Part shown: positions 1 to 64,000 of the stretch, in pieces
How positions within the stretch are numbered: position 1 is the first letter of the stretch
Layout of the letters: each line of letters opens with the position of its first letter
Source: Rhododendron vialii
Lineage: Eukaryota > Streptophyta > Magnoliopsida > Ericales > Ericaceae
DNA: 64,000 nucleotides
Direction: 5' to 3'
Assembly (NCBI RefSeq): GCF_030253575.1
Contig: NC_080557.1
Coordinates: 36,692,001-36,756,000, forward strand
Position numbers and translations under genes: made by a program
Notes under the pieces: model-generated
The model's database searches: none
What the model saw: only the letters and a program-made list of their open reading frames with translations
What the model was told of the DNA's origin: nothing

Positions 1-325
1 CTTTGTCACCACTGGAGCGGTTCGGTCAAATTTTATAGTTAAAAAAGCACTGAAGGGAGCCACGTTATAGGTTTGGCTATGAAAATTTGCCTCCAACTAA
101 GAGAGTCTTCAATACATGCCCTAACGTTACTATTTTTAATGCATTTTAAATTTTAGCTAGCGAATTTATAAAAATTTCACAGTATTGGACTAGATAAAAG
201 GGGCCATAAACTTATCAACTGACTCCATACATTTGATCATTTACTTTAGAGTGAAAGAGTGGAAAAGAGAAAAGATAGAAACTTCTTGCTCAGTGTGTTT
301 TTGAAATATTTTGATTTTTCTTTAA

Positions 326-445
326 GGCAATGATTTTGTCACTCTCTTTTTTGTTAACGTCATTCTCCTGCAAGTATATTTTTGCACCAAAAATACACTT
401 GCAGGAAAGTGGCGTTAACAAAAAATAGAGTGGCAAAATTAGTAG
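326..445. mobile_element. Small foldback MITE
   Basis: The two halves are near-perfect reverse complements: TTTGTCACTCT, then TTTTTTGTTAACG, then TCCTGCAAGTATATTTTTG on the left pair with CAAAAATACACTTGCAGGA, then CGTTAACAAAAAAT, then AGAGTGGCAAAA on the right. The same site in the copy at about 47.04 kb lacks the insert, so this is an insertion into the repeat. Family not assigned. Confidence 0.65.
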
Positions 446-730
446 TCTTTCTATAATTCATTTTTCCACATGAAAGTGTGTGCCATTTAAATTTGTACAC
501 ATTTTAGCTATTCCATTGGAATATCATTCACTCTACAACTAATTAATACTCAGATGAATAGGTTCCAATTTTATCGAAATCTAATCTACTCTCTAGCCAT
601 CACATTTCAACTCCAACCAAACCTTCATTTTCTTCGTTTTCTAAAGTATTGTCAGCACCCAACCATGCTTCTTTTGAATACTTCAAAACAAAAAGAAAAA
701 ATCACTTTTGCTTCTTGATATGAAGTTTCC

Positions 731-740
731 GCAAAAAAAA

Positions 741-808
<68 letters not shown>

Positions 809-813
809 TATAT
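731..813. repeat. A-run followed by (TA)n and (CA)n microsatellite
   Basis: A run of A, then about 18 TA units, then a short ACACAC stretch. It is simple sequence with no coding meaning. The matching position in the copy near 47.27 kb has only a shorter A-run, so the TA expansion arose after duplication. Confidence 0.9.
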
Positions 814-981
814 AAAAGAAAAATAATCTACATTTTCCTTTAACACGGGTCTAACTTCTGATTCAATATTTGCAATAATATTAAATGGTCGGATGTGGAT
901 GCTCTTATCTAAGGCCCTAAAATTGAAAGTGTGTTTTAGGTAACAATAGTGAGTCGTATGAGGGATTATTGGCCTCATTTA

Positions 982-1418
982 GGGCGTGTTTGATAGCTGG
1001 ATTGGAACTTGGGATGGGACTCCGAAAGTGAAGTGTAGTTCAAGAAGTGTGTTTGATTGAATTTTTATCCCATGGATTACAAATCCCATGGGAATACCAA
1101 TCCACCCATTTGATGGGATTAGTCAACCCATGGGGGGGGGGGGGGGGGTTATTACGAATCCCATCCCCATGGGATTGAGCAAAATCAGTTTAAAAACCCA
1201 CCTCAATTCCAATCTCAATCCTAATCCTAGCCAAAACAAACATGTTATTTACAATCCCACCTCATTCTCAATTCCAATCCCAATCCTAATTATGTGCAAA
1301 GCAAACATGAGTAAATGATTTATCCCCTCATTAATAATCCCACCTCATTCTCAATCCCAATCCTAATCCCATCTCATTACGAATCCCTCTAAAACGAAAT
1401 CTGCAATCAAACACGCCC
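982..1418. mobile_element. Tourist-like (PIF/Harbinger) MITE, TSD TTA
   Basis: The termini are GGGCGTGTTTGAT at the left and its reverse complement ATCAAACACGCCC at the right. Both sides are flanked by TTA (979-981 and 1419-1421), the usual PIF/Harbinger target duplication. The interior is rich in repeated AATCCCA/TCCCAT words and holds a 17-18 base G-run near 1132-1149. It is non-coding and non-autonomous. Confidence 0.8.
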
Positions 1419-1788
1419 TTAGTCTCAACCATAATTCAATCCCATCCCACCTAATTCAATCCCATCCCACCTGTTCGTTTTCCCAAGGGATTAGAAGACA
1501 ATCTCTTACAAGGTAGGCCCCATGTGTTTTCTACTAATCCAATCACATCCACAATCCTCCCAATCAAACAGGCCCAAGGTGTTCAAATGGGACAACGAAA
1601 TGCAACATTTTTTCACTAGCTGATACATGTCATAAAAATGTCAGACTAAAAATGGTCCTCAATTGCCAAATGTGGATACTCTAAGAGCATGTACACCAGA
1701 ATAGCCAAACTAGGCATTTGAGCTATTTTAGCTACCAAAATAAGAGAGAGGCTCCCACACCATCCTCTGTTAATACATCGGTATATTA

Positions 1789-2511
1789 GAGCATGTACAT
1801 GAGAATAGCAAAAATCATCTTTTTAGCTATTTTACCTAATTAAAGGTACCAAAATAGCTTACAGCAGCCTAGGTAAAAAAGAAGTAATTTTACCTCAACC
1901 CAAAAACCTCTCCAGATATACCGATCTACTGTTCACAAGGTATTCAATAAAATATTATTTTTTCTCTCTCCTTCCTCATCCTGTCTTCATGGTTTAGACT
2001 CCAGACCACATCTGACCCTCACTGATCCTCATCGGCTCGATTCCAAGTATGCCGTGGCCGTGCTCCAGTAGTAGACAAGCGGCGGAATAAGAATTGGGCA
2101 GCGGCGGAGAGGGTTTGATTGGGGAAAGAGAAAGGGGAGAGCAGCAACGGGGAGAAGGATCGACGTCAACGGGGAGAGCAACAACGGACAGATCTGCGAA
2201 ACGATCGACGTCCATCTTCGTCCATTGATCTCGTTGGAGTATTTCTTTGGTTCTTCATCTCTGCAACGAACTATTCCTTGGGCTAGCTCTGACGATCGAC
2301 GACGAAGGAAGTCTGGGATGTGGGTTGATCTCCGGCTCTCCACTTTTCGTCCGTTCATCTGTTAGAGTTTCTGGGTAAATTTTATGACAGTTTTTTTTTT
2401 GGAACTTCTATGATAGAGAGTCTGGTGTAGAGTTAAAGGAAAAAGTGAATCGGGAAAACATAAAAGCACCTTTTTGAGTAGGTAATTTTGCTAGGCTTGA
2501 TGTACATGCTC
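1789..2511. mobile_element. Tourist-like element nested in the Harbinger transposon, TSD TTA
   Basis: The ends GAGCATGTACATGAGAATAG and TGATGTACATGCTC are inverted repeats, flanked by TTA on both sides (1786-1788 and 2512-2514). The ends resemble those of the surrounding 4.7 kb Harbinger element, so it is probably a non-autonomous relative that inserted near its end. Minus-strand open frames inside show no recognisable domain. Confidence 0.75.
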
Positions 2512-2639
2512 TTACCTCAGCCTTCTGACCTCGCTTCTTCTACAGAGGAACTGTTCATGAGCAATCCAATATTCTATCAATTTATTCTCCCGCGCTTCAC
2601 TTCTCCAGCGATGATTTTCTCCCGCCTACTCCTGCCTTT

Positions 2640-2642
<3 letters not shown>

Positions 2643-2677
<35 letters not shown>
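2643..2677. repeat. (CT)n microsatellite
   Basis: About 17 CT units. It lies in the non-coding left part of the Harbinger element. Confidence 0.9.
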
Positions 2678-2679
<2 letters not shown>

Positions 2680-3123
2680 TGGTAAGATTTCCTTTCATCC
2701 CTGGATTTCTTCTCTCGTTTTATGTCGGGTTTGCATCTCAGGTATGAAATCCCTAACTTTTATTGTATTTTTTTTTTGTATGTGTTTGATAGAGAAATTA
2801 GTGTACAATGAATCCATGATCATAGTTAGGGCTTAAAATCTTGTACGAAACAACATGAAAATCTGCATTCAGATCACTAAGAGAAAACATGAAACCCTAT
2901 ATAACCAAACCGTTCAACTGAGCGATTGACATAGATGAGTGCAAGAGACGCAATTCTCTAATTTTTGTGCATAATACCTGCTACTGTTTTTTCCTTGGAT
3001 AAGATTGGAGCTTTTGTTGGGAGTCATGTTGATGAACAAAATTGTTGAAGAAAACTGTTCACTAACTGTTCGATAAATTTACTGAGTGAGTTTTAAGGGA
3101 CGCGAGTTTTAAGCATGGGGTTG

Positions 3124-4866
3124 TGTTTACACCCATTTTTGGCCAAAATTCAGCAAATCAATTTGTGGTTAGAAGAAGGCCTTAAATGAAGGTCTCAGGC
3201 GCTAAAAAGCCTCATGATCGGTCATCCACGAAATCGGGCCGATTTGAACACCACTAATCGAGTTGAGTTTTCAAAGGCCTGGGCCAAATTATGCCTAAGA
3301 TTTCGTTATCACAAGCCCAAGCCCAAGATTGGCCGAAGACTTGGGTTGACCCACCAGATCTGAGTGTTTTATCCAGGCCTAGGCTAGTTCTTAGAAATAA
3401 TAAGGCCTTCTAAGTGGGCCTAAATCAGTTAAAGCCCAAGTTTTCTTTCCAAACTTGGGCTCGCATTGCTTACAAAGAGAATAGGCCTATGATGCTCCTC
3501 AAGTTCAAGCCCAAGTAATAGATGGGCCTATTTCTTAAAGAAAACGTCACCTATGGCCTGTTAATTGGCAGGGAAAAAGGGCTTAAGTTGCTCACAAGCA
3601 GCTCAAAGGCCTAGAATGTTCCTGCTGGGTAAGTCCTGGCCAAGCTTCTCACAAGAAGCTCAAAGGCATAGAATGTTCCTGTTAGACAGGTCTGGGTAAG
3701 CTGCTCACAAGCAGCTCAAGGTCTGAGCTGGTAGGACCCCATTCTTTAGCATGAAGCAAGGCTTGGGACACGTGGCAGCCATGCATGGAGTCATCCTAAG
3801 CAGCTCAAGCCTGCATAAGCAGCTGCAAGCAGCTCAAAGGCCTAGAAGGTTCTCTCAAGCTGCTCACAAGCAGCTCAACTAGGCCTGCAGTATAAAAGCC
3901 TAAAGAAAGCAAGTGGTAGGGCACAAGTTCCACGAAATCTCTCTTTCCATATATAAATGTATATGTATATATATGGAAATGCCTAATAATAGCAAGTGGG
4001 CCCTCAAAAGGGGCTCAAGAGCCAATGAAATGGCTGAAAGGCCTGATAAAATTTTGGCCTTTGACCTTGGTGGGCCCAAGATCTTCTATTCAGGCATTCA
4101 AGCAGCTCAAAAGGCCTTCGTGATTCTGCACAGCCAATTCCTTTTGCCCTTTTACAAGTTTTTTATGTAGGAAAAGAGAGCTTTTTCAGGCCTTTCAGAC
4201 CTTAGCTGAATTCTTGGAGTGAGGAGTAAGGCTTGGATAGGTGGCAATCGCTCATTGGAGGAAGTAGAAGCAGCTCAAGCCTAAGCCTTTACCAGGAGGA
4301 CACTTGGCAGCCATGCATGAAGGCCTGTGGAAGTAGCTCAAGCAGCTCAAGGCCTGGAACTTCTGCCTATAAATACCACAGTTGAAGGCCTTGGCAGGGG
4401 TCTTCGACCATCAAGCCCCCGGCTTATGCAAATTTATGTTTTAATTATCTTTTATCTTTCGGTCCCCTACCAATCAAGCCCCCGGCTTACTCAATTTACA
4501 TTTCAATTATCTTTAGTTTCCCGTTCAATCTAGCCAAGCCTAGATTTTATTTCATTTCCTTGTAATCAGACTTTATTAAACCGTTAATGAAGTCCTTTTA
4601 TTTCTGTTTTAGGCCTTGCTCTACTTTTCTTTCCATTTTTCACACGATTAGAAAATTTTAAGTCCTTAGCCCGCAAAGGCAAACCACGAACCTCCTCACG
4701 GTCTCCACCCTTAGGCCGTGCACTTTCGTCCAGTTAGAAGTCAGATTAAGGCTTCCAGGCCTTGATACAAATTTGGGCAGCAATCCTACCCTGGCACGCC
4801 CGCATCAGGCCTAGAACTGCACTACTCGCTGTTCCTAGGCCAATTTTTACATTTGTGGAACAATCA
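3124..4866. mobile_element. Solo LTR (1743 bp), probably Ty3-gypsy, TSD GGTTG
   Basis: It starts TGTTTACACCC, ends in CA and is flanked by GGTTG on both sides (3119-3123 and 4867-4871), the 5 bp duplication expected of an LTR element. Two TATA-like words (TATAAAAG near 3891 and TATAAATA near 4370) fit an LTR promoter. The interior is built of many short repeats of the word AGCAGCTCAAG. No internal coding region is present, so it is a fossil solo LTR. Assignment to gypsy rests on the start motif and length only. Confidence 0.75.
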
Positions 4867-5498
4867 GGTTGGGAGTTCGATTCTTGGCCTCTTCACTTTT
4901 TAGTTAGCAGTTCGTAACTCTGATCGATCCTAACCAGGGACTTGCATCTCCTAGTTCTCTGTTCCTAATGATTGGCAGGCCTCTCCCGGATTGTGATGCG
5001 ATGCGCGTCTCTTTTTTTTGGGAAGAATCTTTCCTTATTGTGCCGGCGGCGTGATAAGTTCAGTACTCTTGGGCGACTCAACTTTGGAGAAAGTTCCTCT
5101 TGAAAGTCCTGCTTTGTAAGTGAAGCAAGTCAACTTATTTGCTCTTTCTTTGTTTTAGTAGGCTTTTGGTCGGATTAGCTCTAAGGATCATACAGTAGGC
5201 ACTCGGGATAGTTAAGTCAAGCTAGTTCAGTTATCGGTCGGTGGATTAGAGAATACATCTCAAGTTTTGGTAGTCGTTCCAGTGGCTTAGCTTAGATAAA
5301 ACTCCTTCTGTTTCGGGCGTTTAGCGAGCTGCAACAGTTTTTCGAACTTGTAAGCAAAAAGGTTTTGAACTGATTGTGACTTGAACTCATGACCAGAGGT
5401 AATAGAGGAATGACATAACCACAAGTTTTGTTGCCTAAATGAATCGTAAATGATTGTGATTTATTGAAGGGATCATTCATGTGTATAGTCTTTGTTGC

Positions 5499-6065
5499 CT
5501 AAATGAATCCACGGCATTCATTAACCGCTAGCAATCTAGCAATGTCGGCGGCATTTGGTGGCCTTAAATACTCTTCAGAGAAAACTTCATTTACTGCTTT
5601 AACAAAAAAATTTAGGCTTTTGATTGCAGTGCTTGCTCCGATCCTCACATATTCATCCACAGAATCAGCCGGAGCGCCGTAGGCTAGCATCCTGAGTACG
5701 CCGGTAATTTTTTGAAGAGATGACAAGCTAAGCTTTCCGGCACAATTTCTTTTCTGGGCGAAGTATGAGTCATGCTCTACTACCGCATCATGAATGCGAA
5801 GAAAAAGAGAACGACTCATCCGAAACCTCCTTCGAAAAAAGTGGGGAGGAAATACAGGCAATTCTGCAAAATAGTCATCAAAGAGTCTTTTTTGCCCGCC
5901 AAGAGTATCACGATTGATAACAGTGCGACGTCGGCTTAAGCTTGGACTCCCCTCTCCATTCTGTTCTTGATACCTCGCAATTGGTTCTAATAACTCCAAT
6001 TCATTGTCAGAGTCGGAAAAATCCGAGTCGTTCATTATGAGATCACGTAGGCGATTGGGCGCCAT
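5499..6065 (-). pseudogene. Truncated PIF/Harbinger (HARBI1/ALP1-like) transposase
   Basis: The 188-residue open frame matches the N-terminal half of plant HARBI1-like transposases. An acidic start (SDFSDSDNELELLE) is followed by the conserved run FFRRRFRMSRSLFLRI, then LQKITGVLRMLAYG, then DEYVRIGASTAIKSL and a segment ending ADIARLLAVNECRGF. In intact family members, usually about 400 residues, the DDE nuclease domain follows directly. Here the frame stops at once and no DDE-type sequence was seen downstream. The start at 6065 is the family-like MAPN start. It belongs to the Harbinger element 1685-6433. Confidence 0.85.
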
Positions 6066-6436
6066 GGATAGCTGATGAAGGAGCGAATAAATGGATTGAA
6101 CAAGGAAGTAAATCTTTTTCTCAAAGAAGGAAGGAGAGCAAAGGTTGAATGATGGTTAATAAGAAGACAATGACCCGTTTTGTAGGTGGAAATTTTTACC
6201 GTTGGAAGCTTGAAAGAATCATCCCTGGTGTAAATGGTAGAAGTTGCAGCAGCCAGCAAGTTACCGTTTGGAAGGAGGAAACAAAAAAATATATATATGA
6301 AAGAATACATATTTTAATAAGTCATAGGTAAAATAGAGATGGTTTGTGTAGTTCTAACACAAAAATTGCCTAGGTAAAATAGAATTATGGGTTGTTGGGT
6401 AGCTAAATTACCTATTTCTTGGTGTACTTGCTCTAA

Positions 6437-6985
6437 AAGTTTGATATAAGTGGTCTTAACTATAAAGATCACAAGTACCAAGCTGTTTTAAGTAAAAAGA
6501 CCTTGTCATAAAATAGACTAGCTCTGCTTCATCGAAAAGCCTATTTGCACAGACCTTTGAACAGATCTTGCACAGATTTCCAAACCACTCATTTTTCTTA
6601 AAATAATTTTCTAAAGAATTCCATAAAAAATTAACTCAATCCACAGTTTCACTCTAAATTTTAAAAAAGCACTTACTATATTGAATTGAGCTAATTTTTT
6701 TACGGAGTCCCTTAGAAACCCATTTTTAAAAAGATGAGCGATTTCGATCATTTTTGTGAAATTCGAAAAGAGCCCAAAAAAAAACCGTGTAATATCTGCG
6801 CAGATAGCAGGGTTCCTGATTCTTTCTTCTAGGCGTATCTGTCACCATAAGTAACAATTTGCACACAACATAAGTAATAGTAGTATTTACGATAATAATA
6901 AGAAGCCAACCGATTTCCAATTTTGGGAAAAGTTGGACAAGCTTGCACAACTCCAAGTTGTCTGCGATGAAGGATGCAAAAGAGA
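6437..6985. other. Intergenic stretch with no recognised gene
   Basis: AT-rich DNA between the Harbinger element and the E2F/CWC22-related fragment. Short minus-strand open frames (6726-7134) run through it without recognisable domains. Confidence 0.5.
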
Positions 6986-6989
6986 AACT

Positions 6990-9260
6990 CGAACATAGCT
7001 AATCCCAAAGCGCTTCGACGATTCTCGGAAGGCATTGAGGGTTTCTCTTTCCTATCAGCTTTCGAATTCGGAAGCCCTTCACAAATACAATGATTGTCAT
7101 GTGAAACGTACCTATAGGCATAATGAAACTCCATTCCGTCAAATTAGGATCATAGAGACAAGCGCGAACATAAGAATCTTCAATTTGCGTGCAGCATCCA
7201 GGTGGAGTTGGGTACCTCACAAGAGAAAATATTTCACCAAAATGTAGCTCGTGTTTGGCGCCACTTGTTAAAAAGTGGGGCAGTAGTTCGAAGTTTCGAC
7301 CACTCAAACATTTCAAGCCAAGCACAAAGCGGGTCATCTAAACACAACCACAAGTGAAACAACACATCATGAACTCGTCAAAGTTGCATAAGAGTTTCAT
7401 AAAATACTTTCTTGCGCCCCATAAACCCGAACCTAGTACTAGTTCGATTGTCTGAGTTGATACTAATTCTTCATAAGAACAAAATAATCCCGCAACTATT
7501 AAAAACATTTAAGTTTCTTTTACTAGCCTCATCTTTACTTAGCAGCAGCAGCAGCCAAAGACTGGGTAAACCAAAAACGAAAATCACAAAAATACTAGAT
7601 TCTAGGTACCATACAATATACATGCTAATCAGATGGCAGACATTGGAGGTAGACAAGTTCTCATTCAATACTTCCTCCTACACAAATCAAAATATGGCAA
7701 CGTTCAGAAACCTTCACTCCCAATTTCTAGGTCTTTTTGATTCATAACGATCGAGATTTTGAGTACCTTAAGCGTATCTAAAGCCCTAGGAATCCCACCA
7801 AAACCTTTCCAAAAATATTGATTATTTTCTTTTTTTGACAAAACTGCAGAAATTGATCAATCCAATAAGTAACAGAATTCAGCTTAATTAAAGAACCCTA
7901 ATCAGAAACGAAAGAAATGAAACAAAGTATACACCAACACTTTCTAAAATGTTCCCCGGCAACGGCGCCAAAATTTGACCGTGTCGTACCGTGTCAAAAA
8001 TATATTTATAGAAACTTAGAGTTAACTACTACTCCGTAGAATAGTGGTTAAGACCGAGTGTCGATTCTCAGGGACAGTATGGCTAAGTTACGCTAAATTC
8101 GATTAACTTCTAGATTAATTCGGACAGAAAAAGTTGAATTGATTTGATTTTGAGAACTAATTAAATAAAAATAATAATAAAAGTAAGAGTTGGAAAGTTG
8201 ATGGGAAAAAGATCTAGGGTTTCGAATCCACTCTGACCACGTAACAACAATATACATAGGCTCGGTTTAATTATTCGAATCAGAAGAGATTATCGCTAGG
8301 ACTTGCAAACCCTTTAGATAATCGTCAAGAAAATAATTGCGTTGTTAAAAGGCATAGACTATCCCATAGCACGGACCGTCTCAGTAGCACGGTCAGGCCG
8401 CCTAACGGCACGATCCGTCTTACGAGCATAATCTATCTCAGAACTCCAATCATAATCAATGAAAACCATTGTATAACTCGTATTTGAAAGCGCACATACA
8501 AATACTCAATAGATTAAAACCATTAAAAATCATTCTATTGATCAAAACAAAACGGGTTCTTAGTTATACAATCGATCCGAATAATAAACCAAAATCCTAC
8601 GCATAAACAGAATTACTTGATACGAAGTTTCATCTTCCCCCTAGAGAATGGAATTAGCCGGTCATGAAAACGTGCGCAGCTTTTTCTTCTACCATGGAAT
8701 CTGTCGTCCGTGAAGCCATCTCCTGTTCCGTCCTCTGCCGAACTCACGTCCCAGGTCGAGAGCCAAATCACGTCCAATAATTGCCGCCCCATGTCAGTAG
8801 CATCATATTTTATATTGTAGGGTTTTAAGCCATAATTACATTAAGGCCCTTTGGACTTTGGGTAATAGTAGATTAACCATGCAACTTCTAGACAATTTGA
8901 ACTATGACCCCAAGCTTCTTTTAATCTTCTTATTAATCAACCCAATTTGCACATTTTTGCACCCATCAATCTTTGAGGCCTGCAAACACCATAAAACACT
9001 AAAACGCGTCAAGTAACAAGGTAAACGGATAAACAAGGCGTAAATTAGAGGGAGTAAATGGGTGCTTTTCAGCACCTATCACAACACCTGCCACATTGAT
9101 TAGATTCTATAAACATAATAAGTAACTAAATATACAGGTGTATAAAAGAAAAAGAAATAAAGAGGGAACCAGAGTATAGGCATAGATGCAGACCTAATCA
9201 GTTTGCAGCATTGTCCAATCCAATTGAGTCCACACCATCTCAATCATACAACTTCAGAGA
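6990..9260 (-). pseudogene. E2F/DEL-like gene fragment, module 1, fused to a CWC22 scrap
   Basis: Read on the minus strand from 9260 down. The words DGVDSIGLDNAAN (about 9190-9240) match the start of the winged-helix DNA-binding domain of plant E2F/DEL proteins, but stop codons flank them. The next exon (about 9082-9102 and 7935-7953) gives GV...NILESVG and is split by an LTR insertion (7954-9081). Intron-like DNA follows, then a segment at 7030-7060 (SKADRKEKP), and about 35 bp resembling CWC22 near 6999-7030. The same order of blocks recurs at 18.06-19.70 kb (minus) and 52.1-53.3 kb (plus). It cannot encode a working factor. Confidence 0.7.
7954..9081 (-). mobile_element. LTR-retrotransposon remnant: LTR plus primer-site region (gypsy-type)
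   Basis: On the minus strand it starts TGATAGGTGCTGAAAAGCACC and runs to an LTR end ...GGTCA. This is followed by the TTTTGGCGCCGTTGCCGGGG block that commonly follows the 5' LTR in plant Ty3-gypsy (Tat-like) elements. It is a broken fossil with no coding part. It lies inside the E2F helix-coding exon of module 1, and no clear target duplication was seen. Family assignment is moderate. Confidence 0.65.
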
Positions 9261-9549
9261 ATTATATAATGGGACTTGAGATGTAGAAGTTGTGACGTCA
9301 AGGGCACCTGGAGGGTTGCCCAAGCTCGGGAACCAGTTCATCACGATAAATGGGTCCAGGTCCGGATATAGGAGGTCCTCCTCCTGATTTTGTCCTTTGC
9401 ATAAGCATTGGTTTTTGACTACTGTTGTGTCACTGAAGTCCGATTCATTTGCAGCTTGAGTAGAGCGTTTTGCCAGAAGAAGAATAACGTTTTTAGTGGA
9501 TATACATTGCTGTTGGGTTGCAAGCTTACGATGTGTTGCAAGGCTGCTG

Positions 9550-11219
9550 TGACAAAATTCAAGAAGAAAGAGGATTTCATTCATTGATCATTGTTCTCGA
9601 TACAAGACTCAGAAGAAACACACCCTTTTATAACCCCAAAACTCAAACTCCTATTGGATCTCAAAATGACCTCCTGGATTGCTGAGCTGGACTACACCCG
9701 AACTAATGCCTTAATAGAAAATACAAATGACAAAATGCCACACAATATGAAACTGAAAGAAAACTAACTGCACTTAACCTCCCTTATCTTCTATTCTCTT
9801 TACACCCCCTTGCAAACTCATGGTTGGAGAAGATCCAACCTTGAGTTTGGACTTCAGAAAAACAAAACGAGATACAGGCAACCCTTTCGTAAAAATATTA
9901 GCCACTTGAGCATGTGATGCAATAAAATGAAGCACCAATTTCTTAGCCAATACTTGCTCCCGGATAAAGTGATAATCAATTTCAATGTGCTTGGTACACG
10001 CATGAAAGACGGGATTTGATGCCAAGGCCATGGCTGATCTATTGTCACACCACAGAACATGAGGTGGAGCAATAGAAACCTGCAATTCAGTAAGCAGCTG
10101 CGGGATCCAAACTAAATCTGCAGCTGTTTGGGCCATGGCCCTGTACTCAGCCTCAGTAGAAGAACGAGCAACTGTGGGTTGCTTTTTAGCACTCCATGAA
10201 ACAGGTGTAGCACCAAGAAAAACAACAAAACCAGAGGTTGATCGTCTATCTACGGGATCACCAGCCCAGTCGGCATCAGCATAAGCAGTTAAAGAAAGAG
10301 GACCATCAGTAAAATAAAGACCATGATTGATAGTACCCTTGATATATCGAATCAGACGTTTCACAGCCAGAAAATGACTAAGTTTGGGCTGATGCATGTG
10401 TTGGCAAACCGTATTCACAGCAAAAGCTATGTCCGGCCTAGTTAATGTAAGATACTGCAAGGAGCCCACAAGAGTTCTGAACAAAGACACATTATCAAAA
10501 GGAGGATCAGAAGGATCATAGGGTCCTTTGGTAGAAGTTGGAGAAGCACTAGGCTTACAATCCTCCATTCCTGCTTTAGTCAAGATTTCTGAAACATATT
10601 TGGACTGAGTGAGACACAGACCATGCTGAAAGTATGTCACCTCTAGGCCAAGAAAATAATGCAAGGAACCAAGATCTTTCATCACAAACTTGGAACCAAG
10701 CAAAGAAACTAACTGAGACAGAAAAGGAGAATCACTTCCAGTCAAAATAATATCATCCACATAAACCAAAATGAGAGTGATGGAAGTTGGTTTATGAAGA
10801 ATGAACAAAGAAGAATCTGCCTTGCTGCTTACAAACCCAAGTTCTAACAGATAAGTGGAGAAAACTGAGAACCATGCCCTAGGAGCTTGACGTAACCCAT
10901 AGAGAGCCTTTGTTAGTTTACAAACATAAGTAGGGTGAGCTGGATCCTTGTACCCCTGTGAGCTTGACAAAATTCAAGAAGAAAGAGGATTTCATTCATT
11001 GATCATTGTTCTCGATACAAGACTCAGAAGAAACACACCCTTTTATAACCCCAGAACTCAAACTCCTATTGGATCTCAAAATGACCTCCTGGATTGCTGA
11101 GCTGGACTACACCCGAACTAATGCCTTAACAGAAAATACAAATGACAAAATGCCACACAATATGAAACTGAAAGAAAACTAACTGCACTTAACCTCCCTT
11201 ATCTTCTATTCTCTTTACA
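9550..11219 (-). mobile_element. Young, short Ty1-copia element with 255 bp LTRs, TSD TGCTG
   Basis: The LTRs are 9550-9804 (3', on the minus strand) and 10965-11219 (5'). Both are 255 bp, run TGTAAAGAG to TTTTGTCA on the minus strand, and are flanked by TGCTG at 9545-9549 and 11220-11224. A purine tract AAGGGGG abuts the 3' LTR. The internal part is only about 1.2 kb and encodes a Copia reverse-transcriptase C-terminal part and RNase H, with the words [30 protein letters not shown] and KHIEIDYHFIRE. It is defective. By eye the LTRs differ at 2 positions in 255, which points to an insertion well under a million years old at usual plant rates. Confidence 0.9.
9774..10970 (-). pseudogene. Copia pol remnant (reverse transcriptase part and RNase H)
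   Basis: An open frame of about 398 residues forms the internal part of the Copia element at 9550-11219. It shows the Copia RT words YGLRQAPRAW and YVDDIILTGSD, the linker KRLIRYIKGT, and RNase H with [18 protein letters not shown] and HIEIDYHFIRE. Gag, protease and integrase are not represented. It is described only as a fossil part of that element. Confidence 0.9.
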
Positions 11220-11239
11220 TGCTGCTTCGTTTGCTCCGA

Positions 11240-12744
11240 TGTAATGGAATAACGCCCCAAGCGTAGGGCCTAAAACGTCTGTTGAAGCATAATAAACCGG
11301 AAATCCGGGATCGTACCCAAGGGAATAATTATATGGCTTGCTCGGATTTGTAGATGCAAGTAGGGGCTTTCGGCTTTAAGACAGCCAACTTTGTTTTACT
11401 TTAACGGTGGAAATAAAAGGGCTAAATTAAAAAGGAATTAACTAGAGAAAAGATAGGCTAGGTCTAGGAATTATTAACACCCAAGACTCAAGCTAAATTA
11501 CACTTTTCACCCAACTACACAATTTAAGATACTTGGTTAAAGTTCTCAAATCGGAAGATAAAATGATTTGAGAACCAAGCTAGCTCTAGAGTTCATTTGG
11601 CAAATACTTCGTGTGAAAGAGCTCTAAGCATCATGTGTGGTGGGTAGGCGAAGCTCCCACCTACACATGATCAAAGAGGTTAACACCTCGGTGATTTGAC
11701 AAACAAACCCGAACCCCAGATCAATTTTCAAATCAAAGTTTAAAGCTTTATTGGGTGCAAAATGCAATTTTCGCCCGAGTCATGAGATGCTAATCATCCC
11801 ATGACCTAACCCTTGAAACTACTCACTCATATCTAGAGATATAAAAGCAAGCAAAAATCTACTCAACATAATTGAAAAGCAATACTAGAAGAAAATTAGA
11901 GATTAAGATAGATCGGGAGAAGATAAACAACTTTAATTAAGGTAACAATAACAAAAAGTAACAACTAAGGACAGAAAATTAAAAGATAAGTGCTGAAAAA
12001 ATGAAGAACAACAAGAACACTCAAGAACAATTTGAATCTAGATCTAGATTTAAAATTAGGTAAGCAAATCTAATTCTACTTTTTTCTACAATGAAATAAG
12101 CTTTTATACTTCTAAGCTCCGCGCCTGGAATATTCCCTAGATGCTTTGAAAATCCCGTGTTAAGCCCCTCGGCATCGATGGCAACGGCCTTAGAAAGCTC
12201 TGCTATGGGGCTCGGCATCGATGTAAAGAATTGGAGTCCATCGATGCCGAAGCTATTAACGGCCTAGACGATTAAGCTGCTCGGCAGCGATGTAACATGG
12301 ATCTCTCCATCGATGCCGAGGTGGATAAGAGTCTTGATCACTAAGGGGCTCGGCATCGATGGGACTTATCGCTTGACATCGATGCCGAGGTCGTTAACTC
12401 GACGCTTGGCTGCCTGCCTCTGCCTTGGCTGTCTGCCTCTTGCTTGGGCAAGTCTTGTTTTGCTCGGGCGAAACTTCTTCTGCCTTGGCCATTTCTGGTT
12501 CTGCTCGGGCGAAACAACTTCTGCTCGGGCAAAACAACCTCTGCTCGGGCAAAACAACTTCTGCTCGGGCTGTTTCCACCTTGACATGCCTTAGGCCTCA
12601 AAGATTCCTTTATTTGGCGATTTATCTACAAAACATAACCAAAGCACTATACGAGCAAACATGTTAATAATAACTAATAAGTAATTAAATTAGACTAAAA
12701 CTATATACTAGCGCACCCTACATTACATTCTCGGGTGCTTATCA
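11240..12744 (-). mobile_element. LTR-like insertion (about 1.5 kb), solo LTR candidate
   Basis: On the minus strand it opens TGATAAGCACCCGAG and closes CCATTACA. The phrase GTACGATCCCGGATTTCCGG and the length are LTR-like, and the start resembles the LTR remnant at 7954-9081. It contains repeats of the word GGCATCGATG and its complement, and a short tandem array at 12455-12575. It interrupts the host exon beside the Copia element. A clean 5 bp target duplication was not found, so the exact ends are uncertain. Confidence 0.5.
12455..12575. repeat. Tandem array of a ~19 bp unit (TCTGCTCGGGCAAAACAAC)
   Basis: About four to five units, the last three nearly perfect, with one diverged. It lies inside the LTR-like insertion. 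Open frames across it on both strands are by-products of the repeat. Confidence 0.85.
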
Positions 12745-12849
12745 GCTGCCGATAAAAAAAAGGAAGTGATGTAAGGCTTTGGTGGGATTACAGGTTTTGG
12801 CCAAACATGTCTTCTGAAAGATGCAGGCTTACACTTCAGGCCAAACCTG

Positions 12850-14435
12850 AAAACAAAAACTTAGATAAGTTATCATACATGTCTAATGCAATTCAGTAAA
12901 AATAACAGATGATGAATGCTAAAATGACTACTCCAAAATAAGAAGATTGATGTGTCAGGACAAGTCAAGTTAGATGATGAATCTAGGTTAGGAACAATAC
13001 AGATTACTTGAGGTTTCTGAATTACAAATAGGTTTGCGCTTTCAATATGGTAGGCATAGCTAAAACTGTCTGCTAAACAGTTCTCTTTCAAAACATAGAG
13101 TGCATGTATTAGTTGCCATTCCCTTACCTATCTTCCTACCAAAGCTTTTCCAAAAGTTCACATGGCATTGTTCATATTCTGTCAGATTCATAGATCACAT
13201 ACACCTATAATTGATTCTGGATGACTTCAATCCCCACCCCAACACTCCCACATCCACCCACCCACACACAAATCCCTCCCATGCTCTTTGGGGCAAAATT
13301 AAATCGCAAGACCAAATGCTCAGCTGATATTGCCCACTCCATCTCTAGGAAAAGTTGCTGCAAGAGCTTAATCCTGACTTATTGTGGTTGCAGTGCGGTT
13401 TTCTTATACAATCACCTCTGGGATTGCACAATATTTATGAAATCCAGGGGTCAAAGCTTCCACAACATTTACTGGTGAAAGGAAAAAGAGCAACATGGAA
13501 TAAATCGGAGGACAGATAAATGGTTTTTGCCCACACCCCATCACCTTTTTCCCGTCTCAAGGCTTCCAAGTCTTGAACAGATTGGTCATGGCATGAAGGA
13601 TCATCTTCTTCACCTGTCATTGCCAAAGAGTGAAAAAAAAGAAAGAAAAAACAGCTGCTTTGTAAAACAGAAACATATGCTTGCATGTGAACGGAGACTG
13701 TTTGGATCATTGGTTTATGGACGGATTTCAGTAGACAAAAAGGGTTAGGAGAAAGATGAGAAGATGATGGAGGAAGAAAATGAATCTACTTTTAAATTTT
13801 CCTTTCAATGTTTTTCTTTTCTCCACAAATTTAAGATTCAGACATGGCCTAAGAGAATACAGTGGCAGACATTTACAAGAGACATGCTTGAACAAAGAGA
13901 GGGAATGCCTCTAGTTTGACCTCTCTAGCCTTGTGGATTTAGCTAGGAATTTATTGAAACAGTTCATGCCGCGACGTACCACTTCAAGTGAGATGGAAGC
14001 TCCGCGTAATCGTAAGCATACACAGACGTTGCCACAGCTGAACACTTCTCCTTGCCAGCGATCGCCTTTTTTTTTCACTACCCCCATGAAACATTAAGTC
14101 GTGGAGTGCATAAGCCCATTCTGGTTTGAGAAAGGAGCACTGACCAATCACCCTGAATGAATAATACATCAGATGTTAAGCTCATCAAGCAAGCGCAACG
14201 ACAATGAATTTTTCAACACCCGAAGGTAGCCACAACCCAAGGCATAAAATAAGCATTTTCTGTGGATGCAAAAAGAGTGGATTCAGGATGTTTTCCATTT
14301 CCCATAGAATCTCTGGAGCTACTATGAGTAATGATGCGTAGTAGAGTTCAAAGATCAAAACCTTGCTACAGGAGAGTCTTTCCCCTATGACCAGTGAAGA
14401 ATCTCCTAACATATCCAGCTCTTCGGCAGTCGTCG
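12850..14435. other. Stretch without a recognised gene
   Basis: No conserved domain was found on either strand. It lies between the split host exon and the JmjC fragment on the same (minus) strand and may be the intron and decayed exons of one former gene. The minus-strand frame at 14185-14440 continues the JmjC frame but no longer resembles JmjC proteins. Confidence 0.4.
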
Positions 14436-14439
14436 GACT

Positions 14440-14955
14440 CCTAGTGAATCGAATGCACTTATGGAGATTTTCAGGAGAAACAAAATCCAGAGCAACTTTT
14501 GTACATGACTGTGCAAGCAGAAAATAGATATACATAAACAGATATGTGCATTCCATGGTCAAATTGAAATTTCAAAAAAAGGTGAAGAAATGTATTTCTT
14601 TAAGACTTCTGATTTGATGCGGACAACCAGCAGGAATACACGCCGCCTCCTCAAGATGTTGCTCAAAAGTCCATAGATCTATCCCTGTAAATTTCCAAAA
14701 TGAAGATGTTACTGAAGTTTATCAAGTCAGTATCAGTAAAAACATTGCCGCATAGTTAAATACTGACCAAATTCCTCCTTGAGTTTCCATTTAGGCTCCA
14801 AAGTCAGGTAGAAGCATTGATCATAAATTGGATGAACCACCTAATCAAAGCAGGAAAATTCTTTAGAGCCCAATGTACATACATGGCTCAATTAAAGCCT
14901 CATTAGCTACAAATTTACCTCTTCGACTGGAGAGCCATAAGTATGCCTAAATTCT
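14440..14955 (-). pseudogene. JmjC histone-demethylase fragment (JMJ25/IBM1-like, KDM3 type)
   Basis: Four exon-like blocks on the minus strand match the end of the JmjC domain of plant KDM3-type demethylases. 14955-14919 gives EFRHTYGSPVEE. 14840-14768 gives VVHPIYDQCFYLTLEPKW. 14684-about 14600 gives [13 protein letters not shown] and [11 protein letters not shown]. 14519-14440 gives TKVALDFVSPENLHKCIRF. Acceptor AG and donor GT are present around the first two blocks. The third block lacks a clear donor. In the family the upstream part carries the Fe(II)-binding HxD motif, which is not found here. It is therefore a fragment without a complete catalytic site. Confidence 0.8.
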
Positions 14956-15239
14956 CTACAATCACAGTTCATTGAGGCCATCAATTGAACACATGGAGTG
15001 CTCTTTCTCTTCCGCATCGCTCCTCGGTTGTTGAATGGATAATTCACCATTCTCTGAGTCCCACATTCACAAAACCAGTCACATAAGATACATGGAGATG
15101 ATCTCACAAAGTAGAACACAAGATAAAACACATAAAGCTATCAATGAACTCAACAATAAATAGAACTCTCGACCATAATAACTATTGTCAGAATTAAGCA
15201 AACTTTGTAAAGTTAATACTCCTAGTATTGAACGAAACT

Positions 15240-16806
15240 TGCACAAAGCATTACGTACCTGAAGGCTTCAATTAAAGTGGCTGATGACCCTAAGGCTTTC
15301 ACTTTGATTTGGTTAATGGCAAATCCTGCTATAGAGATTTGGACTCCCCATGAGAGAGGGATTCCGTTTAGGGCAATCTTAATCAAACAAGAAAATAATA
15401 AAAAGGAACTGAACTAATGGGTATCTCAAAGAACAAGATAAACTTCAATTTAAATGACAATCAGCCATATAATATAAATATTAACTCCCACTTGAGAAAA
15501 CGTAAAGGATCATGTGTTTTTGCAACACTCAAAGTTTCAAACTTGATAAAACATAGAACGCTTAAATCACCAAGTTAGGAGTACAAACATGGAAAAAGCA
15601 GCAAATAGAGAACTACCTATGCGAAATTATGCCTCTATTCCTTACACAGCTGGAAAGGCTTCAGACAAGATGGATCTTCTTCTGGAAAACATAAGTCCTC
15701 TCCATTAACGTTGATACCTTCCTTTGCGACTGTCAAGCCCTTCACCATATACGACAGCCATTGTTTCACACTACTAGGAGATGGCTGCAGAGAAAGAGGA
15801 ATACAGAGATTAGGAACACAGAATAATACTGAACCGTAAGAAGCTCTCAAATAAGAAGGGAACGACATAATGCACCTATAATGTAATCGAAGAACAAAAT
15901 CGCATCAAATGAGAATCTTGGAAAATCAAACCAAAAGCGTACTTGCTAGTTATGAAGCTGATGAACTCGGAGACGCATTCTGGAACAGTATCGTTGGCAT
16001 ACCAGGCATAGTCATATTTATCCAATAAAAAAAATCAGAAAATCAAGCATCTCTGGCCCTAATAGCTTGTACACATTACCCATGTCCTCTTTGCATCTTT
16101 CCTCTAATTCCTACTTCCTCTTGCTTTCCATCTCTGTTGCCCTCAATCTCCGTAGGTTAGCTATGGCCAATCAAAGGAATAGTTGCTTCTAGAAAACCAA
16201 AGCAATCAGATGGAAAGACTTTACTTACGAAAATCACAAATCAAGTAAGTGAATATTGGATTTTATTTTTTGAATGGGTAAAAATCGCTTTTAGATATTG
16301 CTTGGAGCAATTTTTGGATTTCAATATGATTTCGGTGACCACATATAGAAATAGATGAGTAGAGAGATTTCAAACATAAACCACAAATCAGTAATTGAAT
16401 GGTAACATGAGCAATAATGCAGAAATGGCATTATGCACCACAATAATCATGAGTATTAGAGCTTCCAAACGCAAGCAGCAAACTACCAGAACACATATAG
16501 AAGAGCTTTGAAAAACTATTACATGTTTGTAAAAGGTTTTGAAACCAGCAAAAGGGAACCACGAACTGAATGCCATTTAAGCAGAAATCAAACAATCAAT
16601 GGAGATTAGGGCTATATTCCAGAATCTATCGATGAAACTGAAAACTTATTTGATCGTCGTGTGTATGTGTCGGCCTTTTGTTGTGGAGAGAGAGATTTTC
16701 AGACCTTGTTATCGCCGTAGAATGGAGTAGTTCTTCTCGCCGCTTCTGTTGCAGCTTCGCCATCTCGAGCGAGAACCCCATTGCCGTGGAGCGAATCTCT
16801 AGCAGT
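15240..16806 (-). pseudogene. Exon-like blocks of an unrecognised gene upstream of the JmjC fragment
   Basis: Several minus-strand blocks look like exons. 16776-16703 starts MGFSLEMAKLQQKRREELL and ends at a GTCTG donor. 15945-16010 contains DTVPECVSEFISFITSKYA, which resembles the NF-YB histone-fold word VQECVSEFISF. 15635-15790 contains SSVKQWLSYMVKGLTV and GINVNGEDLCFPEED. 15265-15390 contains LNGIPLSWGVQISIAGFAI. I could not name a single protein that contains all of these. They may be real exons of one gene ending in the JmjC remnant or a chimera of fragments. Confidence 0.35.
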
Positions 16807-16999
16807 TTATGAATGGCATAGAGAGATGTGCACAGCGTGATCTGCTCAAAATACCCATCATCCTAATTGTCAAAGAAAACTGGCTGTATTTGGAATCAGA
16901 GAAGACATGAAGGAGAAGCTCATGTACGTGGCAACCCAAAACCCCCAAACAAACACAAATTCAAACCACTGGAGTAAAGCATACGGAACAAAAACAAGT

Positions 17000-18060
17000 A
17001 AAATGACGGAAAGCCCACGAACACACACACAGAAGTTAATCATTTTTTTCTCTCTGGAAGAGAAATGCATCCCAGGTTGTTATTTTTCATGGTTTACTTG
17101 GATATGGAGGAACAGTATAAAGATTTTAAAAAAAAAGAAAAGAGTTCATGTGGCGGAACGTAATTGGTCAATCATACAATGTAGAAGAATACAAAACCTG
17201 TCCTCATCGGATCCACCTTTTAGTATAACCAATTCAGAAACAGAATGTGAAGAAAGATAACTTTGAACATGTGCTATGCTATTTATTTTCATGTTGTGCA
17301 GGGAGATGAAGTCACGGAATTACTCAAAGCAAAAAATGAGACCCAGGGATCAATTTTGCAACCGCAAGTCAAAACTGGGTTAGGATTTAATGTCAGCAAG
17401 GGAAGGGAGAATGGGGACTGGGGAGGATGGGATAATAATCAAGTCACTTCTTTTTCCTTTTCTTTAAAAGAAAGCACCAAAATGGCAATGCTTGAAGCAA
17501 AACATAACACGGTTCAAAAAAAGAAGTAAAACATAACCACCCAAAATGAGGCATGCACTTACAAAGAGTAATAATCATAACCCAGAAATGTCCTTGTTGC
17601 CATCAAATTGAAAGTCTTTTAAAAGCTTTGATGATATCACTGGAAGAACAAGAAACAAACAACTGCAACACTTAAATATCAATTAAAACCCAAAGCACGG
17701 CTAGATACTACCAGGAAAGGACAAAACTAACACAGCACTAAAAAATGCCCGGTAAAAAGCCATAAACTAACAATTTACCTTCCACAGTCAAGGACGAAAG
17801 GCTACAGTTGCAGATCTTCACCCTATCAGATTGGCACTATAATCTCCAAACTGCTACAATGACAAGACATGCAACGCTCTTCTATATTCACGCAGGTTCT
17901 CCGTAATGCCATCAAGGCCCACAGCAGTGAAGAAGTTGATGAAAAAACTGGAATTCCTCGGACTATCTTTCGGGAATATCGTCTCAAAATTGTCCTGCAC
18001 TTTGGGATCAGAAAGACGTTCATTCAACCGGCAAATCCCAAGGTGCTCTGACAATTCCTG
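17000..18060 (-). pseudogene. CWC22 3'-end fragment plus 3' flank, minus-strand copy
   Basis: 18060-17850 on the minus strand reads like the C-terminus of CWC22: LNERLSDPKVQDNFETIFPK, then FFINFFTAVGLDGITENLREY. From 17835 down to about 17000 it continues with the same 3' flanking sequence that follows the other CWC22 copies (AATCTGATAGGGTGAAG... and later blocks). It mirrors 53250-54310 on the plus strand. It begins abruptly just after the E2F module, so it is a fragment produced by duplication and not a gene. Confidence 0.85.
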
Positions 18061-18774
18061 GAAGAAGGTACCGAGGGTTTGTCTTTCCCTTCACAACGAT
18101 TTTCATGTGAACCTAATGCAAGAAGCTCAAATTGACTATTCAGAGAAGAACATAAGAGGCATAATAAAACTCCATTCTGTCGATAGGATCACACAGAGAC
18201 AAGTTCATGCACATAAGAATCTCATAAGGTTTGCACCATCCAGGTTGAATTGGGTACCTCAAAAATAGAACATTTCACGAAAATGTTGCTCATGGTTGGC
18301 TACGTGTTAAAAAGTGCAAAAGTGCGGCAGTAGTTCAAAGTTCTGACCACTCAACATTTCCAAACAAGCACAATGTGCGTTATCTAAACACAACCACATT
18401 GAAAACCACAAGTGGAACGGCACGTCATAAACTCATCCAAGTTGCATAACGGTTTCATAAAATAGTTAATTGTACCCCATGAACTTTTTTTTGTACCCCA
18501 TACACTCGAACCTAGTACTAGTTCAATGGTCTGAGTTGATACAAATTCTTCATAATCCAGGAAAAAAATATACCTGCAACGATTAAAAACATGTTTCTTT
18601 TACTTGCCTCGTCTTTACTCAGCAGCAGCAGCCAAAGACAGGGTAAACAAAAAAAGAAATCACAAAAAACTAGATCCTAGGTTGTATACATAATAATCTG
18701 ATGGCAAGAACTGGAGGTTGACGAGTTCTTATTCAATACTTCCTCCTGAAGAAATCAAAATAGAGTTAGGTGGT

Positions 18775-19006
18775 GTTCCAACTAAAGGAAAAGAAAGTTT
18801 TGGAAAAAGAAAGGTAATTTCAAGCTTAAAAATCATGTGTTTACATAAATAATTTTTCTACCAATATGGATCTTATTTGATAGATTTCATTGAAATTTTT
18901 CATACGGTGCAAGAAAAATCAAAAAATTATTTTTCATTTTCATTATATTTGAGTTTGAAAATTGAAGAAAAAGAACTTTTAAAAAAAGAACCTTAGTTGG
19001 AACACT
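18775..19006. mobile_element. AT-rich MITE with TTCCAACTAA ends
   Basis: Inverted ends: GGTGTTCCAACTAAAGG at the left and CCTTAGTTGGAACAC at the right. The body is AT-rich and symmetric. It is absent from the other E2F modules and resembles the element near 39186-39425 in its ends and interior words. Confidence 0.6.
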
Positions 19007-19008
19007 AA

Positions 19009-19295
19009 GGCTTTGTTCTGACAAAAAATCCCATTTGGCTTATTGGCAATTCCCAAAAAAGCCATTTCCCTGACTCCCCCGTCTGACATACACACCAGAC
19101 CCGACCCCACCCCAGTGTTCCAAAAATACCCCTTGTTGGGAAGCCAGAACAAGACAAATATCCAGGGCAATTTGGTAATTTCACGCCTCTGTCGTCCAGC
19201 TTTTTAAGGTTGGCTTTTTTTAGTCAGATATTTGATGGCTTTTTTGGCTTATTTCCGGCGGGAAAGCCAGCTTATTTTTTTGGCCGAACAGGCCC
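19009..19295. mobile_element. Tourist-like MITE, TSD TAA
   Basis: Ends GGCTTTGTTCTGACAAAAAA and TTTTTTTGGCCGAACAGGCCC are inverted repeats. TAA flanks both sides (19006-19008 and 19296-19298). It inserted right next to the preceding MITE. Confidence 0.75.
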
Positions 19296-19639
19296 TAACT
19301 TTCAGAAACTTTTACTCCCAATTTCAAGGTCTTTTTGATACATAAAGATTGAGATTTTGAGAACCTTTAACTCCTTAAGCATATATACTGATTCTTCACT
19401 TTTATGGAAAAAACCAGAAAATTGATCAACCCAACGAGTAACTATAGAGAAGTGAAAGAAATGAAAAAGAGCAAACACCAACACTTCCTAAAATGTTCAC
19501 AATGTCGTAAATGCGCTGTCTAACACCTGCCTCTTTGATTTGATTCAATAAACACAATAACTAAAAAAAAAATACAGGGGTTAAAGGACACGAAATAAAG
19601 AGGGAACCAGAATATAGACATAGATCCAGACCTAATCAG

Positions 19640-20383
19640 TTTGCAGCATCGTCCAATCCAATGGAGTGCACACCATCTCAATCCTACAACTTCAGAAAGC
19701 TACCGCCCCCCCACCCCCCCCCCCCCGAAAAAAAGAAAGAAAGAAGTGATACTAATCAACCAAAAGACGCCAGGAACTAAACAAAAACAACAGTTGAAAA
19801 ATACTAAATATCAATTACAACAATAAAGCACAACATACATATCCACATGGTTAAGCAAAATTTCTTGTCCAAAACTACCCAATGGTCACCATACTCACAT
19901 AATTTTACATATCTATCTAATTATCACTAAGGGGAACCCAAAATTGAAGCTGGCTCACACCCCACTCTAAAAGGATATAGATGTCTTGATCCCATTTCTC
20001 ATAATGTTTTCATTTCCAGGGACATAAAATTGCAATGCTTCAAGCAAAAGATTACCAGCAAAAATGAGGATTGCACTAACAAAGAATACTAATCATAACC
20101 AAGAAATGATCAGGTCGTCATCAAATTTAAAGTCATATTCAAAAGCTTTGATGCTATCACTGTTAGAACAAGAAAGAAACAACTGCAACACTTGAATCGA
20201 TGATAAAACCCAAAGCACAGCTACCTACTACCAGTGAAGGACAAACCCAACCCTGCACTACAAAGTGCCTAATAAAAGGCCATTGAAAAGCTGTAAACAA
20301 ACAAACTAACAATCTGACTTCCACAGTAAAGGCTACAGTTGCAGAGCTTCACCCTATCAGATTGGCCCCATATTGACAAATAG
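19640..20383 (-). other. 3' flank of CWC22 copy 1 (3'UTR-like) with C-run
   Basis: Minus-strand sequence just after the CWC22 copy 1 stop codon. It matches 50603-51365 on the plus strand after CWC22 copy 2, block for block. A C-run at 19707-19727 (G-run on the coding strand) is matched by the G-run at about 51263-51281. No polyadenylation site could be fixed with confidence. Confidence 0.6.
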
Positions 20384-22136
20384 CTACATGATAAGGCATG
20401 GAGCGTTGCTCTTCATGTATTCTCGCATGCTCTCCGTAATGCCACCAAGGCCCACAGCAGTGAAGAAGTTGATGGAAAATCTGGAATTCCTCAGACTATC
20501 CTTGGGAAAGATCGACTCAAAATAGTCCTGCATTGTGGGGTCAGAAAGACGTTCATTCAGCAGGTGAATCCCAAGTTGCTCTGACAATTCTTGGAAGAGA
20601 ATCTTGACGAAAATACGGGAAGATGAGGTAGTGTCCTCTTCAGTCAACCGTATATAAGCTAAAATGTGCCAAGGAAGAGCATCCGTGCCAAGTAAATGGG
20701 CAAAAAACTTGGCCACATTGCGTAGCTTATTAGTCTCGAGGCGATGAATCATAGAGTACTGTTGCACAAAGCATTTCTCAAAATTTTCCTGGTGGATCGT
20801 GTTGATCATGCAGAACCGCTGCCCCAGAAGGCCATAATACCGCAGATACGTTCTCTCTTGACTGCAGCATTCCAAAAGCATGATGCACAGTTCCATCTCT
20901 TGACCAGGCTCCAGTTTAATTTGCAATAGTGTGTGGCCAGCTTCCTCAAAATCAACACTAGACATAATTGTTAGATAAATTGTCCTCCGAAGGTTTACCA
21001 GATTTGTCTCCGTCTCGTCCTTTATTTTCATCTGCTCCTCGTCCTCTTCAATATCAGAGTCTTCACCATCCTCATCTCCTGAGCCTGCTACCGAATCTGC
21101 TTCATCTACAGACTTGTCACCAAGTATTGTCTTTTTCAGTTGCTCGTAGTTTTCCTCGTTTGCCACAGCTTCGGCCTCCAGTTTGAAGACATCCAAAGCA
21201 TTCTCGGGGTCCAATTCTTCCTCCTGTAGAGAGATTTCATGAATTAGCTGATCATCTTGCTCAACAAGGTCCAATTCTTTACGAACAGCTGGGTACCCCT
21301 GAAATCTGGCTTTTCTTATCGCGAGTAAACCCTCGATCAGAAACTGAACTCTTTTTCTAATTTCTCCTTCGTGAAGAATCCCACGAAAACGCTCAAATAT
21401 TGCATGCAAGCCACGGGAGCAAAGATCTCGGAGAATTGAGCCACATTCGGTGACGAAACCCACTGCTACCTCCACACTGTCATCAGTAGGTTTGTCCAAT
21501 AAAAGGGTGAGCAGCTCCAAAGCCACAAGCTCATGAAGCACTTGCTGGTTCACAAGATGCGCCACGAATTTAACAGATGGTAATAGTTGGGGCTTGTCAT
21601 TGCGTTTGTAAGCTCGCTTGAGCTGCAAAATTAACCTCCTCGACAAAAGATGACCCACTTGTGGGAACTTAGTATTGACCACGGCAACCAAAGCAGCAAA
21701 GACGTCTGTGAAACCAGGGGAGGCCATCTGAGACTTGATACAAGCTCGACAAAACGGACCTCTACCTCGAACTAAATTCTCCGCAAAAAGTTCAGGAATT
21801 ATGTTCTTAATATTGGTTGCATTCAATTTATTGACCAGCCCATTAATACTCTTCCTTAGAGCATCCCAAGACAATCTCTGGTACTCAACAGAGCTCTTGT
21901 CGGCCTCCACATCTTTCAAAATTCGGGAAATAAGCCCTAAGAGTAGCAGCTCCTTGAAACGACACAGTCCTCGTACTGGTTTGTTTCGTATCACCATCAT
22001 CGCTGCTTTCACTACTACTTCTGCTCCTCTTACATCTATCATCATCAACAACAACAACTACCTCTTTTCTATCTCGTTTAACCCTTATTCTCTCTACCCT
22101 ACCGAAACGCTCCTCAATGAATTTGGAACTAGCCAT
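20384..22136 (-). pseudogene. CWC22-like pre-mRNA-splicing factor, copy 1, N-terminal frameshift
   Basis: Intronless. Residues match the MIF4G and MA3 domains of CWC22, the spliceosomal protein that brings eIF4A3 to pre-mRNA for exon-junction-complex assembly. Family words include WDALRKSINGLVNK, PTDDSVEVAVGFVTECG, LRRTIYLTIMSSVDFEEAGH and LETNKLRNVAKFFAHLLGTD. The ATG equivalent to copy 2 is at 22136. About 17 bp present in copy 2 is missing near 21945, which shifts the frame, so a protein from that ATG ends after 83 residues. The rest stays open to 20384 (a 557-residue frame from 22057). It differs from copy 2 at roughly 4% of residues, several at conserved positions. Two MITEs disturb its promoter and 5'UTR. 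A downstream start could still give a MIF4G-MA3 protein. Confidence 0.85.
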
Positions 22137-22230
22137 GAAAAATACTGACAAAGACGACAGAGAGACACCGCGAGAAGACAGAGAGAGAGAGAGAGACCTC
22201 TTGTTGCCGCAGGTCTTTCTTCTCGATTCA

Positions 22231-22601
22231 GGGCCCGTCCGGATAAATAAGCCACGGAGGCTTATTTTTTGTCCTTATTCAAATTTTTTTCGTATTACTT
22301 GGCTTATTGTCATTTTTTTGGGGGACTATTGCATCCTCACGACAAGAGGAATCTAAAAAGTAAAAAATTTTGACCGAAATTCAAATTTTTTTGAATAAAG
22401 ACGAAAAAAGTGGCTTATTAATTTTTTTTCATCTTTATTCAAAAAAAATTGAATTTCGGTCAAATATTTTTACTTTTTAGATTCCTCTTGTCGTGAGGAT
22501 GCAATAATCCCCAAAAAAATGACAATAAGCCAAGTGATATGAAAAAAAATTGAATAAAGACAAAAAATAAGTCAAAATGGCTTATTTATCCGAACACCCC
22601 C
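22231..22601. mobile_element. Tourist-like foldback MITE in the CWC22 copy 1 5'UTR
   Basis: 371 bp with long inverted arms: GGATAAATAAGCCA at the left, TGGCTTATTTATCC at the right, and a central match around ATTCCTCTTGTCGTGAGGAT. It is flanked by TCA (22228-22230) and TTA (22602-22604). The uninterrupted homologous site in the CCT8 copy reads GATTTAGGGC in this orientation, which supports an original TTA target with one later change. It separates the 5'UTR of CWC22 copy 1 from its promoter. Confidence 0.85.
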
Positions 22602-22674
22602 TTAGGGCTTCGGAACTGAACTTCATACACCTACTAATATTACTATTACTGTCAATGATATACATTATATATAA

Positions 22675-22987
22675 GGCGCTGTTATTCGCAGCCCTCTATT
22701 TTCTCTCATAACCCGTTAAAAATTTTCAATTATACTCGACAGTTCGTTATCGAAATTGAGATATATTTTCAGCATTCAATTACCGAAATATAATATTTTT
22801 TTCAACAGATATTTACCGAAAATGTATGTTCGGCAGTTGTTTACCGAAAGTTGAACATATTTTCAACATGTAGTTACCGAAATATAATCTTGTTTTCAAC
22901 AGCAATTTACCGAAATGTTATTTATGATTTTCAACAACCATTTACCAAAATGTAATGGACTATGAGAGAAAATAAAGGGTTGCGCCC
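22675..22987. mobile_element. Mutator-like MITE inserted at the TATA box of CWC22 copy 1
   Basis: The ends GGCGC...CTATTTTCTCTCATA and TATGAGAGAAAATAAAGGG...GCGCC are inverted repeats. The flanks TATATATAA (22666-22674) and TATATATAG (22988-22996) agree at 8 of 9 bases, which fits a 9 bp Mutator-type duplication. The interior repeats the word TTACCGAAAT. The homologous site in the CCT8 and CWC22 copy 2 promoters is an undisturbed TATATA box. Confidence 0.75.
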
Positions 22988-23415
22988 TATATATAGATGC
23001 TCCTAACCCTAAGTCCTAATCCTATTAGGAGTATAACTTTAGCCTTTTCGTCCCTAGGCTATTGCCTTGTTTTTTTCCTTCATCCTTCAAGTATCAATTC
23101 AATCTAGTCCACCCTTCAACTATTTAATTTTAGTCTATTTTTTCAAATAGTACTTGTTTTAGTAGTACTAATGTGTGATTAAACTAATTTTTCGTGTAGA
23201 TACTTTTCTTTGCACAATACAAGAAATTTTTCTTTGCGCAATACATGAGATTAATTTATAAAAATAAAGTTTTTGAATGGGTCCCACAAATAAGAGTATG
23301 GAGATTTAAAAAAGAAGAAGAAGATAAAGGGTATGAAGAGACTGACCATTCTCATTTACATGAAATGGATTAGGTGGTTCTTTAAGAAAATCCAATAGTT
23401 GGATCGGCATATCAA

Positions 23416-23486
23416 AGGCGGTGGGGGCATGGATTGCAGAGATGGCGGTGGGGGCATGGATTGCAGAGATGGCGGTGGGGGCATAG
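23416..23486. repeat. 27 bp tandem repeat in the left palindrome arm
   Basis: The unit GGCGGTGGGGGCATGGATTG plus CAGAGAT occurs about two and a half times. The homologous places in the right arm (about 24640) and before CWC22 copy 2 (about 48220) hold fewer units. Confidence 0.8.
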
Positions 23487-23593
23487 ATTTCAAATCTTTA
23501 CAAGCTTTTAATTAAGGAAAGTTTATTGTAAAATGGTTTCACAACAAATTCTATTTTAGTTCTTTGAGTATCAATTGTACAGATTGTAACACT

Positions 23594-23770
23594 ATGGCGA
23601 AGAACGGAGAAGAACGTCCGTTTGAAAGTATGGCGAAGAACGACGACTATCAACAGGTGAGACCGTTGGTAAACGAAGAAGGCCGACGACGAAATGGTAG
23701 GCGACTTAGTGCTTTTCACGAACTGTCTAGGGCTTTTCACGCTTTTCATGAACAGTATCGTTCGTTCTGA
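23594..23770 (+). CDS. Small ORF inside the palindrome arm, unproven
   Basis: The frame from the ATG at 23594 encodes 58 residues starting MAKNGEERP and ending AFHEQYRSF. The inverted arm holds the same frame from its second ATG (MAKNDDYQQ...EQYRSF, minus strand near 24342-24480), 44 residues. Between the arms this shared part has about five residue changes and about three silent ones, so there is no sign of purifying selection. No known domain was seen. It may be chance. Confidence 0.2.
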   Translation: MAKNGEERPFESMAKNDDYQQVRPLVNEEGRRRNGRRLSAFHELSRAFHAFHEQYRSF

Positions 23771-24117
23771 AAAATGTGGGGGGAAGGGGAATCCCATTTG
23801 TATTATAGATTGTATTATAGATTGTGAGAAATTTCTGGGGAAGGAAAATTTCAAATCAATGTTTTCGAAATTGATGGAAAAACGGGGCAAGCGGGAGAAT
23901 TTTTCATAAGTTCACTATAATACTTTCCAAACCCACTAAAGTCCACTTCTAAATTCTAAAACCCACTAAGTCCACTAACCTATTATTAATGATATAATAA
24001 CCCTGTCTAGTCTAATATATCCCTGTTTTTAAAAAAGTTTTTGCCCCGTTTTTCCATCAATTTCGAAAACATTGATTTGAAATTTTCCTTCCCCAGAAAT
24101 TTCTCACAATTCAGTAC

Positions 24118-24296
24118 AAAACTAGTGCTAGCCCGTGCCTACGGCACTATGCATTCCGGTTGGAAGGGAATGGTGTGTGATTTAGGTGAAAATCATAGGC
24201 ATTTAACCGAGAAGTGAGAGGATGCACTTCAGCCTTTGGATCGAATGAATCTAAGCCGTTCCAACAACTTGTCCCCACACTCTTCTATTTTATTCA
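24118..24296. mobile_element. Insert of about 165 bp between 13 bp direct repeats (Helitron- or SINE-like)
   Basis: It is flanked on both sides by ATTCAGTACAAAA. On the minus strand the insert ends GTGCCGTAGGCACGGGCTAG followed by CACTAG and T, a hairpin plus CTAG end of the kind seen at Helitron 3' ends. The 13 bp flanking repeats fit target-primed insertion better. The family is therefore open. It is absent from the left arm, where a different 12-13 bp duplication (TTGTATTATAGA twice) sits at the same point. Confidence 0.5.
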
Positions 24297-24954
24297 GTAC
24301 AAAATGGGATTCCCCCTCCCCCCCTTCCCTCCACATTTTTCAGAACGAACGATATTGTTCGAGAAAAGCGTGAAAAGCCCTAGACGGTTCGTGAAAAGCA
24401 CTAAGTCGCCTACCATTTCGTCGTTGGCCTTCTTCATTCACCAACGATCTCGCCTGTTGATAGTCGTCGTTCTTCGCCATAGTTTCAGACGGATGTTCTT
24501 CTCCGTTCGTCGCCATTCTTCGCCATAGTGTTACAATCTGTACAATTGATACTCAAGGAACTAAAATAGAATTTGTTGTGAAACCATTTTACAATAAACT
24601 TCCCTTAATTAAAAGCTTGTAAAGATTTGAAATCCATGCCCCCACCGCCTTTGATATGCTCAGCTTTTCCCAATCCAACTATTGGATTTTCTTAAAGAAC
24701 CACCTAATTCATTTCATGCAAAGGAGAATGGTCAGTCTTTTCGTACCCTTTATCTTCTTCTTCTTCTTTTAAATCTCCATACTCTTATTTGTGGGACCCA
24801 TTCAAAAACTTTATTTGTACAAATTAATCTCATGTATTGCGCAAAGAAAAATCTCATGTATTGTGCAAAGAAAAGTATCTACATGGAAAATTAGTTTAAT
24901 CGGACATTAGTACAACTACAACAAGTACTATTTGAAAAAATAGACTAAAATTAA

Positions 24955-25086
24955 GGGAAAATGACAGCTAATGACGTGTTTTGATAATTAATACCCGCCA
25001 AGGACATTTTCAGTATTAACAAATGTTTTTAGCTTGTCCTTGGCGGGTATTAATTATCAAAACACGTCCTGGCCCGTCATTTTCCC
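24955..25086. mobile_element. Mutator-like foldback MITE, 9 bp TSD TAAAATTAA
   Basis: 132 bp. The ends GGGAAAATGAC and GTCATTTTCCC and the inner blocks TTTTGATAATTAATACCCGCC and its complement pair along the length. TAAAATTAA flanks both sides (24946-24954 and 25087-25095). The empty site is preserved in the copy at about 48553. It lies upstream of the CCT8 TATA box. Confidence 0.9.
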
Positions 25087-25240
25087 TAAAATTAAATAGT
25101 TGAGGGGCGGACTAGATTGAATTGATACTTGAAGGATGAAGGAAAAAAACAAGGCAATAGCATAGGGACGAAAAGGCTAAAGTTATACTCCTAATAGCCT
25201 AATAGGATTAGGACTTAGGGTCAGGAGTAAGGGTTACGAG

Positions 25241-25248
25241 TATATAAA
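25241..25248 (+). promoter_or_regulatory. Putative TATA box of CCT8
   Basis: TATATAAA lies about 170 bp before the CCT8 ATG (25414). The downstream block and CT-rich leader are shared with CWC22 copy 2, whose TATATATAAT is at about 48683. Position and conservation between copies support it; no transcript start is known. Confidence 0.5.
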
Positions 25249-25413
25249 ATGTATATCATTGACAGTAGTAGTAATATTATTAGGTGTATGAAGTTCAGTT
25301 CCGAAGCCCTAAATCGAGAAGAAAGAGCTGCGGCAACAAGGTCTCTCTCTCCTCTCATAGACGAAGACGAGCGAGCATACTGAAGAAGAGTAAAGAAGAG
25401 AGTTCGGAAGAAA

Positions 25414-28400
25414 ATGGTGTACGGAATGCAACCCTATGGGATACAATCAATGCTAAAAGAAGGGCACAAGCACCTGTCTGGACTCGACGAGGCTGTGGTA
25501 AAAAACATAGATGCCTGCAAACAGCTCTCAACCATCACCAGAACTTCTCTCGGTCCCAACGGTTTGTTTCTCTCTCCCTCACTCTCTCGCCTTCTTTGAG
25601 ATCTCATATGCTACGTGATTGATTGCTTCTTGCCGCCACTGTGTGAGATTTTTTACTTGCATATTATATATGTGAATTTAGAGTTTGAGATAATAAACAT
25701 CAGTACGGGGAAGATTGCTGGCTTCCAAGTGTTTCGAGGTTTATAGCATGTCAGCTGTATTATACAAAACTATAAGACACAGTTGTTGTATTCGTAGATC
25801 AGTAGCTGGTGCTTGGTTTTCTTGCTTACCGGAGTTTCTTATTTCCTTTTTTTAGAATGCTAGGTCCTGCATTTGAATTACTTTATGGTTCCCTTGTCTA
25901 TAAACTACTGACCATTCCAGTCGCTGCAAAATTGCTACTTTCATGTCTTAAAATATATGTTGAAGTAAAACTTGCATAGATGCATTAATTCATTGAATAA
26001 CTTGAAGGAAAGGACATTCTCAAATGTTATGCGCTATATATGTTGAAGTAAAACTTGCATAGATGCATTATTTCATTGAATAACTTGAAGGAAAGGACAT
26101 TCTCAAATGTTATGCACAGAGTAGGCATGATTCTTTTTCTTTGGAGTTAAGCGTTGTTGTGCATTGTTGCTGTTTATTCTGGGTATTCTGCTCTTATAGA
26201 TGTAGTTTAAACTTCCGTTGTTTGCTTAGAGAATTGTCAAGTTTTTCCATCAGTTCTGTTTGGTTGTTAATGTAGTTTAATATTCAGGTATGAACAAGAT
26301 GGTTATCAATCATTTGGACAAACTTTTTGTCACAAATGATGCTGCCACTATTGTGAATGAGCTCGAGGTTCAACATCCTGCGGCCAAGATTTTGGTTTTG
26401 GCAGGCAAGGCTCAACAAGAAGAGATAGGCGATGGAGCAAACTTGACAGTTTCTTTTGCTGGGGAGCTCCTTCAAAATGCCGAGGAGCTTATAAGGATGG
26501 GACTGCACCCAAGTGAGATCATCATAGGCTATACGAAAGCGATTAATAAGGTTGGTCATTCTTTTATTGTGTGACTGGGATCACTTCGATCTCTCGCTGT
26601 ACAAAACTACTAGTGCTTGCACTATCTAATTGTTTTCCCCCATTTGTTCGCAGACCATTGAAATCTTGGATGAATTGGTCGAGAAAGGTTCTGAAAAGAT
26701 GGATGTGAGGATTAAGGAGGAAGTTATTAAACGAATGAAAGCTGCTGTTGCTAGCAAGCAGTTTGGGCAGGAGGATATCTTGTGTTCTCTTATTGCTGAT
26801 GTATTTATTTCCTGGTGTTCCTCTTATTAATTTTGGCAATAGCATGTGGTGTGGTTGGTATTTGACAATTATGATATTGTTGCATAATAGGCGTGCATTC
26901 AAGTATGCCCCAAGAACCCTGCAAACTTTAATGTGGACAACGTCCGGGTTGCAAAGCTTTTAGGTGGAGGCTTGCATAATTGCACCATAGTTCGAGGTAT
27001 GGTTCTAAAGACTGATGCTGTTGGATCCATAAAGCGAGTGGAGAAGGCTAAGGTTAGCAAAAATGTATCCGTTATTTTGTTCTTCGTTTTCAACTATTTC
27101 CGTTCTCAACCTCTGATGTTGTACTGCTGGACAGAGATTGCAATTTTCTTCTCTTATTTGATCCTGACTTTGTTTCTGTTTCTCTTGGCTGTCATTTGAT
27201 TTTTGTGTTGGAAGTACAACCAATTTCTTGTAGTTTGATGCTTGATTGCTTGGAATAGGATAGGACTTAGCATCTGTCTTTCTTTGACTGCTATTCATAA
27301 GTTTCAGTTTTTTGGGTGCCATTAACCTTTATTTGCATGACACTTTCTGTTTCGGATATGGTACTAGAACAATATATATGGCAGAATGGAATTTTGCCAT
27401 TACTCATGTGGGGAATAAGTTGCAAGAGAATCAAGCTCTAATGATTTACTAGGCAGAGTGATTTTTGCTAGTACTCATTGTTGGTTGTAACATTCAAAGT
27501 ATTGGTCGTGAATCAAAGTGCCTGTACTTGTGGTTACAAGAATGATAATGGTGTGATGCTTGATGTGAATTTAGACTCCTATATTTGCAGTTTGGACGAT
27601 TGAGATACTGAATGGAGGTATGAAGAGTATGAGAGGATTGAGAAAAGTTAGAAGGCAATGAGCCTTGAAACTCACTTTAGTCACCAAATACATGCAATAT
27701 CTATCTAGGGAGGGACTGAATGCTTGTAGATATGACGTCCTTGAAGGTGTAAAAAGCTAAACAAAATTTCAGAGTTAAATAAGCAGTTCAATAATCATAT
27801 CATTTATGTCTTTGATATCAGTTACTCCACTAAGATTTGTATAAGGTTGTAAGCGTATTCAATAAGAAGTTCTACATGATTCAAGTTTTAATATTTGTGT
27901 TGAACCCCTGATGGAGTAAACTGTCATCGATAAACATTTTGCTCTTGAGATCGCAGTAAGTTTTGCTTTTGTCTGCAATTAGATTTTAAAAGCTCATCGT
28001 GAAGTGAGTTTTCTTGGTTATCAACAGAGTTCTTTTGCTTTTTTGATTGACCACGTGAATAACTGCATAAGGATAGTTTTTTGGCTATAAAGATGTGTCT
28101 GATGTTTTCAACTCCACGTGTACATGCTTGAGATGCTAAGTTGCTCTTGCTCCAGCTAATGCACAACCTATTATTCTCTTTTGTAGGTTGCTGTGTTCGC
28201 TGGTGGTGTTGATACATCTGCAACTGAAACAAAAGGAACAGTGCTTATTCATAGTGCTGAGCAGGTATACTCTAGAGGCAGTTGTTTATGAGATGGCTCC
28301 TTCTCTGCATCCTACCCTGTCCTTTTCTATACTTAGTTAACTTTCTTTGGAATTGTCAATGCATTCTTGGATTCATTTTTTTTTTTTTTCTTTTGGATTA

Positions 28401-31400
28401 TGGTTTTGGACTTATCGATGCATTTATCTGTTTCAGAAATCTCTTGGATTGTATCTATATTTTCTTTATGCTAAATTTTCCTGGCAAACTCTTCTTGCCA
28501 TCTGCGTATTTTCCAGCTAGAAAATTATTCGAAAACTGAAGAAGCCAAAGTTGAGGAGCTTGTCAAAGCAGTTGCTGAGTCAGGTGCCAAGGTTATTGTT
28601 AGTGGAGGAGCAGTTGGAGAGATGGCACTACACTTTTGTGAGCGTTACAGGTACAGTGATTCTCACCTTTTCTTTTGTTTTTTATTTGATTGTTATTTTA
28701 TTTGCACTCTCATTTCTGTGGGTTTGAACAATTTGTAACAATTGTCAATGCTCTATTTGACGTTATCATTTTGCAAGGGTTATTATATTTAAAAATGGTC
28801 AAAGCTCCATAATGCTCCATTTGACATTCTTGTTTTGCTGCTGTTATTACATTTAACTATTAAGTATCTTATCCCATTCATTGTATGAATATGGTAATAG
28901 CCAAGGCAAGCGGCAAGCGGCAAGGGGTTTTTACGTTTAATATTGGACACCTAAGGAGGTACACCGCAACTTTGAGGATTTAGTCGTCCTATAATTAATT
29001 AATCCAGAGAACTAAATGCATTGCAACCCCCTTAATTGAGCAAGGGTGGCTGTGTTTACCCTCCAACAAAGAGCAATCCCAATTTTCCCTTATGAAGCAA
29101 CGACTGGGATTAATATGCAGATGCTCTTTTAACTCGGGATTTTTTCTTCCTCTTTCATTGGTAATCTGACCGAATATCCATTAAATAAGCTTCTATTGAT
29201 GCATCAGCTGAAACGAGCTATTACTCTCTTTTCCTCTCTTCTCACTTTTTGCATGTATGATCTTTTGGTGTGTGCGTCTTGGGGTGACATAGTTAATCTG
29301 AAAGTACCAGCCACGCTTCTCTTTTCCTCTCTTCTCACTTTTTGCATGTATGATCTTTTGGTGTGTTTGTCTTTGGGTGACACAGATAATCTGAAAGTAC
29401 CAGCCACGCTTTTCTTTCTTCGTGTAGATTTCTTCCTTGTGAATTATGTTTGTATTGTGTAAGGCTCTCTCATGGTGCTTAATAATCTGTTGCAATTCAA
29501 ATTTATTCACAGGCTAATGGTCTTAAAAATCAGCTCGAAGTTTGAACTGCGACGATTTTGCCGTACAACTGGTGCCGTTGCTATTGTAAGCATACTTGTG
29601 TATTAGCATAAGTAGCAGTTCAATAAGTGGGAAAAAGATTTTCATCCTTGTGTTATTAACTTTTGAAACAGTTGAAGCTTGGCAGGCCAAACCCCGATGA
29701 TTTGGGGTACGTTGATTCAGTGTCCGTGGAGGAAATTGGTGGTGTTAGGGTATGGCAAACACCTTTCTTTTGTCCTAAGATCATAATTTGTGGTTGTGAT
29801 TTGTTTATTTTTTCTCTAGGTTCTTTGTTTTGTTTCTATCTTTCTTTCTTCTTCTCATGCAATATGATGTTTGTCTGTAACATGTAATAGGTCACTGTTG
29901 TGAGAAATGAAGAAGGTGGAAACTCTGTTTCAACCGTGGTTCTACGAGGAAGTACTGATAGTATATTGGATGATCTTGAAAGAGCAGTTGATGATGGTGT
30001 GAATACATACAAGGTAGTTCTGTAGAACATGACAGTTCCATAATTTTTGTTAGTAAGGTCATGCTTTACTGTAGTCTTTGGATTCTATTGGAAACTTCAG
30101 TGAGTTTTGTCGCATTGATGCTTGAAAAATAGGTGTTTCAGTAGTTTCTAATGGATGCTGAGTAGCAGTCCGGATGATGCTTTAAACTTTTCTGTGCCAG
30201 GCAATGTGCAGGGACAGCCGTATGGTGCCTGGAGCAGCAGCCACAGAAATTGAGTTAGCTAGAAAACTGAAGGAGTTCTCTTTCAAGGAAACAGGGTACG
30301 CTAGAAAGTCAGAATTCTATTTTGACCACTTTTTGGTGAAATTGTGCTTGGAGCAACCAACAGGGCTTTGTCAAACTCTTTCTTTGCAGATTGGACCAGT
30401 ATGCTATTGCAAAATTCGCTGAGAGCTTTGAGATGATACCTAAAACCTTGGCTGAGAATGCTGGTCTCAATGCTATGGAAATAATATCTTCATTGTATGC
30501 GGAGCATGCATCTGGAAACAGCAAGGTGGGCATAGACTTGGAGGAAGGTGTATGCAAGGATGTTTCTACTATGAATATTTGGGACCTCCATGTCACCAAG
30601 TAAGCTATTTCTTACTTTTTAAAGCTGTTATCTTCTTGCCTGTCTTGATGTGTTAGGATTTCTATGTTTGGTGTAAACTACAGTAACCTCCACTGAGGTT
30701 TAAGTAGAATAACAGACACCATGCTTATGTACCAAAATTGAATTGGCTGCCAATATCAGAATTTGTATAGCCTAGTGGAGTCTACAAATTGCACTTAAGC
30801 CCCTTATTTTGGAACATTTTAATAGAGCATCAAAAGTGAACTAAACTCCATTCAATGAACCATCTCTCTGTTGCAGAAACATCTCTCGAGCCATCTCCAC
30901 CATCTACCCAGGCCATCAACACTTCCTCCTCTCTGCAATCAACCAAACACCACATTACACTTACTTTCTACCAACTTCAAATTCCCCGTCTTTGTATTTG
31001 CATTCTCCCTCTGTTCGTGAATCCATACCCTTCCACCACACTAGCTCTCTCTGTTGCTCTTTCCTTCAATTGAACTGGATTAAAGTGGACGGTCAATTGG
31101 CGGCTGGTGGATAGCCAGATAGACCTTTGTGTAATATGAGAGAGAGGGTTTCCTTTGGGGGGGGGGGGGGGGGGGGGGAGGGAACTCATGCTGTCGGCAT
31201 TTTGACCTCTTACAATCCTGCATCAAGTTGGATTCCATATGAAACTTTCTCTAAAGCCACTTTTGAGCAGAGGCCATACTGTTGAGGATTTACTACAATT
31301 GAGAGTACAGAAGCAGATAAATGTAAAGACTGAGTTGGAAGGCTTGTATATCAGTTGGCAATTAGTGCTTTGAGTACAGGATGAACAAGATTTTCTGAAA

Positions 31401-33834
31401 AAGCCTCCCAACTGCATGGGTTGGAGTTGGACATTTGAAGCCCTGTTCCACGGTGGAGGGCCTCGGCATAGTATGCAATTTACCTTTGTGATTTTTAGTA
31501 CTGAATATGTGCAGTTATGACAATAGTTGATAGGTTTTATCTGCACCTGTCTCACGGGTAAAATAGGCTCATACAGCTATGCTATGCTACCACGTGTCAG
31601 GATATGATTGGAAGATCGTGGTGAGGCCTAATTTGGCTTGGACAACACAACCCGATAGAGGAATCGTTCGCTTTAGTTACACAGTTTGATGTTAGATTGT
31701 AGCATTCTGGTTTATAATCTATTGGCTTTCTGATTTCAAGCTACTGTACTTATGGCTTCTCAGTTTTAAATTCTAATACTTCACTGTTATTTGTTTTGAA
31801 CGGCTAATACTTCACTATTATGAATTTATGATGACCACCTTTTTGTGCCATATTGTGTCTGCTAGTGTTAGCTGAGGTGGGGTTGGCTTTTTCTTGACCT
31901 GCAAATCAGCCCTGCTCAATTCCTGACCTAGTTAGATGTATGAACAGAATGCGGATCCCAATTATTGAGAAAGGGAATCAGTATGCTTAATGTAATGACT
32001 TTCACCTATTTTATGAGACTTAAACTATTTGGTTTGTGTACAGGTTCTTTGCCCTCAAATATGCTGCCGATGCTGCTTGCACTGTGCTACGGGTAGACCA
32101 GGTAATAAATCATTAAGACATTAACTGTTGGTCCATGGTTTACTTTCTGTTGAGACATCAGAGTTGACTATACTTCAACTAGGATCCACCTTTTTAGTTG
32201 TTTCCCTTTGAGTGGTAGAAGTTTATATACCAACTAACCAAGATATGTTGCGAAAATTATTTATAGCCGTTTACATGCATTTTTATTATTCTTTCGTACG
32301 AGTGTAGAAGGCATTAGTTAAGTGAGAAGGTTTTTCTATTGAGTATGATTGCGTAGCCTTACTGTTCCTCGATGAAGTACTTTGAAGATTAACTGAAAAA
32401 AATGAAGCAGTTAGTCGGAGGCTTCTTGAACAATACATTATTCATCGCAACGTAGTAGTATGTTGACAAATAAGTGGATCATCTTTTATCATTCTGAGAC
32501 TGAGTTGCTGAAGGGAAGAAAATCTGTCCTGCTCCGAATACTTTTCCTATCAATCTTATGCTGGAGTGAATATGAGATATTCCACTCCACTTCCATAAAT
32601 GTGAAGGGGAATGAAGCAGTTCTTTATTCTTATATTTGTGATGGAGGATGAGGTTAATGAACATATAAAAGATCTACTTGGAAAGATTTGGACGGCACGT
32701 AATAGAGAGAACTCAGAGAAGCACAAAGGTATTTGAACTTAAGAAAGTTGTAGGCACTTGTAGATACATGCCACGTGGCTCCTTATAACCAGCGCCACCA
32801 CACCTGCATAAGAGTGATCACCATGGGTGGAGCATGTCACAACATGGCTGTGCAAATATCCTTGGGCATACTAACCACAGGATGCCTTCTACTGCAATTT
32901 GAAGCTGCCACCACAGAGTAGCCACCAACGAACCCCACAAAACCTCCGAAGCAGCCACTACCATTTATTACTGTGCTACTCACTGCGGTACAATCTAAAG
33001 CTCACACCAAAACCTAGATCTTAAGGGGCAGGACTTAGGCCTAATGTCAAAGCTCTGCCCTCCTATATAAAGATGGTCATATGCCCTCACTCTAGACACC
33101 ACATTCATACTATCCTCAGAGCGTGCTCTCTCTCCAGACTTGTGTCATACATGGATTTCCACTCCTCAGGAACCTTGCCATATTTGACGTCAAGACCTTC
33201 TACGACACCTATATTCCTTTGTCCAAGAATTTGAAGTTCAAGAGTTCATTTTTCAGGAGCAGAGAAATGGTTTTCATTTATCTTGTCTTTTCTTTACTTT
33301 CTGTATGTGATAGCCACTGATAGGGTGTGTGATCAAGTAAAATAACTCAAGAGGAAGGGTTTTCCTATTCGAATCTTGTTGTTTCCATACTTAAATTCGG
33401 AAGTTGAGTTTGAAAAGCCGATGCTACCTCAGGCAATTCTTTTGTGGAGTTGAGAGTACTAAGAGGGAATTGGGTGGAAGGTTGATTAAGATTTTCATAA
33501 GGCATGGTCGTTGCTTGTCATCCCCCTTGATTGGTTTCCTCCATGGGATGGGGTTTTTGTTTCATAGACCATATCTAATAGGATCCATATAGCTGTAAGG
33601 TCAAAATGATCCCTCCAATTAGGGAAATGGCTTTCCTCTGTAGATTTAAGTTTATTTTATTGCCATTCCTTCTTACATTGTTTACCTCTATGCTTTGTGC
33701 ATTTTAAACATACAATCCAAGGGATTTTATTTCTTGGAGTATTATGCCTGGGCTTCATCCTGCAGATTATTATGGCAAAACCAGCCGGTGGGCCAGGGAA
33801 GAGGGAGCAGCCTGCAGGGATGGACGAGGACTAA
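25414..33834 (+). CDS. CCT8: T-complex protein 1 subunit theta (chaperonin CCT8), 13 exons, complete
   Basis: Exons: 25414-25561, 26288-26550, 26654-26800, 26891-27052, 28187-28264, 28517-28650, 29513-29585, 29672-29749, 29891-30013, 30201-30295, 30390-30599, 32044-32101, 33766-33834. All junctions are GT-AG with consistent phase and give 545 residues, close to the usual 545-550 for plant CCT8. The protein starts MVYGMQPYGIQSMLKEGHKH and ends IIMAKPAGGPGKREQ plus a short acidic tail. ATP-site words are TSLGPNGMNK (about 44-53), TNDAAT (65-70), GDGAN (97-101) and VPGAAATE (411-418). CCT8 is one of eight subunits of the cytosolic TRiC/CCT ring, which folds actin, tubulin and other clients; in plants it has also been linked to cell-to-cell movement of KNOTTED1-type proteins. 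The last two introns are long and hold repeats. The promoter is one arm of a palindrome shared with CWC22. Confidence 0.96.
25953..26116. repeat. Tandem duplication of about 83 bp in CCT8 intron 1
   Basis: Two nearly identical units start at 25953 and 26036 (ATATATGTTGAAGTAAAACT...). The difference between them is only a base or so within the body. It is non-coding. Confidence 0.9.
29226..29411. repeat. Tandem duplication of 93 bp in CCT8 intron 6
   Basis: Units 29226-29318 and 29319-29411 both begin CTCTTTTCCTCTCTTCTCAC and end near CAGCCACGCTT, with a few differences. Open frames through it are repeat artefacts. Confidence 0.9.
30600..32043 (+). other. Long CCT8 intron 11 with repeat-derived DNA
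   Basis: About 1.4 kb intron. It holds a G-run of about 22 bases at 31157-31179 and low-complexity CT-rich DNA at 30850-31070. No second gene was recognised. Several plus and minus open frames have no domain. Confidence 0.5.
32102..33765 (+). other. Long CCT8 intron 12, possible LTR-like insert
   Basis: The part at about 32745-33320 has a CATGCCACGTGG word, a TATATAAAGATGG box at about 33064 and promoter-like composition, so it could be a solo LTR. Clear ends and a target duplication were not found. Confidence 0.3.
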
Positions 33835-36000
33835 TTTCTGCATGAGCTGGGCAAGTGATTCTCTAATGACTGTGCTCGTACCCAACAAGCTGAGTTTTTG
33901 TTGCCTTTGCATGCCCACGACTTGGGCCTGAAAAACTTTTGCTTTGCAGTGAAGTTTTGTCCATTTTGATTTTGTTTCTTAGGTTACCGTTGATGGATGA
34001 TGTAAAATTCCTTTCTTTTATGGCTGCGGTGCATAACTTGGACCATTTGAGTTGAGAGTTGTTCCCACATTACACTCTTTCAAATTAATGATTTTCTCAC
34101 TTCTTGTTTGGGATGGTAGTTTTAAAAGTCCGAATGATGTGTTTGCTAAATTAACGTTGTCACCCTACTTGGTGAATTTCCATTACTAGAAAGCTGAGAT
34201 ATGCTGTGGTAAATTTTCGAATGGTTTAAGATACGGCAGTCAGAGATGTGAATTGGGTCTCCTTTTAAGAGTTGCTTTGCCCTTTGACGGGCTTTAAATT
34301 TGAGCATAGTAGTAGGCTTTTTATGGTACCACTGTTGAACTTAGGAGTAGAGGTCTAGGTATGAAGTACCTGCTGGATTGAAAGCTGCAATAAATCCTAC
34401 TCCCTCCGTTCCTAAATAAGTGTCCGGCGGGCAAAACTAGGCTTTACAAAGCATGCATATTTTTTATTAAAAAAAATAATTTTTTTTCACAATCTAATAG
34501 AACTCATTGCTATCTATTGATTTGTGAAAAAAATTAATTTTTTTAACGAAACAAATGTATTTTTTTGAAGGTTTAGTTTTGCGTGCCGGACATTTATTTA
34601 GGGACGGAGGGGGTAATAATTATCTTCTACCATACCGAGTAAAATTGAATGCAGGAACACTAATATAGAGTGCAACAGGAATCTGGAATTATCGAGCACG
34701 AGGCATGACGTTCATAATGACAGTCAATTTTTTTTGGTGTTGTTGGTCTTGTATGTGTGGTGCACGAAGCACTTAGAACTGTTGAATATTGGTGATGCGT
34801 TTGTTGACCTTTGTGTCAACAATGAAGAGAGCAGATATTGAGCTAGCCGTAAATGTCAAAGCAGATGGTCAGCGCAGCAATGGCCAGCCATTTGCCTGCC
34901 ACTTTGGGGCTTGGCAATTATTGGTTGCAATTCGTTATGTGGGTTTTTGTTGCGTCCTCTGCTTAGGCACAGGCAATTTTACCTGTGCTCCATTTTATTG
35001 ATGGTGTAATACTTCACTCTTGGAAAAGCACAAAAATCAGGGCGTGAGGGACATTCAGCCGGCCGGTAGGCATGGAAGCTGGAGTTTGTTAAGTGGTGAA
35101 TTGAGGATAGTTTTCGTAAGAACATGCTCCTGTTAGAGTGTGTGTAGCAGGCTAGCCAAATAAGCATTTTAACCACAAAAGACATCCTCCAGCAGCCTCA
35201 AAGAGACTTGGTGATCGGGCTTTGCCCCTAAGGTGTTTGGACCTCGGTCCTCTGGATTTTTTCTTTTCATCCAACCCTTGGTTCCCCAACTGGTTGTACC
35301 CATTGTCAAGTTTTCTAAATAAAACTTTTATTGCCTATAGAAAAAGAAAGAGAGACTTGGGAAAATACCTTCCATTATAGTGTCTTGTCAAATCTGCCGA
35401 TTTCTCTCCCCATTACTATACTTTGACCTTTTCCCCCCACATTATCTCCTCATTTCTCTCTTCCTGTTCTCTATAGTTCTTTCAAGTTCGTGCTCAATTT
35501 TCTCTCGCCCTTTTGGTGTTTGTTTTGACAACTTGTCTACTACCAAAAAAAGGTATGAACCTAACTTCGTCTCAATTTGTTTGTAAATCTCTTATAAAGG
35601 AATCACCGTATAACAAATTCATAGTTGAAATTTTAGGATTAAAACGAGCAAAGAAACAACATTGAACTCTATTAGGAATAAAACCCTTCAAACGAGAGAT
35701 TGAGCATCGAGGTCAGAGAAGAGAAATTTTCTTATGTAACCCTTTGCTTAAATATTTGTTATTTTAGTGAGGATTTATCTACCATTTGACTCATGGCAAG
35801 TCCCACTGATTTCGCCACTGTGAGCCTGTGGCATTGGTTTAAATGGCAAAAATATAGGAAGAAGGTTATCATATAAAACACGTTTTATTTATTTTTTTAT
35901 GCAAGTGGAAAGTCTTAGTGCACTTGAAGAGTCCAACGAACTTCCTACAAATGCTTCTGGGTTTGATATATATATATATATAGAGTCTCCTTCTCCTAAG
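33835..36000. other. CCT8 3' side and intergenic DNA
   Basis: Beyond the CCT8 stop I see no coding gene. One Stowaway-like MITE lies at 34400-34613. The rest is AT-rich, with short chance frames. Confidence 0.5.
34400..34613. mobile_element. Stowaway-like (Tc1/mariner) MITE, TSD TA
   Basis: Ends CTCCCTCCGTTCCTAAATAA and TTATTTAGGGACGGAGGGGG are the classic Stowaway-type inverted termini, and TA flanks both sides. The interior is AT-rich with further pairing (TTTATTAAAAAAAATAATTT and complement). Confidence 0.85.
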
Positions 36001-36355
36001 GACCATCTTAACTTAATAAAATAAGGACCTCCCTTTCCCGATAGAATTTCAATGATCCAAGCCGCTCAATGTGTTCAAAACGTGATTTTAAGGGTATCCG
36101 CGAGAAATCAGCAAAAAAAAATAACCGGAAAGGCTTCATCCGAGCAGTTTTTGTTTGTTTTTTTATCGAACGGTTCAAATAAAAACTGCTCGGATGAAGC
36201 CCTTCCCGATTATTTTTTTTGCTGATTCCTCGCAGGCACTCTTAAAATCACGTTCTGAACACATTGAGCGGCTCGGATCATCGAAATTCGAACGGAAAAT
36301 GGGAGGAATGGAAAGATCCTTATTTTAACTAAAATAAAGACCTTCTTATTTGAAA
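36000..36355. mobile_element. Foldback MITE
   Basis: The arms pair around 36160. AACTGCTCGGATGAAGCC and GGCTTCATCCGAGCAGTT are complementary, as are CCGCTCAATGTGTTC and GAACACATTGAGCGG, and the outer AAGGACC and CCTT blocks. The central loop is GTTTGTTTTTTTATCGAACG. No clear TSD was fixed. A (TA)n run at 36374-36398 follows. Confidence 0.75.
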
Positions 36356-36363
36356 ATGACTGT

Positions 36364-36394
<31 letters not shown>

Positions 36395-36399
36395 ATATA

Positions 36400-38520
36400 T
36401 ATGCAAGTGGAAAATTTTCAGTGGAAGATTTGACCACTAAAATAAAGCTGGGTGCGTATGATGTGTTACTGTTTGGAATTGTTTTCATTTTCCAAAGAAA
36501 ACACAATAGAAGGTTCACAATCACACACGGTGTATGTTTTTCTGCTAACACGGTTCTCGAAATGGCGTCTTCAAACCCGTGAGTTGCTTCCAGGGAAAAA
36601 ATTCCAAATTCATTTTTGGAAATAGTTTGCCAACAAGTTTGTCGATTCAAGGAAACAAAAAAACAGAAAATGAGAATATTACCAAACAGGCGTACGTATG
36701 GTAATATCGTGTTAATTAGTGTTACAGCTAAAAGCAGAAGACGATTGATTAGAAGTTCCAAACTGCGTATGTAATTCTTTTCTTTGAGTCCAAATAAGTC
36801 TTATATGAATGAGCTGCACCCACTTTTCTTTGTGCATGTTCCCCATCTTTGCTTCTCTAGCTTTTAAGTAAATTCTGAGAGGATACGATCGAACTTGAGA
36901 AATGCAGGTTTTAGCAGTAATTCAGAGGGCATGATTGAAGTTAAAACACATTTTGACTCTCCAACAAGATCTCTTAATTAAGCTCAGAGCTTGTGTTCTC
37001 TAACTCTAAATCTTCACCCCTTCGCCTGTTGGGTTCCGTCGTAAGTCATTTGACAGTGAGCACACCAGATGCAACTTATGCACTGGGATTGGAAAGATCA
37101 AATTTCCACAGCATACCGCCCTTTTTGTCAAATTTCAGCATTATTCCTCCAGAATCTGGCCGGACGAAGGATTTCGATTTGTGGAATCCTTTTACGGTCG
37201 AGGAACTTTTGTCCACTTGGGGTGCAGGGAAGCAGAACAATGACGTTGATACAAAAAGCAGGGAAAGAGAAGCAGATCCAGAGGGCGAAGAGGACGACAA
37301 CAATAAGCAATTGTTTGACAGAAAAAAATGAGCAGAGTTTACACCAGTGCGCCGCGGGACTTCATAATCCTTGACAGGGTAAGTGATTTTACCTATAGAA
37401 ACCAAAAACTCTTCTACTTCCCTCTGCAGTCATATACTTGCAAAGTTGCAATGGCAAAGCAAATGTAGAAGAAAATACTAGTATATTTCAATAAACTAAC
37501 TCTTCAAACAGCGGTAAGGTATTTCTGTTTGTTTTGTACGCTGTAAGCACCACACAGATTTGACTCCGTGGGATGTCTGATCGGTTGATCCTTACTCTTA
37601 CTGATGCTTTGGATCGAAACAATCAATACCACTCTTGTTAACTTAATACTCCTAGAACATATCAAACTAACCAAAATTTGGTTGTTGCCGTCACTTTGGA
37701 TATTATTTCTTTGAAGCAATCGCCAATCGGATCTTTAACACACACACACCTTTGTTTTCCTCTCGTTTTCTATACTTGCATGTGTCAAACGGGGTAGAAG
37801 AAACTCAGTTGTGGTACAAAGAGAAGGGTTCATTCAATTAATTGTACATGTTCAGTCCAGGCTCAGCTCATGAATGGTACGGCAAATATGCCTGCATATG
37901 CGTTGGACAATCAGCCCTGCTCGAGCCCAAGGATGGGACTAGGGGAGTCTAGTGGCGGCGCGACCGCCACAACAAAAATTTTAGAAAATGCAATTATTAT
38001 GTGTAAAAAAAAAATTTATGCCCAACTTATATAGTCTCGCCACCACAAAATTTTTTTAGTATACATTTCGCCACTGTTAGGGTAAAATCCTAATTCCGTC
38101 CTTGCTCGTGCCTATAATATTGGGTCCTAAAACTGTATGGAGAGGTACACAACATTTGCACAATCCAAATCTCTAAACACAGGACACAATTGGAGATGAG
38201 GAACATTCAGAAAGGAGAAATTTTTGTAGGGTTATGAGTGGAGAGAGAAATGAGACTAATAATTGAAAGTAAGGTAATGATTGGAGAGAAATGAAAATAA
38301 TGATTGGAGATAGTTGTGAATAATGATTGGAAATATGAGTAATAAGTATTTTTTTAGTTGAGAATTTTTTTTCAAAAATCAATCAAAACAAAGCATTGGC
38401 TATCGGTAAAAATTGTTAAGTTTGGTTATGGAATAGATGAAATTTGGTTATTTGCTAAAAAAACTTGTAATTTTGCTTATTACAATGTGAGGAATTTTTT
38501 GACCATTATTGTTAAATTTT
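36400..38520. other. Stretch without a recognised gene
   Basis: Open frames at 36210-36761 (minus) and 36993-37331 (plus) have no recognisable domain. The second contains an acidic, low-complexity tail (EADPEGEEDDNN) and could be a scrap of an exon. I would not call either a gene. Confidence 0.4.
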
Positions 38521-38524
38521 CTTA

Positions 38525-39018
38525 GGGTAAACTATAGTTAACCCCCTCTAACTAAGCTTTGCGTGCACTTTGCCTCCTATAACTTTTTTTTTGGCACTCA
38601 ACCCCCTCTAACTAACTGAAAATCAAACGGTCATAACTTCTTCGTTCGAAATCGAAAACATGCAAATTATATATCGATTTCGAGGTCTTGAAGTCAGCTT
38701 TCTAATGACACCAAAATCACATCACGATTCAAAGCACACAGAAAGTTATGATCAAAATGGTCTTTCTGTCTACCAGCCCTTACTCTTTTGATCATAATTT
38801 TCTGTGTGCTTTGAATCGTGATGTGATTTTGGTGTCATTAGAAAGCTGACTTCAAGAACTCGAAATCGATATATAATTTGCATGTTTTCGATTTCGAACG
38901 AAGAAGTTATGACCGTTTGATTTTCAGTTAGTTGGAGGGAGTTGAGTGCCAAAAAAAAAATTATAGGAGGCAAAGTGCATGCAAGGCTTAGTTAGAGGAG
39001 GTTAACTATAGTTTACCC
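38525..39018. mobile_element. Long-armed foldback MITE (about 490 bp)
   Basis: The whole element is two inverted arms of about 235 bp. Ends are GGGTAAACTATAGTTAACC and GGTTAACTATAGTTTACCC. Inner pairs include GCAAATTATATATCGATTTC and its complement. The arms meet near 38765. A matching TSD was not found. Confidence 0.85.
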
Positions 39019-39185
39019 AAAGAAATTTGTAGAAAAGAGCAAGCGAGATTGAATTGTCTCTAGAAGGATTTGACAGAAAAAGCACGTGGGCCACGTGATA
39101 TTCCCATTGGGGATTCTATAACCACTCTCATTCTCTCTTTGATCAGCAGCGGTTTCCGAATTTTCAGTGGGTAATGCGTGGCTAA

Positions 39186-39425
39186 GAGCCCGTTCCAGAA
39201 CACCTTTTTAAAAAATAAATACTTATTTCACATTTTCAAACTCAAAAATAATGTAAATGAAAAATAATTTTTCAATTTTTTTTGCACCGTATTAAAGATT
39301 TCAATGAGTTCTTTCAAACAAGATCCATAATGTATATTTTTAGATTTCAATAAGCCCATCATTTTTTAGCTTGAAATTGCATTCTTAAAAAATAAGTATT
39401 TATTTCGCGTTCCAAAACGGGGCCT
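39186..39425. mobile_element. AT-rich MITE with CCCGTTCCAGAAC ends
   Basis: Left GAGCCCGTTCCAGAACACC and right GCGTTCCAAAACGGGGCC pair as inverted ends. Interior blocks (TTTTTAAAAAATAAATACTTATTT and complement) also pair. It is similar in plan to the MITE at 18775-19006. Confidence 0.65.
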
Positions 39426-40235
39426 AAGGGGCCCTTTGGGCGTTTTTGCGGATAACAAAAAAAAAAAAGTGTGGCAAAGGACATAAACCTAATTATCTGT
39501 GGGTAACATAGTTAGGTGGATCACGGCCCACCCCCACCATGAGAAAAGCCTTTCTACCGGATCTCGAGAGCATCTAGTGAGCTCCCTGCAGTGCGGCATC
39601 CAAGTCATTAATTCATTTTGATAATTAATGATTTCGATATATTTGTTAACTCTTATAAGATAAGAGGGTGTTTTAGTGATTCTGAATCATTGATTGTGAA
39701 AATGGACAATCGGCTACTGCACTACAGGTTGCACCGTGCACTAGAGGGAGCTCACTACAGACTCCCCGAGTCCATTTCTACCACCCTTCGTCCCATTTTG
39801 TTTGTTTGTTACGAAAAATTGTGTCATTTTGACACCAAAAAATAAGTTAATTTTAAGAATAGTTTTGTACTATTGTGCATTGTTCAAAAGTTTCATTGAG
39901 ATCTTTGAATGGTGCTAAAAACTCGAATATTTATTTCAATATATTTTTAGATCAAAATGACACAGTATCCCGTAGAAATGATGAGACAGAAGGAGTACTA
40001 CTAAAAATTAAGCTTTGAACATAACTTAAGAAAATATTGCCCAAGAAATATCGGGAGTTGGTATTCACAGTCTATGAACATTGCTTGCACCAAAAAAAGA
40101 AAACGAGAATGATACGCACACCGCCTCTCACCCACCGAACAATCCACCGCATCACCCATTGCCCGACACGTGGCGGTGGGCCCCACCATTTTTAAAAAAA
40201 GAAAGAAAACCAGAAAAGTCCAGTCCCTTACCCCA

Positions 40236-40240
<5 letters not shown>

Positions 40241-40272
<32 letters not shown>
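40241..40272. repeat. (CT)n microsatellite
   Basis: About 16 CT units inside the Pack-MULE, just upstream of the captured fragment. It creates SLSLSLSL peptides that are not meaningful. Confidence 0.9.
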
Positions 40273-40278
<6 letters not shown>

Positions 40279-40289
40279 CTTCTTTCTCT

Positions 40290-40642
40290 TCTTCCGCTTC
40301 CCTCTCCTCAGTCCTCACCACCAAACCACCCCCCACCGCCACCACAACCGCTTCCTCTGCCACCAACAGCGGCGGCGGCCCCTTACCAAAACCCATCTTC
40401 GACGCCCTCCTCCACTACGGCTCAACCCCGAACTCCACTGCCAGCACCGACAGCCTCCGTCGATCTTAAATCCATCACCGCCGTCCTCCCGGCGCTGCCC
40501 CAAAATGCAACTTCCTCATCTTCGGCCTGACCCACGAAACCCTCCTCTGGCACGTCCTCAACCGCAACGGCCGCACCGTCTTCGTCGACGAGAACGCCTA
40601 CCTGGTCTCCAAGCTCGAACAAGCACACCCGGACAGCCTATG
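40290..40642 (+). pseudogene. Captured N-terminal fragment of an IRX15-like (DUF579) xylan gene
   Basis: In successive frames the fragment reads GGGPLPKPIFDALLHYGSTP, then [10 protein letters not shown], then [20 protein letters not shown], then [20 protein letters not shown] and HPDS. These match plant IRREGULAR XYLEM 15 proteins, Golgi proteins needed for normal xylan in secondary walls, just after their membrane anchor. The frame changes at least twice and the fragment stops soon after HPDS, well before the end of the domain (the family is about 300 residues). It lies wholly inside the Pack-MULE, with the high GC of its source gene. Confidence 0.85.
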
Positions 40643-41165
40643 ATTATTCTCTGATTGCAGGGTTCTAGTTCTTTTTTTTTTGATTTAGTTGTTGATTTTC
40701 CGGAGGAGCTTGGTGTGTTAGTTTTTGTCTGGGATTTGGAGTCTTTTCTAGAGGGAGAAGAGGAGAGGGTGTGAAATGGGGGAAGAAAGAGAAGGGGGCG
40801 ATGAGGAAGGATATCAGGGATTATCGCCGGCGTACTTGGAACGGAGGTTTGGGGGACGGCGGTCGTGGTGATCGTCGGCAGTGGTTGTGGCCGTCCTCCT
40901 CCTCTCTCTCAATTGGGTGTGGACTCAATTTCTGGTTTGTTTTCTTTTTTTTTTAATGGTGGGGCCTGCCGCCACGTGTTGGGCAATGGGTGATGCGGTG
41001 GGTTGTTCGGTGGATGAGAGGTGGTGGGCGTATCATTCTCCAAAAGAAAAGCAAAATGCATCTTTTCCTTTGAAACCTACTCTACTTTTGTCACCATAAC
41101 AGCTGGTTTTCGAATTGAGCCTCTTCAAGTGCATATGTGAAATTATGTGGAAACGTTCAATCTAC

Positions 41166-42880
41166 TGCTAGAGGGGGGTGAATAGGAGTTTTGATAAAAA
41201 AATACCAATTTTTTGATTTAAAAAATTAATATGGATGAACGGATTGATTATCTCGATTAATCCAAACCAAAAATCAAGTACTGCAGTAAAATAAAAATTG
41301 TGACAAGAGACGCACAATTTACGTGGAAAAACTTATGGTCCCAAATAACCCTAAGCCAAAACCACAGCCTAACACTACTGCTTTATTCTATTAATCGAAA
41401 AAAAGTACAGATTGCGAAATAGCAAAAACCTTACCCAAGCCTTTACCTATTCTCGTCAATCTCCGATGCTCCCAGAGCTTCTTCAAGATCCAATAGATGC
41501 ACTACGGACTTCACACCCGAGCTCTGGATTCAACCGGCTCCGAATCAATTTCTAAAAGATTCGGCCACAGCAGCAAACGGCACCAAAAATCACGAACAGT
41601 GAATGAATGATATGAACGTGATTTATACAAAAAGCGTTCGACAACGCAAGATGAAAGAAGCAAACAAGAATGTGGGCTACAACGGAAAACTGTCAAAATC
41701 CCGTAAGTGTCGTGCAGCCCATCCTTCCTTTTCCAACAGCAAAATGTCTCTCGACTCCACGAAAAACAAAAACAGCCGGGCAACCCTTTCTTTTTCTTTT
41801 TATCAAAACAAAAAATTTCTTCACAGGGTCGTAGCCTCCCTATAGAGATCAGCACCTTTTATACTTCAATTTCCCCTTTAAAACAGAAGTCTTATAATTA
41901 CGCTTCATATGGAAAGCAAAATTTCGAACATTTTTTAAGAAAATTGATTTAGGATACATATATATGGAAAACGAATTTTCGGAGAGATTCACCGGAAAGG
42001 AAAACGAGCAAGAACAAAATTTCTAATCTTGGAAATAATATACATGATGTGTTGTGTAATATTTTTACCTTTCACACAATGGGCTTGATTCCGTAGCGGT
42101 CAATTTGGCGCAGATAATGGAAGGAGCATTGAGCGAGACACTACCCCTAATTATCCTACCCATTACAATCAAATGTAGTCGATATAGCAACGACACCAAA
42201 GGAGGTTTTGGACAACCCCGGAAAGTGCCAAAATATCTAACAATCTCCCCCTTTGGCATTTCCGGGACAAAACCAACTGCACTAAAACACAACGGAAAAA
42301 TACAACTTAAAGAGATAAACACTAGCCTAAACTAGGCCTATCCAATGAAACTTGAGTTGCACTTCCAATACCTGCAAAAAAAAGCTCAACAAAAACTATG
42401 CGACAAAATATGAGTTGCACTTCCAATACCTGCAAAAAAAGCTCAACAAAAACTATGCGACAAAATATATGTTTCGAAAAGAAGAATGGGTCAGCATAAT
42501 TTAATAATAAACGACACGCAGCATTATATCAAAAAGCAGAAAACTAGACCAGCGATTCATCAAAAAAATCAATCTCCCCTCGTAAATATCTCTCCAAATG
42601 AACAATAGAACTCAAAAAAAAAAAATTCTCCATCTTTTATGCAAGACTCAACAACACACATTACTCTCACTCCCCCATACCATGACCATAAAAATTCTCC
42701 CACTTTTTGTCACGGAAAAACAAAGGAAAAGAGCATACTGACCAAATTTGAATAGAGAGTTTCGATGGAAACTCGATTGATGGTTCGGTGGACCAAATTC
42801 TAGACAGTGAGTTTTGATGGACACTCGAAGGATAGTTTAGTTGACCGACTTTACTCCAAAAAAAAAAACATTTCAAATAG
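41166..42880 (-). mobile_element. Copia (SIRE-like) 3' LTR with adjoining internal remnant
   Basis: The LTR occupies 41166-42242. On the minus strand it starts TGTTAGATATTTTGGC and ends CACCCCCCTCTAGCA, the ending common in SIRE/Maximus-type Copia LTRs. It is preceded on that strand by the purine tract CCAAAGGGGGAGAT. Internal non-coding sequence continues to roughly 42650-42880. No coding domain is recognisable, so it is a broken fossil. The outer limit on the right is uncertain. Confidence 0.6.
42353..42467. repeat. Tandem duplication of about 58 bp
   Basis: The units at 42353 and 42411 both read TGAGTTGCACTTCCAATACC... and end in GCGACAAAATA. The second is one A shorter in its A-run. Confidence 0.9.
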
Positions 42881-43020
42881 TCCAGCCGCCTCGTCCCAAA
42901 ACGTTATACTGTTAATGACAAATATGACTCGATTTTTAAAAAATGGAGTTTGATGAAACTACACTTTCAACTTTACTCAGTTAGTAGTAATAACGAAACA
43001 GACAGCGAACAAGTAATTAC

Positions 43021-44604
43021 CTTTCGCACAATGTCCAAAGCGCCGTTCCCTCCTTCACAACTGTCTTTATAGAATGAACCACAAGTTCCTTGCGGGTCAC
43101 CAAAACTTGCAAAACTAATAGCAGAAATGGGGCGACCTTGGCATGACAATTCCATATCTTTGTTCTCATAGGCATTTCCACAAACAGTCCCGGCCGCGTC
43201 AGTTTGGAAGTTAACAAGCGATGGGTCATGGGTTGCCTCCTAATTCTTCGAAAACTACCAATGTATTCACGTCGTTGGTCATAAAAGAACGAGGGACATG
43301 GTACCTAAGCATCAAAATTTAAATTAATTAGGCATTGTACATAATCTCAAAAAGAGTTATTAACCATGAAAACAATTACGTAGAACTGAATTTTTCTCTC
43401 ACCATCTTTGTGTAGGTTGCCGACAGTTCGAAACACATTTGCTACTGTCGTTTTTACCGCGATAATCACAAGGCTCGGTGCTACAGCCATCTTCTTCAGC
43501 CAAGTAACTTGGCCAATATCGGCCGATATTCTGGCCATTGACCCAAGCTTCACCTTTTCCCATGCCTTGCAAATCCAATGCCACTGGATCTGTACCCAAT
43601 GGAGCTTTGAATGTTGTCTGATAAAAAAGGAAAAACATATATAGTCATTTCCATTTCCTAATCAAAAGAAACAATTTATAATTTCGGGGGATTAGTCATG
43701 CGAACTCTGTAATTGAATTACCTTGTACCATGTCATCATCCTGTTGATCGGGAGATTCTCTGCTTGCCATTTTGACGGATATCGCGAATCTAAACTGTAC
43801 ACCTTGTTGTCAAGACCATGCAACCCAACCTCGTATGTCCATTTATGCGATGACAAATCCTTAATAACGCTCTCATCGCCCTTTCTCCCAATTAACTCAA
43901 CAGGACCAGGTAATCCAGATTCTATCATGTCGAATTTTGGACCATAGTTCTGCGCAAAAATAGGAAAAAAAAAAAAGTCCATAAAAAAATCAATTTACAG
44001 AACTCTTCCAATCCAAGACATGATTTGTGAAAACTTTACCTGGAATCCAACAGTAGCACTTAGCAATGTGATTTGGTTTTTTCCAGGATTCAACTTCTCT
44101 TTCTTCTCGAAGACGTAGTTGAAAATTCCAGATGTCGCCCAATGAGAACCTACCACGGAATTTAAGTTTGACACAACAAAATAAGTATAGAAAACCTGTA
44201 ACGAGTAATCTTAACAAATAAGATTGGGATAATTTACCTATGTATTTTCCATTGACGTAAGCGTGAAGCATATGACCAGTGCCGTTAACTCTGATTGACA
44301 TATCGTCGCTCCAGAGTGGGTCATCTTCTTTGATATTCACGCCATTAATCAGCAAGATATACACTTAATAAGTTAGAAATATAGAAAATAAAAGTTACTG
44401 CAACTGCATAAAAATGTATGAAAAAATTAAGGGCTATAATTACCTTGTCATATACCATAGGTAATCCGAAATGTCGTTAAGTACTTTTTGATCGACCAAA
44501 TGACTTGCTGCCACGTGACCTTTTCCAAGTTGAACAGTGTCATTAGTGGTCTCAGGCCGCCATGTCCAACGCAGAGCAACTGGTTCACTTTCTGCTTGGT
44601 TTTC
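43021..44604 (-). pseudogene. Beta-galactosidase (GH35, SUEL-lectin type), C-terminal fragment
   Basis: Six exons on the minus strand: 44604-44444, 44341-44238, 44149-44040, 43949-43722, 43617-43403, 43304-43021. They match the C-terminal half of plant apoplastic beta-galactosidases, which trim galactose from cell-wall polymers. Words are [79 protein letters not shown], and the SUEL segment GRPISAISFASFGDPQGTCG. The catalytic N-terminal half is absent: upstream of 44604 lies an unrelated repeat. The second exon lacks an AG acceptor. The last exon has a 7 bp duplication (ATGACCC twice, near 43226-43240) that breaks the frame. It is a truncated pseudogene. Confidence 0.9.
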
Positions 44605-44946
44605 CTAAATAAAAGGCATTTGGCATATATATGGCATACAGTTAGTTTGTGTTTAAAAGTTAGTTAAAAAAAAGTGGTTAAAAGTTAACTTGAGGTATAT
44701 GGCATACAGTTAGCTTTGTCACCATTGGAGCGGTTTGGCCAAATTATAATAAAAAAACATTGTAGCCCAAATTATAGGTTTGTCTTTCAAAATTTGCCTC
44801 CAACCATTGGAGATGTTCCAAGAGAGTCTTCAATACATGCCCTAAAGTCGCCATTTATAACGTTGTTTAAATTTTAGCTAGTGAATTTGTGAAAAAATCC
44901 TCTCTAATGGACTTAGATAAAAAAGTCATAAACTTATCAACTGACT

Positions 44947-45221
44947 TTAAGTCATCATTGGGGCGGGGCGGGCCAGCCCGCCGACTCACTGTCCAAGCCC
45001 GCCCAAGGGCCGGACCGACCGGGCCCTTTTTTTTTCGGGCCGAGCTACCTACCATAAATTGAAACCCATGGGCTACCCAATTGACGGGCCGACGGACTTA
45101 AATTTCCTTGGGAAAAAATAGAGGGTTTTGTGGGATTTCGGGCTAATGGGCAGGCTCGTGAGCAGGTACCATGGGCGGGCTACCGGGCCGGTCATGGACT
45201 TCGGGCTAAATGATGACCTTT
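44947..45221. mobile_element. GC-rich hAT-like MITE, TSD AACTGACT
   Basis: It is flanked by the 8 bp AACTGACT (44939-44946 and 45222-45229); the empty site is intact near 219 in the left repeat copy. The ends TTAAGTCATCATT and AATGATGACCTTT pair. The interior is rich in GGGCCGG and CGGGCT words, which stand out against the AT-rich host repeat. The 8 bp duplication points to hAT. Confidence 0.8.
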
Positions 45222-45292
45222 AACTGACTCCATACATTTGGCCATTTACGTACTTAGAGAGAAAGAGTGAAAAAGAGAAAAGATAGAAACTT

Positions 45293-46997
45293 GGGGAAAT
45301 TACATATCAGTGGAGAAAGGGGTAAATAATGCCCAAGTGATGGAGAGGTTTTTTCAAAATTCCATAAATATGGAACGGAGGAAAAATAATTCCCCATACA
45401 TGAAACGGAGGAAAAATAATTCTCCATACATGGAGTCCGAATCTGGATATCATAAGTTGCCATTTCTATAAATTTAAGTTGCTCCTTCTATGTACCTAAG
45501 TTGCCCCTTCTATGAAACTAAGTTGCTCCTTCTATGAATTTCCTGGGTATTCAATTTCTTGAGTATTTCTTCAATCTCCTTACCATTTCTATTATTTTTT
45601 GAGAAATTTGGAATCTGGGTTACTTGTAGATTTGCATGAAACGAACCAACTGAAATTCTCTATGTATGAAATGGAGGAAAAAAATTCCCAAAACAAGAAG
45701 TCGATTTGTAGTCAAATCTGAGTTTGAATCTAAGTTGCTCCTTCTATGAATTTAAATTGCCCTTTCTATGCACCTAAGTTGCCCTTTCTATGAACTTAAA
45801 TTACCCCTTAATTAGCTAGTAGCATAACTTCTTCACATTTTCAAGTAAAACCAAACAAGAAATTTTAAGTGGCAATTCCTAAAATCTAAAAGCAAAAGTA
45901 TAAAGTGGATGTTAGAAAACATATATCTTATTTTCTCTATCATTTTTTTTTTAAAATTAGCCAAAATACACTAATCTCAAAATACTTTAAAAACTCAAAT
46001 CTACAAGTAACTCAGATCTCAAATTTCTCAGAAAATAATAGAAATGATAAGGAGATTGAAGAAATGCTCAAAAAATTGAATATTTAAGAAGTTCATAGAA
46101 GGGACAACTTAGGTTCATAGAAGGGACTTAAGTCTATGAACCTAAATCTATCCGCTTCTACATAAATCTATGAACCTAAGTTGTCCCTTCTATGAACTTC
46201 TTAAATATTCAATTTTTGAGCATTTTTTCAATCTCCTTATCATTTCTATTATTTTTTGAGAAATTTGAGATCTGGGTTACTTGTAGATTTGAGTTTTTAA
46301 AGTATTTTGAGATTAGTGTATTTTGGCTAATTTTTTAGAAAGAGAAATGATAGAGAAAATAAGATATATGTTTTCTAGCATCCACTTTATACTTTTGCTT
46401 TCAGATTTTAGGAATTGCTACTTAAAATTTTTTGTTTGGTTTTACTTGAAAATGTGAAGAAGTTATGCTACTAGCTAATTAAGGGGCAATTTAAGTTCAT
46501 AGAAAGGGCAACTTAGGTGCATAGAAGGGGCAATTTAAATTCATAGAAGGGGCAACTTAGATTCAAACTCAGATTTGACTACAAACCGACTTCTTGCTTT
46601 GGGAATTTTTTTCCTCCGTTTCATGCATAGAGAATTTCAGTTGGTCCGTTTCATGCAAATCTACAAGTAACCCAGATTCCAAATTTCTCAAAAAATAATA
46701 GAAATGGTAAGGAGATTGAAGAAATACTCAAGAAATTGAATACCCAGAAAATTCATAGAAGGAGCAACTTAGTTTCATAGAAGGGGCAACCTAGATACAT
46801 AGAAGGGGCAACATAAATTCATAGAAATGGCAACTTAGGAGATCCAGATTCGGACTCCATGTATGGGGAATTATTTTTCCTCCGTTTCATGTATGGGGAA
46901 TTATTTTTCCTCCGTTCCATATTTATGGAATTTTGAAAAAACCTCTCCATCACTTGGGCATTATTTACCCATTTCTCCACTGATATGTAATTTCCCC
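45293..46997. mobile_element. Mutator-like hairpin element with ~850 bp arms, TSD TAGAAACTT
   Basis: The full 1705 bp is two near-identical inverted arms meeting around 46140. Ends are GGGGAAATTACATATCAGTG and CACTGATATGTAATTTCCCC. TAGAAACTT flanks both sides (45284-45292 and 46998-47006), and the empty site is intact in the left repeat copy near 269. The arms hold many degenerate copies of a word like CTAAGTTGCCCCTTCTATGAA. No transposase is present. A transcript through it would form a very long hairpin. Confidence 0.9.
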
Positions 46998-47584
46998 TAG
47001 AAACTTCTTGCTTAGTTTGTTTTTGAAATATTTTTATTTTTCTTTAATATATATTTTGCCACATGAAAGTGTGTGCCATTTAAATTAGTACACATTTTAG
47101 CTATTCCATTGGAATATCATTCACTCTACAACTAATTAATACCCACTGAATAGGTTTCAATTATATCGAAATATAATCTACTCTCTAGCCATCACATTTC
47201 AACTCCAACCAAACCTTCATTTTCTTTGTTTTCCAAATTATTGGCTTCTTTTCATACTTCAAAATGAAAAAAAAAAAAAAAAAAATTCACTTTTGCTTCT
47301 TGATATGAAGATTCCACAAAATAATATTAAAAAAAAAAATCTACATTTTCCTTTAACATAGGTCTAACGTCTGATTCAATATTTGTAATAATGGGTCTCC
47401 AAATATATATCAAACAATAATCTATCAAAAAAATAAAATTGGATGGGTTTATTTGGATGAGTTTAATTTTGTACACTTATATTTAATAAATATTATACAA
47501 AACCTTGGGGCATTTCTTTTCTTTTTCCAAATTCTTTTAAACCCAAGGGAAAAAAGCTTGAGAGAATTTTAGAATCGAAAATGA

Positions 47585-47970
47585 TATATGTACCGATCGT
47601 GTGTAGGGAAACCGTACCGATCGGCTGCACCGGGCCGTCTCCGATCACCGGACGGCCAATCCGAACCGTCCAAAAATTTTTTTTAAAAAAACCGAGGGGC
47701 CATTTGAGGGAATCAACGGCATCCGATGTGTGTATGATGCTTGATCTAAACAACCTTTTTTCATGTATATATATACACATATACATATACACGAAAAAAT
47801 GGTGTTTAGATCAAGCACTATACACACATCGGATGCCGTTGATTCTCGCGAGGGCCCCTCGGTTTTTTTTTTTAAATTTTTTGGACGGCTCGGATCGGCC
47901 GTCCGGTGGCCGGAGACGGCCCGGCGCGGCCGGTCGGTACGGTTTCCCTACAAATCTGTTGGTACACATA
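47585..47970. mobile_element. Foldback MITE with GC-rich ends
   Basis: The arms pair along their length. TGTAGGGAAACCGTACCGA and its counterpart CGGTACGGTTTCCCTACA are the most conserved, then GGCCGTCTCCG and CGGAGACGGCC, then the ATCCGATGTGTGTAT and ATACACACATCGGAT blocks. They meet at a (TA/CA)-rich loop near 47775. The outer limits are approximate. Confidence 0.8.
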
Positions 47971-48107
47971 GCATGACTCTTTTAGAATAGAGTCTGTGTT
48001 TAAAAAATGTTTTGTTTTCGTCCCAATAGGATGAATTTTCGTAATTGCCTCTTCATTTTGAATTTGATGGTAACAGATGTGTTTATTGGGAAGCAAATAA
48101 AATACAA

Positions 48108-48838
48108 GTGTTACAACCTGTACAATTGATACTCAAGGAACTAAAATAGAATTTGTTGTGAAACCGTTTTACAAGAAACTTCCCTTAATTAAAAGCTTGC
48201 AAAGATTTGAAATCCATGCCTCCACCGCCATCTCTGCAATCCTTACCCCCACCGCCTTTGATATGCTCAGCTTTTCCCAATCCAACTATTGGATTTTCTT
48301 AAAGAACCACCTAATCCCTTTCCCTGCAAAGAAGAATGGTCAGTCTCTTCATACCTTTTATCTTTCTTTTTTTTAAAAATCTCCGTACTCTTATTTGTGG
48401 GACCCATTCAAAAACTTCATTTGTACAAATTAATCTCATGTATTGTGCAAAGAAAAATTTCATGTATTGTGCAAAGAAAAGTATCTACTCAGAAAATTAG
48501 TTTAATCGGACATTAGTACTACTAAAACAAGTACTATTTGAAAAAATAGACTAAAATTAAATAGTTGAGGGGTGGACTAGATTGAATTGATACTTGAAGG
48601 ATGAAGAAAAAAACAAGGCAATAGCATAGGGACGAAAAGGCTAAAGTTGTATTCCGAATAGGATTAGGACTTACGGTTAGGAGTATATATAATGTACTCC
48701 GTATATCATTGACAGTAATATTATTACGTGTTTGAAGTTCAGTTCCGAAGCCCAAAATCGAGAAGAAAGAGCTGCGGACGAAGGTCTCTCTCTCTCTCTT
48801 CTCGCGGTGTCTCTCTGTCGTCTTTGTCGGTATTTTTC
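48108..48838 (+). promoter_or_regulatory. Promoter and 5'UTR of CWC22 copy 2, third copy of the shared 5' region
   Basis: From GTTACAACCTGTACAATTGA onward it runs in the same orientation and nearly the same sequence as 24529-25345 in front of CCT8, but without the 132 bp MITE found there. A TATATATAAT box is at about 48683, followed by the TTCAGTTCCGAAGCCC block and a CT-rich leader. After GGTCTCTCTCTC the leader departs from that of CCT8 and matches CWC22 copy 1. Confidence 0.8.
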
Positions 48839-50602
48839 ATGGCTTCCAAATTCGTTGAGGAGCGTTTCGGTAGGGTAGAGAGAGAAAGGGTTAAACGAGA
48901 TAGAAAAGAGGTAGTTGTTGTTGATGATGATAGATGTAAGAGGAGCAAAAGTAGTAGTGAAAGCAGCGATGATGGTGATACGAAGCACACCAGTACGAGG
49001 ACTGTGTCGTTTCAAGGAGCTGCTACTCTCAGGGCTTACCTTCCCCCTTTCAGGGTTTCCCGAATTTTGAAAGATGTGGAGGTCGACAAGACCTCTGTTG
49101 AGTACCAGAGATTGTCTTGGGATGCTCTAAGGAAGAGTATTAACGGGCTGGTCAATAAAGTGAATGCAACCAATATTAAGAACATAATTCCTGAACTTTT
49201 TGCGGAGAATTTAGTTCGCGGTAGAGGTCTGTTTTGTCGAGCGTGTATCAAGTCTCAGATGGCCTCCCCTGGTTTCACGGACGTCTTTGCTGCTTTGGTT
49301 GCCGTGGTCAATACTAAGTTCCCACAAGTGGGTCATCTTTTGTTGAGGAGGTTAATTTTGCAGCTCAAGCGAGCTTACAAACGCAATGACAAGCCCCAAC
49401 TATTAGCATCTGTTAAATTCGTGGCGCATCTTGTGAACCAGCAAGTGCTTCATGAGCTTGTGGCTTTGGAGCTGCTCATCCTTTTATTGGACAAACCTAC
49501 TGATGACAGTGTGGAGGTAGCAGTGGGTTTCGTCACCGAATGTGGCTCAATTCTCCGAGATCTTTGCTCCCATGGCTTGCATGCAATATTTGAGCGTTTT
49601 CGTGGGATTCTTCACGAAGGAGAAATTGGCAAAAGAGTCCAGTTTCTGATCGAGGGTTTATTCGCGATAAGAAAAGCCAGATTTCAGGGGTACCCAGCTG
49701 TTCGTAAAGAATTGGACCTTGTTGAGCAAGATGATCAGCTAACTCATGAAATCTCTCTACAGGAGGAAGAATTGGACCCCGAGAATGCTTTGGATGTCTT
49801 CAAACTGGATGCCGAAGCTGTGGCAAATGAGGAACACTACGAGCAACTGAAAAAGACAATACTTGGTGACGAGTCTGAAGATGAAGCAGATTCAGTAGCA
49901 GGCTCAGGAGATGAGGATGGTGAAGACTCTGATATTGAAGAGGACGAGGAGCAGATGAAAATAAAGGACGAGACGGAGACAAATCTGGTAAACCTTCGGA
50001 GGACAATTTATCTAACAATTATGTCTAGTGTTGATTTTGAGGAAGCTGGCCACAAACTATTGCAAATTAAACTGGAGCCTGGTCAAGAGATGGAACTGTG
50101 CATCATGCTTTTGGAATGCTGCAGTCAAGAGAGAACGTATGTACGGTATTATGGCCTTCTGGGGCAGCGGCTCTGCATGATCAACACGATCCACCAGGAA
50201 AATTTTGAGAAATGCTTTGTGCAACAGTACTCTATGATTCATCGCCTGGAGACTAATAAGCTGCGCAATGTGGCCAAGTTTTTTGCCCATTTACTTGGCA
50301 CGGATGCTCTTCCTTGGGACGTTTTAGCTTATATACGGTTGACTGAAGAGGACACTACCTCATCTTCCCGTATTTTCATCAAGATTCTCTTCCAAGAATT
50401 GTCAGAGCAACTTGGGATTCGCCTGCTGAATGAACGTCTTTCTGACCCCACAATGCAGGACTATTTTGAGTCGATCTTCCCCAAGGATAGTCCGCGGAAT
50501 TCCAGATTTTCCATCAACTTCTTCACTGCTGTGGGCCTTGGCGGCATTACAGAGAGCATGCGAGAATACGTGAAGAGCAACGCTCCATGCCTTATCATGT
50601 AG
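48839..50602 (+). CDS. CWC22: CWC22-like pre-mRNA-splicing factor, copy 2, intact and intronless
   Basis: 587 residues from MASKFVEERF. I chose this ATG because it matches copy 1; the frame extends 37 codons upstream but that part lies in the shared 5'UTR. A short basic/serine-rich start (1-75) is followed by MIF4G (about 88-275) with SINGLVNKVNATNIKNIIPE, an acidic linker (about 350-375), MA3 (about 385-505) and the C-terminal block INFFTAVGLGGITESMREY. CWC22 recruits eIF4A3 in the spliceosome for EJC loading and is needed for splicing. Compared with the usual plant protein it lacks the long RS-rich N- and C-terminal tails and ends at CLIM. Together with the lack of introns this suggests a retrocopy or a shortened paralogue. 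The open frame and conserved core suggest function. Confidence 0.92.
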   Translation: MASKFVEERFGRVERERVKRDRKEVVVVDDDRCKRSKSSSESSDDGDTKHTSTRTVSFQGAATLRAYLPPFRVSRILKDVEVDKTSVEYQRLSWDALRKSINGLVNKVNATNIKNIIPELFAENLVRGRGLFCRACIKSQMASPGFTDVFAALVAVVNTKFPQVGHLLLRRLILQLKRAYKRNDKPQLLASVKFVAHLVNQQVLHELVALELLILLLDKPTDDSVEVAVGFVTECGSILRDLCSHGLHAIFERFRGILHEGEIGKRVQFLIEGLFAIRKARFQGYPAVRKELDLVEQDDQLTHEISLQEEELDPENALDVFKLDAEAVANEEHYEQLKKTILGDESEDEADSVAGSGDEDGEDSDIEEDEEQMKIKDETETNLVNLRRTIYLTIMSSVDFEEAGHKLLQIKLEPGQEMELCIMLLECCSQERTYVRYYGLLGQRLCMINTIHQENFEKCFVQQYSMIHRLETNKLRNVAKFFAHLLGTDALPWDVLAYIRLTEEDTTSSSRIFIKILFQELSEQLGIRLLNERLSDPTMQDYFESIFPKDSPRNSRFSINFFTAVGLGGITESMREYVKSNAPCLIM

Positions 50603-51385
50603 CTATTTGTCAATATGGGGCCAATCTGATAGGGTGAAGCTCTGCAACTGTAGCCTTTACTGTGGAAGTCAGATTGTTTGTTTGTTTACAGCTTTTCAAT
50701 GGCCTTTTATTAGGCACTTTGTAGTGCAGGGTTGGGTTTGTCCTTTACTGGTAGTAGGTAGCTGTGCTTTGGGTTTTATCATCGATTCAAGTGTTGCAGT
50801 TGTTTCTTTCTTGTTCTAACAGTGATAGCATCAAAGCTTTTGAATATGACTTTAAATTTGATGACGACCTGATCATTTCTTGGTTATGATTAGTATTCTT
50901 TGTTAGTGCAATCCTCATTTTTGCTGGTAATCTTTTGCTTGAAGCATTGCAATTTTATGTCCCTGGAAATGAAAACGTTATGAGAAATGGGATCAAGACA
51001 TCTATATCCTTTTAGAGTGGGGTGTGAGCCAGCTTCAATTTTGGGTTTCCCTTAGTGATAGTTAGATAGATATGTAAAATTATGTGAGTATGGTGACCAT
51101 TGGGTAGTTTTGGACAAGAAATTTTGCTTAACCATGTGGATATGTATGTCGTGCTTTATTGTTGTAATTGATATTTAGTATTTTTCAACCGTTGTTTTTG
51201 TTTAGTTCCTGGCCAAAACAAGGTTGATTAGTATTACTCTTCTTTTTTTCTTTTTTTCTTTGGGGGGGGGGGGGGGGGGGGAGGAGGGGAGTTGTTTAGC
51301 TTTCTGAAGTTGTAGGATCGAGATGGTGTGCACTCCATTGGATTCGACGATGCTGCAAATTGATTAGGTCTGGATCTAATCAATA
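50603..51385 (+). other. 3' flank of CWC22 copy 2 with G-run and degenerate E2F exon
   Basis: It matches 20383-19640 in inverted orientation. A G-run at about 51263-51281 is followed by a degenerate E2F winged-helix start near 51300-51365 (DGVHSIGFDDAAN, with stops). It is probably part of the CWC22 3'UTR or just beyond it. Confidence 0.6.
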
Positions 51386-52110
51386 ATAGTGCAATCTGAT
51401 AGGGTGAAGCTCTGCAACTGTAGCCTTTACTGTGGAATGCAGATTGTTAATTTGTTTGTTTACTGCTTTTCAGTGGCCTTTCATTAGAGACTTTGTAGAG
51501 CAGGGTTGGTTTTGTCCTTTCCTGGTAGTATGTGGCCGTGCTTTGGGTTTTAACCTAGATTCAGGTGTTGCAGTTCTTTCTTTCTTGTTCTTACGGGGAT
51601 ATGATCAAAGCTTTTGAATATGACTTTCAATGTTGACATGGTCATTTCTTGGTTATGACTTATGATTATAGTTCTTTGCTAGCGCATGCCTTACTTTTGA
51701 TGGTTATGTTTTGCTTGAATTATTGCAATTTTATGTGCCTGGAAATGAAAACTGTATGAGAAATGGGATCAAGATATCTAAATCCTCTAGTGTGTGGGAC
51801 TGTGGGGTGTGACTTCACTGTTGGGTTCGCACCAACGAGGGGTGTGAGCCAACTTCACTGTTGGGTTCGCACCAACGAGGGGTGTTTCCTTTATAGAAGT
51901 AATAGATACTGTAATAGACAGATGTGTAAAATCATTTGCGAATATAGTGACCATTGGGGAGTTTTGGACAAGATATTTTTGCTTAACCATGTAGATATGT
52001 ATTTCGTGCTTTATTGTTGATTGATGTTTAGTATTCCAATTTCCAACTGTTGTTTGTGTTTAGTTCGCCGCCCAAACAAGGTTGATTTGTATTTGTTTTT
52101 TTGGGGTCAG
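51386..52110 (+). repeat. Second tandem copy of the CWC22 3' flank
   Basis: It starts again at GCAATCTGATAGGGTGAAGC and runs parallel to 50620-51260, with small differences and a local 47-48 bp tandem duplication near 51809-51885 (GGGTTCGCACCAACGAGGGG twice). It has no counterpart in the left arm at this place. Confidence 0.75.
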
Positions 52111-53255
52111 TTTTCTGAATATATACGATCGAGATGGTGTGGACTCGATTGGATTGGACGATGCTGCAAACAGATTAGGTCTGGATCTATGTCTATACTC
52201 TGGTTCTCTCTTTATTTATTTTCTTTTTTACCCAAGTATTTTTGGTTACCTATTGTGTTTATTGAACCTATTCGATGTGGCAGGTGTAGAAAGACGGCGC
52301 ATTTACAACATTGCGATCAGTTTAGATAGTTTTGGCTTATGCTCTTTTTCATTTCTTTCGCTTCTGATTAGGGTTCTTTAATTGAGCTGAATTCTGCTAC
52401 TCATTGGATTGATCAATTTCTGAGGTTTTGTCCAGAAAAGCGAAGAATCAGTATTTTTGGTGGGATTCCTTGGGCTTTAGATACGCTTAAAGTACTCAAA
52501 ATTTTGATCGTTATATATCAAAAAGACCTAGAAATTGGGAGTGGAAGTTTCTGAATGTTACCCTAGTTTGATTTGTTCCGGAGGAAGTATTGAATAAGAA
52601 CTTGTCTACCCCAGTTGCAGCTATCAGATTGTTATGTATGGTACCTACTACCTAGGATCTAGTTTTTTGTGATTTTATTTTTTCGCTTACCCATTCTTTG
52701 GCCGCTAATGCTGAGTAAAGATGAGGCAAGCAAAAGAAACTTAAATGCTGGTAATAGTTGCGGGTATATTTTGTTCCTGGATTATGAAGAATTAGTATCA
52801 ACTCAGACAATTGAACTAGTACTAGGTTCAGATTATGGGGTACAAGAAAGTCTTTTATGAATCCATTATGCCAATTTGATGAGTTCATGATGTGCCGTTT
52901 CACTTGTGGTTGTGTTTAGATGACCCACTTTGTGTTTGGCTTCAAATGTTGGAGTGGTTGGAACTTCGAACTACTGCTGCACTTTTTAACACATGGACAA
53001 TCGTGAGCAACGTTTTCGTGAAATATTTTCTTGTGAGGTACCCAACTCAACCTGGATGCTGCACACAATTGGAGATTCTTATGTGCTTGTGTGTGTCTCT
53101 ATGATTGTATTGACAGAATGGAGTTCTATTATGCTTTTCATATTCTTCTCTGAATAGTCAATTTGAGCTTCTTGCAATAGGTTTCACATGACAATCGTTT
53201 TGCAGGGCTTCCGAATTCGAAAGCTGATAGGAAAGAGAAACCCTTGGTACCCTCC
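52111..53255 (+). pseudogene. E2F/DEL-like gene fragment, module 3 (best preserved)
   Basis: Exon 52111-52178 gives FLNIYDRDGVDSIGLDDAAN and RLG, ending at a GT donor. Exon 52284 to about 52335 follows a CAG acceptor and gives GVERRRIYNI, then a diverged ISLDSFG. Together these are the first part of the winged-helix DNA-binding domain of plant E2F/DEL cell-cycle factors (family form GVERRRIYDIVNVLESVG). The remaining domain and the second winged helix are missing. A later exon-like block (about 53206-53250, NSKADRKEKPLVPS) leads straight into a CWC22 fragment. It is a fragment, not a functional gene. Confidence 0.8.
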
Positions 53256-54310
53256 AGGAATTGTCAGAGCACCTTGGGATTAGCCGGTTGAATTGATGTC
53301 TTTCTGATCCCACAATGCAGGACTATTTTGAGTAGAGAATCCCCAAAGATAGTCTGAGGAGTTCCAGATTTCCCATCAATTTTTTCACTGCTGTGGGCCT
53401 TGGTGGCACTACAGAGAGCCTATGAGAAGACATGAAGAGTGTTCCATGTCTTATGATGTAGCAATTTGGAGATTATAGTGCCAATCTGATAGGGTGAAGC
53501 TCTGCAACTGTAGCCTTTTCTGTGGAAGGTAAATGGTTAGTTTATGGCTTTTTACAGGGTATTTTTAGTACAGGGTTAGTTTCATCCTTTCCTGGTAGTA
53601 TCTAGCGGTGCTTTGGGTTTTATTGAGATTCAAGTGTTTCAGTTGCTTCTTGTTCTTCCAGTGATACCATCAAAGCTTTTGAATATGACTTTCAATTTGA
53701 TGGCAACAAGGACATTTCTATGTTATGATTATTACTCTTTGTAAGTGCATGCCTTATTTTTGGTGGTTATGTTTTGCTTCAAGCATTGCCATTTTGGTGC
53801 TTTCTTCTGGAAAAAAGAAAAAAGAAGTGACTTGATTATTGTCCCGTCCTCCCCGGTCCCCATTATCCCTTCCCTTGCTGACATTAATTCCTAAACCAGT
53901 TTTGACTTGCGGTTGCAAAGCTGATCCCTGGTCTCATTTTTTGCAGCGAGTAATCTGTGACTTGATCTCCAGCACAACCTTCAAAATACAGCATAGCACA
54001 CGTTCAAAGTTATCTATTTGCACATTCCATTTCTGTGACTTGATCTTGCAGCACAGCATGAAAATAGATAGCATAGCACACGTTCATAGTTATCTATCTG
54101 CACATTCTATTTCTGAAGTAGTTATACTAAAAGGTGGCTCCGATGTGGGTAGGTTCGTACTCTTCTACATTGAATGATTGACCAATCTGGCCGCATGAAC
54201 TTTTTTAACATGACACTGTTCCTATCCTATTAAACCATGAAAAGTATCAACTTGGGATGCTTTTCTCTTTCAGAGAAAAAAGATGATTAACTTGTGTGTT
54301 TCTTCAGGGA
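53250..54310 (+). pseudogene. CWC22 3'-end fragment plus 3' flank, plus-strand copy
   Basis: From GAATTGTCAGAGCACC onward it resembles the last 210 bp of CWC22, with several stops, then repeats the 3' flank (GCCAATCTGATAGGGTGAAG at 53481). It mirrors 17000-18060 on the minus strand. There is no open frame. Confidence 0.85.
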
Positions 54311-54450
54311 ACTTGTGTGTTCTAAATGCTTGAAGATGCAATCAACTTGGGACACATTTCTCTTCAGAGAAAAAAGATGATTAACTTGTGTGTTTCTTCA
54401 GGGAACTTCTGCGTTCTAAATGCTTGAAGATGCAATCTAATTGTTCTCTG
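54249..54450. repeat. Tandem duplication of about 100 bp
   Basis: The two units run from CAACTTGGGA to GAAGATGCAATC (starts near 54249 and 54343) and share the block GATTAACTTGTGTGTTTCTTC. The left arm near 17000-17080 has a single unit. Confidence 0.85.
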
Positions 54451-55310
54451 CAGACAACAACCAGTTGGATACATCTTTGCCAATTAAAAGAGAGTACGTA
54501 ATAGGGAAACTGAGAGTACGTGTATGGCTTACCATATTTTGCCCTTGCTATTTGGTTAAAGGGCATGATGGTGTTTTCAATCTTTTTTTTTGGAAACCAA
54601 TAAGTCCAAGAAGCCAGATCTTTTTTTTGGGATTGGTCCGACTAGATGGTCTTGTAATCATTGGCATTGTTTGGCTGGAGAAATCCTATTGATGTACTAA
54701 AGACAGGTTTTGGGCCAATTTCCCTCTATTGGGTTTGGTTGAAGAGTAAGAGTTCATCAGTTTTGTAGTTGTGGTTTGTGTAGAGTCATTGCACAACTGA
54801 ATAATGCTCCAAGCCTCTGACCATCTCGACCCTCTCGGCTTCAATCTCAAGCATTAGACCTCCTTTTGCCTTCCCTCTCCTTCGCACCAAGGGAAAGCTT
54901 TGAATCACGTGTGGACTGTAGACTGCAAGAAGCAAAAGTGGTACATCATTCTCAAAAAGAAGGAAAACCTAAAACAGCAGTCGTTTTGCATGTGTTCTTA
55001 CAGACTTTTGTCACGGTGTACTATGTGTTTTTATTGTAGGTTCTTGACTGGCAAAATCTTCTAACTGTAAGGTCGGAAACCTTTTCTCCATTTAAAATGA
55101 CAAAAAGGCTAGATTTCTTTCTTTGTGGGTTTGTTTCCGGTGAAAATATGGACCTTGATACGCTGATGAACTGTTTTGATCTTCGTCTTATTTTCTTTGT
55201 GCAATATTGTAGATGCTTTTGTCACATCTGTAGATTTCGAATAACGAAAAAGTTTTCTTTTGCCTGCAGTCAAATTTTTTAAAATTGTACGAGCAAACAA
55301 AAGAAAACTA
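54450..55310. other. Stretch without a recognised gene
   Basis: It lies past the end of the inverted duplication. Short frames (for example 54441-54692) show no known domain. Confidence 0.4.
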
Positions 55311-55315
55311 AATTC

Positions 55316-55549
55316 ATGGCAGACTTTTTCAAATTCTTGGTTTTGTTTTTTGCTTCTTATGTCTCTATGCGTGCTTTGCCTGCAGAGATGCCACATCCGG
55401 TTGAGATTGACGCAGAGATGGCAGCAACGAGAGCGAAGAATCTCCCACCAGCCGTCCGATTCGAGGCCACAGACACCAGCGTCTGGATTCCTCCTCCACG
55501 CAATCCAATCCGACGTAAGCTCCTCCTCTCTTTTTCCAAGCCGTCTTAG
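55316..55549 (+). CDS. Small hypothetical ORF, 77 residues
   Basis: It starts MADFFKFLVLFFASYVSMRA, which reads like a signal peptide or membrane anchor, followed by a segment with EIDAEMAATRAKNLPPAVRF. An overlapping frame (to 55751) and a third frame nearby (MAKMAQDPAVVVALTIIL at about 55719, hydrophobic) suggest that a short multi-exon gene or its remains may lie at 55300-55800. I do not recognise it. Confidence 0.25.
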   Translation: MADFFKFLVLFFASYVSMRALPAEMPHPVEIDAEMAATRAKNLPPAVRFEATDTSVWIPPPRNPIRRKLLLSFSKPS

Positions 55550-55887
55550 ATCGTCAGAACAGAGTCAGATGTTTGGAAAGAACAAAAGAAGAAGTCTAGT
55601 CCACCATCACCATATGATGGATGCTAAGGTTGCGAAAGACTTGAGTGCCGCGATTGTTGTGGAAAAGATCTTAGGTAGGACGAATTACGTTCATTTAGCC
55701 ATGCTTCCGAAAGGGGAATGGCCAAAATGGCGCAGGATCCTGCGGTGGTAGTGGCCTTAACAATTATTCTTGTTGTTTTTGGGGCGGTGATAACAGGTAT
55801 GTACTGGCCTTCCCTTTCATGAAGAGAAAATCAAATGACACCAAGATCCCAAAAAGTACGAAGATGACTTCTTTTCTGTGCAGTTTA

Positions 55888-56846
55888 GGCTCCGTTTGTT
55901 TCTTCGTAAAACATTTTATGATGTAATATATTCTTTCGGTAAATAATTTTACCAAAAACTGTGACGCCCCGCCCTTGGAAGTTCCAGGTAATGGTCGACC
56001 GGCCTGAGGGCGATTGGGACCCGTGCGGGGGCTATCTGATCGGTGACCAGAGGGGTCAGCCGGGGGTGATCCCACATCGCTTGGTGAAGTACAAGTTGTG
56101 TGGTATAAATAATAGATCATGCCCTATCTTGTACAAGGCCTTTTAAAGCCGTAAGGGCGGGCCAAAGTGTGTTGAAACTTTGCAGTTAAGCGTACTCTTT
56201 CTGGAGCAATCCAGGGATGATGACCTCACTGGAAAGTCTATGGGCTTTGGGCGTCCAAATCGGACAATATTGTACAAGGTTGGAGTGGGTTGTTACAAAA
56301 ACAATCTTATTGTCTTTATTTTTGGGTGTTTGGTTGACAAATAAAAATTAGGTAGTTTTTATTGAAACAGCTATCCAACCTTTTAAAAAGAAAATTGACT
56401 TGAGCTGTAGTGGTTTTGCATAAACATAGCCACGAATACACACGGGTAAATATAAATGTAGACACACACGTGTGTATATATGTAGCTAGGTATATACAAA
56501 CTGACACAGAGAGCAAGTTTATGCATGAACTTTGTACTGTAAGACACACATGATAATCAGTTCATGCAAATTTTGTCGAATTTCTGATTGACCAATTTTT
56601 TTTTTTTTGGTCGGGTATTGATCCCCAATGGTCCTCGTTTGATATTGTTCCCATGGAGAGATTGGTGCACGAGAAATGTGCTTTCATGGGTTGTCGGATA
56701 TTGATCCCAAAAAATGTGGGGTTTCTTCAAAGAAAACGTTCTATGTGTAAATGTTTTTTGCACTTTTTATCCAAACAAACAAGGGAAATGGGTAAAGCAT
56801 TTAAGCATTTAGATGGAAAGCATTTTACTCTAAAACAAACAGAGCC
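55888..56846. mobile_element. Tourist-like MITE, TSD TTA, holding a solo LTR
   Basis: Ends GGCTCCGTTTGTTTCTTCGT and AAAACAAACAGAGCC are inverted repeats. TTA flanks both sides (55885-55887 and 56847-56849). A Cassandra-type solo LTR (55960-56297) is nested inside; without it the element would be about 615 bp. Confidence 0.75.
55960..56297 (+). mobile_element. Cassandra-type TRIM solo LTR with 5S rRNA-like promoter, TSD AAAAC
   Basis: 338 bp from TGTGACGCCCC to GTTGTTACA, flanked by AAAAC on both sides (55955-55959 and 56298-56302). It contains the 5S rRNA gene's internal-promoter words: CAGTTAAGCGTACTC (box A, near 56183) and GGGATGATGACCTCACTGG (box C, near 56214). A TATAAATA box lies at about 56104 in the GTGGTATAAATAATAG context, along with the CCCACATCGCTTGGTGAAG block common in these LTRs. 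Cassandra elements are non-coding TRIMs with 5S-derived LTRs. It is a fossil solo copy. Confidence 0.75.
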
Positions 56847-56849
56847 TTA

Positions 56850-57700
56850 ATGTATTTTTTTCTAATAAAAATACCAAGCAAAAACCACCCATAGGTGAAG
56901 GGACATAGAGACAATGGTGGACAGCCGACCCCACTAGTTGTCAAATTTTTATAGAAATAGGTATAATTTTTACGTCATTTTCACTAATTTGACCCCACTT
57001 TAAAATTTATTTTAGCCCTACCCCATATAAAGGTTTTGTACTTAGGGAAAAAATTAGTCAAAATAGAATTTTCACCCACAAAATTCTCAAACATAGCGCT
57101 AGTTTGTTCGTTCCTCAAAGAAATCAAGGGTTTTTGAAATCATTATAAACGAGGCTACCATCCATTCTTTCCAAAGTACGAAAAGTCATCGAGGTCAATT
57201 GTAAATCGAAGCTACATTTTGTTATTAATATATATCTACTTTTTGATTAACTTTTTAATCCTAATTGTTTCTTTCAATTAACAACTAGAAAAGTGAATTA
57301 CACATAATTCAAATTTCTGACCCCACTTATCAAATCCTCGCTCCGCCATTCACTATCATATACCCAAGTTCCCTACGGTGGGGTAATCTTCGGCCATCAT
57401 ACTCTCTCTCTCTCTCTCTCTCCATCCAATGAACTTTCCCTTAGTTTTTGCCATGGGTGAATGACTCTCTCTCTCTCCAATGAACTTTCCCTTAGTTTTT
57501 GCCATGGGTGAATGACGATCAATATGCTTTGGGTTGACTATCCCTATTGAGCCAAAGAAATAAGTTGAAGATCTCAATTATGGATCCCTAGAACAAGAAT
57601 TTGTTTGAGTAATATGCGACTTTGTTGTATTTGCACACCTGTGGGACTAACAAACTCTACGGTAAATGTATTTTAACGTAGAGTAAAATACGAGCTATGG
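56850..57700. other. Stretch without a recognised gene, with a short tandem repeat
   Basis: AT-rich. Within 57405-57515 a CT run plus the block CCAATGAACTTTCCCTTAGT is repeated twice. No domain was seen in any frame. Confidence 0.5.
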
Positions 57701-57717
57701 TGTCTAGAAGTTATGAA

Positions 57718-58128
57718 GCACTGACACTCCAAAAGGGTGCCGTATTCACGTATTGGACATGTGGACATGGCGGGGACATGTATTGGACACGCCACGTAGC
57801 GTGTCCCATAATTTTTTGATAGAGGACACGCAGGGAACAGACCGGGAACACGGTTGGGGTCAAAATGTAATATTTATAATTTTGGAGGGTTAATATAAAA
57901 TTATTTAAAATATTTGAATTAAACTGTAATTATGCCTTTAGAAAAAAATTATTCAATTTGTGAAATTATTCATATACAATGGCTCTTATGGAGTATTTTA
58001 TTATATCTGTTTAATTTTTTAATTGATTTATACACGTGGCGTGTCCCTCGCCGTATTCGTATTGCCATTTTTTTAAAATTGTCGTGTTCCGTATCCATGT
58101 CTGTATCCGTGGTACATAGTCTAGAAGT
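57718..58128. mobile_element. Foldback-type MITE with ACACGCCACG/CGTGGCGTGT words
   Basis: Left GGTGTCTAGAAGTTATGAAG, then the GGACACGCCACGTAGCGTGTCC block, pair imperfectly with TACACGTGGCGTGTCC and GTGGTACATAGTCTAGAAG at the right. The middle is AT-rich. Ends are approximate. Confidence 0.55.
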
Positions 58129-58302
58129 CATCTGTTCTTTTGAGTTCCGATCGATAATATTTTTGGTTGAAACGAAGATTATATTTCGGATTTGTACGTC
58201 GTTATGGCGATTTACCCCGCGTGAGCAGTATCAATTGCCTCCAATCCATACTTCAAGTTCGGAAGGCCGGGCTAATTGAAAGGGGGAATATAAACCCTTC
58301 CT

Positions 58303-58525
58303 CCTTGAAGCGACACAGTCCTACTATGTTTCGTAGAATACTACTACTAGTCTACTACTACTACTTCTTCTTCTCCTCATATGACCTCTATCGTCATCGT
58401 TGTTTTAATCACCATCAACAACTATCAGGTTTCTATCTCGATCTCTCTCTATTTTCCCGTACATCAGCCATGAACAAATCGAACAAAGAAGCAAAGAAAG
58501 GGAGAGAGACTGACCTCGCGCAGCT
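58303..58525 (-). pseudogene. CWC22 5'-end fragment (fifth CWC22-related piece)
   Basis: On the minus strand it starts in the CT-rich 5'UTR (near 58525), has an ATG at 58471 in the ATGGCTGATG context, and ends with the block GGACTGTGTCGCTTCAAGGA, which matches the end of the CWC22 N-terminal segment (GGACTGTGTCGTTTCAAGGA, VSFQG). It is diverged and stops there. It is a truncated remnant. Confidence 0.75.
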
Positions 58526-58539
58526 ATCTTCGAGATAGA

Positions 58540-58675
58540 GTGTAATTCCAATAGCACAAAGACTAATTCCAATAGAATTGGTAGAGTTTAATTCTAATAG
58601 CACAAGACTAATTCTAATAGCACAAGACTAATTCCAATAGCACAATACAGAGAGATTAATTCCAATAGCACTCCA
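58540..58675. repeat. Imperfect tandem array of GACTAATTCCAATAGCACA
   Basis: About five diverged units of roughly 19-24 bp. Single units recur on the far side of the neighbouring element (59573-59600 and near 59641), so that element landed inside this array. Confidence 0.8.
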
Positions 58676-59564
58676 GGGATTGTGCTGCACAGCAAAACAA
58701 CGTCATTTGACACTGTGCTGGTCCAAGTTTTTCTGCCAACAAGAGCTCTGTTTAGCTGCCCAAAATTCTATAATTTCACATTATACCCAAATCAAAACAG
58801 AGTATTTCACCACAGTTTTCGATGTCTGATGGACAACCAAAGATGAACAAATATGTATTTCAGCACAGTATTCCGCTGGGAACAAATCAAGTCCACTAGG
58901 CACAAATCAAAACAGAGTTAAACATCCCAAAGTTTTAATCAACTGGGCAACAAAACAATATGAACTGGGCAACCATAGCTTCGGTCAATACCAGCTTATT
59001 CAATTAATTTTTTAGAACCAAAGCAAAACCAAGTGCCTTTTGCTTTTCTAATTTTTTAAGAGCAACAAACGCAAATAAACTAATGTTTATGACCACTAAC
59101 TTTCACACACATATTTCAAACCCCTGTTTGCTAAATGACTACTAACAGTTAGATACAACTGTCATATGTCTTTTCTTTTTCTCAAATCATGAGTATAATT
59201 TCATAAATCAAAAGTTCTGGCATGCCTTTTTGAACGGTTTTGGAGACCTTCTCCGGTGGAGGATCGATCAGAGGTAGAAGGAATCAAAGATGGAGAAGCA
59301 ACAATAGGAGTCCATGAGGGAGGAGGAGGAGGAACGATTTTGGCAGGAGGAGTAGGAGTCGATGGTTTTGGCGGGAGTGGATGAGGGATTGGGAGAGATG
59401 TTAGGGTTTTTCTCTATTGATTAAGATGCCGTCGTTCTGTTTTGTGGATATAATGTGAAATTGCAGAATTTTGGGTAGCCAAACGGAGCCCATGTTTAGC
59501 TGAAAAACTTGGACCAACACAGTGTCAAAACGACGTCGTTTTGCCGTGCAGCACAATCACCAGA
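58676..59564. mobile_element. DNA element with ~95 bp terminal inverted repeats
   Basis: Left ATTGTGCTGCACAGCAAAAC, then ACACTGTGCTGGTCCAAGTTTT, and the right-hand complement (AAAACTTGGACCAACACAGTGT, then GTTTTGCCGTGCAGCACAAT) pair over about 95 bp up to AGCTGCCCAAAATTC. The interior has no transposase. An exact TSD was not fixed; both sides carry CCAG. Confidence 0.75.
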
Positions 59565-59569
59565 TCCAG

Positions 59570-61370
59570 CACAAGACTAATTCCAATAGCACTAGGATTT
59601 GGTAGAGTTTTAAAAAGGTGTGAGAATTGATCTTGTCCTTCAATCCAATAGCACTTGTGATAGGTGTAATCCTTGTTGGTTTAGTATTTGGATTAGGGAT
59701 CATCATCGTCCGATCACTCTCTCTTTTCTTTTCTTTTCTTTTCTATATTGGGAAATTATATGATCAACCATATTTATTCATGGGTACGGAGGGCATTACA
59801 AGCAATTTCGTCACATAAAAACATGATGAATGATTCAAAACTACCAATCATCTAGACACGAGCACATGCATATTGCATGCACAAATGAAACATATTCCAA
59901 AGCATATCGAAAAATAAGTTCGGCTATGGGATCAGTCGCAGATGTGATAATAGAGGGATCCTAAGGGAAACATAGTCCAAACCATAGGAAAATGTGCAGC
60001 TGAAATCGACCGACAATGATAACGGTACCGTAACAAAGCTGTACATAAAATGTGCAGCGGCATGTGGGGCCCATTTTTGGGTTCCACACAAATACTTCGT
60101 CCCGTTCATTAATTTTAAAGTAATTTTTTGAGTGGTCCTAAAAAAAAAATCAACTAAATTAGATATGCATAAGTGGTTGATCGAACCTTCAAAGTTTCAT
60201 TCAGAATTTAGCCAAATCATGGCAAAAAAATACTGTAGCATGCCAAAATTTGGCTTTGACACCCATCATTGGTGATGCTCTAATATGTACACTCCTAAAT
60301 CCTAATCCTATACAGTACAACTTAACGATTACTTTATGCTCTGGTTGGAACTCATGGAAAGCGAGGAAATAGAAAGAAAAATAATTAAGAAGAAAAATGG
60401 AAGAAAAGAAGGGGGAAAATTTTACTATTCTTAGAACAGTATTTTCCATTTTCTCTCATATTTCCTCTAAAACCAAACATATGAAAGGGAAATTTTTTAA
60501 ACTTTATCTTCTTTTTCCTTCTTTTTCGCATGTTCCAAACAAAGCAATTACAGACGAAATTAATGATCAATTTTTTTGAATATTCCAAGGACGCAAGTTA
60601 TTTTATTAAAGATTCTAAAACCCGTTGCTCACCAAGTTTTAAAGTTTTAGAATACGGTCTTTAACTTTTGTTAACAAATACTCCTAGATAATGGTAAACT
60701 AAATATCACGTCAAACGAATTAATTACCTATGTTAAACGAATCGTAGGTACATTACCATACGAACGTCGTCGTAGCTATCTTATACCTAAATAATTTTTA
60801 ATCAGCTTCTATAATTGAGTCTCGTTATCTCCATTGGAGAACATTCATTTAGAACAATAAATGCTTGTCTTTTCCATTTGTGTAGACTGTCGAGTCGATA
60901 TTGAACTTATAATTATGTACATCTTTTATCAACACCTAGTGTCTTCTCCGCCTTACAAGATTGAACTTAATTATAATGATCATTTGTTGTATAACTAAAA
61001 CTCAAGTTCATAATAATAATTTTAAGAGGGTTGGTCCTCATGCCATAATAGCTTATTTGTGTAAATCTGATACGACTGGTGATAGACGGAGTCCTAGTTG
61101 GCTTAGAATGGGTTAGTGGTCTTCTTTGTCCGTTCGGTTTGGATTTTGAAAGAGGGTTTTGAGAGTGTAATGCAGAAGACTTGTTCATTTTTAGTGCTTT
61201 GCATCTCAATCTCCAACAGGTACGTAACATAACGGAGAAATAGGGTAGTAAATCGTAATCGTAGGTACACGTGGGTAATTTATATGATTACACAAAACAT
61301 TAGGGTGAACCGCGCAATTACCCCTTCTCCTTGCACTACACCGCCTCTCACGTCTTTTTCCGCCATCGCA
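59570..61370. other. Stretch without a recognised gene
   Basis: AT-rich, with short frames lacking domains. An interrupted CTTTT run lies near 59720-59745. Mutually complementary G/A-rich and T/C-rich words near 60385-60560 suggest a further AT-rich MITE, not delimited. Confidence 0.4.
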
Positions 61371-61379
61371 TACAAAGGG

Positions 61380-61602
61380 AGGAGTTTGTTTCTTCACGTA
61401 CACTTCGAATTGAAGACTCTCTCTCGCTCTAGGGTTACAGAGTGAGTCCTTCTCGCTCTATGGTTACAGAGTTAGTCGCTCTAGGGTTGTTTAATGGACG
61501 CTGATTTTGATGTGTTGTTTGGCTGCAGGACTCTTCTGATGCGATCCTGACGACCGACGACGTCTGAAAGTGTTTAATTGAGCTGGTTTTGTCGTTCGCG
61601 AA
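61380..61602 (+). promoter_or_regulatory. Possible 5'UTR of a gene lying mostly to the right
   Basis: It is CT-rich with two tandem 28-30 bp units containing CTCGCTCTAGGGTTACAGAG. An acceptor-like GGCTGCAG at 61522-61531 is followed by a short block ending CGCGAACAG and a GTTAGGG donor-like word at 61603. This is typical of plant 5' leaders with a leader intron. No coding exon could be linked to it within the window. Confidence 0.35.
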
Positions 61603-61604
61603 CA

Positions 61605-62980
61605 GGTTAGGGTTTCCGATTTTGTTCGTGTCTACTTTTGGGCTGAAATTTTTATTTATGACTGATTGAAATTGGGGCTTTGGATCTCAGTTGCTAGGTT
61701 TTTTTTTATTTTGGTTAGGAAGTTTTGATCTTTCTTTGTCCTGGGTTCCTGAGTTGAAATTCATTTCATTATTGGTGTGACAATTTGGGTAGACTTGAAG
61801 ATATTGTTGTTTTTATGAACGGACCAAAATAAAGAAGATTCCCAGTGGCCCAGGAATTGATTGCTGTGGGTAACTGTGTTTGCTTTCCTTTTGTTTTGTT
61901 ATATTCTTTTGGTAGAATTACCATTTACCAAGGTTGTTAAAACGGGATACGTTTCGTCTATCAATTTACTATTTTTTCATGTTTTGTATTTTGTTGGGAT
62001 TAGATACGATAACCACTGAATATTGAATACCCAGTTTGAATACAAAATTTTCTGCTAAAACTGTTGATGCAATTTGCTCATCAACTATATGTCACTTCTA
62101 ATAAGTTAAAGATCATGTATCGTATCAGGGATGGGCAAGAATATTAACTTTAACATAAGACACGTTTAGATATGCGTATTGGTTTTACCGCTGATCCAAC
62201 CAAAACGTTGGATATATGTATTGATTTTACCTCTAAACGTTTCAAATTGGTATAATGGGATAAGTAACATAGGGTAAACACTGAGAATTGCTACATGGAA
62301 GTAGTGCTTTCAGCAAAATAGATTGAGGGTTTGCTTATTTGGCTCACTTAAAGCTTGGGAAGATTAGTTATACCTTCCGTGTGAAGTTGGGCATTAGATG
62401 GTAGCATCCCAATGGAACTATGGTACATTAGTCACCAAATCCAGTTTTCCATTATATCTCAAAAGCAGGATAATTGCTTCCACTCTTACCAGCAGAGTTA
62501 CTTCAGGCAGCTTCCTGGCCCATCCCCTCTTCTTTCCCATTTTTGGGATGGCTTACTTTCATCTTATGAATGGAAGTAATTGGTATATATTATATAATTC
62601 TGCTATCCTTTTCAAGGTAAATGAAAATGGATGTGTGTGTTTTGGGCGGCTGCAATTGTCTTCTAGTTGTCAATTGGAAGTTATTGCCTTCTGGAGATTA
62701 AAAGGGAATCTAATGAAAAATGACGAACCTCAAGGGTGTGCTGCACGTATCTTTCTCAAGTCAAGTCAAAATATAACAACCTGTTTTGGCTGGTTAGTCC
62801 GAGTTGAAAGAGATCGGTCTCTGCACCCTGTTCCACATATGATAGGAAAGAGGTAGTTGTGAACCCTTATTAGAAAAGAGGTATTAATTAACTTATCACA
62901 ACATGTGACATATATTTACCTTTTATCTGCATACAGTATAATAAATATATGTACAATATACATGGCAATATTCCTGGAAA
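61605..62980. other. Stretch without a recognised gene
   Basis: An open frame at 62398-62856 (152 residues) has no recognisable domain and ordinary composition for chance. If 61380-61602 is a leader, this may be its intron. Confidence 0.4.
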
Positions 62981-62981
62981 G

Positions 62982-63535
62982 CAATGTTTTAAAAACTAGA
63001 CTGGTTGGACGGCCAGTTAGACTGGTTGGACCGTCGACTAGGCCTCGCTCCAACCAGCAACCCATAGAAACCACAAGCGGGTCAGCCGAACTGTAAGGCA
63101 ATTTGAACTCTGAATGGCGTTGAGTACTGCTGCAGCTTTAATTGCACAGCCACTTGGTGACATTTGGTTTGACCACTGCGTTGAGCCAGCCACACAAACC
63201 CAGTGAAAGGTTGAGAAAACTTTATAGACTCGAGGACTTGCTCAAAGCTGATTTCTAGCAATGTGGGATCTTATCAGAAATGCCAGATGTGCAAAACTTT
63301 GGGGAAAGCCAACTCCTCCGATATCAAATGATGTGGGATACAAATTATCCTTGCCTTATTTAACACATGTACCGTTTGATGAAATAATTTTAGTTTGTAT
63401 ATAATTTATTTATAATTGACATAATAATGACATCATGGTTCAATTCCAGTTCAACCGTGGTTGAACTAGTGACCCGTCCGCCTCGTCTGCCTGACTCCTT
63501 TTTCGGTTTGCTCAAGGGTCCGGTTTTTAAATAAT
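62982..63535. mobile_element. MITE with TTTTAAAAAC / GTTTTTAAAT ends
   Basis: Left TTTTAAAAACTAGACTGG and right CCGGTTTTTAAATA, with interior complementary words around GGTTCAACC. It matches the common plant plan of repeats with TTTTAAAAACCGGACC ends. Ends are approximate and no TSD was confirmed. Confidence 0.5.
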
Positions 63536-63539
63536 TGCT

Positions 63540-64000
63540 GGAGGAGTTATTGTGCTCTTGCTGTGTATTTATCGTGAGAATGTGTCCCTAGTTCTTGGAT
63601 GGTAGCGGTTAATGGCGTAGCAATTGCTTATCATGCCAAGTAATGGTGGGGAGTGTAGTGATCCCATTTTCTAGTGTAGGATAGAGAAGGGTCCAATAAC
63701 TCATTTATAATGAATTGTGAAGAGTCATGGTGATGGAACTATGGCTCGTAATTTGAAAAGCCTATAAATTATTTGGTGTAAGAAGCTCCTTTGATAGGTT
63801 ATTTTGGTGTGTTTATGTCATCATGCTCCACTTACTATTTTCTATTCACAAGTTTAGTTTTCAGGGTGGGTTATTTATTTGAGGAGTTTAGTTAACATAA
63901 TGCTTGGAATTGTCCTTGGCTCGGCCTGGTCCCTTCCATTCATTTTTCCGTACTAGTTTACACATTTGTAGTAACCCGTTCCTATTTCTAGGGGTTTGTG
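63540..64000. other. Right edge without a recognised gene
   Basis: No domain, repeat or splice pattern was recognised in the last 460 bases. Confidence 0.4.

Follow-up and report, generated by a model that had tools for sequence, protein, structure and literature searches.

An inverted promoter and leader duplication between CCT8 and a CWC22 copy in a flowering-plant genomic window

Genes in the window

The window (by which we mean the whole stretch of DNA that was analyzed, 64,000 bases in length) has a GC content of 38.9% and 0 ambiguous bases. It contains genes for CCT theta and for CWC22-like proteins, pieces of a beta-galactosidase gene, and a reverse transcriptase of the RVT_2 family, a gene content that suggests the DNA is from a flowering plant. 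A search of positions 17000–55000 against Rfam at gathering thresholds gave 0 matches. The CCT theta gene, CCT8, is located on the plus strand at 25414–30600 in seven exon pieces that cover parts of model positions 1 to 496 of 531. For all seven pieces TIGR02346 (CCT theta) was the best match (note that single pieces cannot reach a cut-off set for the whole protein), and the reading frame is open in each of those examined. The exon limits are approximate and the pieces exclude gaps and the 3′ end of the gene.

Two copies of CWC22 are relevant here. Copy B (20387–22136, minus strand; copy 1 of the first-pass annotation) is positioned head to head with CCT8, and copy C (48839–50602, plus strand) is an open frame of 587 amino acids with MIF4G and MA3 domains. 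Membership of the CWC22 family is indicated by the order of the Pfam domains, MIF4G and then MA3, and by the match of copy C to the solved chain 5mqf_T (phmmer E value of 6.4e-193). Both copies end where the match to this 908-residue chain reaches approximately residue 652. Scans with copy C gave 14 pattern matches in prokaryote genomes and 4 in viral contigs, none of which was confirmed as a relative.

Inverted copies of a promoter region upstream of CWC22 copy B and CCT8

The DNA between the two head-to-head genes is a palindrome. One arm, P1 (22181–23890, minus strand), comprises the promoter and leader of copy B, and the other, P3 (24041–25356, plus strand), comprises those of CCT8; five collinear inverted blocks pair the two. 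The first-pass annotation had described inverted copies of approximately 1 kb upstream of the two genes and, consistent with this description, the aligned arms are identical at 759 of 796 compared bases (95.4%, or 37 differences), a count that excludes a minisatellite, a pyrimidine run, indels flanking the TATA box, and the leader. Identity is complete in the innermost block (70/70), and is 182/196 in the next block and 507/530 across five outer blocks. By BLAST, with gaps counted, the identity of the five blocks that pair P1 with P3 ranges from 86.9 to 100%. The top block scores 833 bits, whereas the highest score obtained when the CCT8 arm was dinucleotide-shuffled 200 times was 32.8 bits. 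Each arm is approximately 1 kb in length once its inserts (314 and 368 bp on the CWC22 side, 133 and 170 bp on the CCT8 side) and one flank repeat per insert have been removed. A central spacer is also present as described, although it measures 150 bp (23891–24040) rather than 145 bp, and no second copy of it was found in the 64-kb window. The palindrome is thus confirmed as a real feature, with opposite arms of high identity around a spacer. (Coordinates of the spacer, and of the inserts described below, are given without strand.)

The homology between P1 and P3 crosses a TATA-like element in each arm (22657–22674 on the minus strand in P1; 25241–25257 on the plus strand in P3; both putative promoter elements) and continues into a CT-rich leader. 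It ends inside the CT tract, approximately 45 bp before the ATG of copy B (22136, minus strand) and, on the CCT8 side, approximately 57 bp before the ATG of CCT8 (25414, plus strand), in agreement with the earlier description of a homology that stops before either start codon. No displaced CCT8 promoter was found between P3 and the start of CCT8, which would mean that the original was deleted, that P3 is the original, or that the spacer side once served CCT8.

A third copy upstream of CWC22 copy C

A further copy of the promoter and leader, P2 (48107–48838, plus strand), was overlooked in the first-pass annotation. P2 occurs singly upstream of CWC22 copy C, has a putative TATA region at 48684–48700 (plus strand), and is homologous to both P1 and P3 down through the leader. 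Its homology to P1 and its homology to P3 end at one and the same base, 48107. Self-comparison of the window revealed no mirror arm at P2 and no second stretch of CCT8. P2 is about 23 kb from the palindrome, and copy C is about 27 kb from copy B.

Each arm of the palindrome carries two inserts. In P1, M1 (22674–22987, 314 bp) has terminal inverted repeats with TATATATA on both sides and is located at the TATA box, and M2 (22234–22601, 368 bp) is a near-perfect foldback in the predicted leader of copy B. In P3, M3 (24954–25086, 133 bp) is a foldback with TAAAATTA on both sides, and M4 (24122–24291, 170 bp) is flanked on both sides by the 13-bp ATTCAGTACAAAA. All four look like small transposable elements. 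Each is absent from the other two promoter copies (M1 and M2 from P2 and P3), and because no insert is common to both arms, the inserts are most simply explained as later than the inverted duplication.

CWC22 copies B and C are 95% alike only across 19621–22234 and 48750–51378. Elsewhere in the window, CWC22 fragments at 17884–18063 and 53255–53458 have 80% and 72% protein identity, respectively, to copy C, which identifies the region as an older cluster of CWC22 duplications. The confinement of the 95% likeness to the two intervals above suggests that the likeness of copies B and C is newer than this cluster or was renewed by conversion. Older repeats, with 73–85% identity, are found around the CWC22 fragments at 6998–9261, 17027–19919, and 51383–54299; the first of these matches DNA that adjoins the fragments, not CWC22 coding sequence.

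CWC22 copy B is probably decaying

Relative to copy C, copy B has a 17-bp deletion near position 21930 (approximately codon 67) that shifts the reading frame, such that translation from its first start codon would cover only 83 codons. From the following ATG, at 22045, the frame runs through the entire MIF4G–MA3 core and would give 553 amino acids, and residual protein or function of copy B is therefore possible. Comparison of the ungapped codons of copies B and C shows 28 amino-acid differences, and a dN/dS of 0.47 suggests relaxed constraint in B, in C, or in both. When the 28 differences were polarised by eye with the use of four different solved chains (8xi2, 5mqf, 9esh, and 9l5s), copy B departed from the outgroup residue at nine (positions 108, 131, 169, 190, 275, 302, 324, 406, and 495) and copy C at two (245 and 445), with 17 uninformative. 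(Note that position 190 is the most weakly polarised, the residue of copy C being found in one of the four chains and that of copy B in none.) For nine changes against two, a binomial probability computed by hand is approximately 0.03 one-sided and 0.07 two-sided.

The predicted leader of copy B, taken from just after the TATA box, contains four ATGs, three of them inside M2; the predicted leaders of copy C and CCT8 contain 0 and 1, respectively. The predicted folding energy is −269 kcal/mol for the 525 nt of the copy B leader, −30 kcal/mol for the 138 nt of that of copy C, and −23 kcal/mol for the 142 nt of that of CCT8, these being unshuffled values for leaders that differ in length. The M2 foldback itself would fold if copy B were transcribed. 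In the predicted CCT8 leader there is an upstream frame of 31 codons (25288–25383, with its ATG at 25288), where P2 has the codon TTG.

The 17-bp deletion, the presence of M1 at the TATA box and of M2 in the leader, and the assignment of 9 of the 11 polarisable changes to copy B together suggest that copy B is probably decaying. The view that the palindrome separates two housekeeping genes hence sits poorly with the state of this copy, with some doubt left by the downstream ATG.

Divergence of the three promoter copies

Pairwise differences between the three promoters amount to 4.3–6.0% of 530 ungapped sites, with 23 differences between P1 and P3, 27 between P3 and P2, and 32 between P1 and P2. 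(These counts are from an anchored alignment from which the minisatellite, the pyrimidine run, the indels flanking the TATA box, and the leader were dropped.) Of 41 private changes, 14 are in P1, 9 in P3, and 18 in P2, and an equal-rate star tree is not rejected by these counts (p = 0.23). In 10,000 bootstraps, P1 and P3 were the closest pair 7107 times, P3 and P2 2089 times, and P1 and P2 155 times, with 649 ties. The synonymous divergence between CWC22 copies B and C, 0.046, is in a range similar to that of the promoters.

The extent of the promoter divergence suggests that the three copies arose near each other in time, and its similarity to the synonymous divergence suggests that the CWC22 duplication (or a conversion that renewed it) was approximately contemporary with the inverted duplication. 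A CCT8 source followed by CWC22 duplication predicts that P1 and P2 should be the closest pair; that they are the most diverged argues against this order of events. The divergence between P1 and P2 thus leans towards CWC22 as the source, without settling the donor or the order, and the lean is not decisive because P3 may be slow-evolving or the arms may have converted each other.

Interpretation of the locus

The reading that we prefer, with a probability of roughly 0.68, is that an inverted duplication within the CWC22 duplication cluster became fused to CCT8 at a (TC)n tract and left separate one-way promoters. According to this reading, a TATA-type promoter with a CT-rich leader exists in three local copies, with P2 preceding copy C, P1 preceding copy B, and P3 forming the promoter and leader of CCT8. 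The alignment shows that P1 and P3 are an inverted duplication of approximately 1 kb of promoter and leader around the 150-bp spacer, which is why the 5′ region of CCT8 is homologous to that of one of the CWC22 copies. The duplication would have been joined to CCT8's own leader within the (TC)n tract, possibly through microhomology-mediated repair or template switching. Judging from its anatomy, each arm would function as a separate one-way promoter and drive the gene on its outer side, and later insertions would have damaged the CWC22-B side, leaving the CCT8 arm as probably the important one today.

With respect to the source of the promoter, we lean modestly towards the CWC22 lineage. A fuller version of events, in which a single step deprived CCT8 of its own promoter and leader, so that the gene is now expressed from a CWC22-derived promoter joined to it at the CT tract, the donor having decayed and copy C being open, is put forward only tentatively. 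The first-pass annotation had proposed that one gene acquired the promoter of the other by inverted duplication; an inverted duplication of promoter and leader is indeed what we find. CCT8 may possibly have been the original owner, an inverted duplicate of its promoter and leader having arisen next to a CWC22 copy before that copy, with part of the arm, was duplicated to produce copy C. Private changes are least numerous in P3 (9 of 41), whose branch is hence the shortest, as would fit a constrained essential gene, and CCT null mutants are reported to be lethal in plants. Moreover, the ending of both CWC22 copies near residue 652 of 908 in 5mqf_T may mean that they are shortened, derived copies that needed a promoter. 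Against this stands the distance between P1 and P2, which should be the closest pair but differ at 32 of 530 sites and were closest in only 155 of 10,000 bootstraps, although a slow P3 or conversion between the arms could mask their kinship, and the equal-rate star is not rejected.

Other readings concern the nature of the palindrome itself. As a rule, transcripts start approximately 30 bp beyond a TATA box. Both arms are directional and contain a TATA box of their own (at approximately 22670 and 25245), and the predicted starts are consequently approximately 2.6 kb apart (approximately 2.0 kb without the inserts); the start codons are 3.3 kb apart. By the standard quoted in PMC6274729, a bidirectional promoter serves divergent genes less than 1 kb apart, and CWC22 copy B and CCT8 are spaced more widely than this. 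Gene pairs with 1–1.5 kb between them are also mentioned there for plants, the two genes here are head to head with homologous upstream DNA, and copy B could start at its downstream ATG. The claim of the first-pass annotation that the palindrome forms one bidirectional promoter, here taken to coordinate two active genes, nevertheless appears improbable, given two directional copies with distant predicted starts, the occurrence of the arm singly at CWC22 copy C, and the damage to copy B. The locus cautions that homologous DNA upstream of two head-to-head genes is not in itself a bidirectional promoter. It is more improbable still that a foldback transposon inserted between the genes and that the arms are its long terminal inverted repeats. 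Other long foldbacks do occur in the window (for example those at 45290–47000 and 38515–39028, which are 94% and 92% self-complementary, respectively), but the homology between P1 and P2 extends into the CWC22 coding region, and a 20-base piece of the arm is found three times in the window, every time upstream of a gene start. In addition, no target-site duplication was found flanking the arms, the best shared word outside them being 7 bp, a length that was reached in 413 of 1000 shuffles; such a repeat could have decayed. Palindromes can in general be mis-assembled. However, 37 of the 796 compared bases are different in the two arms, and four inserts are specific to one arm or the other; we therefore rejected an assembly artefact as scarcely credible.

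The palindrome had also been thought capable of giving hairpin transcripts. Both predicted starts are at the outer ends of the arms and point outward, which places the arms outside both predicted transcripts; hairpin RNA from CWC22 copy B and CCT8 is thus not expected, and on the strength of these predicted starts we ruled it out.

Relation to known systems

The inverted duplication model of plant microRNA origin reportedly involves inverted repeats of gene-derived DNA. The palindrome resembles what that model describes in consisting of inverted repeats from gene-derived DNA, and differs from it in that P1 and P3 lie ahead of the two predicted starts and are not expected to be part of one RNA. 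In Drosophila, unique DNA is present as kilobase inverted duplications at the breakpoints of inversions 2h and 2q, where new genes have in some cases been formed from the duplicated parts; PMC3355041 attributes these duplications to staggered single-strand breaks and end joining. The present locus is like these in having a kilobase inverted duplication of unique DNA adjoining genes. Whereas the 2h and 2q copies described there flank an inverted chromosome segment, the CCT8/CWC22 arms are 150 bp apart; moreover, unlike the Drosophila copies, they consist of a promoter and leader, with a third copy approximately 23 kb away. The arrangement also shares with plant bidirectional promoters the presence of divergent genes on either side of a common intergenic region. 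Plant examples from PMC6274729, PMC2772851, and PMC4222868 are single intergenic regions (351, 411, and 1429 bp), unlike the two mirror copies of a directional promoter, one per end, that are found here.

Inverted duplications and plant bidirectional promoters are already known, and the CWC22/CCT8 case was not met among the matches listed. Literature searches for CWC22 together with CCT8 gave one paper, on stem-cell therapy for mental disorders, and nothing on this gene pair; those that combined inverted duplication with DNA breaks or with promoters described as bidirectional, new, or duplicated gave nothing on the pair among the matches listed (for example, the best 20 of 37 and the best 15 of 30); and those for CWC22 duplication in plants gave nothing on this case among the best 15 of 19 matches. 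If the fuller version of events is true, CCT8 and CWC22 copy C run under homologous promoters. The locus illustrates how a local inverted duplication can supply a new promoter and leader with the coding region left untouched. Given the divergence of 4–6% between the three copies, together with the breakpoint in the CT tract, comparison with a small number of related genomes could test which event came first.

Other repeats and genes

A stretch of 1.7 kb at 45290–47000 is self-complementary end to end, with inner repeats of approximately 125–175 bp. This foldback is more compact than the CWC22/CCT8 palindrome and is located between pieces that are similar to positions 1–879 of the window. Further foldbacks, 75–92% self-complementary, are found at 38515–39028, 35966–36379, 34390–34623, 47581–47974, and 333–439, and the number of such stretches suggests that the region is rich in elements of this kind. 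Beta-galactosidase pieces are located at 42976–43644 (minus strand), with a galactose-binding domain above the cut-off and a lectin domain below it. An open frame of 218 amino acids at 5502–6155 (minus strand) had no matches in Pfam or NCBIfam; we take it to resemble plant Harbinger-type nuclease-like proteins. Finally, at 9550–11219, direct repeats of 255 bp with 99% identity surround an open frame that encodes a reverse transcriptase domain of the RVT_2 family, which we presume is probably a young LTR retrotransposon of the Copia type.
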